NCBI RefSeq assembly: GCF_022429645.1
Contig: NZ_CP092480.1
Span: 2,462,501-2,526,500 of the forward strand
Source: Lutibacter sp. A80
GTDB lineage: Bacteria; Bacteroidota; Bacteroidia; Flavobacteriales; Flavobacteriaceae
Direction: 5' to 3'
DNA length: 64,000 nucleotides
A program made the translations under genes and the position numbers. The notes below the pieces were generated by a model. It was not told where the DNA came from, made no database searches, and was given only the letters and a program-made list of their open reading frames with translations. Positions 1-64,000 of the stretch are shown here, piece by piece. The first letter of the stretch is position 1, and each line of letters opens with the position of its first letter.

Positions 1-1
1 T

Positions 2-142
2 GGCTTGATACATGTTTCAAACCTATCTGATAAATTTGTAAGTGATGTTAATGCTATTGTTACTTTAAATCAACAAATAATTGTAAAAGTTTTAGAAGTT
101 GATGTTGCTAGAAAGCGTATTCAGCTTGCTTTAGTAAAATAA
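2..142 (+). CDS. tex: C-terminal fragment of a Tex-like S1 RNA-binding protein
   Basis: The first 46 codons of the window are open and end in TAA at 140-142. The peptide begins GLIHVSNLSDKFVSD and ends VDVARKRIQLALVK, which is the second half of an S1 (OB-fold) RNA-binding domain as found at the C terminus of Tex transcription accessory proteins; the DVARKRIQL ending is characteristic of that family. The rest of the gene lies before the window. It converges on the TonB receptor gene with only 8 bp between the stop codons. A different S1-domain protein is possible but less likely. Confidence 0.75.
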   Translation, partial: GLIHVSNLSDKFVSDVNAIVTLNQQIIVKVLEVDVARKRIQLALVK

Positions 143-150
143 ACTTAAAA

Positions 151-2604
151 TTAAATAGTTAAGTTAACCGAAATAGAAATATTACGACCTGGAGCACTAA
201 TAGAAGAAGCAAATTCTTTATAATGCACATCAAAAATATTATCTAAATTAACAAAAAAAGTAAGTTTATTATTTAATTTATAATTTGAGTTAATTCCAAA
301 GGTATTCCACTCTGGAGTTCCATAATAACTATCGGTTAACGCATTATAGGGCGTTTGTTCTACATTGTCTATTCCTTCAATTAAATTATAATCTTCTATT
401 CGTTTTTTAGCATTAAACTTCCAATTTATATTTGCTTGAAAACGGTCTTTTTCGAATCCAAATTCTAAATTAGCAAACATAGGAGGTATCGACGATAAAG
501 GTTGTTCTGTATCATACGTTTTACCTTTTGTATAAGTTAAAGAGCCTTTTGTATACCAAGTATCATTTATATTCCCTTTAAAACTAAAAGTACCACCTAA
601 AATATAGGCATTATCTTTATTTACATTTGCAACTACTATACCTTCCTCACCGTCATACATTATAGTTGAAGCATTGTTAACTTCAAAATAGTCTCTAGTA
701 ATATAATTATCTAAAAGCGTATAATAAATATTTAAACCTGTTTGAAACTTTTTACTATTAAAAAATTTTAAAACACTGGTTTCAAAACTATAAACATATT
801 CGGGTTTTAAAGCTATATTTGGAACAGTAACTTGCCCAGATTTTTCTCTTATTTTTCCAACATCATCAATATTAGGAGATCTAAATCCTGAAGAAATTAT
901 ACTATTTAATTGCCAATTTTCTGAAGGTTTATGTGCAAAACCTATAGTTGCTGTAACTGCTGAATTATTTGATGAAATATCAAAATCGGGTAACTGAATA
1001 AAAGTGTCGTCTATCCAAGTAGCTTTTAATAGCGTATTAATTACTCTTAAACCAGTATTTAATGTCGTTTTTTTATTAATATTTTGCCTGTAATTAACAT
1101 ATGAAGCTAAACTTGTATAGCTACTACCACCATCTGGATAACGAGATTGCACTGTAAAATCTCCATCAAAACCAATAACTTTATTGTCACTAACACTTAA
1201 TATTTTCCCATAAGCATTAGAATGTACTTTATTATAAGTAGCTTCAAAACCATAAGATAATATTCTATCATCTCCCTTGGTTAAGGGTACAAAAAAGTCC
1301 CCGTTTAAACTAAATACATCTACATTTTCTTTTCTATAAGAACGCTCTAAACTAGTAAATTTTCGTTGAACTCTAGATTCTTTAATATTTTGAAATGCTG
1401 CTGTAATAGATCCATTTTCTAACCATTTTTTTTCTGGTTTTATTTTTAATTGTGAAGAAATTAATAAACGTTTTTGTGGACCATAATACCATTCAGCAAA
1501 TTTCAATGCTCCGTCTGAATATTCTGTTAACTTATCAAATCTATTAATATTTGATGATTCGGAATATTGTGCATTAAAAATTATATCTGTTTTGTTAGAA
1601 ATAGGAATTACTAATTTTTGTAATAAATCTAACTGATTATAACTCGTGTTTTGTAGAATTAAATTATCTGAATTTTCAATAGGAACCTCGCTATAATAAC
1701 TATTTGTATTATTTGAATACTCATTTACTTTCCCCCAATCATCAAATCCGTGATTTCTATTTTTCCCCATTTTTAAATCGCCAAAATCACTATAAGAAAC
1801 GCTTGTAAACGAAGCCCATTTTTTATTTCTAATCTCAATATTTCCTTGAGTTGTAAATTCACTATTTATAGAGCTAAACCTTGAATACAAAGCAGTATTA
1901 ACTTGTTTTTCGGCACTTACTTTAGGTGTTTTTGTATAGTAATGAATTACACCTCCCAAAGCATCAGAGCCATACACTACAGATGATGGTCCAAAAACAA
2001 CTTCAGTTCTATCAATAATATTTGGAGACACAGTAATTGAGTTTTGTAAATGACCCATTCTATAAATAGCATTATTCATTCTAACACCATCAACAACTAA
2101 AAGTACTTTATTGGCCTCCATACCTCTTAGCACTGGACTACCACCTCCAAATTGCGATTTTTGAACTCTAATACCTGGTAAATCTGCCAATAAATCTGCC
2201 GAAGTTTGGGGCGCTAACCTTTTTATTTCTTCTTTTGAAGTTACTACTACTTGCTCGGCTATTCTACTTCTTTTTTCTTCCCCTTTTGAAGCTGATAAAA
2301 CTATTTCATCTAACAACTCAGCCTTTCTAGTTAAGTAAACTACAAATTTAACTGTTTCAAGTTCTTTTTTTAAGATTTCATATTCGATATAAGAAATATG
2401 TTTAAAAAATAGAATATCTGAATTTTTAAATGAAGATAAATTTGCAATTCCTTTTTTATTAGTAGTTATAAAATCATTATCAGTATCATTATATATTGTT
2501 ACGTTTCCAATTGGTAAATTGGAGCCTCTTTCAAGAACTTCTACCTGTTGAGCTGTTATATTTGCAGATACTAAAATAATTAAAACAATAATTATAATCC
2601 TCAT
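151..2604 (-). CDS. TonB-dependent outer-membrane receptor
   Basis: 817 residues. A signal peptide (about 1-19, ending ITAQ) is followed by a carboxypeptidase-regulatory-like beta domain (about 20-95), a plug domain (about 115-235, with LADLPGIRVQ, LRGMEANKVLLVVDGVR and VYGSDALGGVI) and a long beta-barrel ending in an aromatic and hydrophobic strand (NISISVNLTI). Such receptors import bulky ligands using TonB energy. The plug resembles the haemoglobin/haem receptor branch, but no ligand can be assigned from sequence alone. It is the last gene of a minus-strand run, 6 bp after recO, so it is probably cotranscribed with porZ and recO. Confidence 0.9.
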   Translation of the reverse strand: MRIIIIVLIILVSANITAQQVEVLERGSNLPIGNVTIYNDTDNDFITTNKKGIANLSSFKNSDILFFKHISYIEYEILKKELETVKFVVYLTRKAELLDEIVLSASKGEEKRSRIAEQVVVTSKEEIKRLAPQTSADLLADLPGIRVQKSQFGGGSPVLRGMEANKVLLVVDGVRMNNAIYRMGHLQNSITVSPNIIDRTEVVFGPSSVVYGSDALGGVIHYYTKTPKVSAEKQVNTALYSRFSSINSEFTTQGNIEIRNKKWASFTSVSYSDFGDLKMGKNRNHGFDDWGKVNEYSNNTNSYYSEVPIENSDNLILQNTSYNQLDLLQKLVIPISNKTDIIFNAQYSESSNINRFDKLTEYSDGALKFAEWYYGPQKRLLISSQLKIKPEKKWLENGSITAAFQNIKESRVQRKFTSLERSYRKENVDVFSLNGDFFVPLTKGDDRILSYGFEATYNKVHSNAYGKILSVSDNKVIGFDGDFTVQSRYPDGGSSYTSLASYVNYRQNINKKTTLNTGLRVINTLLKATWIDDTFIQLPDFDISSNNSAVTATIGFAHKPSENWQLNSIISSGFRSPNIDDVGKIREKSGQVTVPNIALKPEYVYSFETSVLKFFNSKKFQTGLNIYYTLLDNYITRDYFEVNNASTIMYDGEEGIVVANVNKDNAYILGGTFSFKGNINDTWYTKGSLTYTKGKTYDTEQPLSSIPPMFANLEFGFEKDRFQANINWKFNAKKRIEDYNLIEGIDNVEQTPYNALTDSYYGTPEWNTFGINSNYKLNNKLTFFVNLDNIFDVHYKEFASSISAPGRNISISVNLTI

Positions 2605-2610
2605 AATTAA

Positions 2611-3327
2611 TTAACTAAATATTGATTTTAAAACACTTAAAGACTTTGGTTTCTTGAAGCCACTTATATGTAATTCGAAATATTGTATTAAAATTGACAA
2701 CACATCTTGTCTATTTGAAGCACTAAAATTCACCTTATGAATTACATCAAAATTTATGCCTAACAACCTTTTAAATTGAGTTATTTTTTCTCCAGATAGA
2801 GAGCTTTTACTAGTTACTGAAGTAAAGCTTCCTTCTAGTAAATTAAAATATGGTAAATCTAAATTTTTAACTTCAGGATAAAACCCTAAATGTTTGGTTA
2901 AATTTAATAAAAAAAGTAAGTGAAAATTTGAAATAGCATCATGTGCATCTAACCACAATAACGAAGCTTCTAAATATTTAAAAAGCGATGTGTTTTCCTC
3001 TTCTTCTTTTATAGCATAATATAAAATTTCAGATAAAAACAACGTAATGGTTTGTTTTTTTATATCTGTATAAATAGAATTATAAAAATTTATAACTTCT
3101 ACTTCTCTAATAGAGTTTAAAGCACCTTTAGTATTATGGTTTGCAGTTAAATTAAGCTGCATTAACGGCTGAAAATAAGCTGCTTTAACTTTTGCCTTTT
3201 TAGCCTTTAAAACACCTTTTAACATATATGTTTTTAAGCCACTTTTTTCGGTATAGCATGTTGTTATTAAACTGGTGTCTCCATATTTAATTGAATTAAT
3301 AACAATTGCTTTGGTAGTTTCAATCAT
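2611..3327 (-). CDS. recO: DNA repair protein RecO
   Basis: 238 residues, the usual size for RecO. The N-terminal OB fold is recognisable (TTKAIVINSIKYGDTSLI, then YTEKSGLKTYMLKG), followed by the helical C-terminal domain. RecO works with RecF and RecR to load RecA on SSB-coated single-stranded DNA in gap repair. No Cys4 zinc site is visible, which is common in this family. The gene starts 2 bp after the porZ stop and ends 6 bp before the TonB receptor start, so the three genes look like one transcript. I recall a recO-porZ neighbourhood as common in Flavobacteriia. Confidence 0.9.
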   Translation of the reverse strand: MIETTKAIVINSIKYGDTSLITTCYTEKSGLKTYMLKGVLKAKKAKVKAAYFQPLMQLNLTANHNTKGALNSIREVEVINFYNSIYTDIKKQTITLFLSEILYYAIKEEEENTSLFKYLEASLLWLDAHDAISNFHLLFLLNLTKHLGFYPEVKNLDLPYFNLLEGSFTSVTSKSSLSGEKITQFKRLLGINFDVIHKVNFSASNRQDVLSILIQYFELHISGFKKPKSLSVLKSIFS

Positions 3328-3329
3328 TT

Positions 3330-5606
3330 TTAATTGATAATTGCAATTTTAGTTATTGCAGTCTGTTGCTTATCACTATCAATTAGCAATACTATATAAA
3401 TACCTGAAGCTACTTTTGTACCTGCTAAATTTGTTTTATCCCATAAAACTGTTCCTCCTGTTAACTCTTGACTTTCTTTTAAATTAGTTTCAAAAACTAA
3501 ATTACCTGCGGTATCTAAAATTTTAATATTGGTTCCTTCAGGTAAATGAGTTCCATTTCGTCCATCAATTGTTATAAATTCATTGTTTTTTGTTGATGGA
3601 TTTGGATATGCATAAACTTCAGGCAAAACATCTCCGTATTCAGATACTTTGCTATTATAGGCAACAATACCTTTTGAGGTAGCAAAATAAACTTTCCCTG
3701 ATGTTTTATCAATTTCAATATTTAAAATTGTATTTGAAGGTAGTGGAGAATTATTAATATTAAAATTCTGAAGCGTTTCATCTCCATCAGAATTTGTTTG
3801 CAAAACACCTCCACTATTTGTCCCAAACCATTTGTTGTTTGCTCCATCTACTGCAATTGAATTTACGACTTGATCTCCCAAAAGTTTTTTTGCAATACCA
3901 GCTTCATCTAAAATTATTACTGGTTCTGTTTCTATTACCGATTCTGTAAAAACTGTTTCAGGATTATATAATACAACCAATCCTTTTTGTGTTCCAATCC
4001 ATATTCTATTATTATCGTCAACTTCTATAGCCCGTACATTTGGATCTGGTAAAGAACCGTTAGAAACTTCTGTTGTTAAAGCTCTTTTTTGGTTTCCTTC
4101 TTCGTTAAAAATCAAAGCTCCATTTCTCCTAGTTCCAATCCAAATATTAGATGTTTTGTCTATAACAAGCTCATTCAACCCTAAAGCTGGGTTCGTCATT
4201 ACAGAACTCATATCAAAACCGGACCAATTTCCCTCTGTATCAAATTTTTTAATTTTTTTATCAACCCATCCATTAGCAACCCATAAATTTCCTTCTAAAT
4301 CAAAAGCTGATCCATTAATTCTTGTTCGCCATTCTAAACCACTGTTTAAATATGTCCAATGTGTAGTAATTTCATTATTTTCAACAATTAACATCCCTCC
4401 TCCCCAAGAACTTATGTATACTTTTTCAATGTTAGTTGGATCGTAAGTAACACGTACCAAATCGCTAACATTAATATTTCCATAAGGTATATTATACCAA
4501 CTATTTCCATTAAAGTGATCAACACCATAACGTCCATTTCTAGGTGCATAAGCAGTATCATACCAACCGTAAACAACCCACAAATGATTTTCTTTCACTG
4601 AAATTGAAAAAGGTAAGTTTGATACAGGACCATCTGGATGAATTTCTTCAAAGTTTGGAATATTATCTAACGTACTTTTTAAGATACCAAATTCTGCTGT
4701 ACCCAAATAAAGTAAATTACCTTCTAAATAAGCCGCATTTAAACTGTAATAAAATTGTTGATTGGTATTTGTTACATAATTTAATTTTTCTACATCATTT
4801 GTATCTATTGCGTACACATACCTTTGTGTTGCTATTGCCAAATGATCTACTGAGGCTTTTAAAGATATTATTGTTTGAGAATAGTTTTTTTGAAGTTGAA
4901 GATTATTATCTATAATTTTATATAAACTTCTACTACTTGCAGCGTAAACTTGATTATTAAATACTTCTATTGCATAAAAGTTTCCAGAATAAAGCTGAGT
5001 CCAATTATTAAAGTCTATTAAATTAGGGTTATTAATATCTGCCGTATAAATTCCATTTTCTGTTGCTGCATAAATAGTATTATCGGTTATTTTAATTTCG
5101 TTTATAATTAATTCTGATGATTGATCACCAATAAAAAAAGTGTCTCCAAATTGTAATTTATCTAGATTGTAAACAATTATTGCAAAAGAAGTTGAAATGT
5201 ATAAGTTACCGTTATATTCTGTAATATTATTTATCTGTTTATTCCCTGAATAATTAAAATTTACAATATCTTTTAAAATAGTAATATTACCATCTTCATC
5301 AATAATTTCAATCAATCCGGTTTCGTAACCAATTATTAATTTATCAAAAGTATTACTATAGTATAAACTCGAAGTAGTTTCGCCTGAAAGACCATTTACA
5401 GATGAAATTTTAGTTATTTCGTCTGTTATAACATTATATTTAAAAATTGCATTATCGACAATAGCATGGATTTGATTATCCGTTTTTATAAAATCTTTTA
5501 CATTATTGTAAGAATAGAAATCTTCCCAATTATTTGAAAAATCTACTTGAGAGCAAACCGATGTAGTTACAAGGCAAAAAACCAGTATTTGAAAAATTTT
5601 TTTCAT
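3330..5606 (-). CDS. porZ: Type IX secretion system protein PorZ (two-propeller, with CTD)
   Basis: 758 residues. Signal peptide about 1-19 (ends SVCSQ). The mature N terminus (FSNNWEDFYSYNNVKDF) and the following beta-propeller repeats (NGIYTADINN, WIGTRRNGALIF, RIWIGTQKGLVV, KWFGTNSGGVL) match the PorZ arrangement of two propellers. The last ~85 residues form a type A sorting domain (YAYPNPS, then IKILDTAGNLVFETN and VASGIYIVLLI). In Porphyromonas, PorZ is a surface part of the attachment complex that delivers anionic LPS to PorU. Membership rests on length, domain order and the recO neighbour. Another propeller protein with a T9SS tail is the alternative. Confidence 0.82.
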   Translation of the reverse strand: MKKIFQILVFCLVTTSVCSQVDFSNNWEDFYSYNNVKDFIKTDNQIHAIVDNAIFKYNVITDEITKISSVNGLSGETTSSLYYSNTFDKLIIGYETGLIEIIDEDGNITILKDIVNFNYSGNKQINNITEYNGNLYISTSFAIIVYNLDKLQFGDTFFIGDQSSELIINEIKITDNTIYAATENGIYTADINNPNLIDFNNWTQLYSGNFYAIEVFNNQVYAASSRSLYKIIDNNLQLQKNYSQTIISLKASVDHLAIATQRYVYAIDTNDVEKLNYVTNTNQQFYYSLNAAYLEGNLLYLGTAEFGILKSTLDNIPNFEEIHPDGPVSNLPFSISVKENHLWVVYGWYDTAYAPRNGRYGVDHFNGNSWYNIPYGNINVSDLVRVTYDPTNIEKVYISSWGGGMLIVENNEITTHWTYLNSGLEWRTRINGSAFDLEGNLWVANGWVDKKIKKFDTEGNWSGFDMSSVMTNPALGLNELVIDKTSNIWIGTRRNGALIFNEEGNQKRALTTEVSNGSLPDPNVRAIEVDDNNRIWIGTQKGLVVLYNPETVFTESVIETEPVIILDEAGIAKKLLGDQVVNSIAVDGANNKWFGTNSGGVLQTNSDGDETLQNFNINNSPLPSNTILNIEIDKTSGKVYFATSKGIVAYNSKVSEYGDVLPEVYAYPNPSTKNNEFITIDGRNGTHLPEGTNIKILDTAGNLVFETNLKESQELTGGTVLWDKTNLAGTKVASGIYIVLLIDSDKQQTAITKIAIIN

Positions 5607-5614
5607 AATTATTT

Positions 5615-5622
5615 CAAATATA
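5615..5622 (-). promoter_or_regulatory. -7 promoter box for the porZ-recO-receptor unit
   Basis: Minus-strand TATATTTG fits the Bacteroidota -7 consensus TAnnTTTG. It ends 9 bp before the porZ start codon, so the transcript would have almost no leader. I do not see a clear -33 TTG at the usual distance. Confidence 0.35.
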
Positions 5623-5670
5623 TCTATTAAAATTTAAAAGAAAAGCTATTTTTTATAATAAATTTGAACA

Positions 5671-5713
5671 AAAAAAAACCTTGAACATTATAAATATATT
5701 ATAATGTTCAAGG
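5671..5713 (-). terminator. Rho-independent terminator, perfect 15-bp stem
   Basis: Arms at 5679-5693 and 5699-5713 are perfectly complementary with a 5-nt loop. On the minus strand the stem is followed by eight T (complement of 5671-5678). It lies downstream of the histidine kinase gene that ends at 5922 and would end that transcript, or a separate short RNA made from 5785 onward. Confidence 0.8.
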
Positions 5714-5921
5714 AATAAATAAATCAACCCCAAAGACTTATTTAATGTTTTAATGTAAAATGTCAAAACCCCTCTTGACATTAATACACTTCAAATATAC
5801 ACTAGAAATTACATTCATTAAAAAATTGTTAATAAAAAACTATTAAAAAACTGCAAACGGTGAGTTTTAAAACACAAATGGTAAAATCCGTATGCTTAAA
5901 AACAATATAAAAGGGTGATTG
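5714..5921. other. Intergenic stretch with a small hairpin and a minus-strand -7 box
   Basis: No convincing gene. It holds an 8-bp inverted repeat (AATGTCAA at 5759-5766 and TTGACATT at 5775-5782) and a minus-strand TATATTTG box at 5792-5799. Together with the downstream terminator these could define an RNA of about 115 nt. A short ORF starting at 5781 runs into the terminator stem and is unlikely to be real. Confidence 0.35.
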
Positions 5922-7244
5922 TTAAACTAAAGGGAATTTTATTGAAACTTGAGTACCTGTTTTTGTATTAGATGATATGTCTTTTGTTAAAATGTGCACA
6001 TCTTTATTTTGATACAACATTCTTATTCTATTTTCTGTAGATTCGGCTCCAAAAAACTTACGTTTTTGGCTCATATGAGCTAATTCTTTAGCTTTATTAA
6101 TACCAATTCCATTATCTTCAACTATACAAACTACGTTTTTGCCTTCTTCTTTAATTATTAATTCTATTTTTTTATCACCTTCCAACTTCATAATTCCATG
6201 CCAAATAGCATTTTCAATAAAAGGCTGTAAAAATAGTGTTGGTACTTTAATGTTTTGTAAACTTAACTTATCGTCTACTTTAACAACATAATCAAAACTT
6301 CCACTAACTCTCATTTTTTCTAACTGAACATAAAGATCTAAAAACTCTAATTCTTCAAAAAGTGTTGAAGTAGGACTAGAAGAACTATTTAAAATTACCC
6401 GAATTAATTTTGAAAATTTTGTTATGTAGTCTGATGCTTTTTCAACTTCACTTTTAATTACAAAATTATTTATAGAGTTTAACGAATTAAATAAAAAATG
6501 TGGATTCATTTGGCTTTGGAGCACTGTCATTTTTAACTCTTCCATCTCCTTTAATTTAATAGCCAACCTAACCTCTGCATTTTTACTCTTATCTTCAATT
6601 TTCTTTATTATTGAACCAATTATAACTGAAAAAATTATTGCTTGTAACAGCAAACCTATATAAATAAATAATTTAGATTCTACTCCTATTCTATTAAAAG
6701 GTTCTTTTCCTATAAAAAGTTCTAAATAAGTAATATTTGCAAATACCACATGTATACCTGTTCCAATAATAAAATAAATTGCGGAATCACTTTTTATTTT
6801 AGTAATAATAATATAAAATGCAAATATTCCAAACAATGATAAAAAAGGCGCTACTAAAGCAAATGCCTTAATTTGAAACTGATACCCAAATAAAAATTGA
6901 ATACATATAAATGTGAATGCTAATACAACAAGTACACGTGATGATAGTACATAAAACTTATCCCATTTTAATAATTGAGCTCTAGAGTCTAACAATTCTC
7001 TAGCAAATAAAATATAAGCAGCGTAAGCTAAAATTTGTAAAGGAAAGTTTAAGTATTCAAAAACAGTTACATTTCCAACAGCAACATCTTTTATTAGATA
7101 AATACTAAAACCTAAAAGATATAAACTATAATATAAGTAAAGTTTAGATTTATTTTGGAAAAAAATTAAAATATGATATATACACAAGATAGACAACCCT
7201 CCTCTTATCCATGCGTATATTTCAGAATGATAATCTAATAACAT
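5922..7244 (-). CDS. LytS-type sensor histidine kinase with 7TM input domain
   Basis: 440 residues. The first ~215 residues form about seven hydrophobic helices, a 7TMR-DISM-like input without a large periplasmic domain. The kinase part follows: SQMNPHFLFNSLNS places the phosphorylated His at residue 249 (His_kinase family PF06580), then the ATPase N box (QPFIENAIWHGI) and G boxes (VEDNGIGIN, TGTQVSIKFP). It starts 3 bp after the LytTR regulator gene, so the two form a two-component pair transcribed regulator first. The signal sensed cannot be read from the sequence. Confidence 0.88.
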   Translation of the reverse strand: MLLDYHSEIYAWIRGGLSILCIYHILIFFQNKSKLYLYYSLYLLGFSIYLIKDVAVGNVTVFEYLNFPLQILAYAAYILFARELLDSRAQLLKWDKFYVLSSRVLVVLAFTFICIQFLFGYQFQIKAFALVAPFLSLFGIFAFYIIITKIKSDSAIYFIIGTGIHVVFANITYLELFIGKEPFNRIGVESKLFIYIGLLLQAIIFSVIIGSIIKKIEDKSKNAEVRLAIKLKEMEELKMTVLQSQMNPHFLFNSLNSINNFVIKSEVEKASDYITKFSKLIRVILNSSSSPTSTLFEELEFLDLYVQLEKMRVSGSFDYVVKVDDKLSLQNIKVPTLFLQPFIENAIWHGIMKLEGDKKIELIIKEEGKNVVCIVEDNGIGINKAKELAHMSQKRKFFGAESTENRIRMLYQNKDVHILTKDISSNTKTGTQVSIKFPLV

Positions 7245-7247
7245 TCT

Positions 7248-7985
7248 TTAATCCAAATAAAGTTTCTTAAATAACTCTGCTTTTCTATTTCTACTAATAC
7301 TTGCCGTTAAACCATTAGTCATAATTAATTCACCGCCTAAGCCTTTTAAATACTCTTTAACGTGGTGTAAGTTTATTAAATATGAATTATGAACTCTAAA
7401 AAAATGTGAAAACAAAAATTTCTTTTCAACTTCTTTAAGGGTTTTAGAAACCACAATTTGTTGTTCAGATTTTAGATAAATCGTCGTGTAACTTTTATCA
7501 GATTTTAGCATTACAACATCATCTTTATCTAACAAATAAACTTTTCCATCTGCAGAAATGTTTATTTTATCATTACTATCATTTAAATTATTTAATAGAA
7601 CTTGAAGTTTATTTTCTAATACATCACCTTTTTTAAGGTTAATAATTTTCTCCATTGAAACAATTAGTTCATCTTTATCAACGGGTTTAAGTAAATAATC
7701 TATTGCAGAAACTTTTATTGCTTTTAGAGCAAATTCATCGTGAGCTGTAGTAAAAATAAGATTAAAGTCTCTATTCTCTAATTTTTCGAGCATCGTAAAA
7801 CCGTCCATTTCTGGCATTTGGATATCCAAAAATACCACATCTGGTTTTTCTTCATTTATAATATCTATAGCTTTAACGGGAGAATTACATTTTGTAATCT
7901 CAACATTTTCTATATAATTATTTAATTTCCACTCTAATGCTTCTAAAGCATCATTTTCATCATCAACTAATAAAATTTGTAACAT
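7248..7985 (-). CDS. LytTR-family response regulator
   Basis: 245 residues. The receiver domain has the acidic pair at 8-9 (LLVDDEND), the phosphoacceptor Asp54 (VVFLDIQMPEMDG), a Thr near residue 80 (FTTAHDEFA) and Lys in YLLKPVD. The C-terminal LytTR DNA-binding domain (about 140-245) contains DKDDVVMLKSDKSYTTIYL and FFRVHNSYLINLHHVK. Such regulators bind paired direct repeats spaced about two helical turns apart. It is the partner of the 7TM kinase 3 bp downstream. No obvious target operator was seen beside it. Confidence 0.92.
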   Translation of the reverse strand: MLQILLVDDENDALEALEWKLNNYIENVEITKCNSPVKAIDIINEEKPDVVFLDIQMPEMDGFTMLEKLENRDFNLIFTTAHDEFALKAIKVSAIDYLLKPVDKDELIVSMEKIINLKKGDVLENKLQVLLNNLNDSNDKINISADGKVYLLDKDDVVMLKSDKSYTTIYLKSEQQIVVSKTLKEVEKKFLFSHFFRVHNSYLINLHHVKEYLKGLGGELIMTNGLTASISRNRKAELFKKLYLD

Positions 7986-8051
7986 TGCTTGTGGGTGATC
8001 TTAAATTATTTTAATCTGCAAGATACAACATTTGAATATATGTTCAAACAG

Positions 8052-10403
8052 TTAATCTTTAATTTCAAATTTTCGTTTAATTTCATTTCCTAAAACATCA
8101 ACAGCAGTAATTGTATATTTTCCTTTTTTTGGCGAAACTTCTATTTCATGAATATTAGTTGTTTCCCCAATAAAATTATCATTTAAATACCAAAACACTT
8201 TAGCATTCACGTCTGAATGTATTAATTTAAAAATCAACCCATTATACACGCCTTTAAAATCTTTGGTTAAATAAATTAATTCATTTTCTTCAGGAAAAAT
8301 AAATGCCATTTTTAATGAATTTTCATTGAGACAATCCTCTCTAAAATTTGGTAATTTTTTATAATTTGGGTGTTTTTTTTGATAATAAAATTGTTGTAAT
8401 GGCGGTAAAACAAACCAACTTTTATGTACCATATTGTTTAATGTTTCGCACGATGAGTTAACCTGAAACTGCTCGTTTTTATCTAAATGTACCCAAATAT
8501 GATAAGGACATGGCGCTGTTTTTAATCCTGCTTGTTGCACAAAAACAGTGTCTTTTTGCTCACAATATTCACCAGCTCTATAACCACTTTTACTACAAAT
8601 AGGAACCTCAACTAACTCATCAAAAGGCATCTCAAACCAAGAATTTTTAGGTAATTTACTAAAAACATTAAACAATATTGGAGCAGCTGTTGAAACACCA
8701 ACCAAACCTGGTCTTCCTTCTCCATCTGCATTTCCAACCCAAACACCAACCACATAATTTTTTGTTACTCCAATTGCCCAAGCATCTCTATACCCAAAAC
8801 TTGTACCTGTTTTCCAAGCAATTTTGTTTGAAGCATTAAAAAACTCCCAATTTTCTTCACCTTCAGGCCTATTAACTTTACTTAATGCTTCAAAAGTTAA
8901 ATAGGTTGAACCTGCATCGAAAATAGTTTTTTCAACTGAAATCTCTCCAAAATCGGGTATAAAATCATTAAAATAAGAAGGCTCTAAAAATTCATTTTTA
9001 TAATACTTTCCTTGTGTATTATCATAATGATTTACTGTTGAAGCCATACTTGCATAACTTTTACACAAATCCCATAAATTACTTTCTGCTCCTCCTAAAA
9101 TTAATGAAAGTCCATAATGATTTGCACCATACTTTAAATCTTTTAAATGTAGTTGCTTTAAATAATGATAAAACCTATCCAATCCAAAACTTTGCAACAT
9201 TCTAACCGAAGGTACATTTAAAGACCTATACAAAGCTTCACTCGCTGCAACTGCACCATCAAATTGTTTGTTAAAATTTTCTGGCCTATAACTTCCTATT
9301 TGTGTTGGAATATCCGCTATTAATGTATTTGGTAACATAGCACCAGCATCTAACATAGCAGCATATAAAAAAGGTTTTAAAATACTACCAGTACTTCGAG
9401 GTTTATTAATAATATCAACATTTTTTTGATGTTCTTTTGTTGTGGGCGAATTCCCTACATAAGTTAAAACTTTACGCGTATTTACGTCTAAAACCAATAC
9501 AGCAATATTGTTAATTTGATTTTGACTTAATTCGTTATAATGATTTTTAACTATCGTATTTACCTTGTTTTGTAAGCTATATTTTACTGAAGTTTTAATA
9601 CGTTTTCCTTGTTGATTTTCTACTACTCGCTGTAATAAATGAGGTGCTATTTGCGGAATTGCATACGGTTTTTGAGGTAATTCTTCTTGAATTGCAAGAT
9701 TATATGTTAATGTATTTATTATATGTTCATCAGCTAATTTCTTTAATAATCTATTTCTTTTAACTAATAATCTTTGTTGATTTTTTCCAGGATAAATTAA
9801 ACTTGGTGCATTTGGTAAAACTGCTAATGTTGCACTTTCTGCCCATGAAAGTTGATTTGGTGAACGTCCAAAATATCGCCAAGAGGCAACATCTAAGCCA
9901 ACAACATTCCCTCCAAAAGGTGCATTTGAAGCGTATAATGAAAGTATTTTTTCTTTAGAATGCCTCAACTCTAGTCTTGTTGCTAATACAATTTCTTTAA
10001 ATTTTTCAAAATAGGTTCTTTGTTGATTTTTTCGCGACAATCTAATTACTTGTTGCGTTAAGGTACTTCCACCTCTTTTTATGGAATTGGATTTAAAATT
10101 TTGAATAGCAGCTTTAAAAATTGAAATAGGATTAAACCCTGGATGCCTATAAAAATAGGCATCTTCAAATTGAACAATACATTGCTTAAATTTAAGTGGA
10201 ACACTATCATTTTGAGGAAACCTCCATTGACCGTCTGTTGCAATTTTTGCACCTAACAATTCACCCTCAGCACTTTCTATAACTGTTGAAGTTGGGTTTT
10301 TAAATAAAGTTTTTGGTAATGAAAAATAATAAGCCGTTAGTAAAATAACGGCTATTATTAGTTTAATTTTATGGTTTTTGATGAATTTCAATGTTATTTT
10401 CAA
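8052..10403 (-). CDS. pbpC: Penicillin-binding protein 1C
   Basis: 783 residues. One N-terminal membrane anchor (about 13-30) precedes the GT51 glycosyltransferase domain (FEDAYFYRHPGF with catalytic Glu80, then RGGSTLTQQ). The transpeptidase domain has SxxK in STGSILKPF, SxN in YRSLNVPSV and the KTGT box in IAWKTGTSFGYRDAW. A C-terminal BiPBP_C Ig-like domain (about 690-783) marks it as PBP1C rather than PBP1A or PBP1B. The start codon appears to be TTG; no ATG fits the membrane anchor. It lies downstream of the alpha-2-macroglobulin gene, the well-known pairing thought to couple wall repair with trapping of invading proteases. Confidence 0.93.
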   Translation of the reverse strand: MKITLKFIKNHKIKLIIAVILLTAYYFSLPKTLFKNPTSTVIESAEGELLGAKIATDGQWRFPQNDSVPLKFKQCIVQFEDAYFYRHPGFNPISIFKAAIQNFKSNSIKRGGSTLTQQVIRLSRKNQQRTYFEKFKEIVLATRLELRHSKEKILSLYASNAPFGGNVVGLDVASWRYFGRSPNQLSWAESATLAVLPNAPSLIYPGKNQQRLLVKRNRLLKKLADEHIINTLTYNLAIQEELPQKPYAIPQIAPHLLQRVVENQQGKRIKTSVKYSLQNKVNTIVKNHYNELSQNQINNIAVLVLDVNTRKVLTYVGNSPTTKEHQKNVDIINKPRSTGSILKPFLYAAMLDAGAMLPNTLIADIPTQIGSYRPENFNKQFDGAVAASEALYRSLNVPSVRMLQSFGLDRFYHYLKQLHLKDLKYGANHYGLSLILGGAESNLWDLCKSYASMASTVNHYDNTQGKYYKNEFLEPSYFNDFIPDFGEISVEKTIFDAGSTYLTFEALSKVNRPEGEENWEFFNASNKIAWKTGTSFGYRDAWAIGVTKNYVVGVWVGNADGEGRPGLVGVSTAAPILFNVFSKLPKNSWFEMPFDELVEVPICSKSGYRAGEYCEQKDTVFVQQAGLKTAPCPYHIWVHLDKNEQFQVNSSCETLNNMVHKSWFVLPPLQQFYYQKKHPNYKKLPNFREDCLNENSLKMAFIFPEENELIYLTKDFKGVYNGLIFKLIHSDVNAKVFWYLNDNFIGETTNIHEIEVSPKKGKYTITAVDVLGNEIKRKFEIKD

Positions 10404-10429
10404 TCTTTCTTTTACTTACTAATTTCTGA

Positions 10430-10550
10430 CACGTATTAATTGTTGGTAAAAAACACCAACAATGGCTGAATACGTGATTGCGAATAAAATGAAGTAATCC
10501 GTTCCTTAAATAACAGATTACTTCGTCGTTGCACTTCTCGTAATGACGTT
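10430..10550. repeat. REP-like palindromic element between the alpha-2-macroglobulin and pbpC genes
   Basis: Two fold-back units. The first nests CACGTATT (10430-10437) with AATACGTG (10469-10476) around TTGTTGGT (10440-10447) and ACCAACAA (10455-10462). The second pairs GAAGTAATC (10491-10499) with GATTACTTC (10516-10524) between ends reading ATTGCGA and TCGTAATGACG. The second unit resembles a dispersed bacterial repeat with CGTCATTGCGAG-type ends that I recall from other genomes. It fills the 149-bp gap between the two genes. Confidence 0.55.
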
Positions 10551-10552
10551 AA

Positions 10553-13500
10553 CTACTTCACAACCTCAATCCATTTTCCTGTTGTTCGTGTAAAATAATC
10601 GTTATCGTACATCGCTTCAGCTTGTAAACCATATAAATAATAGCTTCCTAAATAAGATGCATTTAACAACACTTTAAACGTTTTAGACTGTTGCTTATTT
10701 AAATCGAAATAAAAATTAACACGATCATCTCTAAGGTCTGTAAAATTAGTATTTTCTGAAGTTGAACTTCCAAAATCGGTAAAACGCGTATTTACAATTT
10801 CCCAACCCGAAGGGAAAATTTGAGTAAGTGCAATATCACGTACTTCTTCTTGTTTTAAATTACTTACAGTAACGTGTGCTTCAAATTCTGTTCCTTGCGT
10901 TAATTTAGATACATTAACCAAATTACCTTGCGCATCTTTATAAACTATACTTACTCCTAAACCTCTTTTTTCTGAAATTTCTTGTCCTATTGGTAAAATT
11001 CCACCAGTTGAAATAGTTACAAATACCACATTTGCTTGATTATTAGTAATTGAAACCGAATTTTCACCCATAACAATTCCTAAATTTCGTTGCGCAATAG
11101 CAAATTTAGAATCAATTTTTTCAACTTTTTTATTGTTTAAAGTATAGTTTAATTTAATTGATTTTCCGCCATTTACCTCAACCATTTTAGCCATAGCTAA
11201 TAAACTATAAGCTGTAGTTTGTGTACTCATCCAACTATTAGACGACAAACGTTTAGCAATATATTTTGCCAATTCTTTAGCTTCACTATTTCCAGTTAAT
11301 AGCATTGTTTCCATTGCCATTGCACGATTTCTATCAACAGAACCATATGTATAATAATCGTAATTATTACTTTCAAAATTTATATTTGCCGTATTAGAAA
11401 TTTTAGTTGCAGCTTCTTTTTGTCCTGCCAAAGCATACGCAGCAGCCAATCGCCATTTTGCATTGTTAGAAAGTTCGCTAAACTCTCGCAATCTGTTCAT
11501 AGAAGACAAATCTGGATGCCCAGCCAATGCCAAAGTATATAATCTGTACGCTTGCGCTAAATCTGAATTATAATTCTTATAACTTAGGCGCCAATTACGT
11601 GCTTCTTGTTTTTGATAACGCAACCAATTTGTTAAAAAAGTTAATGGTAATACATACCCTTTTTTCTCAGCTTCAATCATAAAATGTCCAGCATAACTAG
11701 TACCCCAATCGTTTGCGTTATTTTGTCCCATCCAATAACTTAAACCTCCACTTGCGGTTTGAAAATCACCTAATTTTTCGATTCCTTTTTTAATATTTTC
11801 CGTGATCTCTTGTTTTTGTTGTAATGGAATATCAAAAATTTCACTTAAAAATAATTGAGGAAACACACCGGAAGTAACTTGCTCTACACAACCGTGTGGA
11901 TATTGAATTAAATATTGTAATCTACCGGTAAAATCCATTGAAGGTAAAGTTGAAAATTCGATTTCAGCAAAATTACTTCCAACAACTCCAAAGGTTTTAA
12001 AATCTACAGTTTTTGTTTCATTTGCAGCCAACTCAAACATATTGCTTTTTATTGAAATTGGATTTGGATTTATTACATCAATTTCAACTTCGTAAGAAGA
12101 TTTTTCACCATTTCCACTTGCAATAACTTCAATATTACCAATACCTTTTGCTTCTGAAACATCTAATTGAAAATACGCCATTTTTTCATCTGGACTTTCA
12201 AAAGTTATATTTTGTGAAGCTGCACCAATAACCTTAATACCTTCAGATAATTTTAGCTTTACTTCAACATTTTTCACCTTATCTTCCATTGCAAAAAGGG
12301 TTACTGGAAGTGTTACTTTTTCACCTGGACTTAATTTACGCGGTAATGAGGCCAATACCATTAATGGTTTTCTAACAGGAGTAGTTTCATCAACTTTTCC
12401 ATAAGCTCCAATTGTGTTATCGGCAGCAATTACCATAGTACGTACCGATCCAATATATTTTGGTAACTGAATTGTATGCGGAGCAGTTTTTCCTTTTGTT
12501 AATGTAAAAGGGCCTAAATAACGTACAACCGGTTTAAATCGGTTTGCTTTTTTAGCATTTCCTGCGGCCAATTCAGCATCTCCTCCAATTGCAAAAACTT
12601 GTTCAATACTTCCTCCAAAAGCACCAATAACCTCATCAAAAATATCCCAAGTTTTAACACCTAAAGCTTCTTTTGTGTAGAATGAATTCCAAATTTCTGG
12701 TGTTTTAAAACGTGTTAAATCTAATAAACCTTCTTCAACAACAGCAATAGTATACGACATACGTTTGCCGTTTTTTTCGCTTACTTTTAATGTGAATTTT
12801 TCTTCAGGTTTTAACACTTTTGGCATTGAAATTTCTGGTTCTAAACGCGTATTTGCATCTTCAACCAATAATGGAATTATACCATACAAACGCAAAGGTA
12901 AATCGTTTGCAGTACTTGCATGTGGTTGTAATAATGAAATATTTACAAACACATTTGGAGCCATTTTTTTAGTAATTGGAATTTCTATAGTAGTTTCTCC
13001 TTTTTGCGTTTTTTGCCATACGGTTTCTAATACTTCTGTTCCATTTTCAATACTAATTAAGGCGCGACCTTCTGTTCCAGATGGAAATGTAATTTTTGCA
13101 GTTTCTCCAACATTGTAAGTATCTTTATCTGAGGAAAAAACCAACATTTTTGAAGCTTCAGGATCGTTGGTTGGACGTTTCCACCAATTTTTATAGAAAT
13201 ATGTTGTAGCTCCGGTTGCATGCCCACTTTTTGGATCGATAACACGAATTAAATAGCGTCCACCATCATCATCTTTAATATTTAATTTAAATGTTCCTTT
13301 ACCACTTGCATTGGTATTAATTTTTAATTTTTTATATGGTTTATGAAAACTACTTCCATTGTATGATGATAAGTTTTCATAAGAAGAGCTCCACCACCAA
13401 CGCCATTCAATTTTATACACTTCAATAGCTACATTTTTTTGTTGTATTGGTTTTCCTTCGGCAGTAATTGTAGCTATATCAAAAGTTACGTTTTCATCAG

Positions 13501-16120
13501 TATCATAAGAACTATAAGCCTTTGTTTTTGGTAATTTTAAACCTACAAAAGAATTGTAAGGAGCATAATTTTTAGAAATTACATCCATCGAAAAATCACC
13601 ACCATTTTCAAAAGCTTTGGTTAAAAAAGCTACTTTTAACATTCCAGGTGCTGTGTTTTCTAAACTTACTTTTTTATTGATAGTTGCTTTTCCTGCTGCA
13701 TCTACTTTTCCTTCAAAAACTTTAAACTCTTCTGAAAAAAAACTCTTAGTTGGATCGTTAAAAATATAATTTGGAAATTCTTTAGTAAAAGCACTTGAAT
13801 TGGAAGTGAATTTTGCAGTTACTTCAGCTTTTATATTTTTTGCTGGTGCACCATGCAACCAATTAACTTGTAAATTTCCTTTTATAGCTTTGGTATTTGT
13901 AAGCACTTCATCATTAAAATCTATATTTATTTTTAAACGATTTGGCTTAACAGTTTCAACTTTTAATTGTTTATAAAATTTTGCGCCTCCTACTGAAATA
14001 GTACTGTTCCAATTTCCTGTTGGATCTGTTGCTGATGTAGGGATGGTAAATTTGTAAAGACCATTTACGTTTTCTTTTGTAATTTGATTATATGCTAATT
14101 TTCCTCGAGCATCTGTAACTTCTAATTTTATGGGATGTTCTTTTGGTAATTTGTTTGCATTATCATTTAATACAAATGTTAAGTGAATAGAATCTCCAGG
14201 TCTCCAAACACCACGTTCTCCATAGATAAATCCTTTTAAACCTTTTTGTAGTTTTTTACCTGAAACATTGAATTTACTTAACGACAACGAATGACCATCG
14301 TCTAATTTTAAATATGTTTTATGTTGATCTTTCGAAATAATTGCAAAATATGCATTATGGTCTATATCTAAAATAGCTATCCCTTGATTGTCGGTAGCTT
14401 TTTGTCCAATTTCTTGTTGTTGGTAATTGTATAATACAACCTTTGCCCCCGTAATTGGATTTGTTGTTAAAATATCTGTTACTGCAAAAAAGTAATTATT
14501 ATTTTCTCCTTTTTTAGCAATTACCCCAATATTTGATGCTAAAATATTAGTTGCAACGGTTCTATCTTCATTTAAAAAATAAGCTTTTTTACACGGATTG
14601 TCGCGATCGTTCCAATTGTAATATGTGTTGTTATAACTATAAATTAAATTATCCCAATATTGTTCTTCTCGCTTGTCTAAATCATCTGCACTTGCTGTTG
14701 AATTTTCATTACCATCGTTATAATAATCTTCTTCGTAATAAGTTTCATTACTAGTAGCTAATTCTGTTCCATCACATTTATAAAGCGAATATGCAGGTTT
14801 TATATCTAGTTCTACTCGGTAAATTGCACCTGGATCGGCTTGTATCATTTTAGCTAAATCTATTGTATAAGCCTTCCATTTTCCAGTATTTTCGAGTTCA
14901 TTAGAGACTAAAGTAATTGTTTTTTTAGCTACGCGCCTACCCACTCTTTTTATTTGATAACGATTGGTACTTCCTAAGGAATTATCTTGTAAAAATTGCA
15001 ACACATTATCTTCAAAAATTTTGATAATACGAACATCAACAGCTTTTAAATTAACAGCCTCAAAATTTAATTTTAAATTATTAGAATTTGGTAAAATAAC
15101 ACCGTTTGAAAGCAATCTTACTGCTGGTTTTATTTGTTCAAATGCAATAGTTTCTGAAAAAGATTTTTTTAGTTTATAGCCATCTAAACTAGTAATACCC
15201 TGAAATACATCTACTAATACATTACCAACAATACGTTTGTTTGCATATACTTTTAAAATATTACCATTTACTACGTATTTTAAATTTTCAGCATTTTTAA
15301 TTGCTACCAAACCATTAAAATTTTGTTGCTTTTTTAATGGATCAGAAAAATTTATATTTAAGTGTTGTTCGGGCGATTGAATAACATCTATATTTAAAAT
15401 TGAAAAATTATTTTTCCCAGGAATTATAAGTGAATTCTCTCCACTATTTTTAACATCAATACTTTTTCCATTCCAAGAAATTAATACCTCAGAGTTGTCT
15501 TCAAAACGCTGTACACTATCAATTATAAACATAAACTGTTTACTTACCGAATCTAAACCTTGCCATTTAATTGATAAATTATTGCTGTTTTGCTTTGCAG
15601 AAATTAAATTTTTTGCTTTTTCTAAAGTTAGCATATCAGCTGTTTTTAAAACCCCTTCTACGTATTGCCATTCTTTAGAATATGATTGAATACTTGTAGT
15701 TCTAACACTAAAATTTTGTTCAATTGTTTTAAATTTAAAGGTATAGGTTTTAAATTCTGAAGGAATATTATTGTAAATTTTACCTAAATTTACTGTAACT
15801 GTATATTCTTTATTGGGTTCTAAATTATTTGAAGGTTGAAATAATAAACTTCGTGAATTTACTGCAGCTAATTTTCCACTAATATTTGGTGAAATACTTA
15901 TAAATTTTTCTGAAACTTCTCCATTAGAAACCCAACCTTCTACCTCTTTTGCCAATTCAATTTTAATAGGTTCAGAAATAGAAACCAACCCAGAAGTAGT
16001 ATAATTTATATATTCTCTAAATTTAAAAATATTATCTGTTTCACTTTGTGGATTTTTATCTTTACAGGCTATAAAAGCAAGACAAAATATAGTGGAAAAA
16101 AGCAAGTGTTTAAGTTTCAT
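10553..16120 (-). CDS. Alpha-2-macroglobulin family lipoprotein with thioester
   Basis: 1855 residues. The lipoprotein signal ends in AFIAC with Cys19 as the lipidation site. Successive Ig-like macroglobulin domains lead to the MG-type region GERGVWRPGDSIHLTF and the A2M core (about residues 1150-1250, IAADNTIGAYG). The thioester motif is intact: CVEQ at residues 1411-1414 within YPHGCVEQV, followed by the alpha/alpha toroid and the receptor-binding-like C terminus. Bacterial members are periplasmic protease traps; the thioester bonds covalently to the attacker. Its partner pbpC is next downstream, separated by a REP-like element, so cotranscription is possible but not certain. Confidence 0.93.
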   Translation of the reverse strand: MKLKHLLFSTIFCLAFIACKDKNPQSETDNIFKFREYINYTTSGLVSISEPIKIELAKEVEGWVSNGEVSEKFISISPNISGKLAAVNSRSLLFQPSNNLEPNKEYTVTVNLGKIYNNIPSEFKTYTFKFKTIEQNFSVRTTSIQSYSKEWQYVEGVLKTADMLTLEKAKNLISAKQNSNNLSIKWQGLDSVSKQFMFIIDSVQRFEDNSEVLISWNGKSIDVKNSGENSLIIPGKNNFSILNIDVIQSPEQHLNINFSDPLKKQQNFNGLVAIKNAENLKYVVNGNILKVYANKRIVGNVLVDVFQGITSLDGYKLKKSFSETIAFEQIKPAVRLLSNGVILPNSNNLKLNFEAVNLKAVDVRIIKIFEDNVLQFLQDNSLGSTNRYQIKRVGRRVAKKTITLVSNELENTGKWKAYTIDLAKMIQADPGAIYRVELDIKPAYSLYKCDGTELATSNETYYEEDYYNDGNENSTASADDLDKREEQYWDNLIYSYNNTYYNWNDRDNPCKKAYFLNEDRTVATNILASNIGVIAKKGENNNYFFAVTDILTTNPITGAKVVLYNYQQQEIGQKATDNQGIAILDIDHNAYFAIISKDQHKTYLKLDDGHSLSLSKFNVSGKKLQKGLKGFIYGERGVWRPGDSIHLTFVLNDNANKLPKEHPIKLEVTDARGKLAYNQITKENVNGLYKFTIPTSATDPTGNWNSTISVGGAKFYKQLKVETVKPNRLKINIDFNDEVLTNTKAIKGNLQVNWLHGAPAKNIKAEVTAKFTSNSSAFTKEFPNYIFNDPTKSFFSEEFKVFEGKVDAAGKATINKKVSLENTAPGMLKVAFLTKAFENGGDFSMDVISKNYAPYNSFVGLKLPKTKAYSSYDTDENVTFDIATITAEGKPIQQKNVAIEVYKIEWRWWWSSSYENLSSYNGSSFHKPYKKLKINTNASGKGTFKLNIKDDDGGRYLIRVIDPKSGHATGATTYFYKNWWKRPTNDPEASKMLVFSSDKDTYNVGETAKITFPSGTEGRALISIENGTEVLETVWQKTQKGETTIEIPITKKMAPNVFVNISLLQPHASTANDLPLRLYGIIPLLVEDANTRLEPEISMPKVLKPEEKFTLKVSEKNGKRMSYTIAVVEEGLLDLTRFKTPEIWNSFYTKEALGVKTWDIFDEVIGAFGGSIEQVFAIGGDAELAAGNAKKANRFKPVVRYLGPFTLTKGKTAPHTIQLPKYIGSVRTMVIAADNTIGAYGKVDETTPVRKPLMVLASLPRKLSPGEKVTLPVTLFAMEDKVKNVEVKLKLSEGIKVIGAASQNITFESPDEKMAYFQLDVSEAKGIGNIEVIASGNGEKSSYEVEIDVINPNPISIKSNMFELAANETKTVDFKTFGVVGSNFAEIEFSTLPSMDFTGRLQYLIQYPHGCVEQVTSGVFPQLFLSEIFDIPLQQKQEITENIKKGIEKLGDFQTASGGLSYWMGQNNANDWGTSYAGHFMIEAEKKGYVLPLTFLTNWLRYQKQEARNWRLSYKNYNSDLAQAYRLYTLALAGHPDLSSMNRLREFSELSNNAKWRLAAAYALAGQKEAATKISNTANINFESNNYDYYTYGSVDRNRAMAMETMLLTGNSEAKELAKYIAKRLSSNSWMSTQTTAYSLLAMAKMVEVNGGKSIKLNYTLNNKKVEKIDSKFAIAQRNLGIVMGENSVSITNNQANVVFVTISTGGILPIGQEISEKRGLGVSIVYKDAQGNLVNVSKLTQGTEFEAHVTVSNLKQEEVRDIALTQIFPSGWEIVNTRFTDFGSSTSENTNFTDLRDDRVNFYFDLNKQQSKTFKVLLNASYLGSYYLYGLQAEAMYDNDYFTRTTGKWIEVVK

Positions 16121-16143
16121 TTAGAACGTATTTAAGTGTTTAG

Positions 16144-16151
16144 CAAATTTA
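16144..16151 (-). promoter_or_regulatory. -7 promoter box for the alpha-2-macroglobulin gene
   Basis: Minus-strand TAAATTTG matches TAnnTTTG and lies 23 bp before the ATG at 16120, a plausible leader length. No clear -33 element. Confidence 0.45.
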
Positions 16152-16208
16152 GTATGAAGTTACTAAAAAAGGAATGAGATAAAATTATAATTTCAAATTT
16201 TTATTGTA

Positions 16209-16865
16209 TTATTTTTTTATTGGTAATACATAAAAAAATACTGTTATAAAATGGCAAAAACTACCTAACAAAACAAAAATATGAAATATAAAATGGTTGT
16301 ATTTAATGCGCCTTATACTGTATAGAATAGCACCAACTGTATATGAAATTCCACCTCCTAGCAACCACATTAATCCTTCAATTGGTAAATTTTGAATTAA
16401 TGGTTTTATTGCAAAAACAATAAGCCACCCCATTAAAACATAAGCTATAGTTGAAATTTTATCGTATTTACCAATATAAAAAAGTTTTAAAATAACACCT
16501 GTAATTGCCAACCCCCAAGAAACTCCAAAGATTGTCCAACCAACCCAACCATCTAAAACTACCAAGGTAAAAGGTGTATAAGTACCCGCAATTAAAACAT
16601 AGATTGATGCGTGATCGAAAATATTTAAGCGATAACGTAATTTTGGCTTTTTAGAATTATGATAAAAAGTTGATGCGGCATATAGTACAATTAAGCTTGC
16701 TCCATAAATACTAAAACTAACAATATGCCAAACAGAACCCTCTAAACTTGCAAAAACCACCAGTAATACCAACGCAACTATACTTAAAACCAAACCAAAT
16801 GCGTGAGAAATTACATTTAATTTTTCTTCCTTTGGGCTGTAATATGTTATGTTATTTAGATCCAT
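16209..16865 (-). CDS. Hemolysin III / PAQR-type membrane protein
   Basis: 218 residues with seven predicted membrane helices. Motifs of the HlyIII (PAQR) superfamily are present: EEKLNVISHAFG near the N terminus, STFYHNSK, FDHASIYVLIAGTYTPF and HIFVLLGSFCHF. The conserved His residues bind zinc in characterised relatives. The name comes from a haemolytic Bacillus protein; in most bacteria the role is unknown and may concern membrane lipid homeostasis. It lies 25 bp after plsC on the same strand, which fits a membrane-lipid theme. Confidence 0.85.
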   Translation of the reverse strand: MDLNNITYYSPKEEKLNVISHAFGLVLSIVALVLLVVFASLEGSVWHIVSFSIYGASLIVLYAASTFYHNSKKPKLRYRLNIFDHASIYVLIAGTYTPFTLVVLDGWVGWTIFGVSWGLAITGVILKLFYIGKYDKISTIAYVLMGWLIVFAIKPLIQNLPIEGLMWLLGGGISYTVGAILYSIRRIKYNHFIFHIFVLLGSFCHFITVFFYVLPIKK

Positions 16866-16890
16866 TTATACTCAACGAAATTAACAATAT

Positions 16891-17649
16891 TTAAGTATTT
16901 TTTAGTTGCTTTTTTACATCAGAAATTAGTTCGTTATAAATTAAATCGAACGTTTTATTTTTTACAATAGCACTTTCTTTTACAGTAAGACCTTCTGTTT
17001 TAATAAAATGATGGATTTTTACACGTAATTTACCTGGGCTTCCACTAAAAAACGTGTATGAGAATCGTTTTTTACAATCGTACATGGTAATTGGAACAAT
17101 TGGTATTTGATGTTCAATAGCTAAACGAAAAGCACCGTTTTTAAAATCTGACAACACTACACTTTCATCATCAGGCACCAACCCTTCAGGAAAAATACAT
17201 ACATCTAAACCGTTACATAATTTTTTTCTAGCTTCATCAAACACCGCCTTTCTGCTTCTAGAATTACTTCTATCAACAATTATACAGGTTCGTTTATAAA
17301 AATAACCAAAAATTGGAATTTTGGTAAGCTCTTTTTTACCAACAAAAACAAAGGGATTTTTTGCTAAAGCCAACATTACCATAACGTCAATCATTGAAGT
17401 ATGGTTTGGACATAACATATAACTTTTTGTATCGTCTTGTATTTCTTCTTTTTGTAACTCAATTTTAAAACCCATAACAAAAAGCAAGGTTCTACCCCAA
17501 GCTTGGGCAATTCTAAAAAAAGTTGGATAAAATTTCTCTGAAGAAGTAACTACAAGAAGTACTGGAAAAATAGCAATTATGCTAAATAATACCCAGCCAT
17601 AAAACCAACAACGCCAAAAAATATAAAATATGTATTTAAATATCTTCAT
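16891..17649 (-). CDS. plsC: 1-acyl-sn-glycerol-3-phosphate acyltransferase
   Basis: 252 residues from the ATG at 17649. An upstream in-frame TTG at 17658 is less likely because it overlaps the -7 box. One N-terminal membrane helix is followed by the acyltransferase motifs NHTSMID (HX4D, catalytic His and Asp) and IFPEG, with VDRSNSRSRK between them. The enzyme adds the second acyl chain to lysophosphatidate in phospholipid synthesis at the inner membrane. It is followed closely by the hemolysin III gene on the same strand. Confidence 0.9.
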   Translation of the reverse strand: MKIFKYIFYIFWRCWFYGWVLFSIIAIFPVLLVVTSSEKFYPTFFRIAQAWGRTLLFVMGFKIELQKEEIQDDTKSYMLCPNHTSMIDVMVMLALAKNPFVFVGKKELTKIPIFGYFYKRTCIIVDRSNSRSRKAVFDEARKKLCNGLDVCIFPEGLVPDDESVVLSDFKNGAFRLAIEHQIPIVPITMYDCKKRFSYTFFSGSPGKLRVKIHHFIKTEGLTVKESAIVKNKTFDLIYNELISDVKKQLKNT

Positions 17650-17655
17650 AAGGTT

Positions 17656-17663
17656 CAAAAGTA
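17656..17663 (-). promoter_or_regulatory. Possible -7 box for plsC
   Basis: Minus-strand TACTTTTG fits TAnnTTTG and ends 7 bp before the plsC ATG, implying an almost leaderless transcript. Confidence 0.3.
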
Positions 17664-17825
17664 AATATTTAAACTAAAAAAGCACTAAAAATTATTATAA
17701 ACAACAAAATCTTTCTACTTACAGTAATTTAAGTATGCTACTGACAAAATAAATTGAATTCTTCTTTTTAATTTTTAAAAATTAAACTTAATTTTAAGGA
17801 TTATTAATTTTAAAAAAACCTTAAT

Positions 17826-18068
17826 ATGAATTTTTTATATTTTTTAATTATTGGTGCAATAGCTGGATGGTTAGCAGGTAAAATTATGAAAGGCGGTGGA
17901 TTTGGATTATTTATAAACATTATTTTAGGAATTATCGGAGGAATTGTTGGCGGTTGGGTTTTTGGACTTTTAGGAATTGACTTTGGAGGAGGAATTCTCC
18001 CTTCAATTGGTACTTCCGTTGTTGGTGCAGTTATAGTACTATATATTGCTGGCTTATTTAAAAAATAA
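17826..18068 (+). CDS. GlsB/YeaQ/YmgE-family small membrane protein
   Basis: 80 residues and very glycine-rich, with three hydrophobic helices and the typical pattern IIGAIAGWLAGKIMKGGGFG, GIIGGIVGGWVFGLLGI and SVVGAVIVLYIAGLFKK. The family was named transglycosylase-associated and is linked to general stress responses in several bacteria; the molecular role is not known. It stands alone, with a terminator about 20 bp after its stop. Confidence 0.9.
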   Translation: MNFLYFLIIGAIAGWLAGKIMKGGGFGLFINIILGIIGGIVGGWVFGLLGIDFGGGILPSIGTSVVGAVIVLYIAGLFKK

Positions 18069-18086
18069 TTTATTTCAATATTTTTT

Positions 18087-18113
18087 TAAAGTGACTTGTA
18101 AGTCGCTTTTTTT
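18087..18113 (+). terminator. Rho-independent terminator after the GlsB-like gene
   Basis: Arms 18089-18096 and 18101-18108 form an 8-bp stem (one G-T pair) with loop TGTA, followed by a run of seven T. Confidence 0.75.
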
Positions 18114-18129
18114 ATGCAATTGAAATACT

Positions 18130-18137
18130 TACTTTTG
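18130..18137 (+). promoter_or_regulatory. -7 promoter box for trpS
   Basis: TACTTTTG matches TAnnTTTG, 19 bp before the trpS ATG and just after the preceding terminator. Confidence 0.45.
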
Positions 18138-18156
18138 CTACTAAAATAAAATAATA

Positions 18157-19125
18157 ATGTCAAGAATTTTAACAGGAGTTCAAAGTACAGGAACTCCACA
18201 CTTAGGAAACTTATTAGGTGCAATTATTCCAGCAATTAAAATGGCAAATAATTCTAAAGAAGAATCTTTTTTGTTTATTGCAGATATGCATTCACTTACC
18301 CAAATAAAAAACGGGGAAGAATTACGTAATAACACTTATAATGTTGCAGCAACTTGGCTTGCTTTTGGACTAGATGTTGAAAAAAATGTTTTTTATAGAC
18401 AAAGTGACATTCCTGAAACAACAGAACTTTCTTGGTATTTAAGTTGTTTTTTTCCGTACCAACGGTTAACTCTAGCACACAGTTTTAAAGACAAAGCAGG
18501 AAGGTTAGATGATGTAAATGCAGGTTTATTTGAATACCCAATGCTAATGGCTGCAGATATTTTATTATACGATGCTGAAATTGTACCTGTTGGAAAAGAT
18601 CAGTTACAACATTTAGAAATTACTAGAGATGTAGCAAACAGATTTAACCATCAAATGGGAGACACTTTAATTCCGCCAGAAGCTAAAATCCAAGAAGGAT
18701 CTATGTGGGTACCAGGAACTGACGGTGGGAAAATGAGCAAATCTAACGGAAATATTATCAATTTATTTTTACCAGATAAACAACTTCGTAAACAAATTAT
18801 GAAGATTAAAACAGATTCTACACCTTTAGAAGAACCTAAAAATCCAGATACGTGTAATTTATTTGCATTGTATAAATTATTAGCTTCTCCCGAAGAAATT
18901 GCTGAAATGAGAGCTAATTATGAAGGTGGAAATTATGGTTACGGACACGCAAAACAAGCTTTTTATGAATTATTAATCAATAAGTTTTCTGAAGAAAGAG
19001 CGCGTTACAACTACTATATGGAAAATTTAGATGAAGTTGACAAAGCTTTAGCTATTGGAGCAAAAAAAGCTAAAGTTGTTGCTGCTGAAGTTTTAAAAAG
19101 AGTACGCACAAAAATCGGGTATTAA
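18157..19125 (+). CDS. trpS: Tryptophan-tRNA ligase
   Basis: 322 residues, normal for bacterial TrpRS. Class I signatures are clear: the HIGH-like TPHLGNLLG near the N terminus and KMSKS in DGGKMSKSNGN (about residues 191-201). VPVGKDQLQHLEITRDVA is the typical substrate-site stretch. It charges tRNA-Trp. A DUF418 protein gene follows after 6 bp on the same strand and may be cotranscribed. Confidence 0.96.
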   Translation: MSRILTGVQSTGTPHLGNLLGAIIPAIKMANNSKEESFLFIADMHSLTQIKNGEELRNNTYNVAATWLAFGLDVEKNVFYRQSDIPETTELSWYLSCFFPYQRLTLAHSFKDKAGRLDDVNAGLFEYPMLMAADILLYDAEIVPVGKDQLQHLEITRDVANRFNHQMGDTLIPPEAKIQEGSMWVPGTDGGKMSKSNGNIINLFLPDKQLRKQIMKIKTDSTPLEEPKNPDTCNLFALYKLLASPEEIAEMRANYEGGNYGYGHAKQAFYELLINKFSEERARYNYYMENLDEVDKALAIGAKKAKVVAAEVLKRVRTKIGY

Positions 19126-19131
19126 AAAACT

Positions 19132-20307
19132 ATGCAGCAATTAAACACCAAACAACGTCTTTTAAATGTAGATGCTGTAAGGGGTTTTGCCCTGGTATCT
19201 ATTATGTTACTTCATAACTTAGAGCATTTTGATTTCTTTTTTAAACCAAAAAACTTACCAAATTGGATGATTCAATTGGATCAAACAATTTGGGACAGTA
19301 CTTTTTTCTTATTTGCTGGTAAATCTTATGCAATGTTTGCCTTTTTATTTGGGGTTACTTTCTTTATTCAAATGAATAACCAAGCCAAAAGAGGAAATGA
19401 CTTTAGACTGCGATTTGCCTGGAGATTATTGCTTCTTTTTATGTTTGGAATGGTAAACTCAGCATTTTATGAAGGTGATATTTTAACACTTTATGCTTTT
19501 GTTGGTTTATTTTTAATTCCGTTTGCTAAACTAAAATCAAAAGTAGTTTTAATAGTAGCATTTCTTTTATTTCTTCAACCTTTTGAAATTGGAAAGCTTA
19601 TTTACTATTTGCAAAATCCTGGAATTGAGGTTGGAGATCCACAATCTTGGGCATATTTTGGAAAACTAAATGAATATATACCTGAAAGTTCACTAATAGA
19701 AACTATTAAAGGGAACCTTACCAACGGTAAAAAAGCTGTTTGGTTATGGAGTTGGGAAAATGGACGATTTTTTCATTTACTTTGTTTATTTATTCTTGGA
19801 ATGGTAGCTTCAAAAAAGAATTTATTTGTCCTTACAAACAAAAATAAGCGATTTTGGTTGAAGGTTTTTATCGTCTCTATAATACTATTTATTCCATTGT
19901 TTTACATTCAAAAAAACCTAATTGGTTCTATTGATGATAAAGCCATAAGAGTAACTGTTAAAGCAATTGAAAAATCATGGACTAACTTTGCTTTTACGTT
20001 TGTATTAATGTCTGGATTTTTATTACTTTATTTTTCTAAATTTTGGCAAAAAATATTGAATATTTTCTCTCCAATGGGAAAAATGAGTTTATCTAATTAT
20101 ATTTTTCAAACAATAATTGGTACTACTCTTTACTATGGATTTGGTTTTGGCTTGTACAAATACACCGGTGCAACTTATAGCTTATTAATTGGAATTGTAT
20201 GTTCTATTATTTTAATAACATTTAGTTCCTGGTGGATGAAAAATCACAAACGTGGTCCTTTAGAACAAATTTGGCATAACTTAACCTGGTTAAATTCTAA
20301 AAAATAA
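19132..20307 (+). CDS. DUF418-domain membrane protein (YeiB-like)
   Basis: 391 residues with about ten membrane helices. The N terminus RLLNVDAVRGFALVSIMLLHN and the C-terminal block MGKMSLSNYIFQTII and KRGPLEQIWHNLTW are the hallmarks of DUF418/YeiB proteins. They are distantly related to membrane acyltransferases; the substrate is unknown. The gene begins 6 bp after trpS. Confidence 0.85.
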   Translation: MQQLNTKQRLLNVDAVRGFALVSIMLLHNLEHFDFFFKPKNLPNWMIQLDQTIWDSTFFLFAGKSYAMFAFLFGVTFFIQMNNQAKRGNDFRLRFAWRLLLLFMFGMVNSAFYEGDILTLYAFVGLFLIPFAKLKSKVVLIVAFLLFLQPFEIGKLIYYLQNPGIEVGDPQSWAYFGKLNEYIPESSLIETIKGNLTNGKKAVWLWSWENGRFFHLLCLFILGMVASKKNLFVLTNKNKRFWLKVFIVSIILFIPLFYIQKNLIGSIDDKAIRVTVKAIEKSWTNFAFTFVLMSGFLLLYFSKFWQKILNIFSPMGKMSLSNYIFQTIIGTTLYYGFGFGLYKYTGATYSLLIGIVCSIILITFSSWWMKNHKRGPLEQIWHNLTWLNSKK

Positions 20308-20358
20308 GATATTTGTAATAAATATTAGTAAGAGCTATAAAAGTTTTAGATACTTATT

Positions 20359-20940
20359 TTGAGAAAAGCAACTACCATAGATAAAAAATTAGTGTCTGAA
20401 ATTTTAGTTTCTGCATTTTCACCTTTAAAAGAAAAAAATTCTATAAACCTTATAGTAAAACAAGACAAAAAAAGAGTTGAACGGATGCAACTATTAATGG
20501 AATACTTATTTGAAAGAAGTATTCGTTTTGGAGAAATTTATATTTCTGATAACAATAAAGCTTGTATTTTATTAAAATTTCCACATCAAGAAAAAACCAC
20601 TTTTAGCACCCTTTTATTAGATGTTAAACTCGCATTTAAATGCATTGGCTTTAAACGTATTTTTAAAGTATTAAAAAGACAGTTAATTGCTGCTAAATAC
20701 TATCCGAAAGAAAAACACATAAGACCCGTAATTATGGGTATTAAAAAAGAATGTGATGGTAGCGGTACTGCTGCCCGTTTAATGCTAGAAATTAAAAAGC
20801 ACTTTAAAAACAACCAATTACCAGTAATAATCGATGCAGCTTCTGAAAAAAACGTTAAAATGTATCAGAAATTCGGGTTTAAAATTCAGAAGAAAGAAGA
20901 CGTTTTAGGTTTTCCAATGTACTTTTTACGATTGAATTAG
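20359..20940 (+). CDS. GNAT-family N-acetyltransferase
   Basis: 193 residues starting with TTG; the next in-frame Met is about 35 residues in, and the MRKATTIDKKLVSEIL start is typical of this group. The acetyl-CoA site lies late in the protein (IMGIKKECDGSGTAARLMLEI), followed by ASEKNVKMYQKFGFK, the usual C-terminal beta-bulge region. Substrate unknown. It is 51 bp after the DUF418 gene. Confidence 0.75.
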   Translation: MRKATTIDKKLVSEILVSAFSPLKEKNSINLIVKQDKKRVERMQLLMEYLFERSIRFGEIYISDNNKACILLKFPHQEKTTFSTLLLDVKLAFKCIGFKRIFKVLKRQLIAAKYYPKEKHIRPVIMGIKKECDGSGTAARLMLEIKKHFKNNQLPVIIDAASEKNVKMYQKFGFKIQKKEDVLGFPMYFLRLN

Positions 20941-20950
20941 TGAAAATAAA

Positions 20951-21036
20951 CGCTGGCTAAAAAACATAGAAACCCTTCATTCTAAATTGATCACTGAGCG
21001 GAGTCGAAGTGTTTTTATAAAATATCAAAGCTAGCG
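20951..21036. repeat. Short dispersed palindromic element
   Basis: Contains the imperfect palindrome CACTGAGCGGAGTCGAAGTG at 20992-21011, a type of short dispersed repeat I recall from many Bacteroidota genomes. The outer arms CGCTGGCT (20951-20958) and AGCTAGCG (21029-21036) pair with one wobble. Only one copy is seen in this window. Confidence 0.4.
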
Positions 21037-21086
21037 CTCGTTTTAAACAAGTGCTAAAAATTAAGCAAAACATTAAAATAAATCAT

Positions 21087-21133
21087 AAAAAAAACTTCCA
21101 CTCTACTCTAATTACTAAGTAAAATGGAAGTTT
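21087..21133 (-). terminator. Terminator downstream of tyrS
   Basis: Arms 21092-21100 and 21125-21133 (AAACTTCCA / TGGAAGTTT) pair perfectly with a 24-nt loop. On the minus strand they are followed by a run of T (complement of 21087-21094). A weaker T-rich run on the other side may also stop plus-strand transcripts. Confidence 0.65.
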
Positions 21134-21167
21134 AATATTTTTTAAAACAACTTTTAAGAGTTGTTAT

Positions 21168-22457
21168 TTATTCAACTACTTTTAATAAAAAATACGTTTT
21201 TTTACCGCGTTGTAACAATACAAATTTATCTGTAATTAAGTCTGAAGGTGTAATTACATACCCGTCTTTTACTTTTTCTTTATTTACAGAAATAGAGTTT
21301 TCTTTTAAAGCTCTACGTACTTCTCCGTTAGATTTTAAAAATCCGTTTTCGGCAAAAGCAGCAACAATATCCAATCCATTTTCAACTACAGAACGTGAAA
21401 CTTCTGCTTGTTGAACACCTTCAAATACATCTAAAAATGTTTGCTCATCTAGATTCTTTAAATCTGAAGTAGTAGATTTTCCAAACAATATATTTGAAGC
21501 TTTAACAGCATTTTCAAAAGCTTCTCTTCCGTGGGTCATTACAGTTACCTCTTCTCCAATTTTCTTTTGTAAAATACGTAAATGCGGTGCTTGTTTATGT
21601 TCTTCAATTAAAGCTTCAATAGTTTCTTTATCTAAAAAAGTAAATATTTTAATATAGTTTTCTGCATCTTCATCTGAAGAATTTAACCAATATTGGTAAT
21701 ATTTGTAAGGTGAAGTTCTGTTGGCATCTAACCACACATTTCCACCAGCAGTTTTACCAAATTTTGTACCATCTGCTTTAGTAATTAACTTACACGTAAG
21801 TGCGTAAGCTTTCCCTTGTGCTTTTCTTCTAATTAGCTCAGTTCCGGTAGTAATATTTCCCCATTGATCTGAACCTCCCATTTGAAGCATACAATTTTTT
21901 TCTTTGTACAAATGGTAAAAATCGTAGCCTTGAAATAATTGGTATGTAAACTCTGTAAAGCTCATTCCTGCTTCAGAATCTGGAGAGAAACGTTTTTTCA
22001 CAGAATCTTTAGCCATCATATAGTTTACAGTAATATGTTTACCAACATCACGTACAAATTCGATTAATGAAATTTCTTTCATCCAATCGTAATTATTAAC
22101 CAATTCTGCTTTATTTTCAATTGTACCTTCAAAATCTAAAAAACGCGCTAATTGTCCTTGTACTCCAGCAACATTTTTAGCTAAAGTAGCTTCATCTAAC
22201 AAGTTACGTTCATCAGATTTTCCCGAAGGATCTCCAACCATTCCAGTGGCACCACCAACCAATGCTATTGGATAATGACCTGCTTTTTGAAAATGCATTA
22301 ATATAATAATAGGCACTAAACTTCCAATATGCAACGAGTCTGCAGTAGGATCAAAACCAATATAACCTCTAGTTTTGTTATTTAATAAATATTCTTCTGT
22401 ATCAGGCATAATATCGTGTAACATGCCTCTCCATTTAAGTTCTTCAACAAAATTCAT
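21168..22457 (-). CDS. tyrS: Tyrosine-tRNA ligase
   Basis: 429 residues from the ATG at 22457 ([11 protein letters not shown], the usual TyrRS start). An upstream TTG at 22481 would overlap the -7 box. Class I motifs: HIGSL in [14 protein letters not shown] and KMSKS-type KFGKT in [10 protein letters not shown]. The binding stretch [11 protein letters not shown] is intact, and an S4 RNA-binding domain (about 350-429) completes the enzyme, which charges tRNA-Tyr. Transcribed alone, with its own -7 box and terminator. Confidence 0.96.
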
Positions 22458-22478
22458 TTTCAAAATTTTAAATTTCAG

Positions 22479-22486
22479 CAAAGATA
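22479..22486 (-). promoter_or_regulatory. -7 promoter box for tyrS
   Basis: Minus-strand TATCTTTG matches TAnnTTTG and lies 21 bp before the chosen ATG, which supports that start over the upstream TTG. Confidence 0.5.
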
Positions 22487-22543
22487 AAATTTTAGTTTGT
22501 AGTTCTACCTATTTAGCTTCAATTAATGAAAAAATAATTACAT

Positions 22544-23335
22544 TTATTGTGGTACTGCTAGTATTTTTTTTGTTCCAAAATAGGTTATTACAATTCCAGC
22601 TAAAAATAATACCCAATAAGAAAGATTAAAATTTAGGCTTAGTAACCAATTATCATAATTAACATTTGAAACATATAGCATTTGATCAAATAAATTATAC
22701 AAAAAATGAAGTAAGATAACATACCCTACTTTTTTTGTTTTTATAAAAATTAAACTACTTATTATTCCAAAAATAAAGGTTGGAAATAAATTAAGTGGAG
22801 TTTCAATGTGAATAATAGCAAAACATAAACTTGAAACTATTATAGCAACTTTTTCATTATTTTTTTCTACTAATTTTTGCAGTAAAAATTTTCTAAAAAA
22901 TAGTTCTTCAAAAACAGGTGAAACAATTAAGATTGCTAATAATCGGTACAAATAAATTAGGTTAAATCCATTGAAAGCATTGTAATCAGTAGCATTTTCT
23001 GAATACATAAAATAATTCCAAATTCGCTCTAAATCCCATAGTGGTTTGTTTAATAATTGAAAGCCTAAAACAAGTACAATTAAATAAATTACAATTTTAA
23101 AATTGTAATTTTTAAAACTCAACGTATTCTTAATATTTAGAGTTGTTTTCCAAAAAAACTTAAACAGTAGCAGATAAGAAATTACAAATGATATTATTAT
23201 AGTTATTCCAAAGTGTGTTTGTAAATATTGAGGTATTAAATCAGTTTCAAAAAACAAAAAACCAAAGCCTAGTTGGGTTAAACTAAATACAAAAATAAAG
23301 AGTAACGTAAGTAAAATGGCTTTAACAACTGTCAT
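22544..23335 (-). CDS. CPBP-family intramembrane protease
   Basis: 263 residues with about eight membrane helices. The CPBP (Abi/Rce1-like) motifs are present: EExxxR in PVFEELFFRKFL, FAIIHIET for the second motif and LHFLYNLFDQ for the third, giving the Glu and His residues that form the active site in Rce1. Substrates are unknown. It lies 19 bp after the K+/H+ antiporter gene and is probably in the same transcript. Confidence 0.85.
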   Translation of the reverse strand: MTVVKAILLTLLFIFVFSLTQLGFGFLFFETDLIPQYLQTHFGITIIISFVISYLLLFKFFWKTTLNIKNTLSFKNYNFKIVIYLIVLVLGFQLLNKPLWDLERIWNYFMYSENATDYNAFNGFNLIYLYRLLAILIVSPVFEELFFRKFLLQKLVEKNNEKVAIIVSSLCFAIIHIETPLNLFPTFIFGIISSLIFIKTKKVGYVILLHFLYNLFDQMLYVSNVNYDNWLLSLNFNLSYWVLFLAGIVITYFGTKKILAVPQ

Positions 23336-23354
23336 TATTTTAAATTAAAACCTC

Positions 23355-24824
23355 CTATATTTTTTGTGATTTAAGTGTTTTATAAACTTCTTCAAAAATT
23401 TGAGGTCTATCGGCTAAAACAATAAGCGTATCTTGTTCTTCAATTATAGTTAAACCATTTGGAATAATATAACTATCATCTCTTTTAATCATAGCAATTA
23501 TGGCATTTTTAGGAAAGCCTAATTCTACAATTTTTTTATCTACAGCATAACAATCGGACGTTATTAAAAGCTCTTTCATTTCGGCCTTTGGATTTTCTTC
23601 CAACAACAAATCGGTTGCATTTAATTTTTTAGCTTTTTCTGGTAATCCAACATGCAACCATTTTGCAATAACAGAAAGTGTAGTTCCTTGAATTAAAATA
23701 GAGGTTACCGAAATAAAAAATACAATATTAAAAATCATATTTGCTTTATCAATTCCTGCTAAAAGTGGGTATGTAGCAAACACAATTGGAACAGCTCCAC
23801 GTAAACCTACCCAAGAAATATAAAATCGTCTTCTCAGCTTCATTTTAAAAAATATAAGACTTAAAAATACGCCAATTGGTCTTGCAATTACAATTAAAAA
23901 TACTGAAATAAGTAATCCAATACCCATATATGGAATAATTTCAGAAGGAAATACAAGTAGCCCTAATGTAAGGAATAAAACAATTTGCATTAACCAAGCC
24001 AAACCATCAAACATTTTTAAAATGGTTTTTTTATGTATTAAATCTTGATTTCCTAAATAAACAGCACATATGTAAATAGAAAGGAATCCGTTACCACCAA
24101 CAAAATCAGTTGCAGAAAATGTAATAAACATTAACGTAATAACTAAAACAGGGTAAAGTCCTTCAAAATCAAGTTTAATTTTGTTAATAGTATACTTGCT
24201 TAATACCCCAAAAGCGATACCTAAAATACCACCTAAAACCATTTGTTGTAAAAACATTGGAATTATAGATAAAAAACTTTGATCTTGATTAACTACCAAT
24301 GTTAAAAAGGCAATAGTTAATACATAAGCCATTGGATCGTTACTACCACTTTCTAACTCTAAAGTAGGTCTTAAATTTGTTTTTAAGGCCAAACTTTTGG
24401 AACGTAAAATAGAAAATACGGCGGCGGCATCTGTTGATGATACTATAGAACCTAACAACAAGCTTTCATAAATAGTAAAATCTGTAATAAACCAAACAAA
24501 AGTACCTAAAGAAACTGCCGTTAGTAAAACACCTAATGTTGATAATGCAATTCCTTCCCAAAGAATAGGTTTAACAGCTGTCCAGTTGGTATCTAACCCA
24601 CCAGAGAATAAAATAAAATTAAGTGATACAATACCTATAAATTGCGCCAATTTTGGATCATTGAAATGGATTCCAGCAATACCATCGGAGCCTGCCAACA
24701 TTCCAATAGCTAAAAAAAGCAATAAGGTTGGAACGCCAAATTTATAAGAGGTTTTACCTGCAAAAATACTTACAAGCAATAATAATGAGCCAACTAATAA
24801 TATATTTTCAATCGTTAAATCCAT
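23355..24824 (-). CDS. Potassium/proton antiporter, CPA1 family with RCK_C domain
   Basis: 489 residues. Twelve or so membrane helices carry the CPA1 exchanger signatures (NFILFSGGLDTNW, SIVSSTDAAAVFSILR, LESGSNDPMAYVL with the Asp pair, and RGAVPIVFATYPL). A cytosolic RCK_C/TrkA-C domain occupies about 405-489. The layout matches NhaP2/CvrA-type K+/H+ antiporters that expel K+ or Na+ in exchange for protons and respond to nucleotides or pH. The exact ion is inferred from the domain layout. Confidence 0.87.
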   Translation of the reverse strand: MDLTIENILLVGSLLLLVSIFAGKTSYKFGVPTLLLFLAIGMLAGSDGIAGIHFNDPKLAQFIGIVSLNFILFSGGLDTNWTAVKPILWEGIALSTLGVLLTAVSLGTFVWFITDFTIYESLLLGSIVSSTDAAAVFSILRSKSLALKTNLRPTLELESGSNDPMAYVLTIAFLTLVVNQDQSFLSIIPMFLQQMVLGGILGIAFGVLSKYTINKIKLDFEGLYPVLVITLMFITFSATDFVGGNGFLSIYICAVYLGNQDLIHKKTILKMFDGLAWLMQIVLFLTLGLLVFPSEIIPYMGIGLLISVFLIVIARPIGVFLSLIFFKMKLRRRFYISWVGLRGAVPIVFATYPLLAGIDKANMIFNIVFFISVTSILIQGTTLSVIAKWLHVGLPEKAKKLNATDLLLEENPKAEMKELLITSDCYAVDKKIVELGFPKNAIIAMIKRDDSYIIPNGLTIIEEQDTLIVLADRPQIFEEVYKTLKSQKI

Positions 24825-25009
24825 TCGTTTTTAAAGTTTAAATTTTCATTATACAATAACGCTTCATAATTATTCAACATTGAAACTTCTATAGCATATC
24901 ATCAAAAATAATGTTTTTATTGAAAAACAAACATTATTTGCGCATTATAAATTAAATAAACAACCCAACAAAACTATTAATACAAAAACATTTTTGTTAC
25001 TTTCGTTTT

Positions 25010-26017
25010 ATGATATTAGTTACAGGTGGAACAGGTTTAGTGGGCTCACATTTATTGTATCAACTTTCTTTAGAAAACAATACAATAAGAGCCATTTATA
25101 GAAAAAAAAGCAACTTAGAGGCTGTTAAAAATGTATTCAGCTATTTTTCTACAGATTTTGAAAAATTATTTAAAAAAATTGAATGGGTTGAAGCAGATAT
25201 TACAGATATTGTTACACTGGAAAAAGCATTTAAAAATATAACCGAAGTCTATCATTCTGCTGCATTGGTTTCTTTTAACCCAAAAGATTATAACAAACTA
25301 CGTAAAGTTAATATAGAAGGCACTGCTAATATTGTAAACTTATGTATTGAAAATAACATAAAAAAACTTTGTTTTGTTAGTTCTATTGCTGCTGTTGGAA
25401 GCTCTATAAATTCTAAACTTATTGATGAATCTAACGAATGGGATATTGAAAAAAGTAATTATGGATATGCCATTTCAAAATATGGTGCTGAAATCGAAGT
25501 TTGGCGTGCTTCACAAGAAGGAATTCCTGTGGTAATTGTAAATCCAGGTGTTATTCTAGGTGCTGGTTTTTGGAACACTGGTTCTGGTAATCTTTTCTCT
25601 AAAATTTATACCGGGTTTAGGTTTTATTCTGAAGGAATTACAGGTTATGTTTCAGTAAATGATGTTGTAAAGGCAATGGTATTATTAATGAAGAGTGGCG
25701 TAAAAAATGAGCGATTTATACTTATTTCTGAAAACATAAGTTATCGAGAAATTTTTAACACTATTGCTTTAAAATTCAACAAGAAAAAACCCACTATTAA
25801 AGTAACAAAACTTATGAGTGAAATTGGTTGGCGTTTAGAAATAATAAAGTCTTTATTAACAAACGAACCGCCACTTTTAACAAAACATTCTTCAAAATCT
25901 ATTCATCAAAAGCGATTCTTTTCTTCTGAAAAAATTAAAAAAACAGTAAATTTTAAATTTGAACCTATTTCAAAAAGTATAGATCATATTTGTAAGTTAT
26001 TTTTAAAAGATATTTAA
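25010..26017 (+). CDS. NAD-dependent epimerase/dehydratase family protein
   Basis: 335 residues of the extended short-chain dehydrogenase type. The N-terminal Rossmann motif is TGGTGLVGSHL, followed by ADITD, AALVSF, the catalytic Ser region FVSSIAAVGS and YxxxK as YGYAISKYGAE. NPGVILGAG follows in the substrate half. The substrate, a nucleotide sugar or a dihydroflavonol-like ketone, cannot be assigned. It is monocistronic between a divergent antiporter and a convergent gene. A -7-like TACTTTCG (24998-25005) lies just before the ATG. Confidence 0.85.
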   Translation: MILVTGGTGLVGSHLLYQLSLENNTIRAIYRKKSNLEAVKNVFSYFSTDFEKLFKKIEWVEADITDIVTLEKAFKNITEVYHSAALVSFNPKDYNKLRKVNIEGTANIVNLCIENNIKKLCFVSSIAAVGSSINSKLIDESNEWDIEKSNYGYAISKYGAEIEVWRASQEGIPVVIVNPGVILGAGFWNTGSGNLFSKIYTGFRFYSEGITGYVSVNDVVKAMVLLMKSGVKNERFILISENISYREIFNTIALKFNKKKPTIKVTKLMSEIGWRLEIIKSLLTNEPPLLTKHSSKSIHQKRFFSSEKIKKTVNFKFEPISKSIDHICKLFLKDI

Positions 26018-26036
26018 GCTTCAACAAAGTAAAATA

Positions 26037-26495
26037 TTACCTTTCTCTTATATCTTCTTTAATAGACTTAACAGTTCTTTTTTTAATGTTATTAATTGAG
26101 TCAATAACTTTATTTTTCATAATTTTATCAACATCTACTAGAGAATCTTCCTGCCTTTTTAATTCTTCAAATTTCTTGTTTAATGCACTTAAACGTTCAT
26201 TTACTTTCAATAAAAGAACATCATATTCATCTACTCTAGAGGTATAATAAAAATTACTTTCTTTAAATTGTGTACTATCTATATTGTACTTTTCGAAAAC
26301 TAAAGGGTAGTAATTAACTTGACGTTCTAGCTGAAGATTTTTTGTGTTTTTTGCATTATCAGCCAAAAATAGATCTGTTAATAAATCTACCATTTTATCT
26401 TCTGGTATTAAATCGTCAGGCTTTTTTAAAATAGTGTTACTAGTACAACTATATATTAAAAAGCTTATAAAAAATATGTATATAAATTTATTCAT
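26037..26495 (-). CDS. DUF4296 lipoprotein
   Basis: 152 residues. The lipobox IYSC (about residue 17) follows a short hydrophobic signal. The body has KPDDLIPEDKMVDLLTDLFLAD, NYYPLVFEKYNIDSTQFKES and YYTSRVDEYDVLL, which I recognise as the DUF4296 pattern, then a charged coiled-coil tail. Function unknown. Its ATG lies inside the last codons of the dihydroorotase gene (8-bp overlap), so the two are translationally coupled. Confidence 0.85.
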   Translation of the reverse strand: MNKFIYIFFISFLIYSCTSNTILKKPDDLIPEDKMVDLLTDLFLADNAKNTKNLQLERQVNYYPLVFEKYNIDSTQFKESNFYYTSRVDEYDVLLLKVNERLSALNKKFEELKRQEDSLVDVDKIMKNKVIDSINNIKKRTVKSIKEDIRER

Positions 26496-27837
26496 TTGTT
26501 CTATTAAACAATAATCGCTTCCCTTTTATTGTATCGTTAAACTTTCCATTATTGTACATTAGATTTCCATTTACAAAAGTATGTGTAATTTTAGAATAAA
26601 ACGTTGTTCCTTCAAAAGGCGACCATCCACATTTGTATAAAATATTATCTTTTTTAACTGTCCAAGGAGATGCAATATCTACTAATACCAAATCAGCATA
26701 ATATCCTTTTTTAATAAATCCTCTTTTTTCAATTTTAAAAATTTTTGCAGGATTATGGCACATTTTTTCAACAACCTTTTCAATAGAAATTTTTCCTTGT
26801 CTACATGCTTTTAACATTGCTGGTAAAGCATGTTGCACTAATGGGCCACCACTTGGTGCTTTGGTATATACTTGTTGTTTTTCTTCTAAAGTATGCGGTG
26901 CGTGATCTGTAGCAATAACATCAATTCTATCATCTAACAAGGCTTTCCATAAACCCTCTTTATCTTTTTCAGTTTTTACTGCTGGATTCCATTTTATTAA
27001 TGTTCCTTTAGTTTTGTAATGGCTATCGTCAAAAGTTAAATGATGTACACAAACTTCAGCTGTAATTTGTTTTTTTTCTAAAGGTATTTTATTAGAAAAC
27101 AATGCTGTTTCTTTAGCTGTTGATAAATGAAAAACATGTAAACGTGCTCCGGTTTTCTTTGCAAGTTCAATTGCTTTTGAAGACGATAAATAACAAGCTT
27201 CTTCACTTCTAATTTTAGGATGCATCTCTATTGGAATATCATCTCCATATTCTTTTAAATACGTTTCTAAATTGCTTTTTATAGTAGCTTCATCTTCACA
27301 ATGTACAGCAATTAACATTTTTGTTGAAGAAAATATTTTTTCTAAAACTTCTTGATTATCCACCAACATATCTCCTGTAGATGAACCTAAAAAAAGTTTA
27401 ATTCCGGCAACATTTTTAGGATCGGTTTTTAATAATTCTTCCAAATTATTATTTGTACCTCCAAACATAAAAGAATAATTTGCATATGATGACTTTGATG
27501 CAATTTCAAATTTATCTTCTAGTAATTTTTGAGTGGTAGCTTGCGGCACCGTATTTGGCATTTCAATAAACGAAGTAATACCACCTGCTACAGCTGCTTT
27601 ACTTTCGGTTGCTATAGTTGCTTTTTGTGTTAATCCTGGTTCTCTAAAGTGAACTTGATCATCTATTGCTCCAGGAATTAAATATTTACCTTCGGCATCA
27701 ATTACTATTGTGTCAGAAGATTTTAAACTAATTGAGGTATCAATATCTACAATATACTCACCATCTAGTAATACATCACCTTCTAGTATTGTACCTTCGT
27801 TAACAATTTGCGCATTTTTTATAAGTGTTAAACTCAT
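26488..27837 (-). CDS. pyrC: Dihydroorotase
   Basis: 449 residues, amidohydrolase fold. The metal-site region reads DDQVHFREPG, so the first His of the usual HxH is Gln. The bridging Lys is in AGIKLFLGSSTG, further ligands are in VHCEDE and LHVFHLSTA, and ATDHAPH supplies the catalytic Asp. It closes carbamoyl-aspartate to dihydroorotate in pyrimidine synthesis. As I recall, the Gln is usual in Bacteroidota dihydroorotases. It sits between a polyprenol-phosphate mannosyltransferase gene (17 bp upstream) and a coupled DUF4296 gene. Confidence 0.88.
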   Translation of the reverse strand: MSLTLIKNAQIVNEGTILEGDVLLDGEYIVDIDTSISLKSSDTIVIDAEGKYLIPGAIDDQVHFREPGLTQKATIATESKAAVAGGITSFIEMPNTVPQATTQKLLEDKFEIASKSSYANYSFMFGGTNNNLEELLKTDPKNVAGIKLFLGSSTGDMLVDNQEVLEKIFSSTKMLIAVHCEDEATIKSNLETYLKEYGDDIPIEMHPKIRSEEACYLSSSKAIELAKKTGARLHVFHLSTAKETALFSNKIPLEKKQITAEVCVHHLTFDDSHYKTKGTLIKWNPAVKTEKDKEGLWKALLDDRIDVIATDHAPHTLEEKQQVYTKAPSGGPLVQHALPAMLKACRQGKISIEKVVEKMCHNPAKIFKIEKRGFIKKGYYADLVLVDIASPWTVKKDNILYKCGWSPFEGTTFYSKITHTFVNGNLMYNNGKFNDTIKGKRLLFNRTNE

Positions 27838-27854
27838 TGTTCTTTTCCTTAAAT

Positions 27855-28574
27855 TTATTTTTTAACTCCTGCAATTTTCATTCTAATAACACCAAAAACA
27901 GCTTCGGAAATAATAGATCCGCTCATTTTCGATGTTCCTTTTTTTCTATCTGTAAATATAACTGAAACTTCTTTATGCTTAAATTTTCTTTTCCAAGCTT
28001 TAAATTTCATTTCAATTTGAAACGCATATCCTACAAATTTTATTTTATCTAATTGTAAACTTTCTAAAACATTTCGTTTATAACAAACAAAACCTGCTGT
28101 GGTATCATAAATAGGTATTTGTGTAATAATTTTAACGTATTTTGAAGCAAAATACGATAAAACGAGTCGTTTTATATCCCAATTTACAACATTAATTTTA
28201 TTATTTAAATATCTAGAGCCTATTGCAAAATCTGCACCCTCATTAGCACAAGCATTGTACAGTCTTACTAAATCTTTTGGATTATGAGAAAAATCTGCAT
28301 CCATTTCAATAATATAATCGTAACCTCTATCTAAAGCCCATTTAAAACCATGTATATAAGCGGTACCTAAACCTTGTTTTTCTGTTCTTACTTCTAGAAA
28401 TAAATTTTTAAACTCTTTCTGTAAATTTTTAACAATAGCTCCTGTTCCATCTGGTGAACTATCGTCAACAATTAAAATATCAAATTGTTTTTCTTGCTGA
28501 AAAACAGCGAGAATTATTGCTTCAATATTTTCTTTTTCGTTAAAAGTTGGTATTATTACCAGTGTATTGGCCAT
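27855..28574 (-). CDS. Polyprenol-phosphate mannosyltransferase (GT2)
   Basis: 239 residues from the ATG at 28574 (MANTLVIIPTFNEKENI). The longer form from a GTG at 28613 would span the -7 box. GT2 motifs: the nucleotide-binding IPTFNEKENIEAI, the first Asp pair in ILIVDDSSPDGTG, EMDADFSHNP for the metal site and IGSRYL. It lacks the C-terminal membrane helices of longer homologues. Relatives move mannose from GDP-mannose to a polyprenyl phosphate for glycoprotein or glycolipid assembly. It heads the run with dihydroorotase and DUF4296. Confidence 0.85.
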   Translation of the reverse strand: MANTLVIIPTFNEKENIEAIILAVFQQEKQFDILIVDDSSPDGTGAIVKNLQKEFKNLFLEVRTEKQGLGTAYIHGFKWALDRGYDYIIEMDADFSHNPKDLVRLYNACANEGADFAIGSRYLNNKINVVNWDIKRLVLSYFASKYVKIITQIPIYDTTAGFVCYKRNVLESLQLDKIKFVGYAFQIEMKFKAWKRKFKHKEVSVIFTDRKKGTSKMSGSIISEAVFGVIRMKIAGVKK

Positions 28575-28591
28575 ATAGATCAATTTTGCAG

Positions 28592-28599
28592 CAAAGATA
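28592..28599 (-). promoter_or_regulatory. -7 promoter box for the mannosyltransferase-pyrC unit
   Basis: Minus-strand TATCTTTG matches TAnnTTTG, 17 bp before the ATG at 28574. It is back-to-back with a plus-strand box at 28614-28621. Confidence 0.45.
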
Positions 28600-28613
28600 A
28601 AACAATTAATCAC

Positions 28614-28621
28614 TAATTTTG
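28614..28621 (+). promoter_or_regulatory. -7 promoter box for the DUF4271 gene
   Basis: TAATTTTG matches TAnnTTTG, 22 bp before the ATG at 28644. Confidence 0.45.
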
Positions 28622-28643
28622 CGATAAAATAGTAACTTACTTA

Positions 28644-29306
28644 ATGATTGAAGCAGAAAATATAATAAGTCAAAATAATGATTGGATTACAATTATTTTT
28701 TTAATAATATTTATACTATTAGCTATTCAAAAAAGTTTATTTGGTAGTAAACTATTTTATACCAGCATCTTTTTTTTTAAAAAAAATAAGTTAGCTAGCA
28801 ATTTCAATAAAGAAAAAAACATCTTTTTTAATCTTTACCAAATACTTTTTTTTATAATTCAACTTTTAAGTATTTCGTTGTTTTTATACTTTTTAACCGA
28901 TATTTTAAACATTGAAACCTCTGATAATGAAATAATTCTATATTTAAATATATTATTTGGCGTAGGTTTTTATTTCTTAGCACGCTTTTTAATTGGTATT
29001 TTTTTAGCCTTAATATTTAATTTAGAAAAACTACATAAAAAAATATTTTATGAGAAAACAAACATTCTTAATGGGTTGATTTTGTGGATTTTACCATTTT
29101 TAATTCTGAGTTCGTATTCCACATACTTTCAACCTGTTTTCTTAAAAATTACATTGGTAATTTTTATGTTTTTAATAATAATTAGATACCTTAATCTAAT
29201 AATAAATAATAAAAATGAGACATTTAATCACTTGTTTTATTTTATTTTGTACCTTTGCGTCCTTGAAATAGCACCCTTAATAATTATAATAAAGTTAACT
29301 ATTTAA
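28644..29306 (+). CDS. DUF4271 membrane protein
   Basis: 220 residues with about six hydrophobic helices; very rich in Phe, Ile and Leu. The N terminus SQNNDWITIIFLIIFILLA and the position directly before hemD match the DUF4271 family of Bacteroidota, whose role is unknown. The gene ends 17 bp before the hemD ATG, and a strong -7 box for hemD lies within its 3' end. Confidence 0.75.
   Translation: MIEAENIISQNNDWITIIFLIIFILLAIQKSLFGSKLFYTSIFFFKKNKLASNFNKEKNIFFNLYQILFFIIQLLSISLFLYFLTDILNIETSDNEIILYLNILFGVGFYFLARFLIGIFLALIFNLEKLHKKIFYEKTNILNGLILWILPFLILSSYSTYFQPVFLKITLVIFMFLIIIRYLNLIINNKNETFNHLFYFILYLCVLEIAPLIIIIKLTI
29250..29257 (+). promoter_or_regulatory. Internal -7 promoter box for hemD
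   Basis: TACCTTTG followed by C is a very typical flavobacterial -7 box. It sits inside the DUF4271 gene and would give hemD a leader of about 60 nt. A TTG lies 15 bp upstream, a little closer than usual. Confidence 0.45.
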
Positions 29307-29323
29307 GCACAAAATTGAAGTTT

Positions 29324-30070
29324 ATGAAAGTGAAAACAATTTTGGTTTCTCAGCCAGCTCCTAAAACCGAAAACTCTCCTTATACCGATTTAATTGAAAA
29401 GCAAAAAGTTAAAATTGATTTTGTGCCATTTATACATGTTGAAAGTGTTTCAGCAAAAGAGGTACGTGTTCAAAAAATTGATTTAAGCAACTATACTGCT
29501 ATTATTTTAACCAGTAGAAATGCAGTTGATCACTTTTTTAGAGTGGCAGAAGAAATGAGATTTACAGTTCCAGATTCAATGAAATATTTTTGTCAATCTG
29601 AAGCAGTAGCATATTATTTACAAAAATATGTTGTTTACCGTAAACGTAAAATTTATGTTGGTAAACGTACATTCCCAGAATTATCAACTATTATTAAAAA
29701 ATATAAAGATGAGAAGTTTTTACTTCCTTCATCTGATAAGTTAAAGGAGATTATACCTGAAACTTTAAATAATCTTGGAATTAATTGGACAAGAGCTATT
29801 TTATTTAAAACAGTAGTTAGTGATTTGTCTAATTTAGAAAACGTTTTCTATGATATCTTAGTTTTCTTTTCACCATCTGGGATAGATTCTTTATTTCAAA
29901 ATTTCCCAAATTTCAAACAAAATAATACCCGAATTGCGGTATTTGGAAATTCAACTGTAAAAGCTGCTAAAAAGGCTGGTTTAGATTGTAATATTCAAGC
30001 ACCAACGCCTGAAACACCATCAATGACTATGGCGTTAGAAAAATATATAGTAAAGGCAAATAAAAAGTAA
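29324..30070 (+). CDS. hemD: Uroporphyrinogen-III synthase
   Basis: 248 residues from the ATG at 29324; a TTG three codons upstream also opens the frame. The two-domain HemD fold is recognisable from TILVSQPAP, IILTSRNAVDHFF, FCQSEAVAYYL, LPSSDKLKEIIP, VFFSPSGIDSLFQNF and IAVFGNSTVKAAKKAGL. It closes and inverts hydroxymethylbilane to uroporphyrinogen III in haem synthesis. The sequence family is poorly conserved, so assignment relies on these blocks and on the DUF4271 neighbour. Confidence 0.85.
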   Translation: MKVKTILVSQPAPKTENSPYTDLIEKQKVKIDFVPFIHVESVSAKEVRVQKIDLSNYTAIILTSRNAVDHFFRVAEEMRFTVPDSMKYFCQSEAVAYYLQKYVVYRKRKIYVGKRTFPELSTIIKKYKDEKFLLPSSDKLKEIIPETLNNLGINWTRAILFKTVVSDLSNLENVFYDILVFFSPSGIDSLFQNFPNFKQNNTRIAVFGNSTVKAAKKAGLDCNIQAPTPETPSMTMALEKYIVKANKK

Positions 30071-30093
30071 TTTTTAAACTCCTTTTATTTAAT

Positions 30094-30140
30094 AAAAAAA
30101 GCACTCTATTTAATTTAAAAGATTTTAGAGTGCTTTTTTA
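30094..30140. terminator. Bidirectional terminator between hemD and radA
   Basis: The core arms GCACTCTA (30101-30108) and TAGAGTGC (30126-30133) pair perfectly. Flanking A and T runs give a U-tail in both directions. The right side overlaps the radA stop codon. Confidence 0.8.
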
Positions 30141-31496
30141 TGCAAATAAATTTGCATAAATATCTTCAACCTTTGCAACCTTTACAATTTTAATTCTATA
30201 TGATTTTGAGCTTATTTTATTAAATTTTGAGATAAATACTTTAGTAAACCCTAATTTTTCGGCTTCTAAAATACGTTGTTCTACTCTATTTATTGCACGT
30301 ATTTCACCTGCTAAACCTATTTCAGCTGCAAAACAAAAATCTTGAGGAATTGCTTCATCTTCATTAGAAGATAAAATTGCACTAATTACCGCTAGATCAA
30401 TTGCTGGATCATCTACCTTAATTCCTCCCGCAATATTTAAGAAAACATCTTTTGCTCCCAATCTAAAACCTGCTCGTTTTTCTAAAACGGCCAATAGCAT
30501 ATTTAACCTTTTAAGATCGTAACCTGTTGCAGAACGCTGCGGAGTACCATAAACAGCTGTACTTACCAAAGCTTGTACTTCTATCATTAAAGAACGCATA
30601 CCTTCTAAAGTTGCCGCTATTGCAGTACCACTTAAATCATCTTCTTTTTGAGAAATTAATATTTCTGAAGGATTATCTACTTCTCTTAAACCAATGTTTT
30701 GCATTTCGTAGATACCTAATTCTGCTGTAGAACCAAAACGATTTTTATTAGCGCGTAAAATTCTATATGTATGATTTCTATCTCCTTCAAATTGTAGTAC
30801 AACATCTACCATATGCTCCAAAATTTTTGGACCTGCAATGTTTCCATCTTTAGTTATATGCCCTATTAATAATACTGGAGTTGCTGTTTCTTTAGCAAAT
30901 TTAATAAGCTCTGCTGTAGTTTCTCTAATTTGCGATATGGAGCCTGGTGAAGCTTCAATATATTCGGTATATAATGTTTGAATAGAATCTATTACAACAA
31001 CTTCTGGCTGTACCTCTTCAATAGCTTTAAAAATATGTTGGGTGTTTGTTTCAGTTAAAATTAAACAATTCGTATTATTAATTTGCAAGCGTTCTGCACG
31101 CATTTTAATTTGTGATTGACTTTCTTCACCAGAAACGTATAAAACTTTTTTAGGAATTGCCAATGCAATTTGCAATAATAAGGTAGATTTTCCAATACCT
31201 GGCTCCCCTCCTAAAAGCGTCATAGAACCTCTTACCAGTCCACCTCCTAAAACCCTATTTAGTTCGTTATTTCTTGTAGAAATTCGATCTTCTTTATCTA
31301 AAACAATTTCATTAATTTTTAAAGCTTTATTACTTTTTTTAACTGCAGGTGTTTGTTTCCAATTTCGCTTTTCTTCCTTTTGAACAACTTCTTCTACAAT
31401 AGTATTCCACTCGTTACAAGCCTTACATTGCCCTAACCATTTTGCATATTGTGTACCACAATTCTGACAGAAAAAAGTAGTTTTAACTTTTGCCAT
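30138..31496 (-). CDS. radA: DNA repair protein RadA
   Basis: 452 residues. The N-terminal C4 zinc finger is CQNCGTQYAKWLGQCKAC. The RecA-like ATPase has Walker A GGEPGIGKSTLL and Walker B VVIDSIQTLY, and the RadA-specific KNRFG motif lies in RANKNRFGSTAE. A C-terminal Lon-protease-like domain (about 290-452) completes it. RadA drives branch migration of recombination intermediates with RecA. It ends in a bidirectional terminator shared with hemD. Confidence 0.95.
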   Translation of the reverse strand: MAKVKTTFFCQNCGTQYAKWLGQCKACNEWNTIVEEVVQKEEKRNWKQTPAVKKSNKALKINEIVLDKEDRISTRNNELNRVLGGGLVRGSMTLLGGEPGIGKSTLLLQIALAIPKKVLYVSGEESQSQIKMRAERLQINNTNCLILTETNTQHIFKAIEEVQPEVVVIDSIQTLYTEYIEASPGSISQIRETTAELIKFAKETATPVLLIGHITKDGNIAGPKILEHMVDVVLQFEGDRNHTYRILRANKNRFGSTAELGIYEMQNIGLREVDNPSEILISQKEDDLSGTAIAATLEGMRSLMIEVQALVSTAVYGTPQRSATGYDLKRLNMLLAVLEKRAGFRLGAKDVFLNIAGGIKVDDPAIDLAVISAILSSNEDEAIPQDFCFAAEIGLAGEIRAINRVEQRILEAEKLGFTKVFISKFNKISSKSYRIKIVKVAKVEDIYANLFA

Positions 31497-31680
31497 TATT
31501 TATTAGAATTTAAAAAGTAAATATACTCAATGTGTTTAGGTTTTTAAGAAATTAGACACATTTATTTTTTATTTATCTATGTGGAATTTTCAAAAAAAGC
31601 AGCAATAATTGTTTAAAATTTTAATGCAGTGAAAGTTAGAAAAATAAAAATCCGCTACTTCGATAGGTATAAATAAATCC

Positions 31681-32661
31681 TTATTTTTTTTGATATTTAT
31701 TATATATTGGAATTAAAATTAAAGATACACTTCCAAATACAATAACCATTAAGGTTTGTGCTGTCCACATTATCCATCCAAATGCTAAAGCTGCATTAAG
31801 ATCTATTTTATATAAAACTAAAGCCCCCGCAACTAAAAGCGGATAAGTACCTAAACCGCCATTTGTAAGCGCCATACTTAAACTACCAACAACAAAACCA
31901 ACAATTATAGCAGCAAAAGATAGGTTTGTGGTTTCTGGCAAAGCAAATGTTACAACATAGAACATAAGTACATACATTCCCCAAATAAAAACGGTATGTG
32001 CTATAAACTTCCACTTCTTTTTCATTGTAAAAATACTTTTAGCTCCATCAATTAATCCGTTTATAAAACTAATAAGCTTTACAATAAAAATATTTTTAGA
32101 TTTACTTAAATATCGGTAACTAAAAAACCCAATTACGGGCAATACAATAAAAATAACTATTTTAAAATATATACTAGTATTAGAAGCTTCTTCTTTAAAA
32201 ATATAACCACTAATTAACTCTGCTTGAAAAAAGAAAGCAATACCAATTATACCCAATAATATAATTGCATCTGCAACCCGCTCGGCTACAATAGTTCCAA
32301 AAGCTTTTTCAAATGGTATGTCTTCGTATTTTTTTACACTAGCAGCACGTGCAAATTCACCAGATCTTGGAATAAATAAATTTAATAAATACGCAATTAA
32401 AACCGACATTATGCTATTGGCAAATCTGGGCTTATACCCTAATGGTTCTAATAAAAATTGCCAACGATATGCACGAGATAAATGACTTAAAACCCCTAAC
32501 AATAAAGAAACTAAAACCCACCAATAATTAGCGGTTTTAAAAGATGTTTTTATAGATTCAATATCTTCAGGTGATAATTTAGATAATGAGTACCAAACTA
32601 AAAAAACTCCCAATAATATTGGGAGTATTAAAAATATAGATTTTTTAATTTTTTTTTTCAA
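31681..32661 (-). CDS. YbhN-like (lysylphosphatidylglycerol synthase TM region) membrane protein
   Basis: 326 residues with about eight membrane helices. Family blocks include SHLSRAYRWQFLLEPLGY, LIPRSGEFARAASVKKYE, FGTIVAERVADAIILL and TNGGLGTYPLLVAGAL. The start appears to be TTG, two bases after the panD stop, with no in-frame ATG for about 80 residues; this suggests coupling to panD. The UPF0104/flippase-like family moves or synthesises lipids in some members; no substrate can be named. Confidence 0.83.
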   Translation of the reverse strand: MKKKIKKSIFLILPILLGVFLVWYSLSKLSPEDIESIKTSFKTANYWWVLVSLLLGVLSHLSRAYRWQFLLEPLGYKPRFANSIMSVLIAYLLNLFIPRSGEFARAASVKKYEDIPFEKAFGTIVAERVADAIILLGIIGIAFFFQAELISGYIFKEEASNTSIYFKIVIFIVLPVIGFFSYRYLSKSKNIFIVKLISFINGLIDGAKSIFTMKKKWKFIAHTVFIWGMYVLMFYVVTFALPETTNLSFAAIIVGFVVGSLSMALTNGGLGTYPLLVAGALVLYKIDLNAALAFGWIMWTAQTLMVIVFGSVSLILIPIYNKYQKK

Positions 32662-32663
32662 GT

Positions 32664-33014
32664 TTATGTTAACGAGTTATCGTTTTCATTTGGAAAAATT
32701 AATGATGGTTTAAAAGATTTTGCTTCTTCAAAATCCAATATACCATAAGAAATTATAATAATAATATCTCCTTTTGCAACTTTTCTAGCAGCTGGACCAT
32801 TTAAAGTTATTTCTCCACTTTTTCTAGGACCAGGAATTGCATACGTTTCAAGACGCTCTCCATTATTAATATTAACAATTTGAACCTTCTCTCCTTGAAT
32901 AATATTGGAAGCATCCATTAAATCTTCGTCAATAGTTATACTACCAATATATTGTAAATCGGCTCCTGTAACCTTAACTCTGTGAATTTTTGATTTTACG
33001 ACTTCTATTTGCAT
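32664..33014 (-). CDS. panD: Aspartate 1-decarboxylase
   Basis: 116 residues. The self-cleavage site Gly24-Ser25 lies in QYIGSITID and gives the pyruvoyl cofactor. [13 protein letters not shown] and [12 protein letters not shown], with Tyr and Arg residues of the active site, are typical. It makes beta-alanine, which PanC then joins to pantoate. It follows panC by 38 bp and is coupled to the YbhN-like gene. A TAATTTTG box (33019-33026, minus) precedes it. Confidence 0.96.
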
Positions 33015-33052
33015 GGTGCAAAATTAATAATTTTGTGTTAATCTATTCATAT

Positions 33053-33892
33053 TTATAAACTTATATTATCAATAAGTCTAATTTCTCCTGCAAAAACAGC
33101 TATAAAAGCTCTATATTTTTGCTTAATATCTTTATTTTTAATTGTTTGAAGTGTTTCTTCATCTGCAATTTCAAAATATTCTAATTCTAATAAAGGTTGT
33201 TTTTTAAATTCATTTTCAACCCAACCTACAACATCTAGAGCATTTTCTGTGCCAAACTTTACCTTTGCTTGTTTTAGTGTTTTATATATAAATGGTGCTG
33301 CTTCTCTATGTGCTTTTGTAAGTCTTGTATTTCTAGAACTCATAGCCAATCCATCGTCTTCTCTATAAATATCACAACCAACAATTTTTACAGGAATTTG
33401 ATGTTTTTTCACCATAGTCCTAATAATTTGTAACTGCTGAAAATCTTTTTCACCAAAATATGCTTTTGTTGGTTTTACTATTTCGAACAAACGTTTAACT
33501 ATGGTTCCTACACCATCAAAATGTCCTGTTCTAAATTTTCCTTCCATTTGAAATTCCAAACCATCAAAATCAAAAGCTTGAGAAGTAATATTATTTGCAT
33601 AAATTTCATGAGCTGAAGGTGCAAATACAATATCACAAAACACAGATTTTAAAAGCGATAAATCTTTCTCTATTGTTTTAGGGTAATTTATTAAATCTTC
33701 TTGTTTGTCAAATTGAGTAGGATTTACAAAAACACTTACAACAACAAGGTCATTTTCTTTTTTTGCCCTTTCTATTAGTGATAAATGTCCTTTATGAAGT
33801 GCTCCCATAGTTGGCACAAAGCCAATACTGGTTGCTTTTTTTAACGACTCAATTTTTTGTTGTACCGATTTTTTTTTTGCAAAAACTAGCAT
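33053..33892 (-). CDS. panC: Pantothenate synthetase
   Basis: 279 residues. Class I nucleotidyltransferase motifs are GFVPTMGALHKGHLSLI (HIGH-like) and YFGEKDFQQL, then DGLAMSSRNTRL (KMSKS-like). It condenses pantoate and beta-alanine using ATP in coenzyme A synthesis. It is the first gene of panC-panD-YbhN and diverges from a glycogen-synthase-like gene; I recall that arrangement as conserved in Flavobacteriia. Confidence 0.96.
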   Translation of the reverse strand: MLVFAKKKSVQQKIESLKKATSIGFVPTMGALHKGHLSLIERAKKENDLVVVSVFVNPTQFDKQEDLINYPKTIEKDLSLLKSVFCDIVFAPSAHEIYANNITSQAFDFDGLEFQMEGKFRTGHFDGVGTIVKRLFEIVKPTKAYFGEKDFQQLQIIRTMVKKHQIPVKIVGCDIYREDDGLAMSSRNTRLTKAHREAAPFIYKTLKQAKVKFGTENALDVVGWVENEFKKQPLLELEYFEIADEETLQTIKNKDIKQKYRAFIAVFAGEIRLIDNISL

Positions 33893-33923
33893 AATGCATT
33901 TGTTAATAAACGTTAAAAGCGTG

Positions 33924-33931
33924 CAAACTTA
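33924..33931 (-). promoter_or_regulatory. -7 promoter box for panC
   Basis: Minus-strand TAAGTTTG matches TAnnTTTG, 31 bp before the panC ATG. Confidence 0.4.
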
Positions 33932-33964
33932 CATTTTTCAAGTCAAAATCTACATAAATTTTCG

Positions 33965-33972
33965 TAATTTTG
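33965..33972 (+). promoter_or_regulatory. -7 promoter box for the glycogen-synthase-like gene
   Basis: TAATTTTG followed by C matches TAnnTTTG, 28 bp before the ATG at 34001. Confidence 0.45.
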
Positions 33973-34000
33973 CATAATCTTTAAAATAAAGAGTTGGATT

Positions 34001-34807
34001 ATGAAAGATAAGAGAGTATTGGTTGTATCATCTGAGGTTGTACCCTATCTACCAGAAAATGAATTATCTACAACTTCTTTTGGAGTTGCAAAAATGATAC
34101 ATGGGCAAGGCGGTCAAACACGTATTTTTATGCCTCGCTATGGATTAATTAACGAAAGAAGACATCAATTACACGAAGTTATTCGCTTATCTGGAATGAA
34201 TTTAGTAATTAATGATATGGATATGCCATTAATTATAAAAGTTGCTTCTATTCCAAAAGAAAGAATGCAAGTTTACTTTATAGATAACGATGAATACTTT
34301 AAACGTAAAGCATTATTTACAGATGAAGATAACAATCTGTTTAAAGATAATGACGAACGTGCCATATTTTTTGCAAAAGGTGTTGTTGAAACAGTTAAAA
34401 AATTAAACTGGGCTCCAGATATTATACATGTGCACGGTTGGATGGCTTCTCTTTTACCTTTGTATATTAAAGAATATTATAAAAATGATCCTTTATTTAC
34501 AGACAGTAAAATTGTAACATCGCTTTATAATAATGGTTTTGAAGGTACTTTAAATGCTAATTTTAATGAGAAAATTAAATTTGACAACATAGAACCTTCT
34601 AAATTTGAAACTATAGAAAATCCAAGTTGTACAAATATTTTAATAAATGCTATAGAAAATTCTGATGCTGTTATAAAAAGTAGTGAAGTACTTCCAGATC
34701 AATTAGAAGACTATTTAAAAACAACTTCTAAACCTGTTTTAGAATATTTCCCTCCAGAAGAATTCGAAAATAAATATACAGAATTTTACACTGACAACGT
34801 TCTATAG
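34001..34807 (+). CDS. Truncated glycogen/starch synthase-like protein (GT5 N-terminal half only)
   Basis: 268 residues, about half the length of GlgA. It covers only the N-terminal GT5 Rossmann domain: VLVVSSEVVPYL, RIFMPRYGLINERRHQLHEV, ERAIFFAKGVVETV and DIIHVHGWMASLLPLYIK. The GlgA loop KxGG, which binds ADP-glucose, is missing after SSEVVPYL, and the C-terminal GT1 domain is absent. So it probably does not make glycogen. The ORF ends with a clean stop and the next gene follows, so this is a stable short form rather than a frameshift. It leads a unit with the DUF4270 lipoprotein and glmS. Confidence 0.8.
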   Translation: MKDKRVLVVSSEVVPYLPENELSTTSFGVAKMIHGQGGQTRIFMPRYGLINERRHQLHEVIRLSGMNLVINDMDMPLIIKVASIPKERMQVYFIDNDEYFKRKALFTDEDNNLFKDNDERAIFFAKGVVETVKKLNWAPDIIHVHGWMASLLPLYIKEYYKNDPLFTDSKIVTSLYNNGFEGTLNANFNEKIKFDNIEPSKFETIENPSCTNILINAIENSDAVIKSSEVLPDQLEDYLKTTSKPVLEYFPPEEFENKYTEFYTDNVL

Positions 34808-34836
34808 TTAAATCCTAATAAATATTAATTTATAAT

Positions 34837-36375
34837 ATGACAACAAAAGTTGTAAGTACATTTAAATACTTAGGAATACTTTCTTTAGTATTTTTTTCAT
34901 TAACTTCTTGTGAAAAAGAAATTGATAGTATTGGAGTAGATCTTATTGATAATGGTACATTTGATACAAATAAATTAACTTCAGAGGTTATAACTACAAA
35001 TGAAAATATAGATCGTATACCTTCTAATTTACTTTCTCAATATTTATTGGGTGTTTATGCCGATGAAGAATTTGGTAAATTAAAAGCTTCAATTGTTACG
35101 CAACTTACTTTACCTACTTATGGAACAACGTATGCTTCAGGTTATGGAGACGATGTAGCTATAGATTCTGTTCTTATTAATATACCTTACCAGGCTACAA
35201 GAACAGATAATTATTCTGATGGAAGACCTCAATTTACTTTAGATTCTGTATTTGGTAATGAAGAGATTCCTTTTAAATTAGATATTTTTGAATTAAAAAC
35301 TTTTTTAAATAGCCTAGATCCTGAAGATCCATCTAAACAAGCAATTTATTATTCAGATAAAGAATTTCAAAAAGCTGATATACCACTATTTTCAGGAGAC
35401 TTTAAAGTAAACCCAAGTGATACAGTAACTTATATTAAAAGATATTTAAATGATGGAGTAACAGTTTATGATACTGATACTATTAAAAATGACGATTTAA
35501 GTCCTTCAATTAATCTACCTTTAGATAAAACACTAATACATCAACTTTTTGTTGAAAACGCTTCAGGTTCAGAATTTTTAGATAGTGATTCTTTTAACCA
35601 TTACTTTAGAGGTTTATATATTGAAGCCTCAGAACTTTTAAGTGAGAAATCGCATCTTTTATCGTTAAATATGTCTGCCGCAAAAATGGTTATCTATTAT
35701 TCAAAAACACAAGACGAAACAGACGAGCAAGACCTAAACGAAAATGGTACAAAAGGCGAAGATGGTGTAAGAACAAAACATACCTATAATTTTACTTTCG
35801 GATCCCTTAAATCAAATATCTTAGAAAGAGATTATACAAACTCTAAACTTTCTGGAGACGATAGAATATATGTACAAGGCGCAGCTGGATCGTTAGCAAC
35901 AGTAGATTTGTTTACCAATGAAAATTTAACAGAACTTAGAGCAAATAATTGGCTAATTACAGATGCAACCTTAACATTTTATGTAGATCAAAATGCTTCT
36001 TCTAATATTGCTCCAGAACAACTTCTTATTTACAATTACGACGAAAACACGCATATTCTAGATATGATTACCGAAGGCGCTGCAGCCGTTGATGGTACTT
36101 TAGAAAGAGACGATGATGGAAATCCATACAAATATGAATTTAAAATAACTGATTACATTTCTGAAATATTAAATTCGGATGATGATGAAGCTCTTGATTT
36201 AGCAAAACTTGGAATTAAAGTATATAACTCTTCCGATCTATTAACAAGCATTACAGATTTAACTATTAAAGATTATAGTTGGACGCCAAAAGGTGTTGTT
36301 CTATACAATCATAATGAAAGTGCTGGAGACAAAAAAGCGAAGCTAGAGATTACTTATACCGAAATAAATAATTAA
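34837..36375 (+). CDS. DUF4270 lipoprotein
   Basis: 512 residues. The lipoprotein signal ends FFSLTSC (Cys25). The start EKEIDSIGVDLIDNG, then LLGVYADEEFGKLKASIVTQL and the C-terminal TDLTIKDYSWTPKGVVLYNH, are typical of DUF4270 of Bacteroidota, surface or periplasmic proteins of unknown function. It lies 29 bp after the short glycogen-synthase-like gene and 14 bp before glmS. Confidence 0.85.
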   Translation: MTTKVVSTFKYLGILSLVFFSLTSCEKEIDSIGVDLIDNGTFDTNKLTSEVITTNENIDRIPSNLLSQYLLGVYADEEFGKLKASIVTQLTLPTYGTTYASGYGDDVAIDSVLINIPYQATRTDNYSDGRPQFTLDSVFGNEEIPFKLDIFELKTFLNSLDPEDPSKQAIYYSDKEFQKADIPLFSGDFKVNPSDTVTYIKRYLNDGVTVYDTDTIKNDDLSPSINLPLDKTLIHQLFVENASGSEFLDSDSFNHYFRGLYIEASELLSEKSHLLSLNMSAAKMVIYYSKTQDETDEQDLNENGTKGEDGVRTKHTYNFTFGSLKSNILERDYTNSKLSGDDRIYVQGAAGSLATVDLFTNENLTELRANNWLITDATLTFYVDQNASSNIAPEQLLIYNYDENTHILDMITEGAAAVDGTLERDDDGNPYKYEFKITDYISEILNSDDDEALDLAKLGIKVYNSSDLLTSITDLTIKDYSWTPKGVVLYNHNESAGDKKAKLEITYTEINN

Positions 36376-36389
36376 AATTACATTTTTTT

Positions 36390-38243
36390 ATGTGTGGAAT
36401 TACTGGGTATTTAGGTTTTAGAGAAGCATATCCAATAGTTATAAACGGTTTACAGAGATTAGAATATAGAGGTTATGATAGCGCTGGAATTGTTTTAACT
36501 TCAACAAAAGACAAGTTAAAACTCTTTAAAACTAAAGGGAAAGTTGCTGTTTTAAAAAAAAATGCTGAACAAAACGATACTACAGGTAATTTAGCATTAG
36601 GACATACACGTTGGGCTACTCATGGAGTTCCAAGTACAGAAAATTCGCATCCACATATTTCAAATTCAGGAAATTTAGTAATTGTACACAATGGTATTAT
36701 TGAAAATTATGATACCATAAAAAAAGAACTTATAAATAGAGGTTATACCTTTAAAAGTGAAACAGATACTGAAGTTTTAATAAATTTAATTGAAGAAATT
36801 CAATTAAAAAATAACTGTAAATTAGGAAAAGCTGTTCAGCTAGCACTAACTAATGTTGTAGGCGCGTATGCAATTGCTGTATACGATGTTAATAAAGCCG
36901 ACGAAATTATAGTAGCAAAATTAGGAAGCCCCTTAGCTATTGGTATTGGAGAAAATAATACCGAATTCTTTATCGCTTCAGATGCTTCTCCGTTTATTGA
37001 ATATACTAAAGATGCTATTTATTTAAATGACGAAGAATTAGCTATAATTAAACTAGGTAAAGATATTAGAGTTCGAAAAATTAACGATGATTCTTTTGTA
37101 GAACCTAATATTCAAGAATTAAAACTTAATTTAGAACAAATAGAAAAAGGTGGTTACGACCATTTTATGCTCAAAGAAATTCACGAGCAACCTCATGCTA
37201 TTTTAGATACCTATAGAGGGCGTCTTTTGGCCAATAAAGGCATTATTAAAATGGGTAGTGTTGACAATAACATTGCTAAATTTTTAAATGCAAAACGCAT
37301 TGTAATAGTTGCCTGTGGTACTTCTTGGCACGCTGGTTTAGTTGGTGAATACCTGATAGAAGATTTTGCAAGAATACCTGTTGAAGTTGAATACGCTTCA
37401 GAATTTAGATATAGAAACCCAATTATTAATAAAGACGATATTGTAATTGCAATTTCACAATCTGGAGAAACGGCAGATACCTTAGCTGCCATTAAATTAG
37501 CAAAAGCAAATGGTGCTTTTGTATTTGGAATTTGTAATGTTGTTGGCTCTACAATTGCAAGAGAAACACATTCTGGTGCCTACACACACGCTGGTCCAGA
37601 AATTGGAGTAGCTTCAACAAAAGCATTTACTACGCAAATAACAGTACTTTCTTTAATAGCTTTAAAATTAGGAAATTTAAATGGAGAACTCTCCAATGCT
37701 AAATTTAACGACTATTTACACAAACTAGAGTTAATACCAAACAAGGTAGAAGAAGTTCTTAAAATTAATGCCGACATAGAAAAGATTGCTGCAATTTATA
37801 AAGATGCTCCAAACTGTTTATACTTAGGTAGAGGCTTTAATTTCCCTGTTGCCTTAGAAGGTGCTTTAAAACTAAAAGAAATCTCTTATATCCACGCTGA
37901 AGGCTATCCTGCAGCAGAAATGAAACACGGACCTATTGCTTTAATAGACGCATCTATGCCTGTAATAGTAATTGCAACCAAAAAAGGGCATTACGATAAA
38001 GTTGTAAGCAATATTCAAGAGATAAAATCTAGAAAAGGAAAAATTATAGCTATTGTTACCAAAGGAGATACAGTAGTAAAAGAAATTGCCGATCATATAA
38101 TTGAAATTCCAGAAACAGAAGAGGCTTTTTCACCTTTATTAACTACAATACCTTTGCAATTGCTGTCTTATTATATTGCAGTAATGCGCGGTTGCAACGT
38201 AGACCAACCAAGAAACTTGGCGAAATCTGTTACGGTGGAGTAA
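36390..38243 (+). CDS. glmS: Glutamine-fructose-6-phosphate aminotransferase
   Basis: 617 residues. Cys2 is the N-terminal nucleophile (MCGITGYLG) of the glutaminase domain, with GHTRWATHG and NGIIENYD. Two SIS isomerase domains follow (VACGTSWHAG, SQSGETADTLAA, GRGFNFPVALEGALKLKE), and the C terminus NLAKSVTVE is the family signature. It makes glucosamine-6-phosphate, the first step toward peptidoglycan and LPS amino sugars. Last gene of its unit; the accessory region begins beyond it. Confidence 0.97.
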   Translation: MCGITGYLGFREAYPIVINGLQRLEYRGYDSAGIVLTSTKDKLKLFKTKGKVAVLKKNAEQNDTTGNLALGHTRWATHGVPSTENSHPHISNSGNLVIVHNGIIENYDTIKKELINRGYTFKSETDTEVLINLIEEIQLKNNCKLGKAVQLALTNVVGAYAIAVYDVNKADEIIVAKLGSPLAIGIGENNTEFFIASDASPFIEYTKDAIYLNDEELAIIKLGKDIRVRKINDDSFVEPNIQELKLNLEQIEKGGYDHFMLKEIHEQPHAILDTYRGRLLANKGIIKMGSVDNNIAKFLNAKRIVIVACGTSWHAGLVGEYLIEDFARIPVEVEYASEFRYRNPIINKDDIVIAISQSGETADTLAAIKLAKANGAFVFGICNVVGSTIARETHSGAYTHAGPEIGVASTKAFTTQITVLSLIALKLGNLNGELSNAKFNDYLHKLELIPNKVEEVLKINADIEKIAAIYKDAPNCLYLGRGFNFPVALEGALKLKEISYIHAEGYPAAEMKHGPIALIDASMPVIVIATKKGHYDKVVSNIQEIKSRKGKIIAIVTKGDTVVKEIADHIIEIPETEEAFSPLLTTIPLQLLSYYIAVMRGCNVDQPRNLAKSVTVE

Positions 38244-38400
38244 TTATTTTAATGATGGTTATAAGTATCTAATTCATTAATTAGAGTTTCTTTTTCTCGG
38301 ATAAACTTAAATCATCCCATAAAGTAACTTGTTATTTTTTAAAAAAATTTGTTATTTCCCCAAAGCTCAGAATCATTTTAGACATTTTTGATTAATATTT

Positions 38401-38545
38401 AACGTATTTGTGTATGAATATTTGCGGTTTCGTGAGTTGGATTTTCGATAGAAATCAAGACGATGAAAACGTAACTATGCCATTGTTTTAAAAATTAAGT
38501 CATTTTTACTTGTTTTTTACCACAGTACTTTGTTGTATGCAGTAC
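38401..38545 (-). repeat. Degenerate attC-like site of cassette 1
   Basis: The distal arm AACGTATTTGTGTATG (38401-38416) matches 14 of 16 bases of the same arm in the site at 39243-39387. The box next to the gene, GTTGTATGCA (38532-38541) followed by GTAC, is the exact inverse of TGCATACAAC at 39243-39252, the start of the same cassette. On the cassette strand the far end reads GTTAAAT, which fits the integron core GTTRRRY. The middle (GGATTTTCGATAG) also resembles the other site. Confidence 0.55.
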
Positions 38546-38546
38546 T

Positions 38547-39218
38547 TTATTCACTATTTATTTCAGTTCTTTTGATATTCCACAAGGCAATTGTCGATGC
38601 AGTAAAAAAGATAGCCAAAATTATATTTAAATAACCTCCTTTAACTACAATCCAAACATTGTCAGGTAAATATTTAGTAACTAAATCCTCAATTAAAAAT
38701 GGAATTAACGGAAAAAAAATGATAATCCATTTTGGATACAAGGTTTTTCTTTTCCAAACTTGGCTAATAAATAGAATGGATAAAATTCCAACAATCGGAT
38801 AAACGAATAATCTCAAAATCTTGTTTATTTTTTCAGATAGTGAAACCGCATTGTTTATGTCAAGATTATGTTCAGTCGCTAATTTCGCAGATGTAGCAAT
38901 AGAGAGAAAAGCTCCGTGAACTATTCCAAACGCTATTAATATACTTCCGAAAAAAATCAATACACCATTTCTAAAAATCGATTTTGTCGGCTTAAATGCG
39001 TAATAAACTTGACCTAATCCAAGCATATAAAACCAAGTCGCAAATAATGCACAAATTCCACTTGTAATAATTCTAAAGTCAGAAGCATTTCCCATATTCC
39101 GCTTTAAACTCATATTGATAGGGTCATAATACAAAAGCATATCTCCAGCAAATAAAATCAATCCACCTAATATTCCAAAAATTCCCAAAACTCTTATCCA
39201 AAACTGGTTCATTCTCAT
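38547..39218 (-). CDS. Cassette-borne multi-pass membrane protein
   Basis: 223 residues with about six hydrophobic helices (around 8-28, 49-72, 85-105, 132-150, 163-182, 193-213). Not recognised with confidence; it resembles small flavobacterial membrane proteins of unknown function. The second Met (39212) is an equally possible start. The stop codon is 1 bp from the GTAC-flanked box at 38532-38545, and the gene starts 24 bp after the opposite box at 39243, so it is tightly packed between an inverted pair like an integron cassette gene. Base composition is slightly less AT-rich than its neighbours by eye. Confidence 0.7.
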   Translation of the reverse strand: MRMNQFWIRVLGIFGILGGLILFAGDMLLYYDPINMSLKRNMGNASDFRIITSGICALFATWFYMLGLGQVYYAFKPTKSIFRNGVLIFFGSILIAFGIVHGAFLSIATSAKLATEHNLDINNAVSLSEKINKILRLFVYPIVGILSILFISQVWKRKTLYPKWIIIFFPLIPFLIEDLVTKYLPDNVWIVVKGGYLNIILAIFFTASTIALWNIKRTEINSE

Positions 39219-39242
39219 TGATTACAGGCGTTTTTCTCGTAT

Positions 39243-39387
39243 TGCATACAACGGGTTTGTGTATGGTTTGTAGCGTATTTTAAGCTACTAATTTACTAAA
39301 TAAAACGCTAACGAAGAAAATCCGATAGGATTTTCGTAAATGTGCTAGAACCAAGCTATAAATTATAAACAGTGTTAGCACAAGTAC
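39243..39387 (-). repeat. attC-like fold-back site of cassette 2
   Basis: About 145 bp between two coding regions. The ends are TGCATACAAC (39243-39252) and GTTAGCACAA (39374-39383). Internal pairings: GGTTTGTAGC (39265-39274) with GCTAGAACC (39344-39352), GTAGC (39270-39274) with GCTAC (39284-39288), and the perfect GAAAATCC (39316-39323) with GGATTTTC (39328-39335). Together they let a single strand fold into one long imperfect hairpin, the form integron integrases use. The last ten codons of the gene at 39356-40054 lie inside it. Confidence 0.6.
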
Positions 39388-40054
39388 GTTTTATTTTATC
39401 TTCATCAATTCTATAGACAATAATTTTTTTTGTATACCAATAGGTTTTCTTTATAAATTCATTTAATGATTTAAATGTGTCAGGTGCAAACCCTCCATTT
39501 TTAGTATAAAAAATTTCATCACGGTAATATGCAGTGTGAATAGTCGAACCTAAATCGTCAACAAAAGCAAGTATAACATCATTCGGAATAGGGTTTTTTA
39601 GATTCCTTCTGGGTTTTGTTGTAAATTCAGTAATTTCTATAAAAGAATTCTTTAGAATTTTTTCTATTGATACTCCATCAATTATTGTTGTTTTGTTAAA
39701 AACATTTTGTCTAAATGTTTCACTATTTTCGAAATATTTCTCCAAAGCGTATGAAAAACAATTTTGATTTATTGAATTATCGGTAAAAATGAAACCTTTG
39801 GAAGCAAAATAGCCCTTGGGATTGATTATTTTTAGTGAAGATGTATCAGTTCTTTCCTTTGAAACACTCAATCTTATCGTGTCATTTAACCACAAAACAT
39901 TAATGATCTTAATTTTCTCTGTCAATTTTATCGTGTCCAAGGTAGTAGTTTTGATATTAATCAGAGAATGAGTTGTTAAATCCGTCTGGCAATAAACTTC
40001 AAAAAAAATAAAGTTGAGAAGTAATGTAATTATTAAATTTCTAAATATTGTCAT
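39356..40054 (-). CDS. Cassette-borne secreted protein with possible papain-like Cys/His pair
   Basis: 232 residues from the ATG at 40054. A longer frame from GTG at 40090 would start inside the recombination-like site. Signal peptide about 1-23 (LLNFIFFEVYCQ). The middle has QNCFSYALEKYF (Cys99 at a helix start) and the later part STIHTAYYRDEIFYTKNGGF (His173 on a strand). Cys-helix then His-strand is the layout of NlpC/P60-like and other papain-fold proteins, but I do not recognise a family. The C-terminal RTCANTVYNL is encoded by the attC-like site, as often seen when a cassette gene's stop lies in its attC. Confidence 0.65.
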   Translation of the reverse strand: MTIFRNLIITLLLNFIFFEVYCQTDLTTHSLINIKTTTLDTIKLTEKIKIINVLWLNDTIRLSVSKERTDTSSLKIINPKGYFASKGFIFTDNSINQNCFSYALEKYFENSETFRQNVFNKTTIIDGVSIEKILKNSFIEITEFTTKPRRNLKNPIPNDVILAFVDDLGSTIHTAYYRDEIFYTKNGGFAPDTFKSLNEFIKKTYWYTKKIIVYRIDEDKIKRTCANTVYNL

Positions 40055-40065
40055 TTTAATCTGTA

Positions 40066-40090
40066 TTTGTGCTAACTCCGTTATATGCAC
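40066..40090 (-). repeat. Cassette 2 leading junction
   Basis: TTGTGCTAAC at 40067-40076 is the perfect inverse of GTTAGCACAA at 39374-39383. Beyond it, GTTATATGCACA forms a small dyad with TGTGCTAAC. The long conserved arm seen at 38401 and 39250 is absent on this side, so this may be the insertion point or a decayed site. Confidence 0.5.
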
Positions 40091-40400
40091 ATATTATATG
40101 CTTTTATCCCGAACTAATTCTACGTATAAAGCAAATATGCCTTTTCTCTATATATCTATAAAATATTGAATTTATTTGCAATTTTACTCAAATATAAAAA
40201 AGGGAATTTTAATTTCAAATGATTATTGTCATTTACTAGTTTCATAAACAACTTAAAAAACAGTTGGTTAGTGGTTCTAATACCGTCCTTGTGTATTTTG
40301 ATAAAAAAGTCACTAGGCAAGGTTGTAGTATTACTTCCTAATTTTCAATGGTATAGATTTTGATATACGATATAGTATATTTCCTTTAAAAATTAGAACT
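40091..40400. other. Intergenic stretch without a recognised gene
   Basis: AT-rich, no ORF with coding character. Before the next gene there is a weak -7-like TATATTTC near 40376. The sequence around 40290-40325 has complementary CCTTG and CAAGG segments but no clear terminator. Confidence 0.4.
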
Positions 40401-40745
40401 ATGAAAAAACAACTTCGTAATTATTTATTATTAACACTTCTAATTTTACCGGCAATAATTTATTCTCAAAAAATCTATTCTGTAAACTACCAATCGCAAG
40501 CTGATGTAAAAGTATATGTTGTAAAATACGAATCTCAGTGCGATTTAAAAGTATTTAAAGCAGATTACGAGTCACAAATAAAAGGAAACGAAGGGTTGTG
40601 GTATTTTGTAAAATATCCTTCGCAATCAGATAAGAAAATCTACTTTGTTAAATATGAATCTCAAAGTGATTTAAAGATTTACTTTGTTAAGAATAAATCC
40701 CAATCTGGTTGGAAAAATAAATCGAAAAAACATTTGTTGTATTAA
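40401..40745 (+). CDS. 7(1) septoil knot-type repeat protein (DUF6150-like)
   Basis: 114 residues. Signal peptide about 1-22 (ends IIYSQ). The rest is built of seven or so 12- to 13-residue units of the pattern (I/V)YxVxYxSQxDxK, such as VNYQSQADVKVY, VKYESQCDLKVF and VKYESQSDLKIY. I recognise this as the family once called DUF6150, now described as a 7(1) septoil knot. It is found in many Bacteroidota and some phages; function unknown. Only the third unit carries a Cys. It lies beside the cassette pair on the opposite strand. Confidence 0.72.
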   Translation: MKKQLRNYLLLTLLILPAIIYSQKIYSVNYQSQADVKVYVVKYESQCDLKVFKADYESQIKGNEGLWYFVKYPSQSDKKIYFVKYESQSDLKIYFVKNKSQSGWKNKSKKHLLY

Positions 40746-40925
40746 TTAGATCTCTTGGATACTAATTGATATAAGTGATAATTTCTAAAAAAACCTTGAA
40801 TGGTGGTAATTTTTTGTATAAAAATTGCTTGTTTTCGATACAAAATTATTTCAATACTTCACTGTCATTGACGTGTATTTAACTGATTGAATATCTTTAA
40901 CTTCGATTTACTCTTATTATTTATT
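40746..40925. other. Intergenic stretch, nothing recognised
   Basis: No ORF, RNA gene or terminator could be supported between the septoil-knot gene and the REP-like element. Confidence 0.3.
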
Positions 40926-40994
40926 TGTCATACCTGCGGAGGCAGGTATCCATTTCTCAGCTTGTTATAGATTCCTGCCTACACAGGAATGACA
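40926..40994. repeat. REP-like element, copy A
   Basis: 69 bp with inverted ends TGTCAT and ATGACA and two internal hairpins (TACCTGC with GCAGGTA; ATTCCTGCC facing CAGGAAT). It is the same family as the 67-bp element at 45718-45784, sharing ends, hairpin order and length. Confidence 0.8.
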
Positions 40995-41109
40995 GACCTC
41001 TTTACAATTAGTAATTTCATTTCCTCTTCTTGAGAAAACTATTTTTTAGGGTCTCAAGCTTAAGTAATTTCTAACGTAAAACTCACCTGGAATTACAAAG
41101 TAGCTAACG

Positions 41110-41862
41110 CTATATTTCTTTTAAAGCATCGGTAGAAATCCAGCCGGTTTTACCATCTGCTATTTTAATTTTTTTCCAGTTGTCTAATACATCTAAAACA
41201 ATAACTTTAGTACCTTCGTGCAATTCAAAAATTTCATCACTACTAACAGAAGGAGCATTCATTATTTCAACTTTAGGAGAAAAAATAATTGCAATTCTAT
41301 TTTTTTGAACTGTTTTATAATTATTAAAGGCAAAAAATACGGTAATAGCTAAAATAAAAACAGCCAAAATACTGGTATTAAAATAGAATAATTTCTTTTT
41401 TGATGATTCTGAAAAATAATACAATAAAAACAACAAAGCCGCTAAAAAAGAAGCTACAACAGCTATAATTGCCCAAGTATCAAACGGTAATTTTTGAATA
41501 ACACTTGCAGAGAAACGTTGTAAAAAGGTTTTCGGCAAATCTTCAATTACATCAATTGTCATTCTTTTTGCAAACTCTAAATTTGCTGCTGCATCTGCAT
41601 TTGCAGGATTTACTTTTAACGCTTTTTCGTAATAATAAATTGCTGGTGCAACTTTATTCATTTTATAATAACAATTTGCAATATTAAAATACAAATCATC
41701 ACTTTCAATACCTTGCTCTTCAATAGCTAAATAAACACCAACGGCTCTTGTATAATTTTCTTCTTTATAAAATGTGTTTCCTTCAGCAAATAATTTATTT
41801 ACTTCTTGAGAGTAAGCAACAAGGCTAAACAGCAACACTATTATGCTAACTACTTTTTTCAT
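41110..41862 (-). CDS. batE: BatE: TPR and SH3-domain membrane protein
   Basis: 250 residues from the ATG at 41862, which starts 1 bp after the batD stop; the longer TTG form overlaps batD. Signal peptide about 1-19 (LFSLVAYSQ), then TPR units (NTFYKEENYTRAV, FNIANCYYKMNKVAPAIYYYEKAL), two membrane helices (about 126-150 and 160-180), and a C-terminal SH3-like domain (EIFELHEGTKVIVLDVLDNW, KTGWIS). Last member of the bat cluster, associated with aerotolerance and virulence in Bacteroides and Leptospira. Confidence 0.88.
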   Translation of the reverse strand: MKKVVSIIVLLFSLVAYSQEVNKLFAEGNTFYKEENYTRAVGVYLAIEEQGIESDDLYFNIANCYYKMNKVAPAIYYYEKALKVNPANADAAANLEFAKRMTIDVIEDLPKTFLQRFSASVIQKLPFDTWAIIAVVASFLAALLFLLYYFSESSKKKLFYFNTSILAVFILAITVFFAFNNYKTVQKNRIAIIFSPKVEIMNAPSVSSDEIFELHEGTKVIVLDVLDNWKKIKIADGKTGWISTDALKEI

Positions 41863-41863
41863 T

Positions 41864-43633
41864 TTATAACTGTTTATCAATATTGGTTATTACTTCTTTA
41901 GCTTTTTCAAACTCTTGTTCCATCATTACATTTGTTGTTGGCGTGTAACGTGCAAAATCACAATCGTTTAACACCTCTACAAATTGTTTTATAGTACTTA
42001 CTTCTACTCCTTTTTCGGTTAATATTTCTGAAATTCTTTCTTTTGAAATTTCCGAAGTTTCAATCTGTAATTTAGCTTTTAAAAAGTTATGCAATGCTTT
42101 TTCAAGTGCAATGTAAAACGCTTCTTGATTACCGAGTTGTTTTTTAGCTTCAGATAAATATTTTTTAGCTAACCTATCTGCTTTTCTAATTTTATTTCCA
42201 AGTACATCTCCAGCGCGTTTTGCACGTTTTTTCCCAATAAATATTGCAATTGGAATTGCTAAGAACGGCAAGAATAATAATAAATAAAATAAATCTGATT
42301 TTAAAAACTCTGATTTAATTTTAGGCTGTAAATCCGCATTTAAAGCAATAAATCTAAAATTATTACCCGTTACAACCACATTTTGTTTAGATGCACTAGC
42401 GCTATTGTTATTAGCTACTGAAGGCAACTCTTTTCCCTCTGTAACATCTACAATAGTTGCAGGTGCTTTAATGGTTTTATATTTTTTCTCTTTCGGGTTA
42501 AAATAAGAGAATGCTACCTCTGGTATTTTATATTTTCCTTTATATTGAGGTACAACGGTGTAAATATCTACAACATTTCCACTTAAACCAGTTAAAGCTG
42601 TTGTTACTTGTTCTTTATGTTCTGGTGTATAAACTTCTAATTCGGCAGGTGTAACTATTTTAGGAATTTCAAATAATTTTAAATTTCCTTTTCCTGAAAC
42701 TTTTACTGTTAATTGCGCTGCATCGTTAGCTTTTAACACGTTTTTATTAGCTTTAACTTCAAAGTTAAAATCTCCAACTGCTCCAGCAAAATCCAATGGT
42801 TTTCCTTCTTCTGGCAATTGTTTTACATTTACTGTTCTAATAGCAGATGCTGTTGCGTAATTAATATTTTTTGTAATCATATTACCAAAAAAGTCACCTC
42901 TACCTGTTGGAATACCAACTGAGAAATCCATTTTTATGGGCTCAATTTTTAATTTTCCCGCTCTTTGTGGTATTAATACGGCACGTTTTAATACAATATA
43001 TCTATAATCTTCTCCATTGTATTTTCCCATTTGAACCTTAATATTCTTTACTTCAATATCTTGATTCCAAAAACCATTGTATTGTGGAGTTTCACTTACA
43101 CGCCAATCGTTAACACTAATATTTTCACTAACAAAAAGTTTATAGACTACATAAATTCCTTCACCTACATAAGGGTTTAAATTTGAAACTTCAGCAACTA
43201 AATGAATATTTTGTTGCGCAATAAATTCTGGATTATTTGGGTCTTTTGGTATTTCTACAGCATCTACAACACATATTTTAACTGCATTAGATTTTATAAT
43301 TTTATCGTTATATTCTATTTCAGCTGGAGCTATTAAAAATTCACCTTGTTTTTTTGGTTCTAGTATATAAATATACGATTGTGCATAACTGGCTTTTCCG
43401 TTAATCCACGATTGATTTACTGATGAACTTGGACCACCAACCACTTTAAAATTGGTAAATGGTGGAGCTTTAAAATTATCGGCTCCTTGTTTGTTAACGG
43501 TAAACACAATTCTGAAGCGCTGATTTACACCTAGTTTGTCTTTACTAACAGTTGTTTTAAGCTCAATTTGAGCAAAAAACACTTGCGATGTAAATAATAA
43601 AATAGTTACTATGTAAAACTTCAATAATTTCAT
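41864..43633 (-). CDS. batD: BatD: oxygen-tolerance protein
   Basis: 589 residues. Signal peptide about 1-21 (SQVFFAQ), Ig-like repeats in the periplasm (KLGVNQRFRIVFTVNK, ATAQSYIYILEPKKQGEF-type strands, DIYTVVPQYKGKYKIPEV), one membrane helix (about 445-465, YLLLFLPFLAIPIAIFIG) and a cytoplasmic helical tail ending in CDFARYTPTTN. It is the BatD subunit of the Bat cluster, coupled to batE downstream (1 bp) and 49 bp after batC. Confidence 0.88.
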   Translation of the reverse strand: MKLLKFYIVTILLFTSQVFFAQIELKTTVSKDKLGVNQRFRIVFTVNKQGADNFKAPPFTNFKVVGGPSSSVNQSWINGKASYAQSYIYILEPKKQGEFLIAPAEIEYNDKIIKSNAVKICVVDAVEIPKDPNNPEFIAQQNIHLVAEVSNLNPYVGEGIYVVYKLFVSENISVNDWRVSETPQYNGFWNQDIEVKNIKVQMGKYNGEDYRYIVLKRAVLIPQRAGKLKIEPIKMDFSVGIPTGRGDFFGNMITKNINYATASAIRTVNVKQLPEEGKPLDFAGAVGDFNFEVKANKNVLKANDAAQLTVKVSGKGNLKLFEIPKIVTPAELEVYTPEHKEQVTTALTGLSGNVVDIYTVVPQYKGKYKIPEVAFSYFNPKEKKYKTIKAPATIVDVTEGKELPSVANNNSASASKQNVVVTGNNFRFIALNADLQPKIKSEFLKSDLFYLLLFLPFLAIPIAIFIGKKRAKRAGDVLGNKIRKADRLAKKYLSEAKKQLGNQEAFYIALEKALHNFLKAKLQIETSEISKERISEILTEKGVEVSTIKQFVEVLNDCDFARYTPTTNVMMEQEFEKAKEVITNIDKQL

Positions 43634-43682
43634 TTTTCTGAAATTTATATTTATTTTTTTGATAATTTATATTGCTATATAA

Positions 43683-44507
43683 TTACCAATCTTTTTCTTG
43701 TTTAACTTTTTTACCTTTTGCTTTTTCAGCATTTAATTTTTTCTGAGTTTTATTCTCTTCGTTGTTCATTGCTTCTAACAACTGTTTCATTTGCTCAGGC
43801 GATAATTGATTAGGACGTGGTTTTTGATCTTGTTTTTTATCATCATCTTTCTTATCATCATTCTTTTTTGGATCCCCTTTATCGTCTTGTTTATCGTCTC
43901 CTTTATCTTTTTGATCTTTATTATCTTCGTTCTTATCTTCGTCTCCGCCTTCTTTATCTTTATTCTGATCGTTTTTATTATCCTTATTATCTTTATTGTC
44001 CTTATTATCTTTGTTATCCTGATTGTCTTTATTGTCTTTATTATCCTGATTTTGTTGTTCTTTTAACAGCTTTTGAGCCAACGCTAAATTGTAACGTGTT
44101 TCATCATCTTTAGAATTGTTACGCATCGAGTTTTTATAAGCTGCAACTGCTTTATCGTATTGTTTTTCGTTCATAAAAGCATTACCCATATTATGGTAGG
44201 TTTCTGCTTTACTCATTTTATCTGTAGCAGTTTTTTCAACCAATTCAAATTGAGCAATAGCTTCCTTATTTCTATTTTGTTGATAAATAGCATTTCCTAA
44301 ATTATACGAAGCTTTCGGATAATTTGGATTTTTAGAAAGTGCCTTTTTATATTCAACTTCAGCCTCATCAAACTTTAATTGATTGTATAGTTTGTTACCT
44401 TCTCTAACATATTCTCTAGCTTCACGCTCAAGCTGATCGGTATTTTCTTGTTGTGAAAAAACCAAGCTTGTAAAACATAAAAATATAAGTACGCATCTAT
44501 TCTTCAT
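43683..44507 (-). CDS. batC: BatC: TPR protein with long Asp/Asn/Lys-rich tail
   Basis: 274 residues. Signal peptide about 1-18, then TPR units (NPNYPKASYNLGNAIYQQ, AETYHNMGNAFMNEKQYDKA). Residues about 155-235 are almost only D, N, K, Q, E and G, built on DNK units, and encoded by a low-complexity DNA tract near 43800-44050. The C terminus ends with LSPEQMKQLLEAMNNEE and a basic tail, as in other BatC proteins. Its start overlaps the end of batB by 11 bp. Confidence 0.85.
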   Translation of the reverse strand: MKNRCVLIFLCFTSLVFSQQENTDQLEREAREYVREGNKLYNQLKFDEAEVEYKKALSKNPNYPKASYNLGNAIYQQNRNKEAIAQFELVEKTATDKMSKAETYHNMGNAFMNEKQYDKAVAAYKNSMRNNSKDDETRYNLALAQKLLKEQQNQDNKDNKDNQDNKDNKDNKDNKDNKNDQNKDKEGGDEDKNEDNKDQKDKGDDKQDDKGDPKKNDDKKDDDKKQDQKPRPNQLSPEQMKQLLEAMNNEENKTQKKLNAEKAKGKKVKQEKDW

Positions 44508-45546
44508 TCTTTTCAGTTTGATTAAATAAATTTAATTTTTGAATCCAGGTTGTTTTCTTTTCTAGCAAGAATACATCTAGTATAAGAAATAGCAATCCTA
44601 TGCCTAAAAACCATTGAAATTGATCTTTAAAATCTGCGAATTTCTTTGTTTCAAACTCACTTTTTTCGGCTTTTAGTAAAATATCGTCAATTGTATCAAT
44701 AGTTTCTTGTGTTTTATTTCCATTGATGTATTTTCCATTACCTTCAATAGCAATATCTCTTAAAACAGTTTCAACCATTTTGGTAATAACAACTTCGCCT
44801 TTATTGTCTTTTTTATAGCTAACAACTTGTCCATTGTTTTTTATAGGTATCGGCGCTCCTTTTTCTGAACCAACTCCAACAGTATAAACCTTAATACCTT
44901 GTTTTGTTGCATCTTTAGCTAAAGAAACAGTATTTTCTTCGTGATCTTCTCCGTCTGAAACTATAAATAAAAATCGGTTGGTTTGTTCGTCGTTATCAAA
45001 ATAAGTAATTCCTCTTTCAATAGCATCATTTATAGCTGTTCCTTGACTGGAAACCATATCGGGATTTGCATTTTGAAGAAACATTTTTGCCGCAGCATGG
45101 TCTGTAGTAATTGGCAATAAAGGATACGAATTACCTGCATAAATAATAATACCAATTCTATCGCTTCCTAAATTTTCTATTACTCTAGTAATTATTTGCT
45201 TTGCTTTATCTAAACGGCTTGGAGCAATATCTTCTGCTAACATACTTTTAGAAACATCTAATGCAAAAACAATATCTACACCTTCTCTTTTAACTGTTTC
45301 TAACTTTGTTCCCATTTTAGGATTAGTTAACGAGATTATTAAAAAAGCCAATCCTAAACAAATTACTATTATTTTTAAAAATGACTTAAATACAGATTTT
45401 TGAGGACTTAACTTCTCTATAAGGTTTTTATCCGCAAAATGTTTTTGTGTCCTTTTTTTCCACCAAAGCACCAACAAAAACAGTACAAATACTACTGGAA
45501 TAATTGCTAAGTAAATAAAATATGTCGGTTCTTCTATTTGATACAT
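44497..45546 (-). CDS. batB: BatB: von Willebrand factor A domain protein
   Basis: 349 residues. Two N-terminal membrane helices (about 9-28 and 57-77), a VWA domain with MIDAS residues DVSKSM, TAIN and SDGEDHEE, and a C-terminal helix (about 312-330). The VWA domain likely binds a partner through a metal ion at the cytoplasmic membrane. It is coupled to batC by overlap and separated from batA by a 271-bp gap holding a REP-like element. Confidence 0.88.
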   Translation of the reverse strand: MYQIEEPTYFIYLAIIPVVFVLFLLVLWWKKRTQKHFADKNLIEKLSPQKSVFKSFLKIIVICLGLAFLIISLTNPKMGTKLETVKREGVDIVFALDVSKSMLAEDIAPSRLDKAKQIITRVIENLGSDRIGIIIYAGNSYPLLPITTDHAAAKMFLQNANPDMVSSQGTAINDAIERGITYFDNDEQTNRFLFIVSDGEDHEENTVSLAKDATKQGIKVYTVGVGSEKGAPIPIKNNGQVVSYKKDNKGEVVITKMVETVLRDIAIEGNGKYINGNKTQETIDTIDDILLKAEKSEFETKKFADFKDQFQWFLGIGLLFLILDVFLLEKKTTWIQKLNLFNQTEKNEE

Positions 45547-45717
45547 TTCGTTATTAATTTAAAGGTTGAATGGTTAAGGGTTCAATTATTTATTTGTGCT
45601 TTTTGTAAAGCATTTAACACCTAGGTATTTTGCCGATTTCAACTCTTAGTTTATCATATTTTCTTCTGAAATAAAATTTAATTCTTTTGATATAATTAAT
45701 TTAATTTTTATGTCAAT

Positions 45718-45784
45718 TGTCATTCCTGCGTAGGCAGGAATCTATTCAATACTAGTTTGGATTCCTACCTTCGCAGGAATGACA
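45718..45784. repeat. REP-like element, copy B, inside the bat cluster
   Basis: 67 bp with ends TGTCATTCCTGC and GCAGGAATGACA. Its first half folds TTCCTGC with GCAGGAA around GTAG. It closely matches copy A at 40926-40994. It fills the only large gap in the otherwise tight bat gene run. Confidence 0.8.
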
Positions 45785-45817
45785 CTCAAACTTTATTACC
45801 TGATTCAACAGTCATCA

Positions 45818-46822
45818 TCAAATAAAGCTTTTAAATATTGTGTTTTTTAAAAACACTTCAATTAATATTAATAATCCAGCCAAAAGCACTAGAATTCTAT
45901 ATTTTTCTTGATAATTATAATATTTAAATTCCTCTATTTCTGTTTTTTCTAACTTATTTATTTCTTCGTAAATAGCTTTTAACTTTGTGTTATCCGTAGC
46001 TCTAAAATATTGACCTTCGGTTTCTTTGGCTATATATTGTAATAATTCTTCATCTATTTCTACAGGAGAACTTCTAAATAATAATTTCCCTGTTCTTGGA
46101 TCTTTTGCATATGGAAAAGATGCTGTTCCATTAGTTCCTAAACCAATGGTATAAACTTTAATTCCTAAACCAACTGCTAATTCTGTTGCTGTTTTAGGAT
46201 CTACAAAACCTGTATTATTAACCCCATCTGTAAGTAAAATAATAACCTTACTTTTTGCTTTACTTTCTTTTAATCTGTTAACTGCAGAACCCAATCCCAT
46301 TCCAATTGCAGTACCACCTTCTAATTGTCCCCATTTAATATCTGAAATGGTATTTCTTACAATTCTTTTATCACTTGTAATAGGCGTTTGCGTAAAACTT
46401 TCACCAGCATACACTACAATTCCTATTCTATCATTAGGGCGCTGATTTACAAATTCTGTAGCTACTTTTTTTAAAGCTTCTAATCTGTTTGGTTTTAAAT
46501 CGCGTGCTAACATACTTGCTGAAACATCAATTGCCATAACAATATCTATTCCTTTGTTAGTTTTAGTACGTTTGCTTACTGAAACATTTCTTGGACGCGC
46601 TAAAGCAACAATTAACAATGTTAATGCTGTTAACCTTAACACGTGTAATAAGGGTTTTAATTTTGACAATATTGAAGGTTTAACTTCAAAACCCTTTATA
46701 CTTGAAATTGTTAATGTGGCACTTTCTTTTTTTCGAACCAAAAATAGCCAAATAGCAAGTATTGGTATTAAAACTAATAACCATAAAAACTGCGGATGTA
46801 AAAATTCAAAATTCTGAAACAT
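45818..46822 (-). CDS. batA: BatA: von Willebrand factor A domain protein
   Basis: 334 residues. Layout as BatB: membrane helices near 11-28 and 56-75, VWA domain with MIDAS residues DVSASM, GTAIG and TDGVNNTG, then a final helix (about 308-325). Starts 2 bp after the BatD-like gene, so translational coupling is likely. Confidence 0.88.
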   Translation of the reverse strand: MFQNFEFLHPQFLWLLVLIPILAIWLFLVRKKESATLTISSIKGFEVKPSILSKLKPLLHVLRLTALTLLIVALARPRNVSVSKRTKTNKGIDIVMAIDVSASMLARDLKPNRLEALKKVATEFVNQRPNDRIGIVVYAGESFTQTPITSDKRIVRNTISDIKWGQLEGGTAIGMGLGSAVNRLKESKAKSKVIILLTDGVNNTGFVDPKTATELAVGLGIKVYTIGLGTNGTASFPYAKDPRTGKLLFRSSPVEIDEELLQYIAKETEGQYFRATDNTKLKAIYEEINKLEKTEIEEFKYYNYQEKYRILVLLAGLLILIEVFLKNTIFKSFI

Positions 46823-46824
46823 AC

Positions 46825-48417
46825 TTATTGTTTTAAGGATACTGATTTAATAATTCTATTTACTACACTTTCTGCAGAATCGTCGCTCCATAAAGAAGAA
46901 ACATACACTTGTTGCATTCCATTTGTATCGGCAAAAAACAACATTGTTAGTTTATAATCTTCCATTTGTTGTGTTGCCTCATTTAACCTTTTATATTCTA
47001 CAGATGCCTTTTTCCCTTTAATTCCATCAATTTTAATGGTTTCTTTTTTAATATTAGTAAATCTGGTATTTAATTGCTTTTCCATTCCATTAAGAGCCCC
47101 CGTAATACCGGTATCTAAATCCATTTGCTCTAATTCGCTTATAAAATGTGTTGTTGAAACTGCGATGTAAAAATTACTAATTGGACTCCCATATGTATAA
47201 ATTGAAAAATCTCCAATTGTTGACATACTATTCTCTGGAAGTTGTACAGATTGCACTGTTAATATTTCTGGTGTTTCTAAGGTTATTTTTGGATTACCAT
47301 ATGAAGCCTTATACCACTGTTCTTCAATCATTTCTGAAGTAGTTTTTCCTAGAATATTAGTTTTAACATACCTATAGCCAACATAACCTAAGCCTCCAAT
47401 CAATAGCACTATAGCAATTAAAATAATAATTAAATACTTTTTGAAAAATGATTTCTTTTGAGTTGGTGTTTCAACTAAAATCGGAGCCTCTTCTGGGCTA
47501 TTTTCTGATTTGTTTTGATTGGCAATTTGAACGGCGTTTTGAGTATTATTTAAAATAGCTTCAACCTTAGTTCTATCTCCTTTTATTTCTTCAACAATTG
47601 GTTTAGATTTTGCAAATTTCACTAAATCTGCACTTTGTAAAACTTCTTTTAATTGTATAATTGTTTCTTTTGAAATACCTAATTTACTAGATTCATTAAA
47701 ATCTTCAATGGTTTCAATTAACTCATTAGTGGTAGATTCTAATGCTGGAATTTTTATGTCTTTTTCTATATAAGTTCTTACAATATCTGTTAATTCAGAA
47801 TAATAGATTTTAATTTTATTTTGTTGTAATAATTGTTTTTCATCTAATTCTTTAAGACGTTGCATGGCTTCTTGGATAGGAGCAACTTGTACTTTTGGAA
47901 TAATTTTTTCTATTTTCTTTCTAAAAATAAAGTACAATATTAAAGCAAACAATAATAAAATTGGAATAGCCCACCACCATAAATGCTTATAATCATCAAA
48001 AGTTTTAGGTTCTCTTTTAATAGATTTTATAAGATGCATTTTTTGTTTAGTAGTATCTACTTGTACAGTTGCAACATTTACTAATAATGAGTCTGTTAAA
48101 AATTGCTTATTATTGATAAGAATTTTTTGTTGTGGAATTAAATATTGCCCACTATCAAAACTTGTTAAAATGTATTTTTTTTCAAGCTTATTTTTTAAGG
48201 TATCTATTGTTAAAGCTTCCACAACTTCAACTTTACCTAAACTATCTAACTTAAATTCAGGAAAAAGTACATTAGAAGTTTCATTTACAGAAATTTTATA
48301 CTGTATTTGCTCACCAATTCTAATGGTTGTAGTATCTACAGAAATTGCAACTGGGTTCTCCTGTGCAATTCCAATAAAACCAATAAAAAATAATATATAA
48401 ACTAATTGTTTCTTCAT
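46825..48417 (-). CDS. BatD-like membrane protein of the bat cluster
   Basis: 530 residues from the ATG at 48417; a GTG four codons upstream is less likely. Signal peptide about 1-18 (FIGIAQ), an Ig-like periplasmic domain (TTTIRIGEQIQYKISV, FDSGQYLIPQQKILI), a membrane helix (about 149-166), a helical cytoplasmic part with YYSELTDIVRTYIEKDIKIPA, a second helix (about 329-348) and a C-terminal alpha/beta domain. The first half resembles BatD N termini. The position between DUF58 and batA is a usual place for such proteins. Confidence 0.72.
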   Translation of the reverse strand: MKKQLVYILFFIGFIGIAQENPVAISVDTTTIRIGEQIQYKISVNETSNVLFPEFKLDSLGKVEVVEALTIDTLKNKLEKKYILTSFDSGQYLIPQQKILINNKQFLTDSLLVNVATVQVDTTKQKMHLIKSIKREPKTFDDYKHLWWWAIPILLLFALILYFIFRKKIEKIIPKVQVAPIQEAMQRLKELDEKQLLQQNKIKIYYSELTDIVRTYIEKDIKIPALESTTNELIETIEDFNESSKLGISKETIIQLKEVLQSADLVKFAKSKPIVEEIKGDRTKVEAILNNTQNAVQIANQNKSENSPEEAPILVETPTQKKSFFKKYLIIILIAIVLLIGGLGYVGYRYVKTNILGKTTSEMIEEQWYKASYGNPKITLETPEILTVQSVQLPENSMSTIGDFSIYTYGSPISNFYIAVSTTHFISELEQMDLDTGITGALNGMEKQLNTRFTNIKKETIKIDGIKGKKASVEYKRLNEATQQMEDYKLTMLFFADTNGMQQVYVSSLWSDDSAESVVNRIIKSVSLKQ

Positions 48418-48431
48418 TTTATAATTCACTT

Positions 48432-49301
48432 CTATGAACCTTTATGTTTAAAATAACCTAATAATTTTTTTACATAACTTTCATCAATTCGAGAACTTAT
48501 AGTACCTGCACCACAATGTGTAAATGTTTTTTCAAAATAAGTTACGGATTTATTATAATGTGCCTCATATGCTTTTCTTACACTTTTTGAAGCTGTATTT
48601 ACCAGTACCACTTTACCTGTTTCTGCATCTAACATTGGAACCATTCCAAGGTTTGGTATAGAAACATCGTGCTCATCGTATATTCTAATACCTGTAACAT
48701 CGTGTTTTCTACCAACAATTTTTAATGTGTTCTCGTAATGAGAATCCATAAAATCTGAAAGCACAAAAACTATGGCTTTCTTTTTAATTACACTTGATAA
48801 AAACTTTAATGCTTCATCAATACTAGTTTTGGTACTTTTTGGTTTAAATTCAATTAATTCTCTAATAATTCGAAGTACATGGCTTTTCCCTTTTTTTGGA
48901 GGAATAAATAGCTCCATTTGATCAGAAAATAATAGTAAACCAACTTTATCGTTATTTTGAATTGCTGAAAAAGCCAATGTTGCAGCTATTTCCGTAAGAG
49001 TATCTCTTTTAAATTGTTGTGTAGTTCCAAAAAATTCAGAGCCACTAATGTCAACCATCAACATCATAGTTAGTTCACGTTCTTCTTCAAAAACCTTTAC
49101 AAAAGGTTCGTTATAACGTGCTGTAACATTCCAATCTATTGCCCTAACATCGTCTCCGTACTGATATTGTCGTACTTCAGAAAAAGTCATACCTCGTCCC
49201 TTAAACGAACTGTGATATTCGCCAGAAAATATATGATTAGACAAACGACGTGTCTTAATCTCTATTTTTCGAACTTTTTTTAGTATCTCTTTGGTATCCA
49301 T
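48432..49301 (-). CDS. DUF58 domain protein
   Basis: 289 residues. The DUF58 signature is GEYHSSFKGRGMTFSEVRQYQYGDDVRAIDWNVTAR-like (seen in short blocks FKGRGMTF and DVRAIDWN), followed by a VWA-like fold with DISGSE and LSDFMDS. DUF58 proteins normally accompany MoxR ATPases and are thought to be assembled or remodelled by them. It lies between moxR (100 bp upstream) and the BatD-like gene. Confidence 0.9.
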   Translation of the reverse strand: MDTKEILKKVRKIEIKTRRLSNHIFSGEYHSSFKGRGMTFSEVRQYQYGDDVRAIDWNVTARYNEPFVKVFEEERELTMMLMVDISGSEFFGTTQQFKRDTLTEIAATLAFSAIQNNDKVGLLLFSDQMELFIPPKKGKSHVLRIIRELIEFKPKSTKTSIDEALKFLSSVIKKKAIVFVLSDFMDSHYENTLKIVGRKHDVTGIRIYDEHDVSIPNLGMVPMLDAETGKVVLVNTASKSVRKAYEAHYNKSVTYFEKTFTHCGAGTISSRIDESYVKKLLGYFKHKGS

Positions 49302-49401
49302 ATTATCTAGTTTGCAGTATTCAGTTGCAGTATTAATTGCAGTTTTTAGTTGTTTCAGTTCTATAAAAAAACTGTCAACCGTAATTTGAGACCGCCAACT
49401 A

Positions 49402-50409
49402 CTAAGGTACTTCTACTTGATTTACAATTTGATTGATTATATCTTCTGAAGTAATATTTTCTGCTTCTGCTTCATAAGTTACACCAATTCTATGACGTAA
49501 AACATCGTGTACAACTGCGCGTACATCTTCTGGAATAACATAGCCTCTTCTTCTAATAAAAGCATAACATTTTGCTGCCATAGCTAAGTTAATACTTCCA
49601 CGTGGCGATGCTCCAAAACTTATTAAACCTTGTAAAGATGGTAACTCGTATTTTTCTGGATAACGGGTAGCAAAAATAATATCTAGTATATATTTCTCTA
49701 TTTTTTCGTCCATATACACATCTTTCACAGCCTTTCTAGCTCTATTAATTTGATCTATAGATGCAACTGCATTAATTTTTCCAAAACTACCTTTTAAGTT
49801 TGCACGCATAATTAGCTGCTCTTCATCAATTTTTGGATAATCAATTACAGTTTTTAACATAAACCTATCTACTTGCGCTTCTGGTAAAGGATATGTTCCT
49901 TCTTGCTCAACAGGGTTTTGAGTTGCCATTACCAAAAAAGGCTCATCTAAACTAAATGTTGTATCTCCAATTGTAATTTGACGCTCTTGCATTGCTTCTA
50001 ACAAAGCCGATTGTACTTTAGCAGGTGCACGGTTAATCTCATCTGCCAATACAAAATTGGCAAAAATTGGACCTTTTTTTATAGTGAAATCATTGTCTTT
50101 AACACTATAAATCATTGTTCCAACAACATCGGCAGGTAATAAATCTGGCGTAAATTGAATTCTACTAAACCCTCCTTGAACAGCTTTTGCTAACGTGTTT
50201 ATAGCAAGTGTTTTTGCTAAACCAGGAACACCCTCTAATAAAATATGGCCATTTCCTAATAAACCAATTAACAATCGTTCTATCATGTGCTTTTGACCAA
50301 CAATTACTTTGTTCATCTCCATTATTAACAAATCGACAAAGGCACTTTCTTTTTCAATTTTTTCATTGATAGCTTTAATATCAATTGAAACGTTATTTTC
50401 TTCAATCAT
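49402..50409 (-). CDS. moxR: MoxR-family AAA ATPase
   Basis: 335 residues. Walker A is GVPGLAKT in ILLEGVPGLAKTLAINT, Walker B is FVLADEINRAP, sensor 1 lies in ATQNPVEQEGTYPLPEAQ and the arginine finger in VDRFM. The lid domain follows (SPRGSINLAMAAKCYAF). MoxR proteins act as chaperone-like ATPases for the VWA proteins encoded with them, here BatA, BatB and DUF58. It is the first gene of the bat run. Confidence 0.93.
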   Translation of the reverse strand: MIEENNVSIDIKAINEKIEKESAFVDLLIMEMNKVIVGQKHMIERLLIGLLGNGHILLEGVPGLAKTLAINTLAKAVQGGFSRIQFTPDLLPADVVGTMIYSVKDNDFTIKKGPIFANFVLADEINRAPAKVQSALLEAMQERQITIGDTTFSLDEPFLVMATQNPVEQEGTYPLPEAQVDRFMLKTVIDYPKIDEEQLIMRANLKGSFGKINAVASIDQINRARKAVKDVYMDEKIEKYILDIIFATRYPEKYELPSLQGLISFGASPRGSINLAMAAKCYAFIRRRGYVIPEDVRAVVHDVLRHRIGVTYEAEAENITSEDIINQIVNQVEVP

Positions 50410-50500
50410 TTTTTATAGTTTTTACCGCGTGAATTTAACATGCTTTCTAACACAATGCAAATAGCATAAATATTTTTTTATTTGTTGTTAAAAATTGGTT

Positions 50501-50526
50501 AAAAAAAGTTACAAACCCTTAGGTTT
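50501..50526 (-). terminator. Possible weak terminator after the LpxH-like gene
   Basis: Arms AAACC (50513-50517) and GGTTT (50522-50526) with loop CTTA, and on the minus strand a run of seven T five bases later. The stem is short, so efficiency is doubtful. Confidence 0.4.
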
Positions 50527-51271
50527 AATAAGATTTTAACATCATTTCGTCTCCATCAAAAACAGCATAGGTGAAATAAGAAATCCAATCGCCTGTATTA
50601 ATGTATTTTGAATTTTTTGTAAGCTGAATTTCTAAGGGTAAGTGACGATGACCAAAGATAAAAAAATTGTACTGTTTTTCGGTTAATTTTTTATTACAAT
50701 AATGTACTAACCATTCGTTTTCTTCACCTAAAAATTTTACATCTTCTTCCCCAGATATTAATTTATTTTTAACCGATAAATATTGAGCTAAGACAACGCC
50801 AATATCTGGGTGTAACCACCTATACAACCATTTTGAAAACGGATTGGTAAATACCTTTTTCATACGTTTATAACCTTTATCTCCTGGGCCTAAACCATCT
50901 CCGTGTCCAATTAAAAAAAGCTTGTTATTGAATGTAAATTCTTTTGGTTTATGATAGGTTGGAATATTTAATTCTTTTTCAAAATAATCTTCCATCCAAA
51001 GGTCGTGATTTCCAACAAAAAAATAAATTTGAATTCCGCTATCTCTTAATTCAGCAAGCTTTCCTAAAACGCGTATAAATCCTTTTGGTACGACTTTTTT
51101 ATATTCAAACCAAAAATCGAAGAGATCTCCTAATAAAAAAATAACTTCAGCATCTATTTTTATAGTATCTAACCAGTTTACAAATTTTTGCTCACGAACC
51201 TTACTTTGTTCTATTGTTGGAGCTCCAAAATGTTGATCGGACGCAAAATATATTTTTTTATTAGCTGTCAA
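50525..51271 (-). CDS. lpxH: UDP-2,3-diacylglucosamine diphosphatase (LpxH-like)
   Basis: 248 residues starting with TTG at 51271; no ATG fits before the first metal motif. All calcineurin-type metal motifs are present: SDQHFG, GDLFDFWFEY, GNHDLW, GHGDG and GHRHLP. Together with length this fits the LpxH-like hydrolase that makes lipid X in lipid A synthesis. A different phosphoesterase of the same fold is possible. The S41 peptidase gene is 31 bp upstream on the same strand. Confidence 0.82.
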   Translation of the reverse strand: MTANKKIYFASDQHFGAPTIEQSKVREQKFVNWLDTIKIDAEVIFLLGDLFDFWFEYKKVVPKGFIRVLGKLAELRDSGIQIYFFVGNHDLWMEDYFEKELNIPTYHKPKEFTFNNKLFLIGHGDGLGPGDKGYKRMKKVFTNPFSKWLYRWLHPDIGVVLAQYLSVKNKLISGEEDVKFLGEENEWLVHYCNKKLTEKQYNFFIFGHRHLPLEIQLTKNSKYINTGDWISYFTYAVFDGDEMMLKSY

Positions 51272-51302
51272 AATAAAATTAGGTTAATTTTTAAAATGTG
51301 TA

Positions 51303-52928
51303 TTACTTATTAGTATCTAACTCAATAACTTTTAAAATCATATTATCTTTCTTTTGAGTTACCTTATAATACCCTGTTTGATCAAATAAATCACGAGCAA
51401 AAAATGCTTTAAAATATAATCTTAAATCTTTTCTAGCTTCCGAACTAAGTGGCTTTCTTAAATTTAATTTATTTAAATATAAATCAAATATTTTTCCATC
51501 AGCATCAAAATCAGCAACAAAATCATCTAATTCCCAGTTATTTAATTCAGTTCTATGATTATCTATGTATTCAAAAACAAATCCGTTTAAACCAGAATAA
51601 AATAAACTATTATAGGTTCTAGTTGTATCTATTGGTACAAAAACATCTGGAATTATACCACCACCACCATATACAACTTTACCTTTTGGCGTTGTAAATT
51701 TTAAGGTATCTATAACTTTAATACTATCTTTAGAAACAAGCTCTCCATTATGTATTCTATTTATATAATCGCTATTATATAATTTGGTATTATGATCTGC
51801 ATACGATTTTTGTATAGATCGCCCTGTTGGTGTATAATATCTTGAAGTAGTAAGTCTAACTGCTGAACCATCTCCTAAATCCATTTCTTGCTGTACCAAT
51901 CCTTTTCCAAAAGATCTACGTCCAACAATGGTTCCTTTATCATTATCTTGTAAAGCTCCAGCAACAATTTCACTAGCTGATGCTGAGTTTTGATCTATTA
52001 AAACATACACCTCTCCATCTTCAAAAGAGCCTTTTTTAGTTGCATACGATTTATCTACTTCTCCATTTTTGTTTTTAGTAAATACAATTAGTTTTCCATC
52101 TTCTAAAAATTCATCAATTATACTATTTGCAATATCCATGTAACCGCCTCCATTGCCTCTTAAATCTAAAACTAAAGCCTCCATACCTTTTGAAATTAAT
52201 TCATTTAAGGCCAGTTTAAATTCTAAATAAGTAGTTCTTGCAAAACGCTCTACATTAATGTATCCCAATGTATTATTTACCATATAATATGCCGGTACAC
52301 TTTTAATTGGCACTTCATCTCGTACAATTGGAATGTTTAAAATTTGATTTGTTGAGCGTCTATAAATTGTAAGCATTACGTTAGTTGCTGCTTCACCTTT
52401 AAGAGATTTCATTACTTGATCAGAAATTTTTCTAGTAGCTACAAACGATTTTTTTTCAGCTTCGCTAACGCCTGCATTTTTAATTAACACTTCTCCAAAA
52501 AGTGTATCTTTATCTGCAATAATAATTCTATCTCCTGCTTTAACTCCTGCTTTATAACTTGGACCTCCCTCTATAACTCCTGTTACAGTTACAGTATCTT
52601 GATGCACTAAAAAAGAAACTCCTATTCCTACAAATTTACCTTGCATATTTTCAGTTACCTGCTTTAGATCTTCTTTTGGAATGTAAACCGAATGAGGGTC
52701 TAATTTAACAAGCATATTAGTAATAGCATCATCTAAAAGGCTATCTGTATCAACTTCATCTACATAATCATACTGTATATAATTAATTAGGCGTTTTATT
52801 TTAGCTTCAGTTGAATTTGAAGTAAATATTACTGCTTTATTTTTAAAGTTAAATGAGCTTCCAATTAATATACCAATAGCCACTGCCAATCCAATAAAAA
52901 TTGGCAAATTTGCTTTTTTATTTATCAT
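51303..52928 (-). CDS. S41-family C-terminal processing peptidase
   Basis: 541 residues. An N-terminal anchor (about 9-26), a helical cap, a PDZ domain (about 85-170, QGKFVGIGVSFLV, GPSYKAGVKAGDRI) and the S41 protease core. The catalytic Ser is in QNSASASEIVAGALQDN and the Lys in RRSFGKGLVQ. GGGYMDIAN forms the substrate loop. It probably trims C termini of envelope proteins. It overlaps the dCMP deaminase stop by 4 bp (ATGA). Confidence 0.92.
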   Translation of the reverse strand: MINKKANLPIFIGLAVAIGILIGSSFNFKNKAVIFTSNSTEAKIKRLINYIQYDYVDEVDTDSLLDDAITNMLVKLDPHSVYIPKEDLKQVTENMQGKFVGIGVSFLVHQDTVTVTGVIEGGPSYKAGVKAGDRIIIADKDTLFGEVLIKNAGVSEAEKKSFVATRKISDQVMKSLKGEAATNVMLTIYRRSTNQILNIPIVRDEVPIKSVPAYYMVNNTLGYINVERFARTTYLEFKLALNELISKGMEALVLDLRGNGGGYMDIANSIIDEFLEDGKLIVFTKNKNGEVDKSYATKKGSFEDGEVYVLIDQNSASASEIVAGALQDNDKGTIVGRRSFGKGLVQQEMDLGDGSAVRLTTSRYYTPTGRSIQKSYADHNTKLYNSDYINRIHNGELVSKDSIKVIDTLKFTTPKGKVVYGGGGIIPDVFVPIDTTRTYNSLFYSGLNGFVFEYIDNHRTELNNWELDDFVADFDADGKIFDLYLNKLNLRKPLSSEARKDLRLYFKAFFARDLFDQTGYYKVTQKKDNMILKVIELDTNK

Positions 52929-53350
52929 TTTAAATCTTTAAGATGTGTTATTTCAACTCCTGCTTTCTCTAAAAACTGCACGCCAGAAGTATCTTTATAT
53001 TCGTTTGCATACACCACACGTTTTATACCCGATTGATGTATTAATTTACTACATTCTTTGCAAGGTGATAATGTAATATAAAGTGTGGCATTTTTACAAG
53101 ATTGTGTAGAACCAGCAACTTTTAAAATAGCATTTGCTTCTGCATGTAATACATACCATTTTGTGTCACCTTCTTCTCCTTCACAACAATTTTCGAAACC
53201 TGTAGGTGTACCATTAAAGCCATCAGAAATTATCATTCTATCTTTTACAATTAAAGCGCCTACTTTCTTTCTATCACAATAGGATAATTTTGCCCACTCT
53301 AACGCCATTCTCATGTAGGCTCTATCGTATTTTAATTGTTTTTTTTTCAT
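52925..53350 (-). CDS. Deoxycytidylate deaminase family protein
   Basis: 141 residues. The zinc-dependent cytidine/dCMP deaminase motif is complete: HAEANAI with catalytic Glu and TLSPCKECSKL with two Cys ligands. GALIVKDRMIISDGFNGTPTGF is typical of dCMP deaminases of the ComEB type, which supply dUMP for dTMP synthesis. It lies before and overlaps the S41 peptidase gene. Confidence 0.9.
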   Translation of the reverse strand: MKKKQLKYDRAYMRMALEWAKLSYCDRKKVGALIVKDRMIISDGFNGTPTGFENCCEGEEGDTKWYVLHAEANAILKVAGSTQSCKNATLYITLSPCKECSKLIHQSGIKRVVYANEYKDTSGVQFLEKAGVEITHLKDLK

Positions 53351-53403
53351 TTTAATGATTATTACGAAAGTATAAAGATTAATACTAACTTCAAGTTAAA
53401 ATT

Positions 53404-53988
53404 TTACCAAAATACATTGTCTTTTAATATTGGCAACACAACACCAACAACAATAGATGAAACTATAAGTATATAATCTCTTTTTGAAAATCTGAAAAAA
53501 GTTTGAAATATAAACCCTAAAATAAGTATTATTAATACTACAATTATTTGTGCTAATTCTACTCCTAAAGCAAACTCTAATAATGGTAAAAACTTATTTT
53601 CTGAAGAACCTATTATCATTTTAAAATATCCAGAAAACCCAAGACCATGAATTAATCCAAAAAAGAGTGCAAAAACTAAATTTGTATTTGTTTTTAATTG
53701 TTTTGTAGTATTTTTAACATACAAAATGTTAACCACCGCAGTAATAAGTATGGTTACAGGAATCAAAAACTCTACCCATTTTGTATCAACTGACACAATT
53801 TTGTATGCAGCCAATATTAGCGATAGTGTATGCCCTATTGTAAAAAGTGTAATTAACCAAATTAGTTTTTTCCAGTTTTTTAAATCATATACAACTGCCA
53901 ATGCTACTAAAAATAAAATATGATCGTAAGCATTCCAATCCAACACATGAAATAAACCTTCTCTAAGAAAAAATATAAGTGTATCCAT
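53404..53988 (-). CDS. HupE/UreJ-family membrane protein
   Basis: 194 residues with six to seven helices. The start LREGLFHVLDWNAYDHILFLVAL and GLIHGLGFSGYFKMI carry the conserved His residues of the HupE/UreJ family. Members are linked to nickel uptake for hydrogenase or urease, but no such enzymes are seen here, so the role is open. A -7 box lies 20 bp upstream. Confidence 0.85.
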   Translation of the reverse strand: MDTLIFFLREGLFHVLDWNAYDHILFLVALAVVYDLKNWKKLIWLITLFTIGHTLSLILAAYKIVSVDTKWVEFLIPVTILITAVVNILYVKNTTKQLKTNTNLVFALFFGLIHGLGFSGYFKMIIGSSENKFLPLLEFALGVELAQIIVVLIILILGFIFQTFFRFSKRDYILIVSSIVVGVVLPILKDNVFW

Positions 53989-54007
53989 ATAAAAAAATTT
54001 ATGGATT

Positions 54008-54015
54008 CAAATATA
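54008..54015 (-). promoter_or_regulatory. -7 promoter box for the HupE/UreJ gene
   Basis: Minus-strand TATATTTG matches TAnnTTTG, 19 bp before the ATG at 53988. Confidence 0.4.
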
Positions 54016-54038
54016 GAAAAATTTACTTCCTTAAATTA

Positions 54039-55511
54039 TTAGTTAAACCAATTATTTATAATCTTATTTTCTATTGGCGTTGCTGTTTTATGAATATACT
54101 CGTTTTTAGCTGCATTATATTCGTAATCTGCTCCCCATTCTTTATAATTTTCCGCTACTTGTTTAATGCTTTCGCAAACATATAAAACTTCTTGAGTTGT
54201 TATTGTTGGATGAATAGACATTCTTATCCATCCTGGACGCTCAACCATACAACCTCCTAATATTTGCTTTTCTATACCTTTTGAGGTGTTTTGATCTACA
54301 TGTAATAAAAAGTGACCATATGTTCCTGCGCATGAACATCCTCCTCTGGTTTGCACCCCAAAACGATCATTCAATAATTTTACTATTAAATTAAAATGAA
54401 CTTCTTCAATATAAAATGAAAAAATACCCAACCTATCTTCATGCTGTGGCGCTAAAATTTTAAGATTCGGGATTTTACTGAGTTTTTCAAAAACCAATTC
54501 ATTAATTTCATGCTCTCGTGCCAATATGTTATCAACCCCCATTGCTTCTTTTAACTGAATGGAAAGGGCTATTTTTATGTTTTGTAAAAAACCTGGGGTA
54601 CCGCCATCTTCTCGGGTTTCAATATCGTCTACATAATCGTGATCGCCCCAAGGATTGGTATAATTTACTGTTCCTCCTCCTGGATTGTCTGGTACTAAAT
54701 TTTTATATAATTTTTTATTAAAAATTAACACTCCTGATGTTCCTGGACCTCCTAAAAATTTATGGGGTGAAAAAAATATGGCATCTAAATACATTTCTTT
54801 GTCTTCTGGATGCATATTTATGTTTACATAAGGCGCTGAACACGCAAAATCAACAAAGCATAAACCTCCGTTTTGATGTATAATTTTTGCTATTTTATGA
54901 TAATCTGTTCTAATTCCTGTAACGTTAGAACATGCCGTTATTGAGGCTATTTTTATTGGACGGTCTTTATATTGATCTAATAATTTTTGAAAACTCTCAA
55001 AACAAATTAAACCTGAGTCTTGACAAGGGATTATGGCTACATCTGCTATGGTTTCTAACCAAGATGTTTGATTGGAATGATGTTCCATATGTGTAATAAA
55101 AACAATAGGCTTTAACAATTCTGGTACTTTTGTATATTCCTTTATGTTTTCTGAAACTTTTAAGCCTAAAATACGTTGAAATTTATTTACAACACCGGTC
55201 ATTCCAGTACCATCTGTAATTAAAACATCGTCTGAATTTGCGTTGACATGTTTCTTTATTATAGTTCTAGCTTTATGGTAAGCCATTGTCATTACAGAAC
55301 CGGTAATAGATGTTTCCGTATGTGTATTGGCTACAAATGGCCCAAATTCATTTAATAGTTTTTCCTCTATTGGCCTATACAGTCTTCCACTAGCTGTCCA
55401 ATCTGTATATATAATTTCTTTTTCTCCATATGGAGATTGGAATGATTGATTAATTCCAACAATGTTATTTCTATATTTTTGAAAGTAGATTTCTAATTCA
55501 GAAAGACTCAT
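54039..55511 (-). CDS. Class V PLP-dependent aminotransferase / cysteine desulfurase-like
   Basis: 490 residues. The fold-type I motifs are NTHTETSITGS near the N terminus, HMEHHSNQTSW, ACSNVTGIRTD, VDFACSAPYVN (cofactor Asp) and SPHKFLGGPGTSGV with the PLP Lys. QTRGGCSCAGTYGH resembles the Cys loop of cysteine desulfurases. It is longer than IscS or SufS by about 80 residues. The substrate is not known; no Fe-S assembly genes are adjacent. Confidence 0.83.
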   Translation of the reverse strand: MSLSELEIYFQKYRNNIVGINQSFQSPYGEKEIIYTDWTASGRLYRPIEEKLLNEFGPFVANTHTETSITGSVMTMAYHKARTIIKKHVNANSDDVLITDGTGMTGVVNKFQRILGLKVSENIKEYTKVPELLKPIVFITHMEHHSNQTSWLETIADVAIIPCQDSGLICFESFQKLLDQYKDRPIKIASITACSNVTGIRTDYHKIAKIIHQNGGLCFVDFACSAPYVNINMHPEDKEMYLDAIFFSPHKFLGGPGTSGVLIFNKKLYKNLVPDNPGGGTVNYTNPWGDHDYVDDIETREDGGTPGFLQNIKIALSIQLKEAMGVDNILAREHEINELVFEKLSKIPNLKILAPQHEDRLGIFSFYIEEVHFNLIVKLLNDRFGVQTRGGCSCAGTYGHFLLHVDQNTSKGIEKQILGGCMVERPGWIRMSIHPTITTQEVLYVCESIKQVAENYKEWGADYEYNAAKNEYIHKTATPIENKIINNWFN

Positions 55512-55554
55512 TATTTAAGCTATTTTATTTACTAATATGTACTATAATGGAACT

Positions 55555-55594
55555 AAAAAGATACTCGTTTTATTTGTTAAATGAGTATCTTTTT
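55555..55594 (-). terminator. Terminator of the dsbD-tlpA unit
   Basis: Arms AAAAGATACTC (55556-55566) and GAGTATCTTTT (55583-55593) pair over 11 bp. On the minus strand a T run follows. It sits 27 bp after the TlpA-like gene. Confidence 0.75.
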
Positions 55595-55620
55595 AAACCG
55601 TAATTTATTTAAAATTATTG

Positions 55621-56634
55621 TTATATTTTTAACTCATCAAACAATGCAATTAAATCTTTTGATGATGGTCTAGGTGCATCTGAACTAACAATATTCCCCT
55701 CTGGATCGATTAATAAAAATCTAGGTATTCCTTTAATTTTGTATTCTTGAATAAAATCTGATTTCCAATTATTATCTGCAAATAACTGAACTCCTCCTAA
55801 TTCTTTTTCTGAAACCATAGTTTTCCAAGCTTCATGATTTTTATCTTCATCTATTGAAATACTTACAAATTCTATATTTTTTCCGTGGTACGCTTTTTCA
55901 ACTTCTTTTAAAAATGGAATTTCTCGTTTACAAGGTGCACACCAAGTTGCCCAAACATCTACATACACGTATTTCCCTTTTAAATCGTCTAATGAAGTTG
56001 TACCTCCTTTAAAATTTTCGTAATCTGTAAACTTTGGTGATGCATTTCCTTTACCTAAAACGGTCGCTAAATAGCGTCTTTCTTTATAAGTAGAAGCTAT
56101 ATAATTTGTTAAACGGTCTATTTGTTTTTCTTGACCTGAAACAAAAGCGGTATCTGTTATTTTAGCTTCAGTCAATAAATTTTTAAACTTTGAATTTATA
56201 CCTTCTATTTTTTCATCAAAACTCGCTTTTTCTAATGTAAATAAAGAATCATCTCCTAATACTGTTTCTTGTAAAAGTGCTACAGCCGCTATATAATTGT
56301 TTTCATCTGATCCATTACCTGTATAAGCAAGTGTTTCGTCAAATTCTGAGGTGTTTACTTCTAAATTTAAATCGTACCCATTTTTTAAATAAACTGATGC
56401 TTGTTCTGTTCCATCAAATAAAACATAGTTTCCTTCTTTTACTTTTAAAGTATCTGAAAATGTTCCATCTGATTTTACTTTAATAGTTTTTAAAATTGTT
56501 CTTTGAGCAACTATTAAAGAATCTGAATTTGGGTTTGTTATTGTTCCTGTTAATGTTACATAGTCTTTTGGGGCTTCTGGTTTACACCCTATAATTAATA
56601 AAACTGCACTAACTACTATTACTATTTTTTTCAT
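55621..56634 (-). CDS. TlpA-like thioredoxin lipoprotein
   Basis: 337 residues. Lipobox LIIGC (Cys17). The N-terminal part (about 25-120) is a DUF4369-like beta domain (LTGTITNPNSDSLIVAQ). The C-terminal thioredoxin domain has the active site WCAPC in VDVWATWCAPCKREIPF and the cis-Pro region KGIPRFLLIDPEG. Such proteins reduce or form disulfides in the periplasm. It is 2 bp after dsbD, which probably supplies its electrons. Confidence 0.88.
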   Translation of the reverse strand: MKKIVIVVSAVLLIIGCKPEAPKDYVTLTGTITNPNSDSLIVAQRTILKTIKVKSDGTFSDTLKVKEGNYVLFDGTEQASVYLKNGYDLNLEVNTSEFDETLAYTGNGSDENNYIAAVALLQETVLGDDSLFTLEKASFDEKIEGINSKFKNLLTEAKITDTAFVSGQEKQIDRLTNYIASTYKERRYLATVLGKGNASPKFTDYENFKGGTTSLDDLKGKYVYVDVWATWCAPCKREIPFLKEVEKAYHGKNIEFVSISIDEDKNHEAWKTMVSEKELGGVQLFADNNWKSDFIQEYKIKGIPRFLLIDPEGNIVSSDAPRPSSKDLIALFDELKI

Positions 56635-56636
56635 TC

Positions 56637-58616
56637 TTATTGTTTATTATTAAATTTTGAAATTCCTTCTTTTAGCCAATCATGGTATTCGTCTGCATCT
56701 GGTGTATAACCTGCTGGATCTATTAAATTTTCTTCATTATGATCCATTAATACGTAAAATGGCTGTGCATTTGCTTTGTATTTTATTGTTTGAAACTCAC
56801 TCCATCTCTGACCTATATATTTTAATTTTTTTCCAGGTCTTAATTTTGATTCTATTTCCATTCCTTTTGGCAAAGGGCGTTTATCATCTACATATAATGA
56901 AATTAATATAATATCATTCTTTAAAATTGGCAATACGTGGTCTTTTGCCCAAACATTTTGCTCCATTTTTCTACAGTTTACACAAGCGTGGCCTGTAAAA
57001 TCTAACATTACTGGTTTTTTAACTTTTTTAGCATACGCCAAACCTAAATCGTAATCGTTAAAAGCAAGTATATTATGTGGCGCCATTAAGTGTGCACCTT
57101 CTGGTAAATCTCCATGACTACTTGTTGAAGCACCGGCTTCTCCAAGTTTTTTAAACCCAACTCCGTAAGGAGATTCGCTATAATGTTGTGCTGGTGGAAA
57201 TGCGCTAATTAAATTTAATGGTGCTCCCCAAAGTCCTGGAATCATATAAATTGTGAATGTTAATACTACCAATCCTAAACTTAATCTTCCTACTGAAATA
57301 TGTGTTAAAGGTGAATCGTGTGGTAATTGTATTTTTCCAAATAAATAAAATGCTAACGCTCCAAAAACTGCAATCCAAATTGCTATAAATACTTCACGCT
57401 CTAACCAATGTAATTGTAATACTAAATCGGCATTTGATAAGAATTTAAATGCTAATGCTAATTCTAAAAATCCTAAAACAACTTTTACTGTATTTAACCA
57501 ACCTCCAGATTTTGGTAATGAATTTAACCAACCTGGAAAAGCTGCAAATAATGCAAATGGAATTGCCAATGCTAAAGAGAATCCTAGCATACCAACAATT
57601 GGACCTACTTGACTTCCTCCTGCTGCGGCTTCAACCAATAAAGTTCCAACAATTGGACCTGTACAAGAAAATGACACAATTGCCAAAGCTAATGCCATAA
57701 AAAAGATTCCAATAATTCCTCCTCTATCTGCTTGTGCATCTACTTTTGTTCCCCAAGAACTAGGTAATGTAATTTCAAAAGCTCCTAAAAACGAAACTGC
57801 AAAAACTAATAATAGTAAAAAGAAAATAACATTAAACCATACGTTGGTTGAGAGGGCATTTAAAGCATCCGCTCCAAAAACAGCACTTACAAATATTCCT
57901 AATAAAACATAGATAATTACTATAGAAACTCCATAAATAATGGCGTTTTTAACACCTTTAGCTTTGCTTTTACTTTGTTTTGTGAAAAAGCTAACTGTCA
58001 TAGGTATCATTGGGAAAACACAAGGTGTTAACAATGCTGCAAAACCTGAGAAAAACGCAATAATAAAAATAGTTAATAAACTTTTATTAGTTGATTCGTC
58101 TTGTTTTTTTACTGCAGTAACAGTTTCTTTTGTTGCTGTTTTAGGGCTTTCAATTGCTGCTGTTTCACCCGAAATATTAAATTCTAAATCTACAAATGTT
58201 GGTGGTAAACAACTAGTATCATCACAAACCATAAATTCTACTTCTCCTGAAATTTTTAAAGTATTTTCGGTTTTTAATTTAATACGTTGTTTAAAAATAG
58301 CTTCGTTTTCAAAGTATTTAATTTCCATATCAAAAACTGGGTCATGAACGGTATGACCTGTTTCTTCTGTAACATTGTCTACTAATTCAAACTGATCTGT
58401 AGGTTCAAATGTAAATGTGGTTGGTATTGGCCCATCTTGGGGTACACTTTGTGAATACAAATGCCAATTGGCTTCTATTGATGCTTTAACTATTAAGTCG
58501 TATTCCGTATCAGTGATCTTCTCTACTGCTGTTGTCCATTTTACTGGATCGTGAATTTGGGCATAGCTTCCCGAAAAAAGTAATAAAAGAGATAAAAATG
58601 ATATTATTTTTCGCAT
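56637..58616 (-). CDS. dsbD: Thiol:disulfide interchange protein DsbD
   Basis: 659 residues from the ATG at 58616, which gives a normal signal peptide (about 1-19, ending SGSYAQ) and lies after a -7 box; the longer frame from 58661 does not. Domains: N-terminal DsbD-alpha (DDTSCLPP), an eight-helix DsbD-beta with the paired Cys in LLTPCVFPMIP and SFSCTGPIVG, and a C-terminal thioredoxin domain with CVNC in FTGHACVNCRKM. It passes electrons from cytoplasmic thioredoxin to the periplasm, here likely to the TlpA-like lipoprotein. Confidence 0.92.
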   Translation of the reverse strand: MRKIISFLSLLLLFSGSYAQIHDPVKWTTAVEKITDTEYDLIVKASIEANWHLYSQSVPQDGPIPTTFTFEPTDQFELVDNVTEETGHTVHDPVFDMEIKYFENEAIFKQRIKLKTENTLKISGEVEFMVCDDTSCLPPTFVDLEFNISGETAAIESPKTATKETVTAVKKQDESTNKSLLTIFIIAFFSGFAALLTPCVFPMIPMTVSFFTKQSKSKAKGVKNAIIYGVSIVIIYVLLGIFVSAVFGADALNALSTNVWFNVIFFLLLLVFAVSFLGAFEITLPSSWGTKVDAQADRGGIIGIFFMALALAIVSFSCTGPIVGTLLVEAAAGGSQVGPIVGMLGFSLALAIPFALFAAFPGWLNSLPKSGGWLNTVKVVLGFLELALAFKFLSNADLVLQLHWLEREVFIAIWIAVFGALAFYLFGKIQLPHDSPLTHISVGRLSLGLVVLTFTIYMIPGLWGAPLNLISAFPPAQHYSESPYGVGFKKLGEAGASTSSHGDLPEGAHLMAPHNILAFNDYDLGLAYAKKVKKPVMLDFTGHACVNCRKMEQNVWAKDHVLPILKNDIILISLYVDDKRPLPKGMEIESKLRPGKKLKYIGQRWSEFQTIKYKANAQPFYVLMDHNEENLIDPAGYTPDADEYHDWLKEGISKFNNKQ

Positions 58617-58648
58617 AGTATTAATTGATTTTGCTTGTTTTAAGGTTT

Positions 58649-58656
58649 CAAAAATA
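58649..58656 (-). promoter_or_regulatory. -7 promoter box for dsbD
   Basis: Minus-strand TATTTTTG matches TAnnTTTG and lies 32 bp before the chosen ATG. Confidence 0.4.
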
Positions 58657-58811
58657 AACATTATTACTTACTAAGACGTTGATAACATTATTTTCCCCTA
58701 TTTATTAGTGTTAAACTTTTCTTAATAGCTGTTTTAACTAAATTTTGATTATAAAAATTTATAGGGAATGTGAATTGACTTTCGATGTATTTATATAGCA
58801 AAAAAAACTTA

Positions 58812-59492
58812 CTATATGAACCCTTTTTCTTTTGCTTTCAATATTAATTCTCTGTCATCATTTTCTTTTACTTTAAACAATGTTTTCAATTGCTTTTTTC
58901 TTTTTTCTAAACCAGCCAAAGACATTGGAATAATTTTAGGAAGTTCTTTCATTTTAGTTCCAATAGACATTTCGTATAATAGTTGCCTATCTATTTTATC
59001 AAGCTTATAATCAATCGAAGCTTGTTTTCTAAACAATTCTAGTACAGATTTACTATAATATGGAGAGCCATCTAAAACCGTTTTTATTGAAAAAACAAGT
59101 TCCTCTTTATTGATATCATTTTTAATTAAAAAACCATCTGGATTCACATTTTTTAATATTACTTGTATTCTATAATTATCGTTAAAAGTGGTAGCAACAA
59201 TAATTTTACATTTTGGAAGTAATTGATTTATTCGAACACCTAAATCTTCACCCGACAAGTATACCCCATCTGTAGATGGTGGTAAAGATATGTCTAAAAA
59301 AACAATATCAATTCCTGTATTTTTCGAAGAGTTTTCAATTATTTCAATTGCATCATCACAATTTGTTGCGATAGAAATTTCGAATTTAGTAGTTGGCTTT
59401 TCTAAACTGATAAATTCAAAAGCGCTTTTATAAGCATCCGCAATAATTGGATGATCATCAATTATTAATACTTTATATGTTTTTTCCTTCAT
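58812..59492 (-). CDS. NarL/LuxR-type response regulator
   Basis: 226 residues. Receiver with DDH at 12-14, phosphoacceptor Asp67 in DIVFLDISLPP, Thr in VATTFND and Lys in FLIKND. The C-terminal part (about 165-226) keeps the LuxR-type HTH pattern (LDKIDRQLLYEMSIGTKMKE, IPMSLAGLEKRKKQL) but is diverged. Its start overlaps the end of the TPR histidine kinase by 20 bp, so the pair is coupled. Target genes are not identifiable. Confidence 0.85.
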   Translation of the reverse strand: MKEKTYKVLIIDDHPIIADAYKSAFEFISLEKPTTKFEISIATNCDDAIEIIENSSKNTGIDIVFLDISLPPSTDGVYLSGEDLGVRINQLLPKCKIIVATTFNDNYRIQVILKNVNPDGFLIKNDINKEELVFSIKTVLDGSPYYSKSVLELFRKQASIDYKLDKIDRQLLYEMSIGTKMKELPKIIPMSLAGLEKRKKQLKTLFKVKENDDRELILKAKEKGFI

Positions 59493-61500
59493 TTATTATT
59501 TGTATTGGGCAAGTAACAAAAATAGTAGTTCCTTCATTTTTTGAAGAATTAATTTTAATATTTCCATTAATTTTATGAACTCTAGAGTTCATATTTTTTA
59601 ATCCGATCCCTTTTCTTTTTTCTTTAATATTAAAACCAATTCCATTATCTTTCACTAGCATTTCTATACTATTATTCTCTAATTTAATGTTTATTTCTAC
59701 AAAAGTTGCATTTGCATATTTAATTATGTTTTGCAATGCTTCTTGTAATATTCTATATAAATTAATTTTTACAATATCGTCTATATCATCCCAATCAATA
59801 GTTTCATCACAATAAAACACATGTTCAAATTTTTGTAAATTACTTCTTTCATCAATTAAATCTTTAATAATTTTTGAAAAATTCTCTTTAGACGATAATA
59901 TTTCATTTTTTAATTCATGTGAAATAGTTCTAATTTCTTTTTCAATATTCTGAAGCTCATCAATATAATTTTTATGTTTTTCAATGGTAGCATTATCTGC
60001 TGCAATATTTAAAAACCCCAGCCCCAATCTGGTTCCAAAAATTTTACCTAAAACACCATCGTGCAAGTCTTCAGAAATTCTGTGCCGTTCTTTTAAACGT
60101 TCTTCTTCTAATTTAGTTTGTTGTTTTATCATTAAAGATAAAATTTCTTGATTGGATTTTTGTTGTTCTTTTTCAAACAATAATTCTTTATTTTTTATTC
60201 TTTGCACCCGCATTATATATGCAAAAGAAAAAAATATAATCATTAAAAAACCTCCCAATAAAATTAATAAATTTTGTTGAGAAAGTTTCTCTGTTTCTTG
60301 AATATATTCATCTGTTTCAAAACGTAACCTAGTAAATTTATTTCTAATCTTTCTATCTTCAACGTGTAAGCTATCACTTAAATGCACATATTCGTTTAAA
60401 TAAGTATTAGAATTTTTCATATCTACTTTTGAAAGTAAGAGTAGCGTTTCTAATTTATCTCTATTATTTTTAACCTGATCTGCTAATCCTAAAGCTTCAT
60501 TTGCATATTGTACAGCCAAAGTTGTATCTTTTTTTACAGCATAAAACTCTGATAAATGCCTTTTACAAATAACCACTCCAGAAATATTTTTTAAACTATC
60601 TCTAATTTTAAGTGATTTATACAAACCTTCTACAATATTTATAGTATCACCTCTTAAAAACTTTGTATACGCCATATTATCAATAAGACGTGCATAAAAA
60701 ACAGGGTCTTGATTTATTAAATTTTTATTTTTTAATGCTTTATCAAAGTACTCAATAGCTTTTTCGTAATTATTAAGTTTTTGGTAGGTTAAACCTAAAT
60801 TACTATAGCTTCCTTCTTTATATTTATTCTTAGTTTTAACTTTAGTTAAATACTCTAAAGCTTTATTATGGTAAAAGATAGCACGATCAAACTCTTCGAG
60901 TTCTATATAAATTAAACCTAAATAATTATAACATTGGTATAATTTATCATAACGTTTAACCTTTTCGTATTTACTTATTGCTTCAAAAATTAAAATTTCA
61001 CTTCCTGTATAATCTTTTAACCGACCTTGTATAAACGCCATGTTGTACAACATATTTGCGGCATAATAATTATGTTTAGCAGCTTGAAAATTTTCATAAG
61101 CCGTATGAAAATGAAAATACGCACTATCTGTTACTTGCAAATCGGTATAATAGTTTCCGTAATTCCAATGTGCTTCCCCTATTTTTAAAAAATCATCTAT
61201 TTTTGTGGCTACTTCCAATGATTTTATATTTGCTTTTACAAATAAAGAATCAAAATTTAACCCTTCTGTTTGGTAGGCTATTTCTGCAAAAAAGTTATTT
61301 TTGATAGAATCTGAGCTTACATCTAAAGTAGCTGTATAAGCTTTTTCTAAAGCTCTTTTTTTTTGAATTTTAGTTGTTTTAAATTGTTTGGATTGTGCTA
61401 TCCAAAATACAATACTATCATTAGCTTTAGTTTGCTTATTTTTTGATACTACATTAGATTTTTCGCAGCAAAAAAATATCGGTATAATTAATACCAACAT
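59473..61500 (-). CDS. TPR-containing sensor histidine kinase
   Basis: 675 residues from the ATG at 61500; a TTG two codons upstream also opens the frame. The N terminus (LIIPIFFCC) looks like a lipoprotein signal. About eight TPR units follow (YQCYNYLGLIYIELEEFDRA, GSYSNLGLTYQKLNNYEKAI). One membrane helix (about 405-425) precedes a HisKA_3 domain (HRISEDLHDGVLG, phosphorylated His) and an HATPase (KDNGIGFNI, GIGLKNM). A periplasmic TPR sensor with a NarL-type partner is common in Flavobacteriia; the ligand is unknown. Confidence 0.88.
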   Translation of the reverse strand: MLVLIIPIFFCCEKSNVVSKNKQTKANDSIVFWIAQSKQFKTTKIQKKRALEKAYTATLDVSSDSIKNNFFAEIAYQTEGLNFDSLFVKANIKSLEVATKIDDFLKIGEAHWNYGNYYTDLQVTDSAYFHFHTAYENFQAAKHNYYAANMLYNMAFIQGRLKDYTGSEILIFEAISKYEKVKRYDKLYQCYNYLGLIYIELEEFDRAIFYHNKALEYLTKVKTKNKYKEGSYSNLGLTYQKLNNYEKAIEYFDKALKNKNLINQDPVFYARLIDNMAYTKFLRGDTINIVEGLYKSLKIRDSLKNISGVVICKRHLSEFYAVKKDTTLAVQYANEALGLADQVKNNRDKLETLLLLSKVDMKNSNTYLNEYVHLSDSLHVEDRKIRNKFTRLRFETDEYIQETEKLSQQNLLILLGGFLMIIFFSFAYIMRVQRIKNKELLFEKEQQKSNQEILSLMIKQQTKLEEERLKERHRISEDLHDGVLGKIFGTRLGLGFLNIAADNATIEKHKNYIDELQNIEKEIRTISHELKNEILSSKENFSKIIKDLIDERSNLQKFEHVFYCDETIDWDDIDDIVKINLYRILQEALQNIIKYANATFVEINIKLENNSIEMLVKDNGIGFNIKEKRKGIGLKNMNSRVHKINGNIKINSSKNEGTTIFVTCPIQIINEGKNI

Positions 61501-61570
61501 TAACAATTTAATTAATACTATGTAGAATTTCGCTTTAATTTTAACAACGGTTGTTTAAAACAAAGCTACT

Positions 61571-61603
61571 AAAAAAAGCCTTAAACTTTAGTTTAAGGCT
61601 TTT
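61571..61603 (-). terminator. Terminator after the 50-residue lipoprotein gene
   Basis: Arms 61574-61587 and 61590-61603 form a perfect 14-bp stem (inner pairs probably open). On the minus strand it runs into T. It lies 42 bp after the small gene's stop. Confidence 0.75.
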
Positions 61604-61644
61604 AATATTTATTATTACTAATAATTTATTTTATGTAAATACAA

Positions 61645-61797
61645 TTAATCTCTTGTTCTAATAATATCTGCTGTTCCATCATCTCCAGTTGCTTGTTCTT
61701 GAGCATATAATTGTTCTACTTCATCATTGTCTGAAGTACAAGATAAAGCTAATGTTGAAACTACTAATAAAGCGAAGATAAATTTAATTGATTTCAT
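61645..61797 (-). CDS. Small predicted lipoprotein, 50 residues
   Basis: ATG at 61797, TAA at 61645-61647. The peptide starts MKSIKFIFALLVVSTLALSC, a complete lipoprotein signal with lipobox LALSC and Cys20. The mature part is 31 residues, acidic (TSDNDEVEQLYAQEQ, TGDDGTADIIRTRD). No family is recognised. It has its own terminator downstream. Three 21-bp direct repeats lie about 100-160 bp upstream, between it and an orphan LytTR regulator that may control it. Confidence 0.75.
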   Translation of the reverse strand: MKSIKFIFALLVVSTLALSCTSDNDEVEQLYAQEQATGDDGTADIIRTRD

Positions 61798-61894
61798 AAT
61801 AAATGGTTTTTTATATTGTTTATATTTTATTCTGTTTTGTTAATTACTACGGTGTAAATGTAGTACTTAGAGTAAAAAACACAAGATTGAATAC

Positions 61895-61957
61895 CCATTT
61901 ATTAGTGAAGACATGTCGTTTGTTAGCAAAGACAAGTTGTTTGTTAGAAAGACGGTT
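61895..61957. repeat. Three direct repeats with exact 21-bp period
   Basis: The units CATTTATTAGTGAAGACA (61896-61913), CGTTTGTTAGCAAAGACA (61917-61934) and TGTTTGTTAGAAAGAC (61938-61953) carry TTAG at 61902, 61923 and 61944. Units 1 and 2 agree at 14 of 18 bases. Twenty-one bp is two helical turns, the spacing of LytTR operator repeats, and a LytTR gene ends 65 bp away. A plus-strand frame would read these as a heptapeptide repeat, which is less likely. Confidence 0.6.
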
Positions 61958-62022
61958 AATTCTCCACTTTAAGGTAGTATTAAATAAAAAAGAAACACAA
62001 AACTTCAGCAAAATTAAAACTT

Positions 62023-62748
62023 TTATTTTACAGAAATATAAGAATATGCTGTTAAAGATTTATTGATTTTTTCAATTGCAGAAATATAAGTTTTAGTAAA
62101 AGGCACCTCTATATTTGTTTTACTAATAGTACAAGTAGATTTACCATATTGAATTCTTGAAATAAAATTTTTATTTATAATATAGCTTTTATGAATTCTA
62201 TAAAAATTATTTGGTAATATCTCTTCAAACGTTTTAAGTGTTTTATATGCATTTATAACAGTACCGCCATCCATATGAAAATCTGTTGTATTATTATCTG
62301 CCTTTAAATACAATATTTCATCTGTTTTAAGATATTGATAATCTTTATATGACTTTAAACAGATATTTTTACCAAACTGCCTTTGTCTCTTTTTTTGTAA
62401 TTTTATTATTGTTTTTCTAATTTCTACCTCAGACAATGGATTTAATAAAAAATCGAAAAAACCATTTTTTATAACATTATATATTTCTTTTTTAGAGGAA
62501 GAAATAGCTATAAAAATAGGACTGTTATTATTAAATAAGTTTAGTTCTTGTACAAACTCAAAAGGATTTTTAAAAACAGTATCAATGTTAAAAAAAACCA
62601 CATCAGGGGTTTCTTTTAAAATAATATTAGTTGCATTTACTGGTTTTGAAGAAGTTCCAATACAATCAAACTCAGGATAATCGTTTAAAACATCCGTAAT
62701 ACTTTGAACAGTATTTAAGTCATCATCTATAATAAAAACGTTGCACAT
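62023..62748 (-). CDS. Orphan LytTR response regulator with atypical receiver
   Basis: 241 residues. The acidic cluster at 8-10 (FIIDDDLN) and Lys region are recognisable, but the phosphoacceptor position reads VVFFNID, placing Asn54 where the other LytTR regulator has Asp54. Position 56 is Asp. The C-terminal LytTR domain (about 135-241) is well kept: KTDEILYLKADNNTTDFHM, NNFYRIHKSYIINKNFI. No kinase gene is next to it. It may act without phosphorylation. A -7 box and a dyad lie upstream. Confidence 0.87.
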   Translation of the reverse strand: MCNVFIIDDDLNTVQSITDVLNDYPEFDCIGTSSKPVNATNIILKETPDVVFFNIDTVFKNPFEFVQELNLFNNNSPIFIAISSSKKEIYNVIKNGFFDFLLNPLSEVEIRKTIIKLQKKRQRQFGKNICLKSYKDYQYLKTDEILYLKADNNTTDFHMDGGTVINAYKTLKTFEEILPNNFYRIHKSYIINKNFISRIQYGKSTCTISKTNIEVPFTKTYISAIEKINKSLTAYSYISVK

Positions 62749-62773
62749 TTTGAATTAAGCAATTTAATTTTAC

Positions 62774-62781
62774 CAAAAATA
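62774..62781 (-). promoter_or_regulatory. -7 promoter box for the orphan LytTR gene
   Basis: Minus-strand TATTTTTG matches TAnnTTTG, 25 bp before the ATG. A TTTG (62800-62797) lies 15 bp further upstream as a possible -33 element. Confidence 0.45.
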
Positions 62782-62792
62782 CTAAAAAATAA

Positions 62793-62808
62793 CATACAAA
62801 ATTGTATG
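62793..62808. promoter_or_regulatory. Dyad overlapping the -33 region
   Basis: CATACAA (62793-62799) and TTGTATG (62802-62808) are perfect inverted arms separated by AA. The position over the possible -33 element suggests an operator. Confidence 0.35.
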
Positions 62809-62862
62809 GTTTAACCCCACTTTTTTTACGGATAAATAATTAAATAGTATATTTTATAGTTT

Positions 62863-62870
62863 TAAATTTG
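62863..62870 (+). promoter_or_regulatory. -7 promoter box for the 45-residue ORF
   Basis: TAAATTTG matches TAnnTTTG. The leader from about 62877 to 62953 has two small hairpins: AAAGTTA with TAACTTT, and AGGTAT with ATACCT. Confidence 0.4.
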
Positions 62871-62953
62871 ACATGTAAGAAAAAGTTAGTAGATAACTTT
62901 CTAAAATTTATAGAGCCAGGTATGTAAAAAATACCTTAAAAATCGAAAACAAA

Positions 62954-63091
62954 ATGAAAGAAAAAAAACACCTTACTAATAATGTTGAAGATTTTATAAA
63001 TAAAGTAACGCTTAAATTAACAAAAAATCACCAACAAAACAATTACCCTGAAAATATTAGAGGCCTATTTGAACGTTTAGGTATAGAATAA
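62954..63091 (+). CDS. Possible small protein, 45 residues
   Basis: ATG at 62954, TAA at 63089-63091. The peptide is basic in its first two thirds (MKEKKHLTNNVEDFINKVTL) and ends NIRGLFERLGIE; it has no signal peptide or membrane helix. It is a free-standing unit with its own -7 box upstream and a strong terminator at 63200-63235. No family is recognised. A non-coding RNA from the same unit is the alternative. Confidence 0.5.
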   Translation: MKEKKHLTNNVEDFINKVTLKLTKNHQQNNYPENIRGLFERLGIE

Positions 63092-63199
63092 ATATAAAAA
63101 TTTACCCCCCCAAAGCAGTAATCAGTAATTAACAAATTAATTAAAACCCCGAATTATAAATAAATTAATTGTTACTTACTAAGAGCTATGAAAATTAAG

Positions 63200-63235
63200 A
63201 AACTCCGTTAAAAAATATTTAGCGGAGTTTTTTTT
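63200..63235 (+). terminator. Strong terminator on the plus strand
   Basis: Arms 63200-63212 and 63218-63230 form a 13-bp stem with one G-T pair, loop AAATA, followed by eight T. Confidence 0.8.
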
Positions 63236-63433
63236 ATGCTATATAAACACAACTTAAATTATACACCCCTAACTTCCAATAGGGTTAACTAAAGTTAAAC
63301 TTCTCTATTTTAAAGAGAATAAATAAACCTCTCAAAAAATTGTTAAGATAGCAAATACTAAAAAATCACCCCAACACAAAAAAGGTTAGAGTGATTTTAA
63401 AAAGGAACTCAAATAATTATGATGGATATATTA
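63236..63433. other. Intergenic stretch with a second minus-strand terminator
   Basis: No gene seen. At 63359-63399 the minus strand can form a 13-bp stem (AAAATCACTCTAA with TTGGGGTGATTTT, two G-U pairs) followed by T, a terminator for transcripts coming from the tRNA side. TTCTCT and AGAGAA near 63301-63320 form a small hairpin. Confidence 0.45.
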
Positions 63434-63515
63434 TTATATTTTTAGTTCATTAAAAAGCTCAATTAATTTCTTAAACGAATACCCATGACTATAAATGTTT
63501 AGTACCAGAATATAT

Positions 63516-63596
63516 AAAAAAGGGAAAATAAAAAAACTTTTTTCAATCAAACATCTGATAATCAGTGCTTTTAAGTTTCTTTTATTTTCCCTTTTT
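63516..63596 (-). terminator. Long hairpin directly after tRNA-Leu
   Basis: Arms around 63517-63538 and 63573-63595 (AAAAGGGAAAATAAAA-type) pair almost perfectly over about 22 bp with one bulge. A small inner dyad CTGATTATCAG lies in the loop. On the minus strand the second arm ends in T and so can end the tRNA transcript. The stem is unusually long for a terminator. Confidence 0.6.
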
Positions 63597-63606
63597 AACA
63601 AAATAG

Positions 63607-63688
63607 TACCTCGAGTGGGAATCGAACCCACACTCCCGAAAGAACTGGATTTTGAATCCAGCGCGTCTACCAGTTCCGCCATCGAGGC
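63607..63688 (-). tRNA. tRNA-Leu (anticodon CAA)
   Basis: 82 nt on the minus strand. The acceptor arms are GCCTCGA and TCGAGGT (G1-U72), discriminator A, no encoded CCA. The anticodon stem CTGGA/TCCAG encloses TTCAAAA, giving CAA. The long variable arm and GGTTCGATTCC T-arm fit a class II leucine tRNA. It reads UUG codons. Confidence 0.93.
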
Positions 63689-63704
63689 TTTTTAAATGCG
63701 AGTG

Positions 63705-63712
63705 CAAATTTA
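63705..63712 (-). promoter_or_regulatory. -7 promoter box for tRNA-Leu
   Basis: Minus-strand TAAATTTG matches TAnnTTTG, 16 bp before the first tRNA base. Confidence 0.45.
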
Positions 63713-63750
63713 TAATTTTTTTTTATCAAAACCTTAAAAAAATCACGAAG

Positions 63751-63784
63751 TTGTTTAATAACTCTATAATTAATTTTAAATTTG
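63751..63784 (+). promoter_or_regulatory. Promoter of prs
   Basis: TTG at 63751-63753 and TAAATTTG at 63777-63784 with 23 bp between them fit the Bacteroidota -33/-7 pattern, at the wide end of spacing. The -7 box ends 30 bp before the ATG. Confidence 0.5.
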
Positions 63785-63814
63785 CGGCTCAACAAACAAC
63801 AACACAACTTAAAA

Positions 63815-64000
63815 ATGGGAAACAGTCAACTAGCACCAAAAATATTTGCTTGCAGACAAAGTCAGGTTTTAGCTAAAAATATTGCGGATTCGTACGGATT
63901 AGAACTTGGAAATGTTAAAATTTCACAATTTAGTGATGGTGAATTTCAGCCAGCACTAGTAGATTCCGTTAGAGGACGGCGTATTTTTGTGGTAGGTTCT
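63815..64000 (+). CDS. prs: Ribose-phosphate pyrophosphokinase, N-terminal part
   Basis: The first 62 codons are present; the gene runs off the window. The peptide has KIFACRQSQVLAKNIADSYG, LELGNVKISQFSDGE and RGRRIFVVGS, the start of PRPP synthetase, where the SDGE loop belongs to the ATP and oligomer interface. It makes PRPP for nucleotide, His and Trp synthesis. Confidence 0.92.
   Translation, partial: MGNSQLAPKIFACRQSQVLAKNIADSYGLELGNVKISQFSDGEFQPALVDSVRGRRIFVVGS

Follow-up and report, generated by a model that had tools for sequence, protein, structure and literature searches.

Two genes between glmS and a batE-like gene in Lutibacter sp. A80 are very likely mobile cassettes from an integron-like gene-capture system in Bacteroidota

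Integrons are thought to be rare in Bacteroidota, and almost none have been reported in the phylum; complete integrons in Bacteroidetes were reported with IntegronFinder 2 only in Salinibacter ruber (PMC9024848). Surveys rely on models of the integrase IntI and of its attC sites. In canonical attC sites, extrahelical bases protrude from the R''-L'' arm and the central spacer is unpaired (PMC2727003), and an IntI-specific insertion near patch III has been described as necessary (PMC9668308, PMC8138268). Two other groups of tyrosine recombinase systems are relevant to what follows: pdif modules use a near-fixed site, and archaeal XerA, whose target is dif, is not known to have cassette arrays or a comparable N-terminal extension.

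We analyzed a 64,000-nucleotide stretch of DNA (the window), corresponding to C1:2462501-2526500 of the complete 3.93-Mb genome of Lutibacter sp. A80, and conclude that two genes within it are very likely mobile cassettes of an integron-like gene-capture system of Bacteroidota, although recombination is inferred and the evidence is comparative only. As in integrons, tandem cassettes lie behind an integrase and an attI-like site with a G^TT junction, the R box at the start of a cassette matches the cassette's own end site, the bottom strand forms a hairpin with a variable terminal part, the cassette genes are patchily distributed, and plasmid-borne versions exist. In contrast to integrons, the integrase lacks the IntI-specific insertion and carries an extra N-terminal domain of ~90 aa, the box is GTTR followed by free bases, the stem bulges by 3 nt on the R'-L' arm rather than on the R''-L'' arm where attC has its extrahelical bases, the integrase reads in the same direction as its array, and several attI-like heads accompany one integrase per genome. 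The system resembles an integron in how it would operate, but its integrase, attachment site, and hairpin sites are each of a distinct kind, and it does not qualify as an integron by IntI and attC. The window resembles a CALIN in having two sites and no integrase nearby and differs from one in having an attI-like head and sites that are not canonical attC. No description of this system was found in the open-access literature searched; preprints and subscription papers were outside the scope.

Two box-bounded units in the window and an array elsewhere

A preliminary description made from the sequence alone had reported two minus-strand genes, each bounded by a perfect inverted pair of 10-bp boxes. 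All four box positions were confirmed: GTTGTATGCA (38532-38541) with TGCATACAAC (39243-39252), and GTTAGCACAA (39374-39383) with TTGTGCTAAC (40067-40076). The plus strand shows GTAC after both first boxes, not the (A/G)TAC that had been claimed. Perfect inverted 10-mer pairs spaced 400 to 1000 nt apart numbered seven between 38401 and 40090, against 3.4 expected by Markov resampling (P=0.105), and bare box pairs in the window are not beyond chance by themselves. We rejected the raw pairs as evidence on this ground; since they prove little alone, the question was put to the genome as a whole and to related genomes.

Read on the minus strand, the locus begins with an attI-like site at the cassette head (40067-40138; ..CGGGATAAAAGCATATAATATGTGCATATAACGGA^GTTAGC, with the junction GTT at 40076-40074). 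Cassette B follows (39252-40075, minus strand), from (G)TTAGCACAA up to the G that precedes TTGTATGCA. Its gene (39356-40054, minus strand) is a 232-aa open reading frame with a signal-like N-terminus for which no Pfam or NCBIfam family was found, and its attC-like site, laid out R''-L''...L'-R', occupies 39243-39383 on the minus strand, the folding strand being plus. The start box of cassette B (GTTAGCACAA, 40076-40067) and its end box (TTGTGCTAAC, 39383-39374) match at 10 of 10 positions. Cassette A (38403-39251, minus strand) starts at (G)TTGTATGCA and has its last base, a G, at 38403; it contains the gene for a 223-aa membrane protein (38547-39218, minus strand; DUF6796, PF20599, Pfam E=2e-20); its start box (39252-39243) and end box (38541-38532) also match at 10 of 10 positions. 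The attC-like site of cassette A (38394-38541, minus strand) has an intact glmS-side L'/R' half (AACGTATTTGTGTATGAAT..TTTGCGG) and a degenerate gene-side L'' half; its end motif, CATACACAAATACGTT, lies at C1:2500901-2500916. Conserved genes flank the locus: glmS on the left (36390-38243, plus strand), present in 38 of 38 genus genomes, and a batE-like gene (TPR/SH3) on the right (41110-41880, minus strand), where DNA homology with two relatives (G019 and G031) resumes at ~41110. An Rfam search of the region returned nothing. A DUF6150 gene (40401-40745; PF19647, E=2.9e-23) separates the attI-like head from the batE-like gene; it is on the opposite strand and outside the box-bounded units. Beside the batE-like gene we also observed a palindromic repeat-like stretch (40930-41010; ATACCTGCGGAGGCAGGTAT .. 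ATTCCTGCCTACACAGGAAT) with the appearance of a dispersed repeat.

A search of the genome with the end motif of site A returned more copies at 947 and 957 kb. These belong to ~18 cassettes on one strand, at ~946.9-964 kb, immediately downstream of the gene for a 390-aa tyrosine recombinase (P0001, C1:965117-966289) that is oriented like the array. Each array cassette opens with GTT and ~7 further bases; at its other end stands this box in reverse complement, and then a site of ~138 nt. A covariance model, R2, was built from 13 sites of this array, 1.5 Mb from the window and with no window sequence in training. It returned at least 35 good sites in the genome, grouped at 606-608, 666-714, 947-964, 2029-2030, and 2501 kb. 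Site B scored 100.1 bits (E=1.2e-18), whereas site A was recovered only weakly (19.5 bits, E=0.077); the E-values of R2, and of the model R3 described below, are rough.

Several statements of the preliminary description can be judged on these results. Its observation that no IntI-like gene lies in the window held, but the distant recombinase for which it had proposed a genome search was found as a candidate integrase at 965 kb, heading an array of the same sites. Both parts of its alternative, a cassette cluster without integrase or an undescribed cassette family, held. It had proposed a new site model built from the window; R2 was built from the 965-kb array instead. The absence of further box copies, which it had named as a refutation, did not occur, there being at least 35 in the genome. 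The attI-like head in the window (40070-40119) was missed.

Box matching and the fold of the bottom strand

Insertion of cassettes through G^TT recombination requires that each start box agree with the end box of its own cassette rather than with the second box at its physical site. For 71 cassettes from the A80 genome and relatives, the mean match over seven variable positions was 5.94 within a cassette and 2.47 within a physical site; 20,000 shuffles gave 2.48 (SD 0.17, maximum 3.20). For 81 cassettes of named species, the corresponding values were 6.40 of 7 within a cassette, 2.67 within a site, and 2.56 when shuffled (SD 0.16). The earlier claim that the outer box of a cassette matches its own site and not that of its neighbor was correct and extends to both sets of relatives. 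Its further claim, that the elements are former circles inserted by site-specific recombination, is supported by the matching, with recombination itself inferred. The pattern is hard to explain without circular or joined intermediates, the circles themselves being an inference from comparison. The integron criterion of circular cassette units is met in this way. The boxes of the window had been said to depart from GTTRRRY at one or two positions; such a departure is a family-wide rule, with GTTRRRY fitting 8 of 142 boxes and GTTR fitting 140.

The 13 aligned array sites gave no consensus pair on the coding strand, either by RNAalifold or in the model. On the bottom strand they formed a 22-pair stem with a 3-nt bulge adjoining the R box, with 94% of the cells paired and eight pairs changed on both sides, and no shuffle of this alignment equalled the observed share of paired cells or the covariation score. 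The signal is confined to the bottom strand because A-C mismatches turn into G-T pairs there. The bottom strand folded better than the top in all 16 sites first examined, both window sites included (-22.3 versus -18.4 kcal/mol for site B in its circle form), and was lower in energy for 141 of 142 sites, compared with 50 of 142 in a random-stretch control. With 150 aligned sites, 95.0% of the cells were paired, 14 pairs were changed on both sides, and the covariation score was 0.361 versus 0.120 (0 of 500 shuffles). That larger alignment was fitted to the model, so the 13-site alignment, which was not structure-fitted, is the cleaner test. In the consensus the L stem is paired throughout and the single 3-nt bulge lies on the R'-L' arm. 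Judged as attC, the sites satisfy the criterion of a single-strand hairpin (bottom strand, 141 of 142) but not that of extrahelical bases with an unpaired central spacer.

Candidate integrase, attI-like heads, and distribution

The catalytic residues R232, K257, H321, R324, H347, and Y356 are invariant. Against TIGR02249 (cut-off 265 bits), P0001 scored 205, compared with 125.6 for XerD and 105.2 for XerC of the same genome, whose genes are located elsewhere. The distance from KGRKDR to HTLRHSYATH is 74 residues in P0001 and 116 in IntI of the same phylum; P0001 is without ~42 residues found in IntI between KGxKDR and HTLRH, the gap falling at IntI4 180-247. The integron criteria of the TIGR02249 cut-off and the IntI insertion are consequently unmet. 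In a tree, the integrase clade (support 97) was placed beside IntI (99) and separate from XerC/D; the method was quick and the outgroups few, so the sister relation to IntI is provisional. The catalytic part has archaeal XerA as its closest neighbor both by profile (NF040815, 214.1 bits, cut-off 220) and by structure (PDB 4a8e/5hxy). In predicted models, the N-terminal domain of ~90 aa has the order beta-beta-alpha-beta-beta-alpha. Its top Foldseek match, a weak one, was the HARP domain of SMARCAL1 (E=0.093), followed by the XPB damage-recognition fold (about 0.09), and HARP ranked second in a sequence-profile search (E=0.084, not significant). These are two weak, partly independent signals and hence a lead, not evidence of membership. 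A fork- or hairpin-binding domain at this position would suit a folded site.

The first cassette behind the integrase begins at a conserved TTATCC-GGAA .. ATATAAC-N-(A/C)GTT, found at 27 loci in several genera; most of these attI-like heads lie no more than 250 nt from the integrase stop, and the box of the first cassette matches. The integron criterion of an attI next to the integrase is met by sequence, the function being inferred. R3 was built from the 27 attI-like sites of other genomes, with the A80 genome excluded. Its top match in the window was 40119-40070 on the minus strand (18.5 bits, E=1.1e-4), directly adjoining the start of cassette B and placed identically by nhmmer; genome-wide, this head ranked seventh (E=0.007). 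The match is modest alone, and its exact position is the main support. The other heads lie at the 965-kb and 715-kb arrays and at 608, 668.5, 670.8, and 3363 kb. Behind every satellite head tested, and behind that of G019, comes a box whose end box agrees with it at 8 to 10 of 10 positions, and in total seven heads, from the A80 genome or from G019 at the same locus, precede first cassettes with matching end boxes. No integrase remnant was detected by tblastn near the window or the other satellite heads, which, together with the R3 heads, indicates one integrase and about seven heads in the A80 genome.

Integrase homologues were found in about 30 of 36 genus members and in many Flavobacteriaceae. 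Among 80 named integrase loci, 45 had at least 1.5 kb of downstream sequence; sites followed the integrase at 43 of these, and 224 of 225 downstream matches had the orientation to be expected of cassettes pointing the same way as the integrase gene. Of 120 Flavobacteriaceae genomes, each from a different genus, 105 contained sites. Genes A and B were absent from all 37 other genus members searched. The preliminary description had proposed comparing the glmS-batE interval in relatives and would have been refuted by an ancient syntenic block. None was seen, the interval gaining and losing cassettes among congeners: in G031, second closest by glmS, the batE-like gene lies ~10 nt after glmS and the interval is empty, and in G019, the closest, the interval is occupied by an attI-like site (E=5.6e-7) together with a different cassette, which points the opposite way (site, 71.5 bits). 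G019 also has a broken integrase copy (L279:3196-4234), with no R2 site within 18 kb around it, yet retains this cassette.

Some observations concern plasmids and other families. A Chryseobacterium sp. SNU WT5 plasmid (NZ_CP041688.1, L280) encodes an integrase of the same type (8986-10029, 40% identity), with an attI-like GACATATAAACAAGTTGGGAAAA 104 nt past the integrase stop and four R2 sites downstream (11384-17688); a Persicobacter plasmid (L282) has one site of 39 bits. In other families of the order, integrase homologues of 40-42% identity (L060 of G049, 11854-16938; L061 of G055, 532-7271) adjoin repeat arrays of a different, GC-richer site type, and further site families are a possibility. 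The GTT-box pairs at L060 and L061 numbered 2 and 5 (0.41 and 1.37 expected) and were within the shuffled range, so a wider spread rests on the repeats and on weak R2 matches.

Proposed mechanism, alternatives, and significance

We propose that a cassette consists of one or a few genes and one recombination site of ~138 nt, that a tyrosine recombinase of a distinct subfamily, of which P0001 is the representative here, would cut at G^TT and excise cassettes as circles, and that the circles would enter either the sites of other cassettes or an attI-like site in double-stranded form (TTATCC..ATATAAC-N-(A/C)GTT). It is inferred that the substrate is the bottom strand, single and folded, that P0001 is the enzyme, and that it acts in trans on the window. 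The comparisons establish circle-like box matching, a covarying bottom-strand hairpin, linkage to the integrase, a conserved head, and gain and loss; no circles, and no two states within one strain, were observed. In the window, the attI-like head and its two cassettes stand alone, the integrase gene being 1.5 Mb away, and may form a satellite platform or an old relic; satellite heads in general could be either served in trans or relics. Also counting against the proposal, site A is degenerate, the attI-like match in the window is modest by itself, and the integrase is without an insertion held essential in IntI. Conceivably XerC, XerD, or another recombinase is the enzyme; this is not excluded.

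The alternative that survives best, although we consider it unlikely, accepts the same cassettes and integrase but invokes double-stranded recombination of the Xer or phage type, with the hairpin a by-product of inverted L boxes or an RNA terminator. In its favor, the enzyme is closest to archaeal XerA, and the IntI insertion, through which extrahelical bases are read, is missing from it. On the other side, pairing of the bottom strand is kept through two-sided changes, its G-T pairs are A-C mismatches on the transcribed strand, RNAalifold found no pair on the coding strand, and the boxes vary, with matching confined to those of one cassette. An ordinary CALIN, that is, canonical IntI/attC cassettes whose integrase was lost and whose sites drifted, is very unlikely. 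The system does have in common with integrons its overall plan, the G^TT junction, the hairpin, and a bias toward the bottom strand, and IntI exceeds the NCBIfam cut-off in 84 of 296 genomes of the phylum. However, no listed genome of the same family exceeds that cut-off (the sole match reported, in G147, had 141 bits), the linked integrase scores 205 against 265, has ~42 residues fewer, and forms a separate clade (97/99 support), 8 of 142 boxes fit GTTRRRY, and the sites are conserved across 104 genera without drift. We rejected a canonical CALIN because integrase and boxes are both unlike. We give similarly little credence to other modular elements, either modules of the Xer-dif (pdif) type or a family of transposons whose terminal repeats vary: inverted boxes do flank the genes and the enzyme is Xer-like, but the boxes differ between cassettes with GTTR alone fixed, so that the criterion of conserved 28-bp dif-like sites is not met, and each gene has a single long site, the units following one another head to tail in one orientation behind one integrase. 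The reading that ordinary genes merely happen to be surrounded by chance inverted repeats or by terminator hairpins, to which the insignificance of the four boxes by themselves lends support, is all but excluded by the independent R2 match to site B and by the box matching, linkage, covariation, and spread.

Returning to the integron-like reading, a bolder form of it can be stated, against which the balance tips slightly. Under it, the system would be a separate integron class that is general in the Flavobacteriaceae and also occurs in other Bacteroidota; the task of recognizing the folded cassette site would have passed from the IntI insertion to an added HARP-like hairpin- or fork-binding N-terminal domain, and one integrase would serve attI platforms scattered over the chromosome (seven in the A80 genome, that of the window included). 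If the integron-like reading is true, a gene-capture system in most genera of a dominant marine family has been overlooked so far, because the integrase falls below the survey models and, by inference, the sites do as well. It would then represent an independent design of hairpin-site recombination, with a different bulge, a different domain, and none of the insertion considered essential, and the origin of folded single-strand recognition in Xer-like enzymes, an old question, would become testable by comparison. Many unknown genes, some of them defence-like, would gain a known mode of movement, and copies exist on the Chryseobacterium plasmid. As separate observations on gene content, the main array includes two GmrSD-like genes, and the first cassette behind a satellite attI-like head, at C1 608-610 kb (L100:5005-6975), encodes a candidate defence protein, PDC-S41 (E=7e-292).
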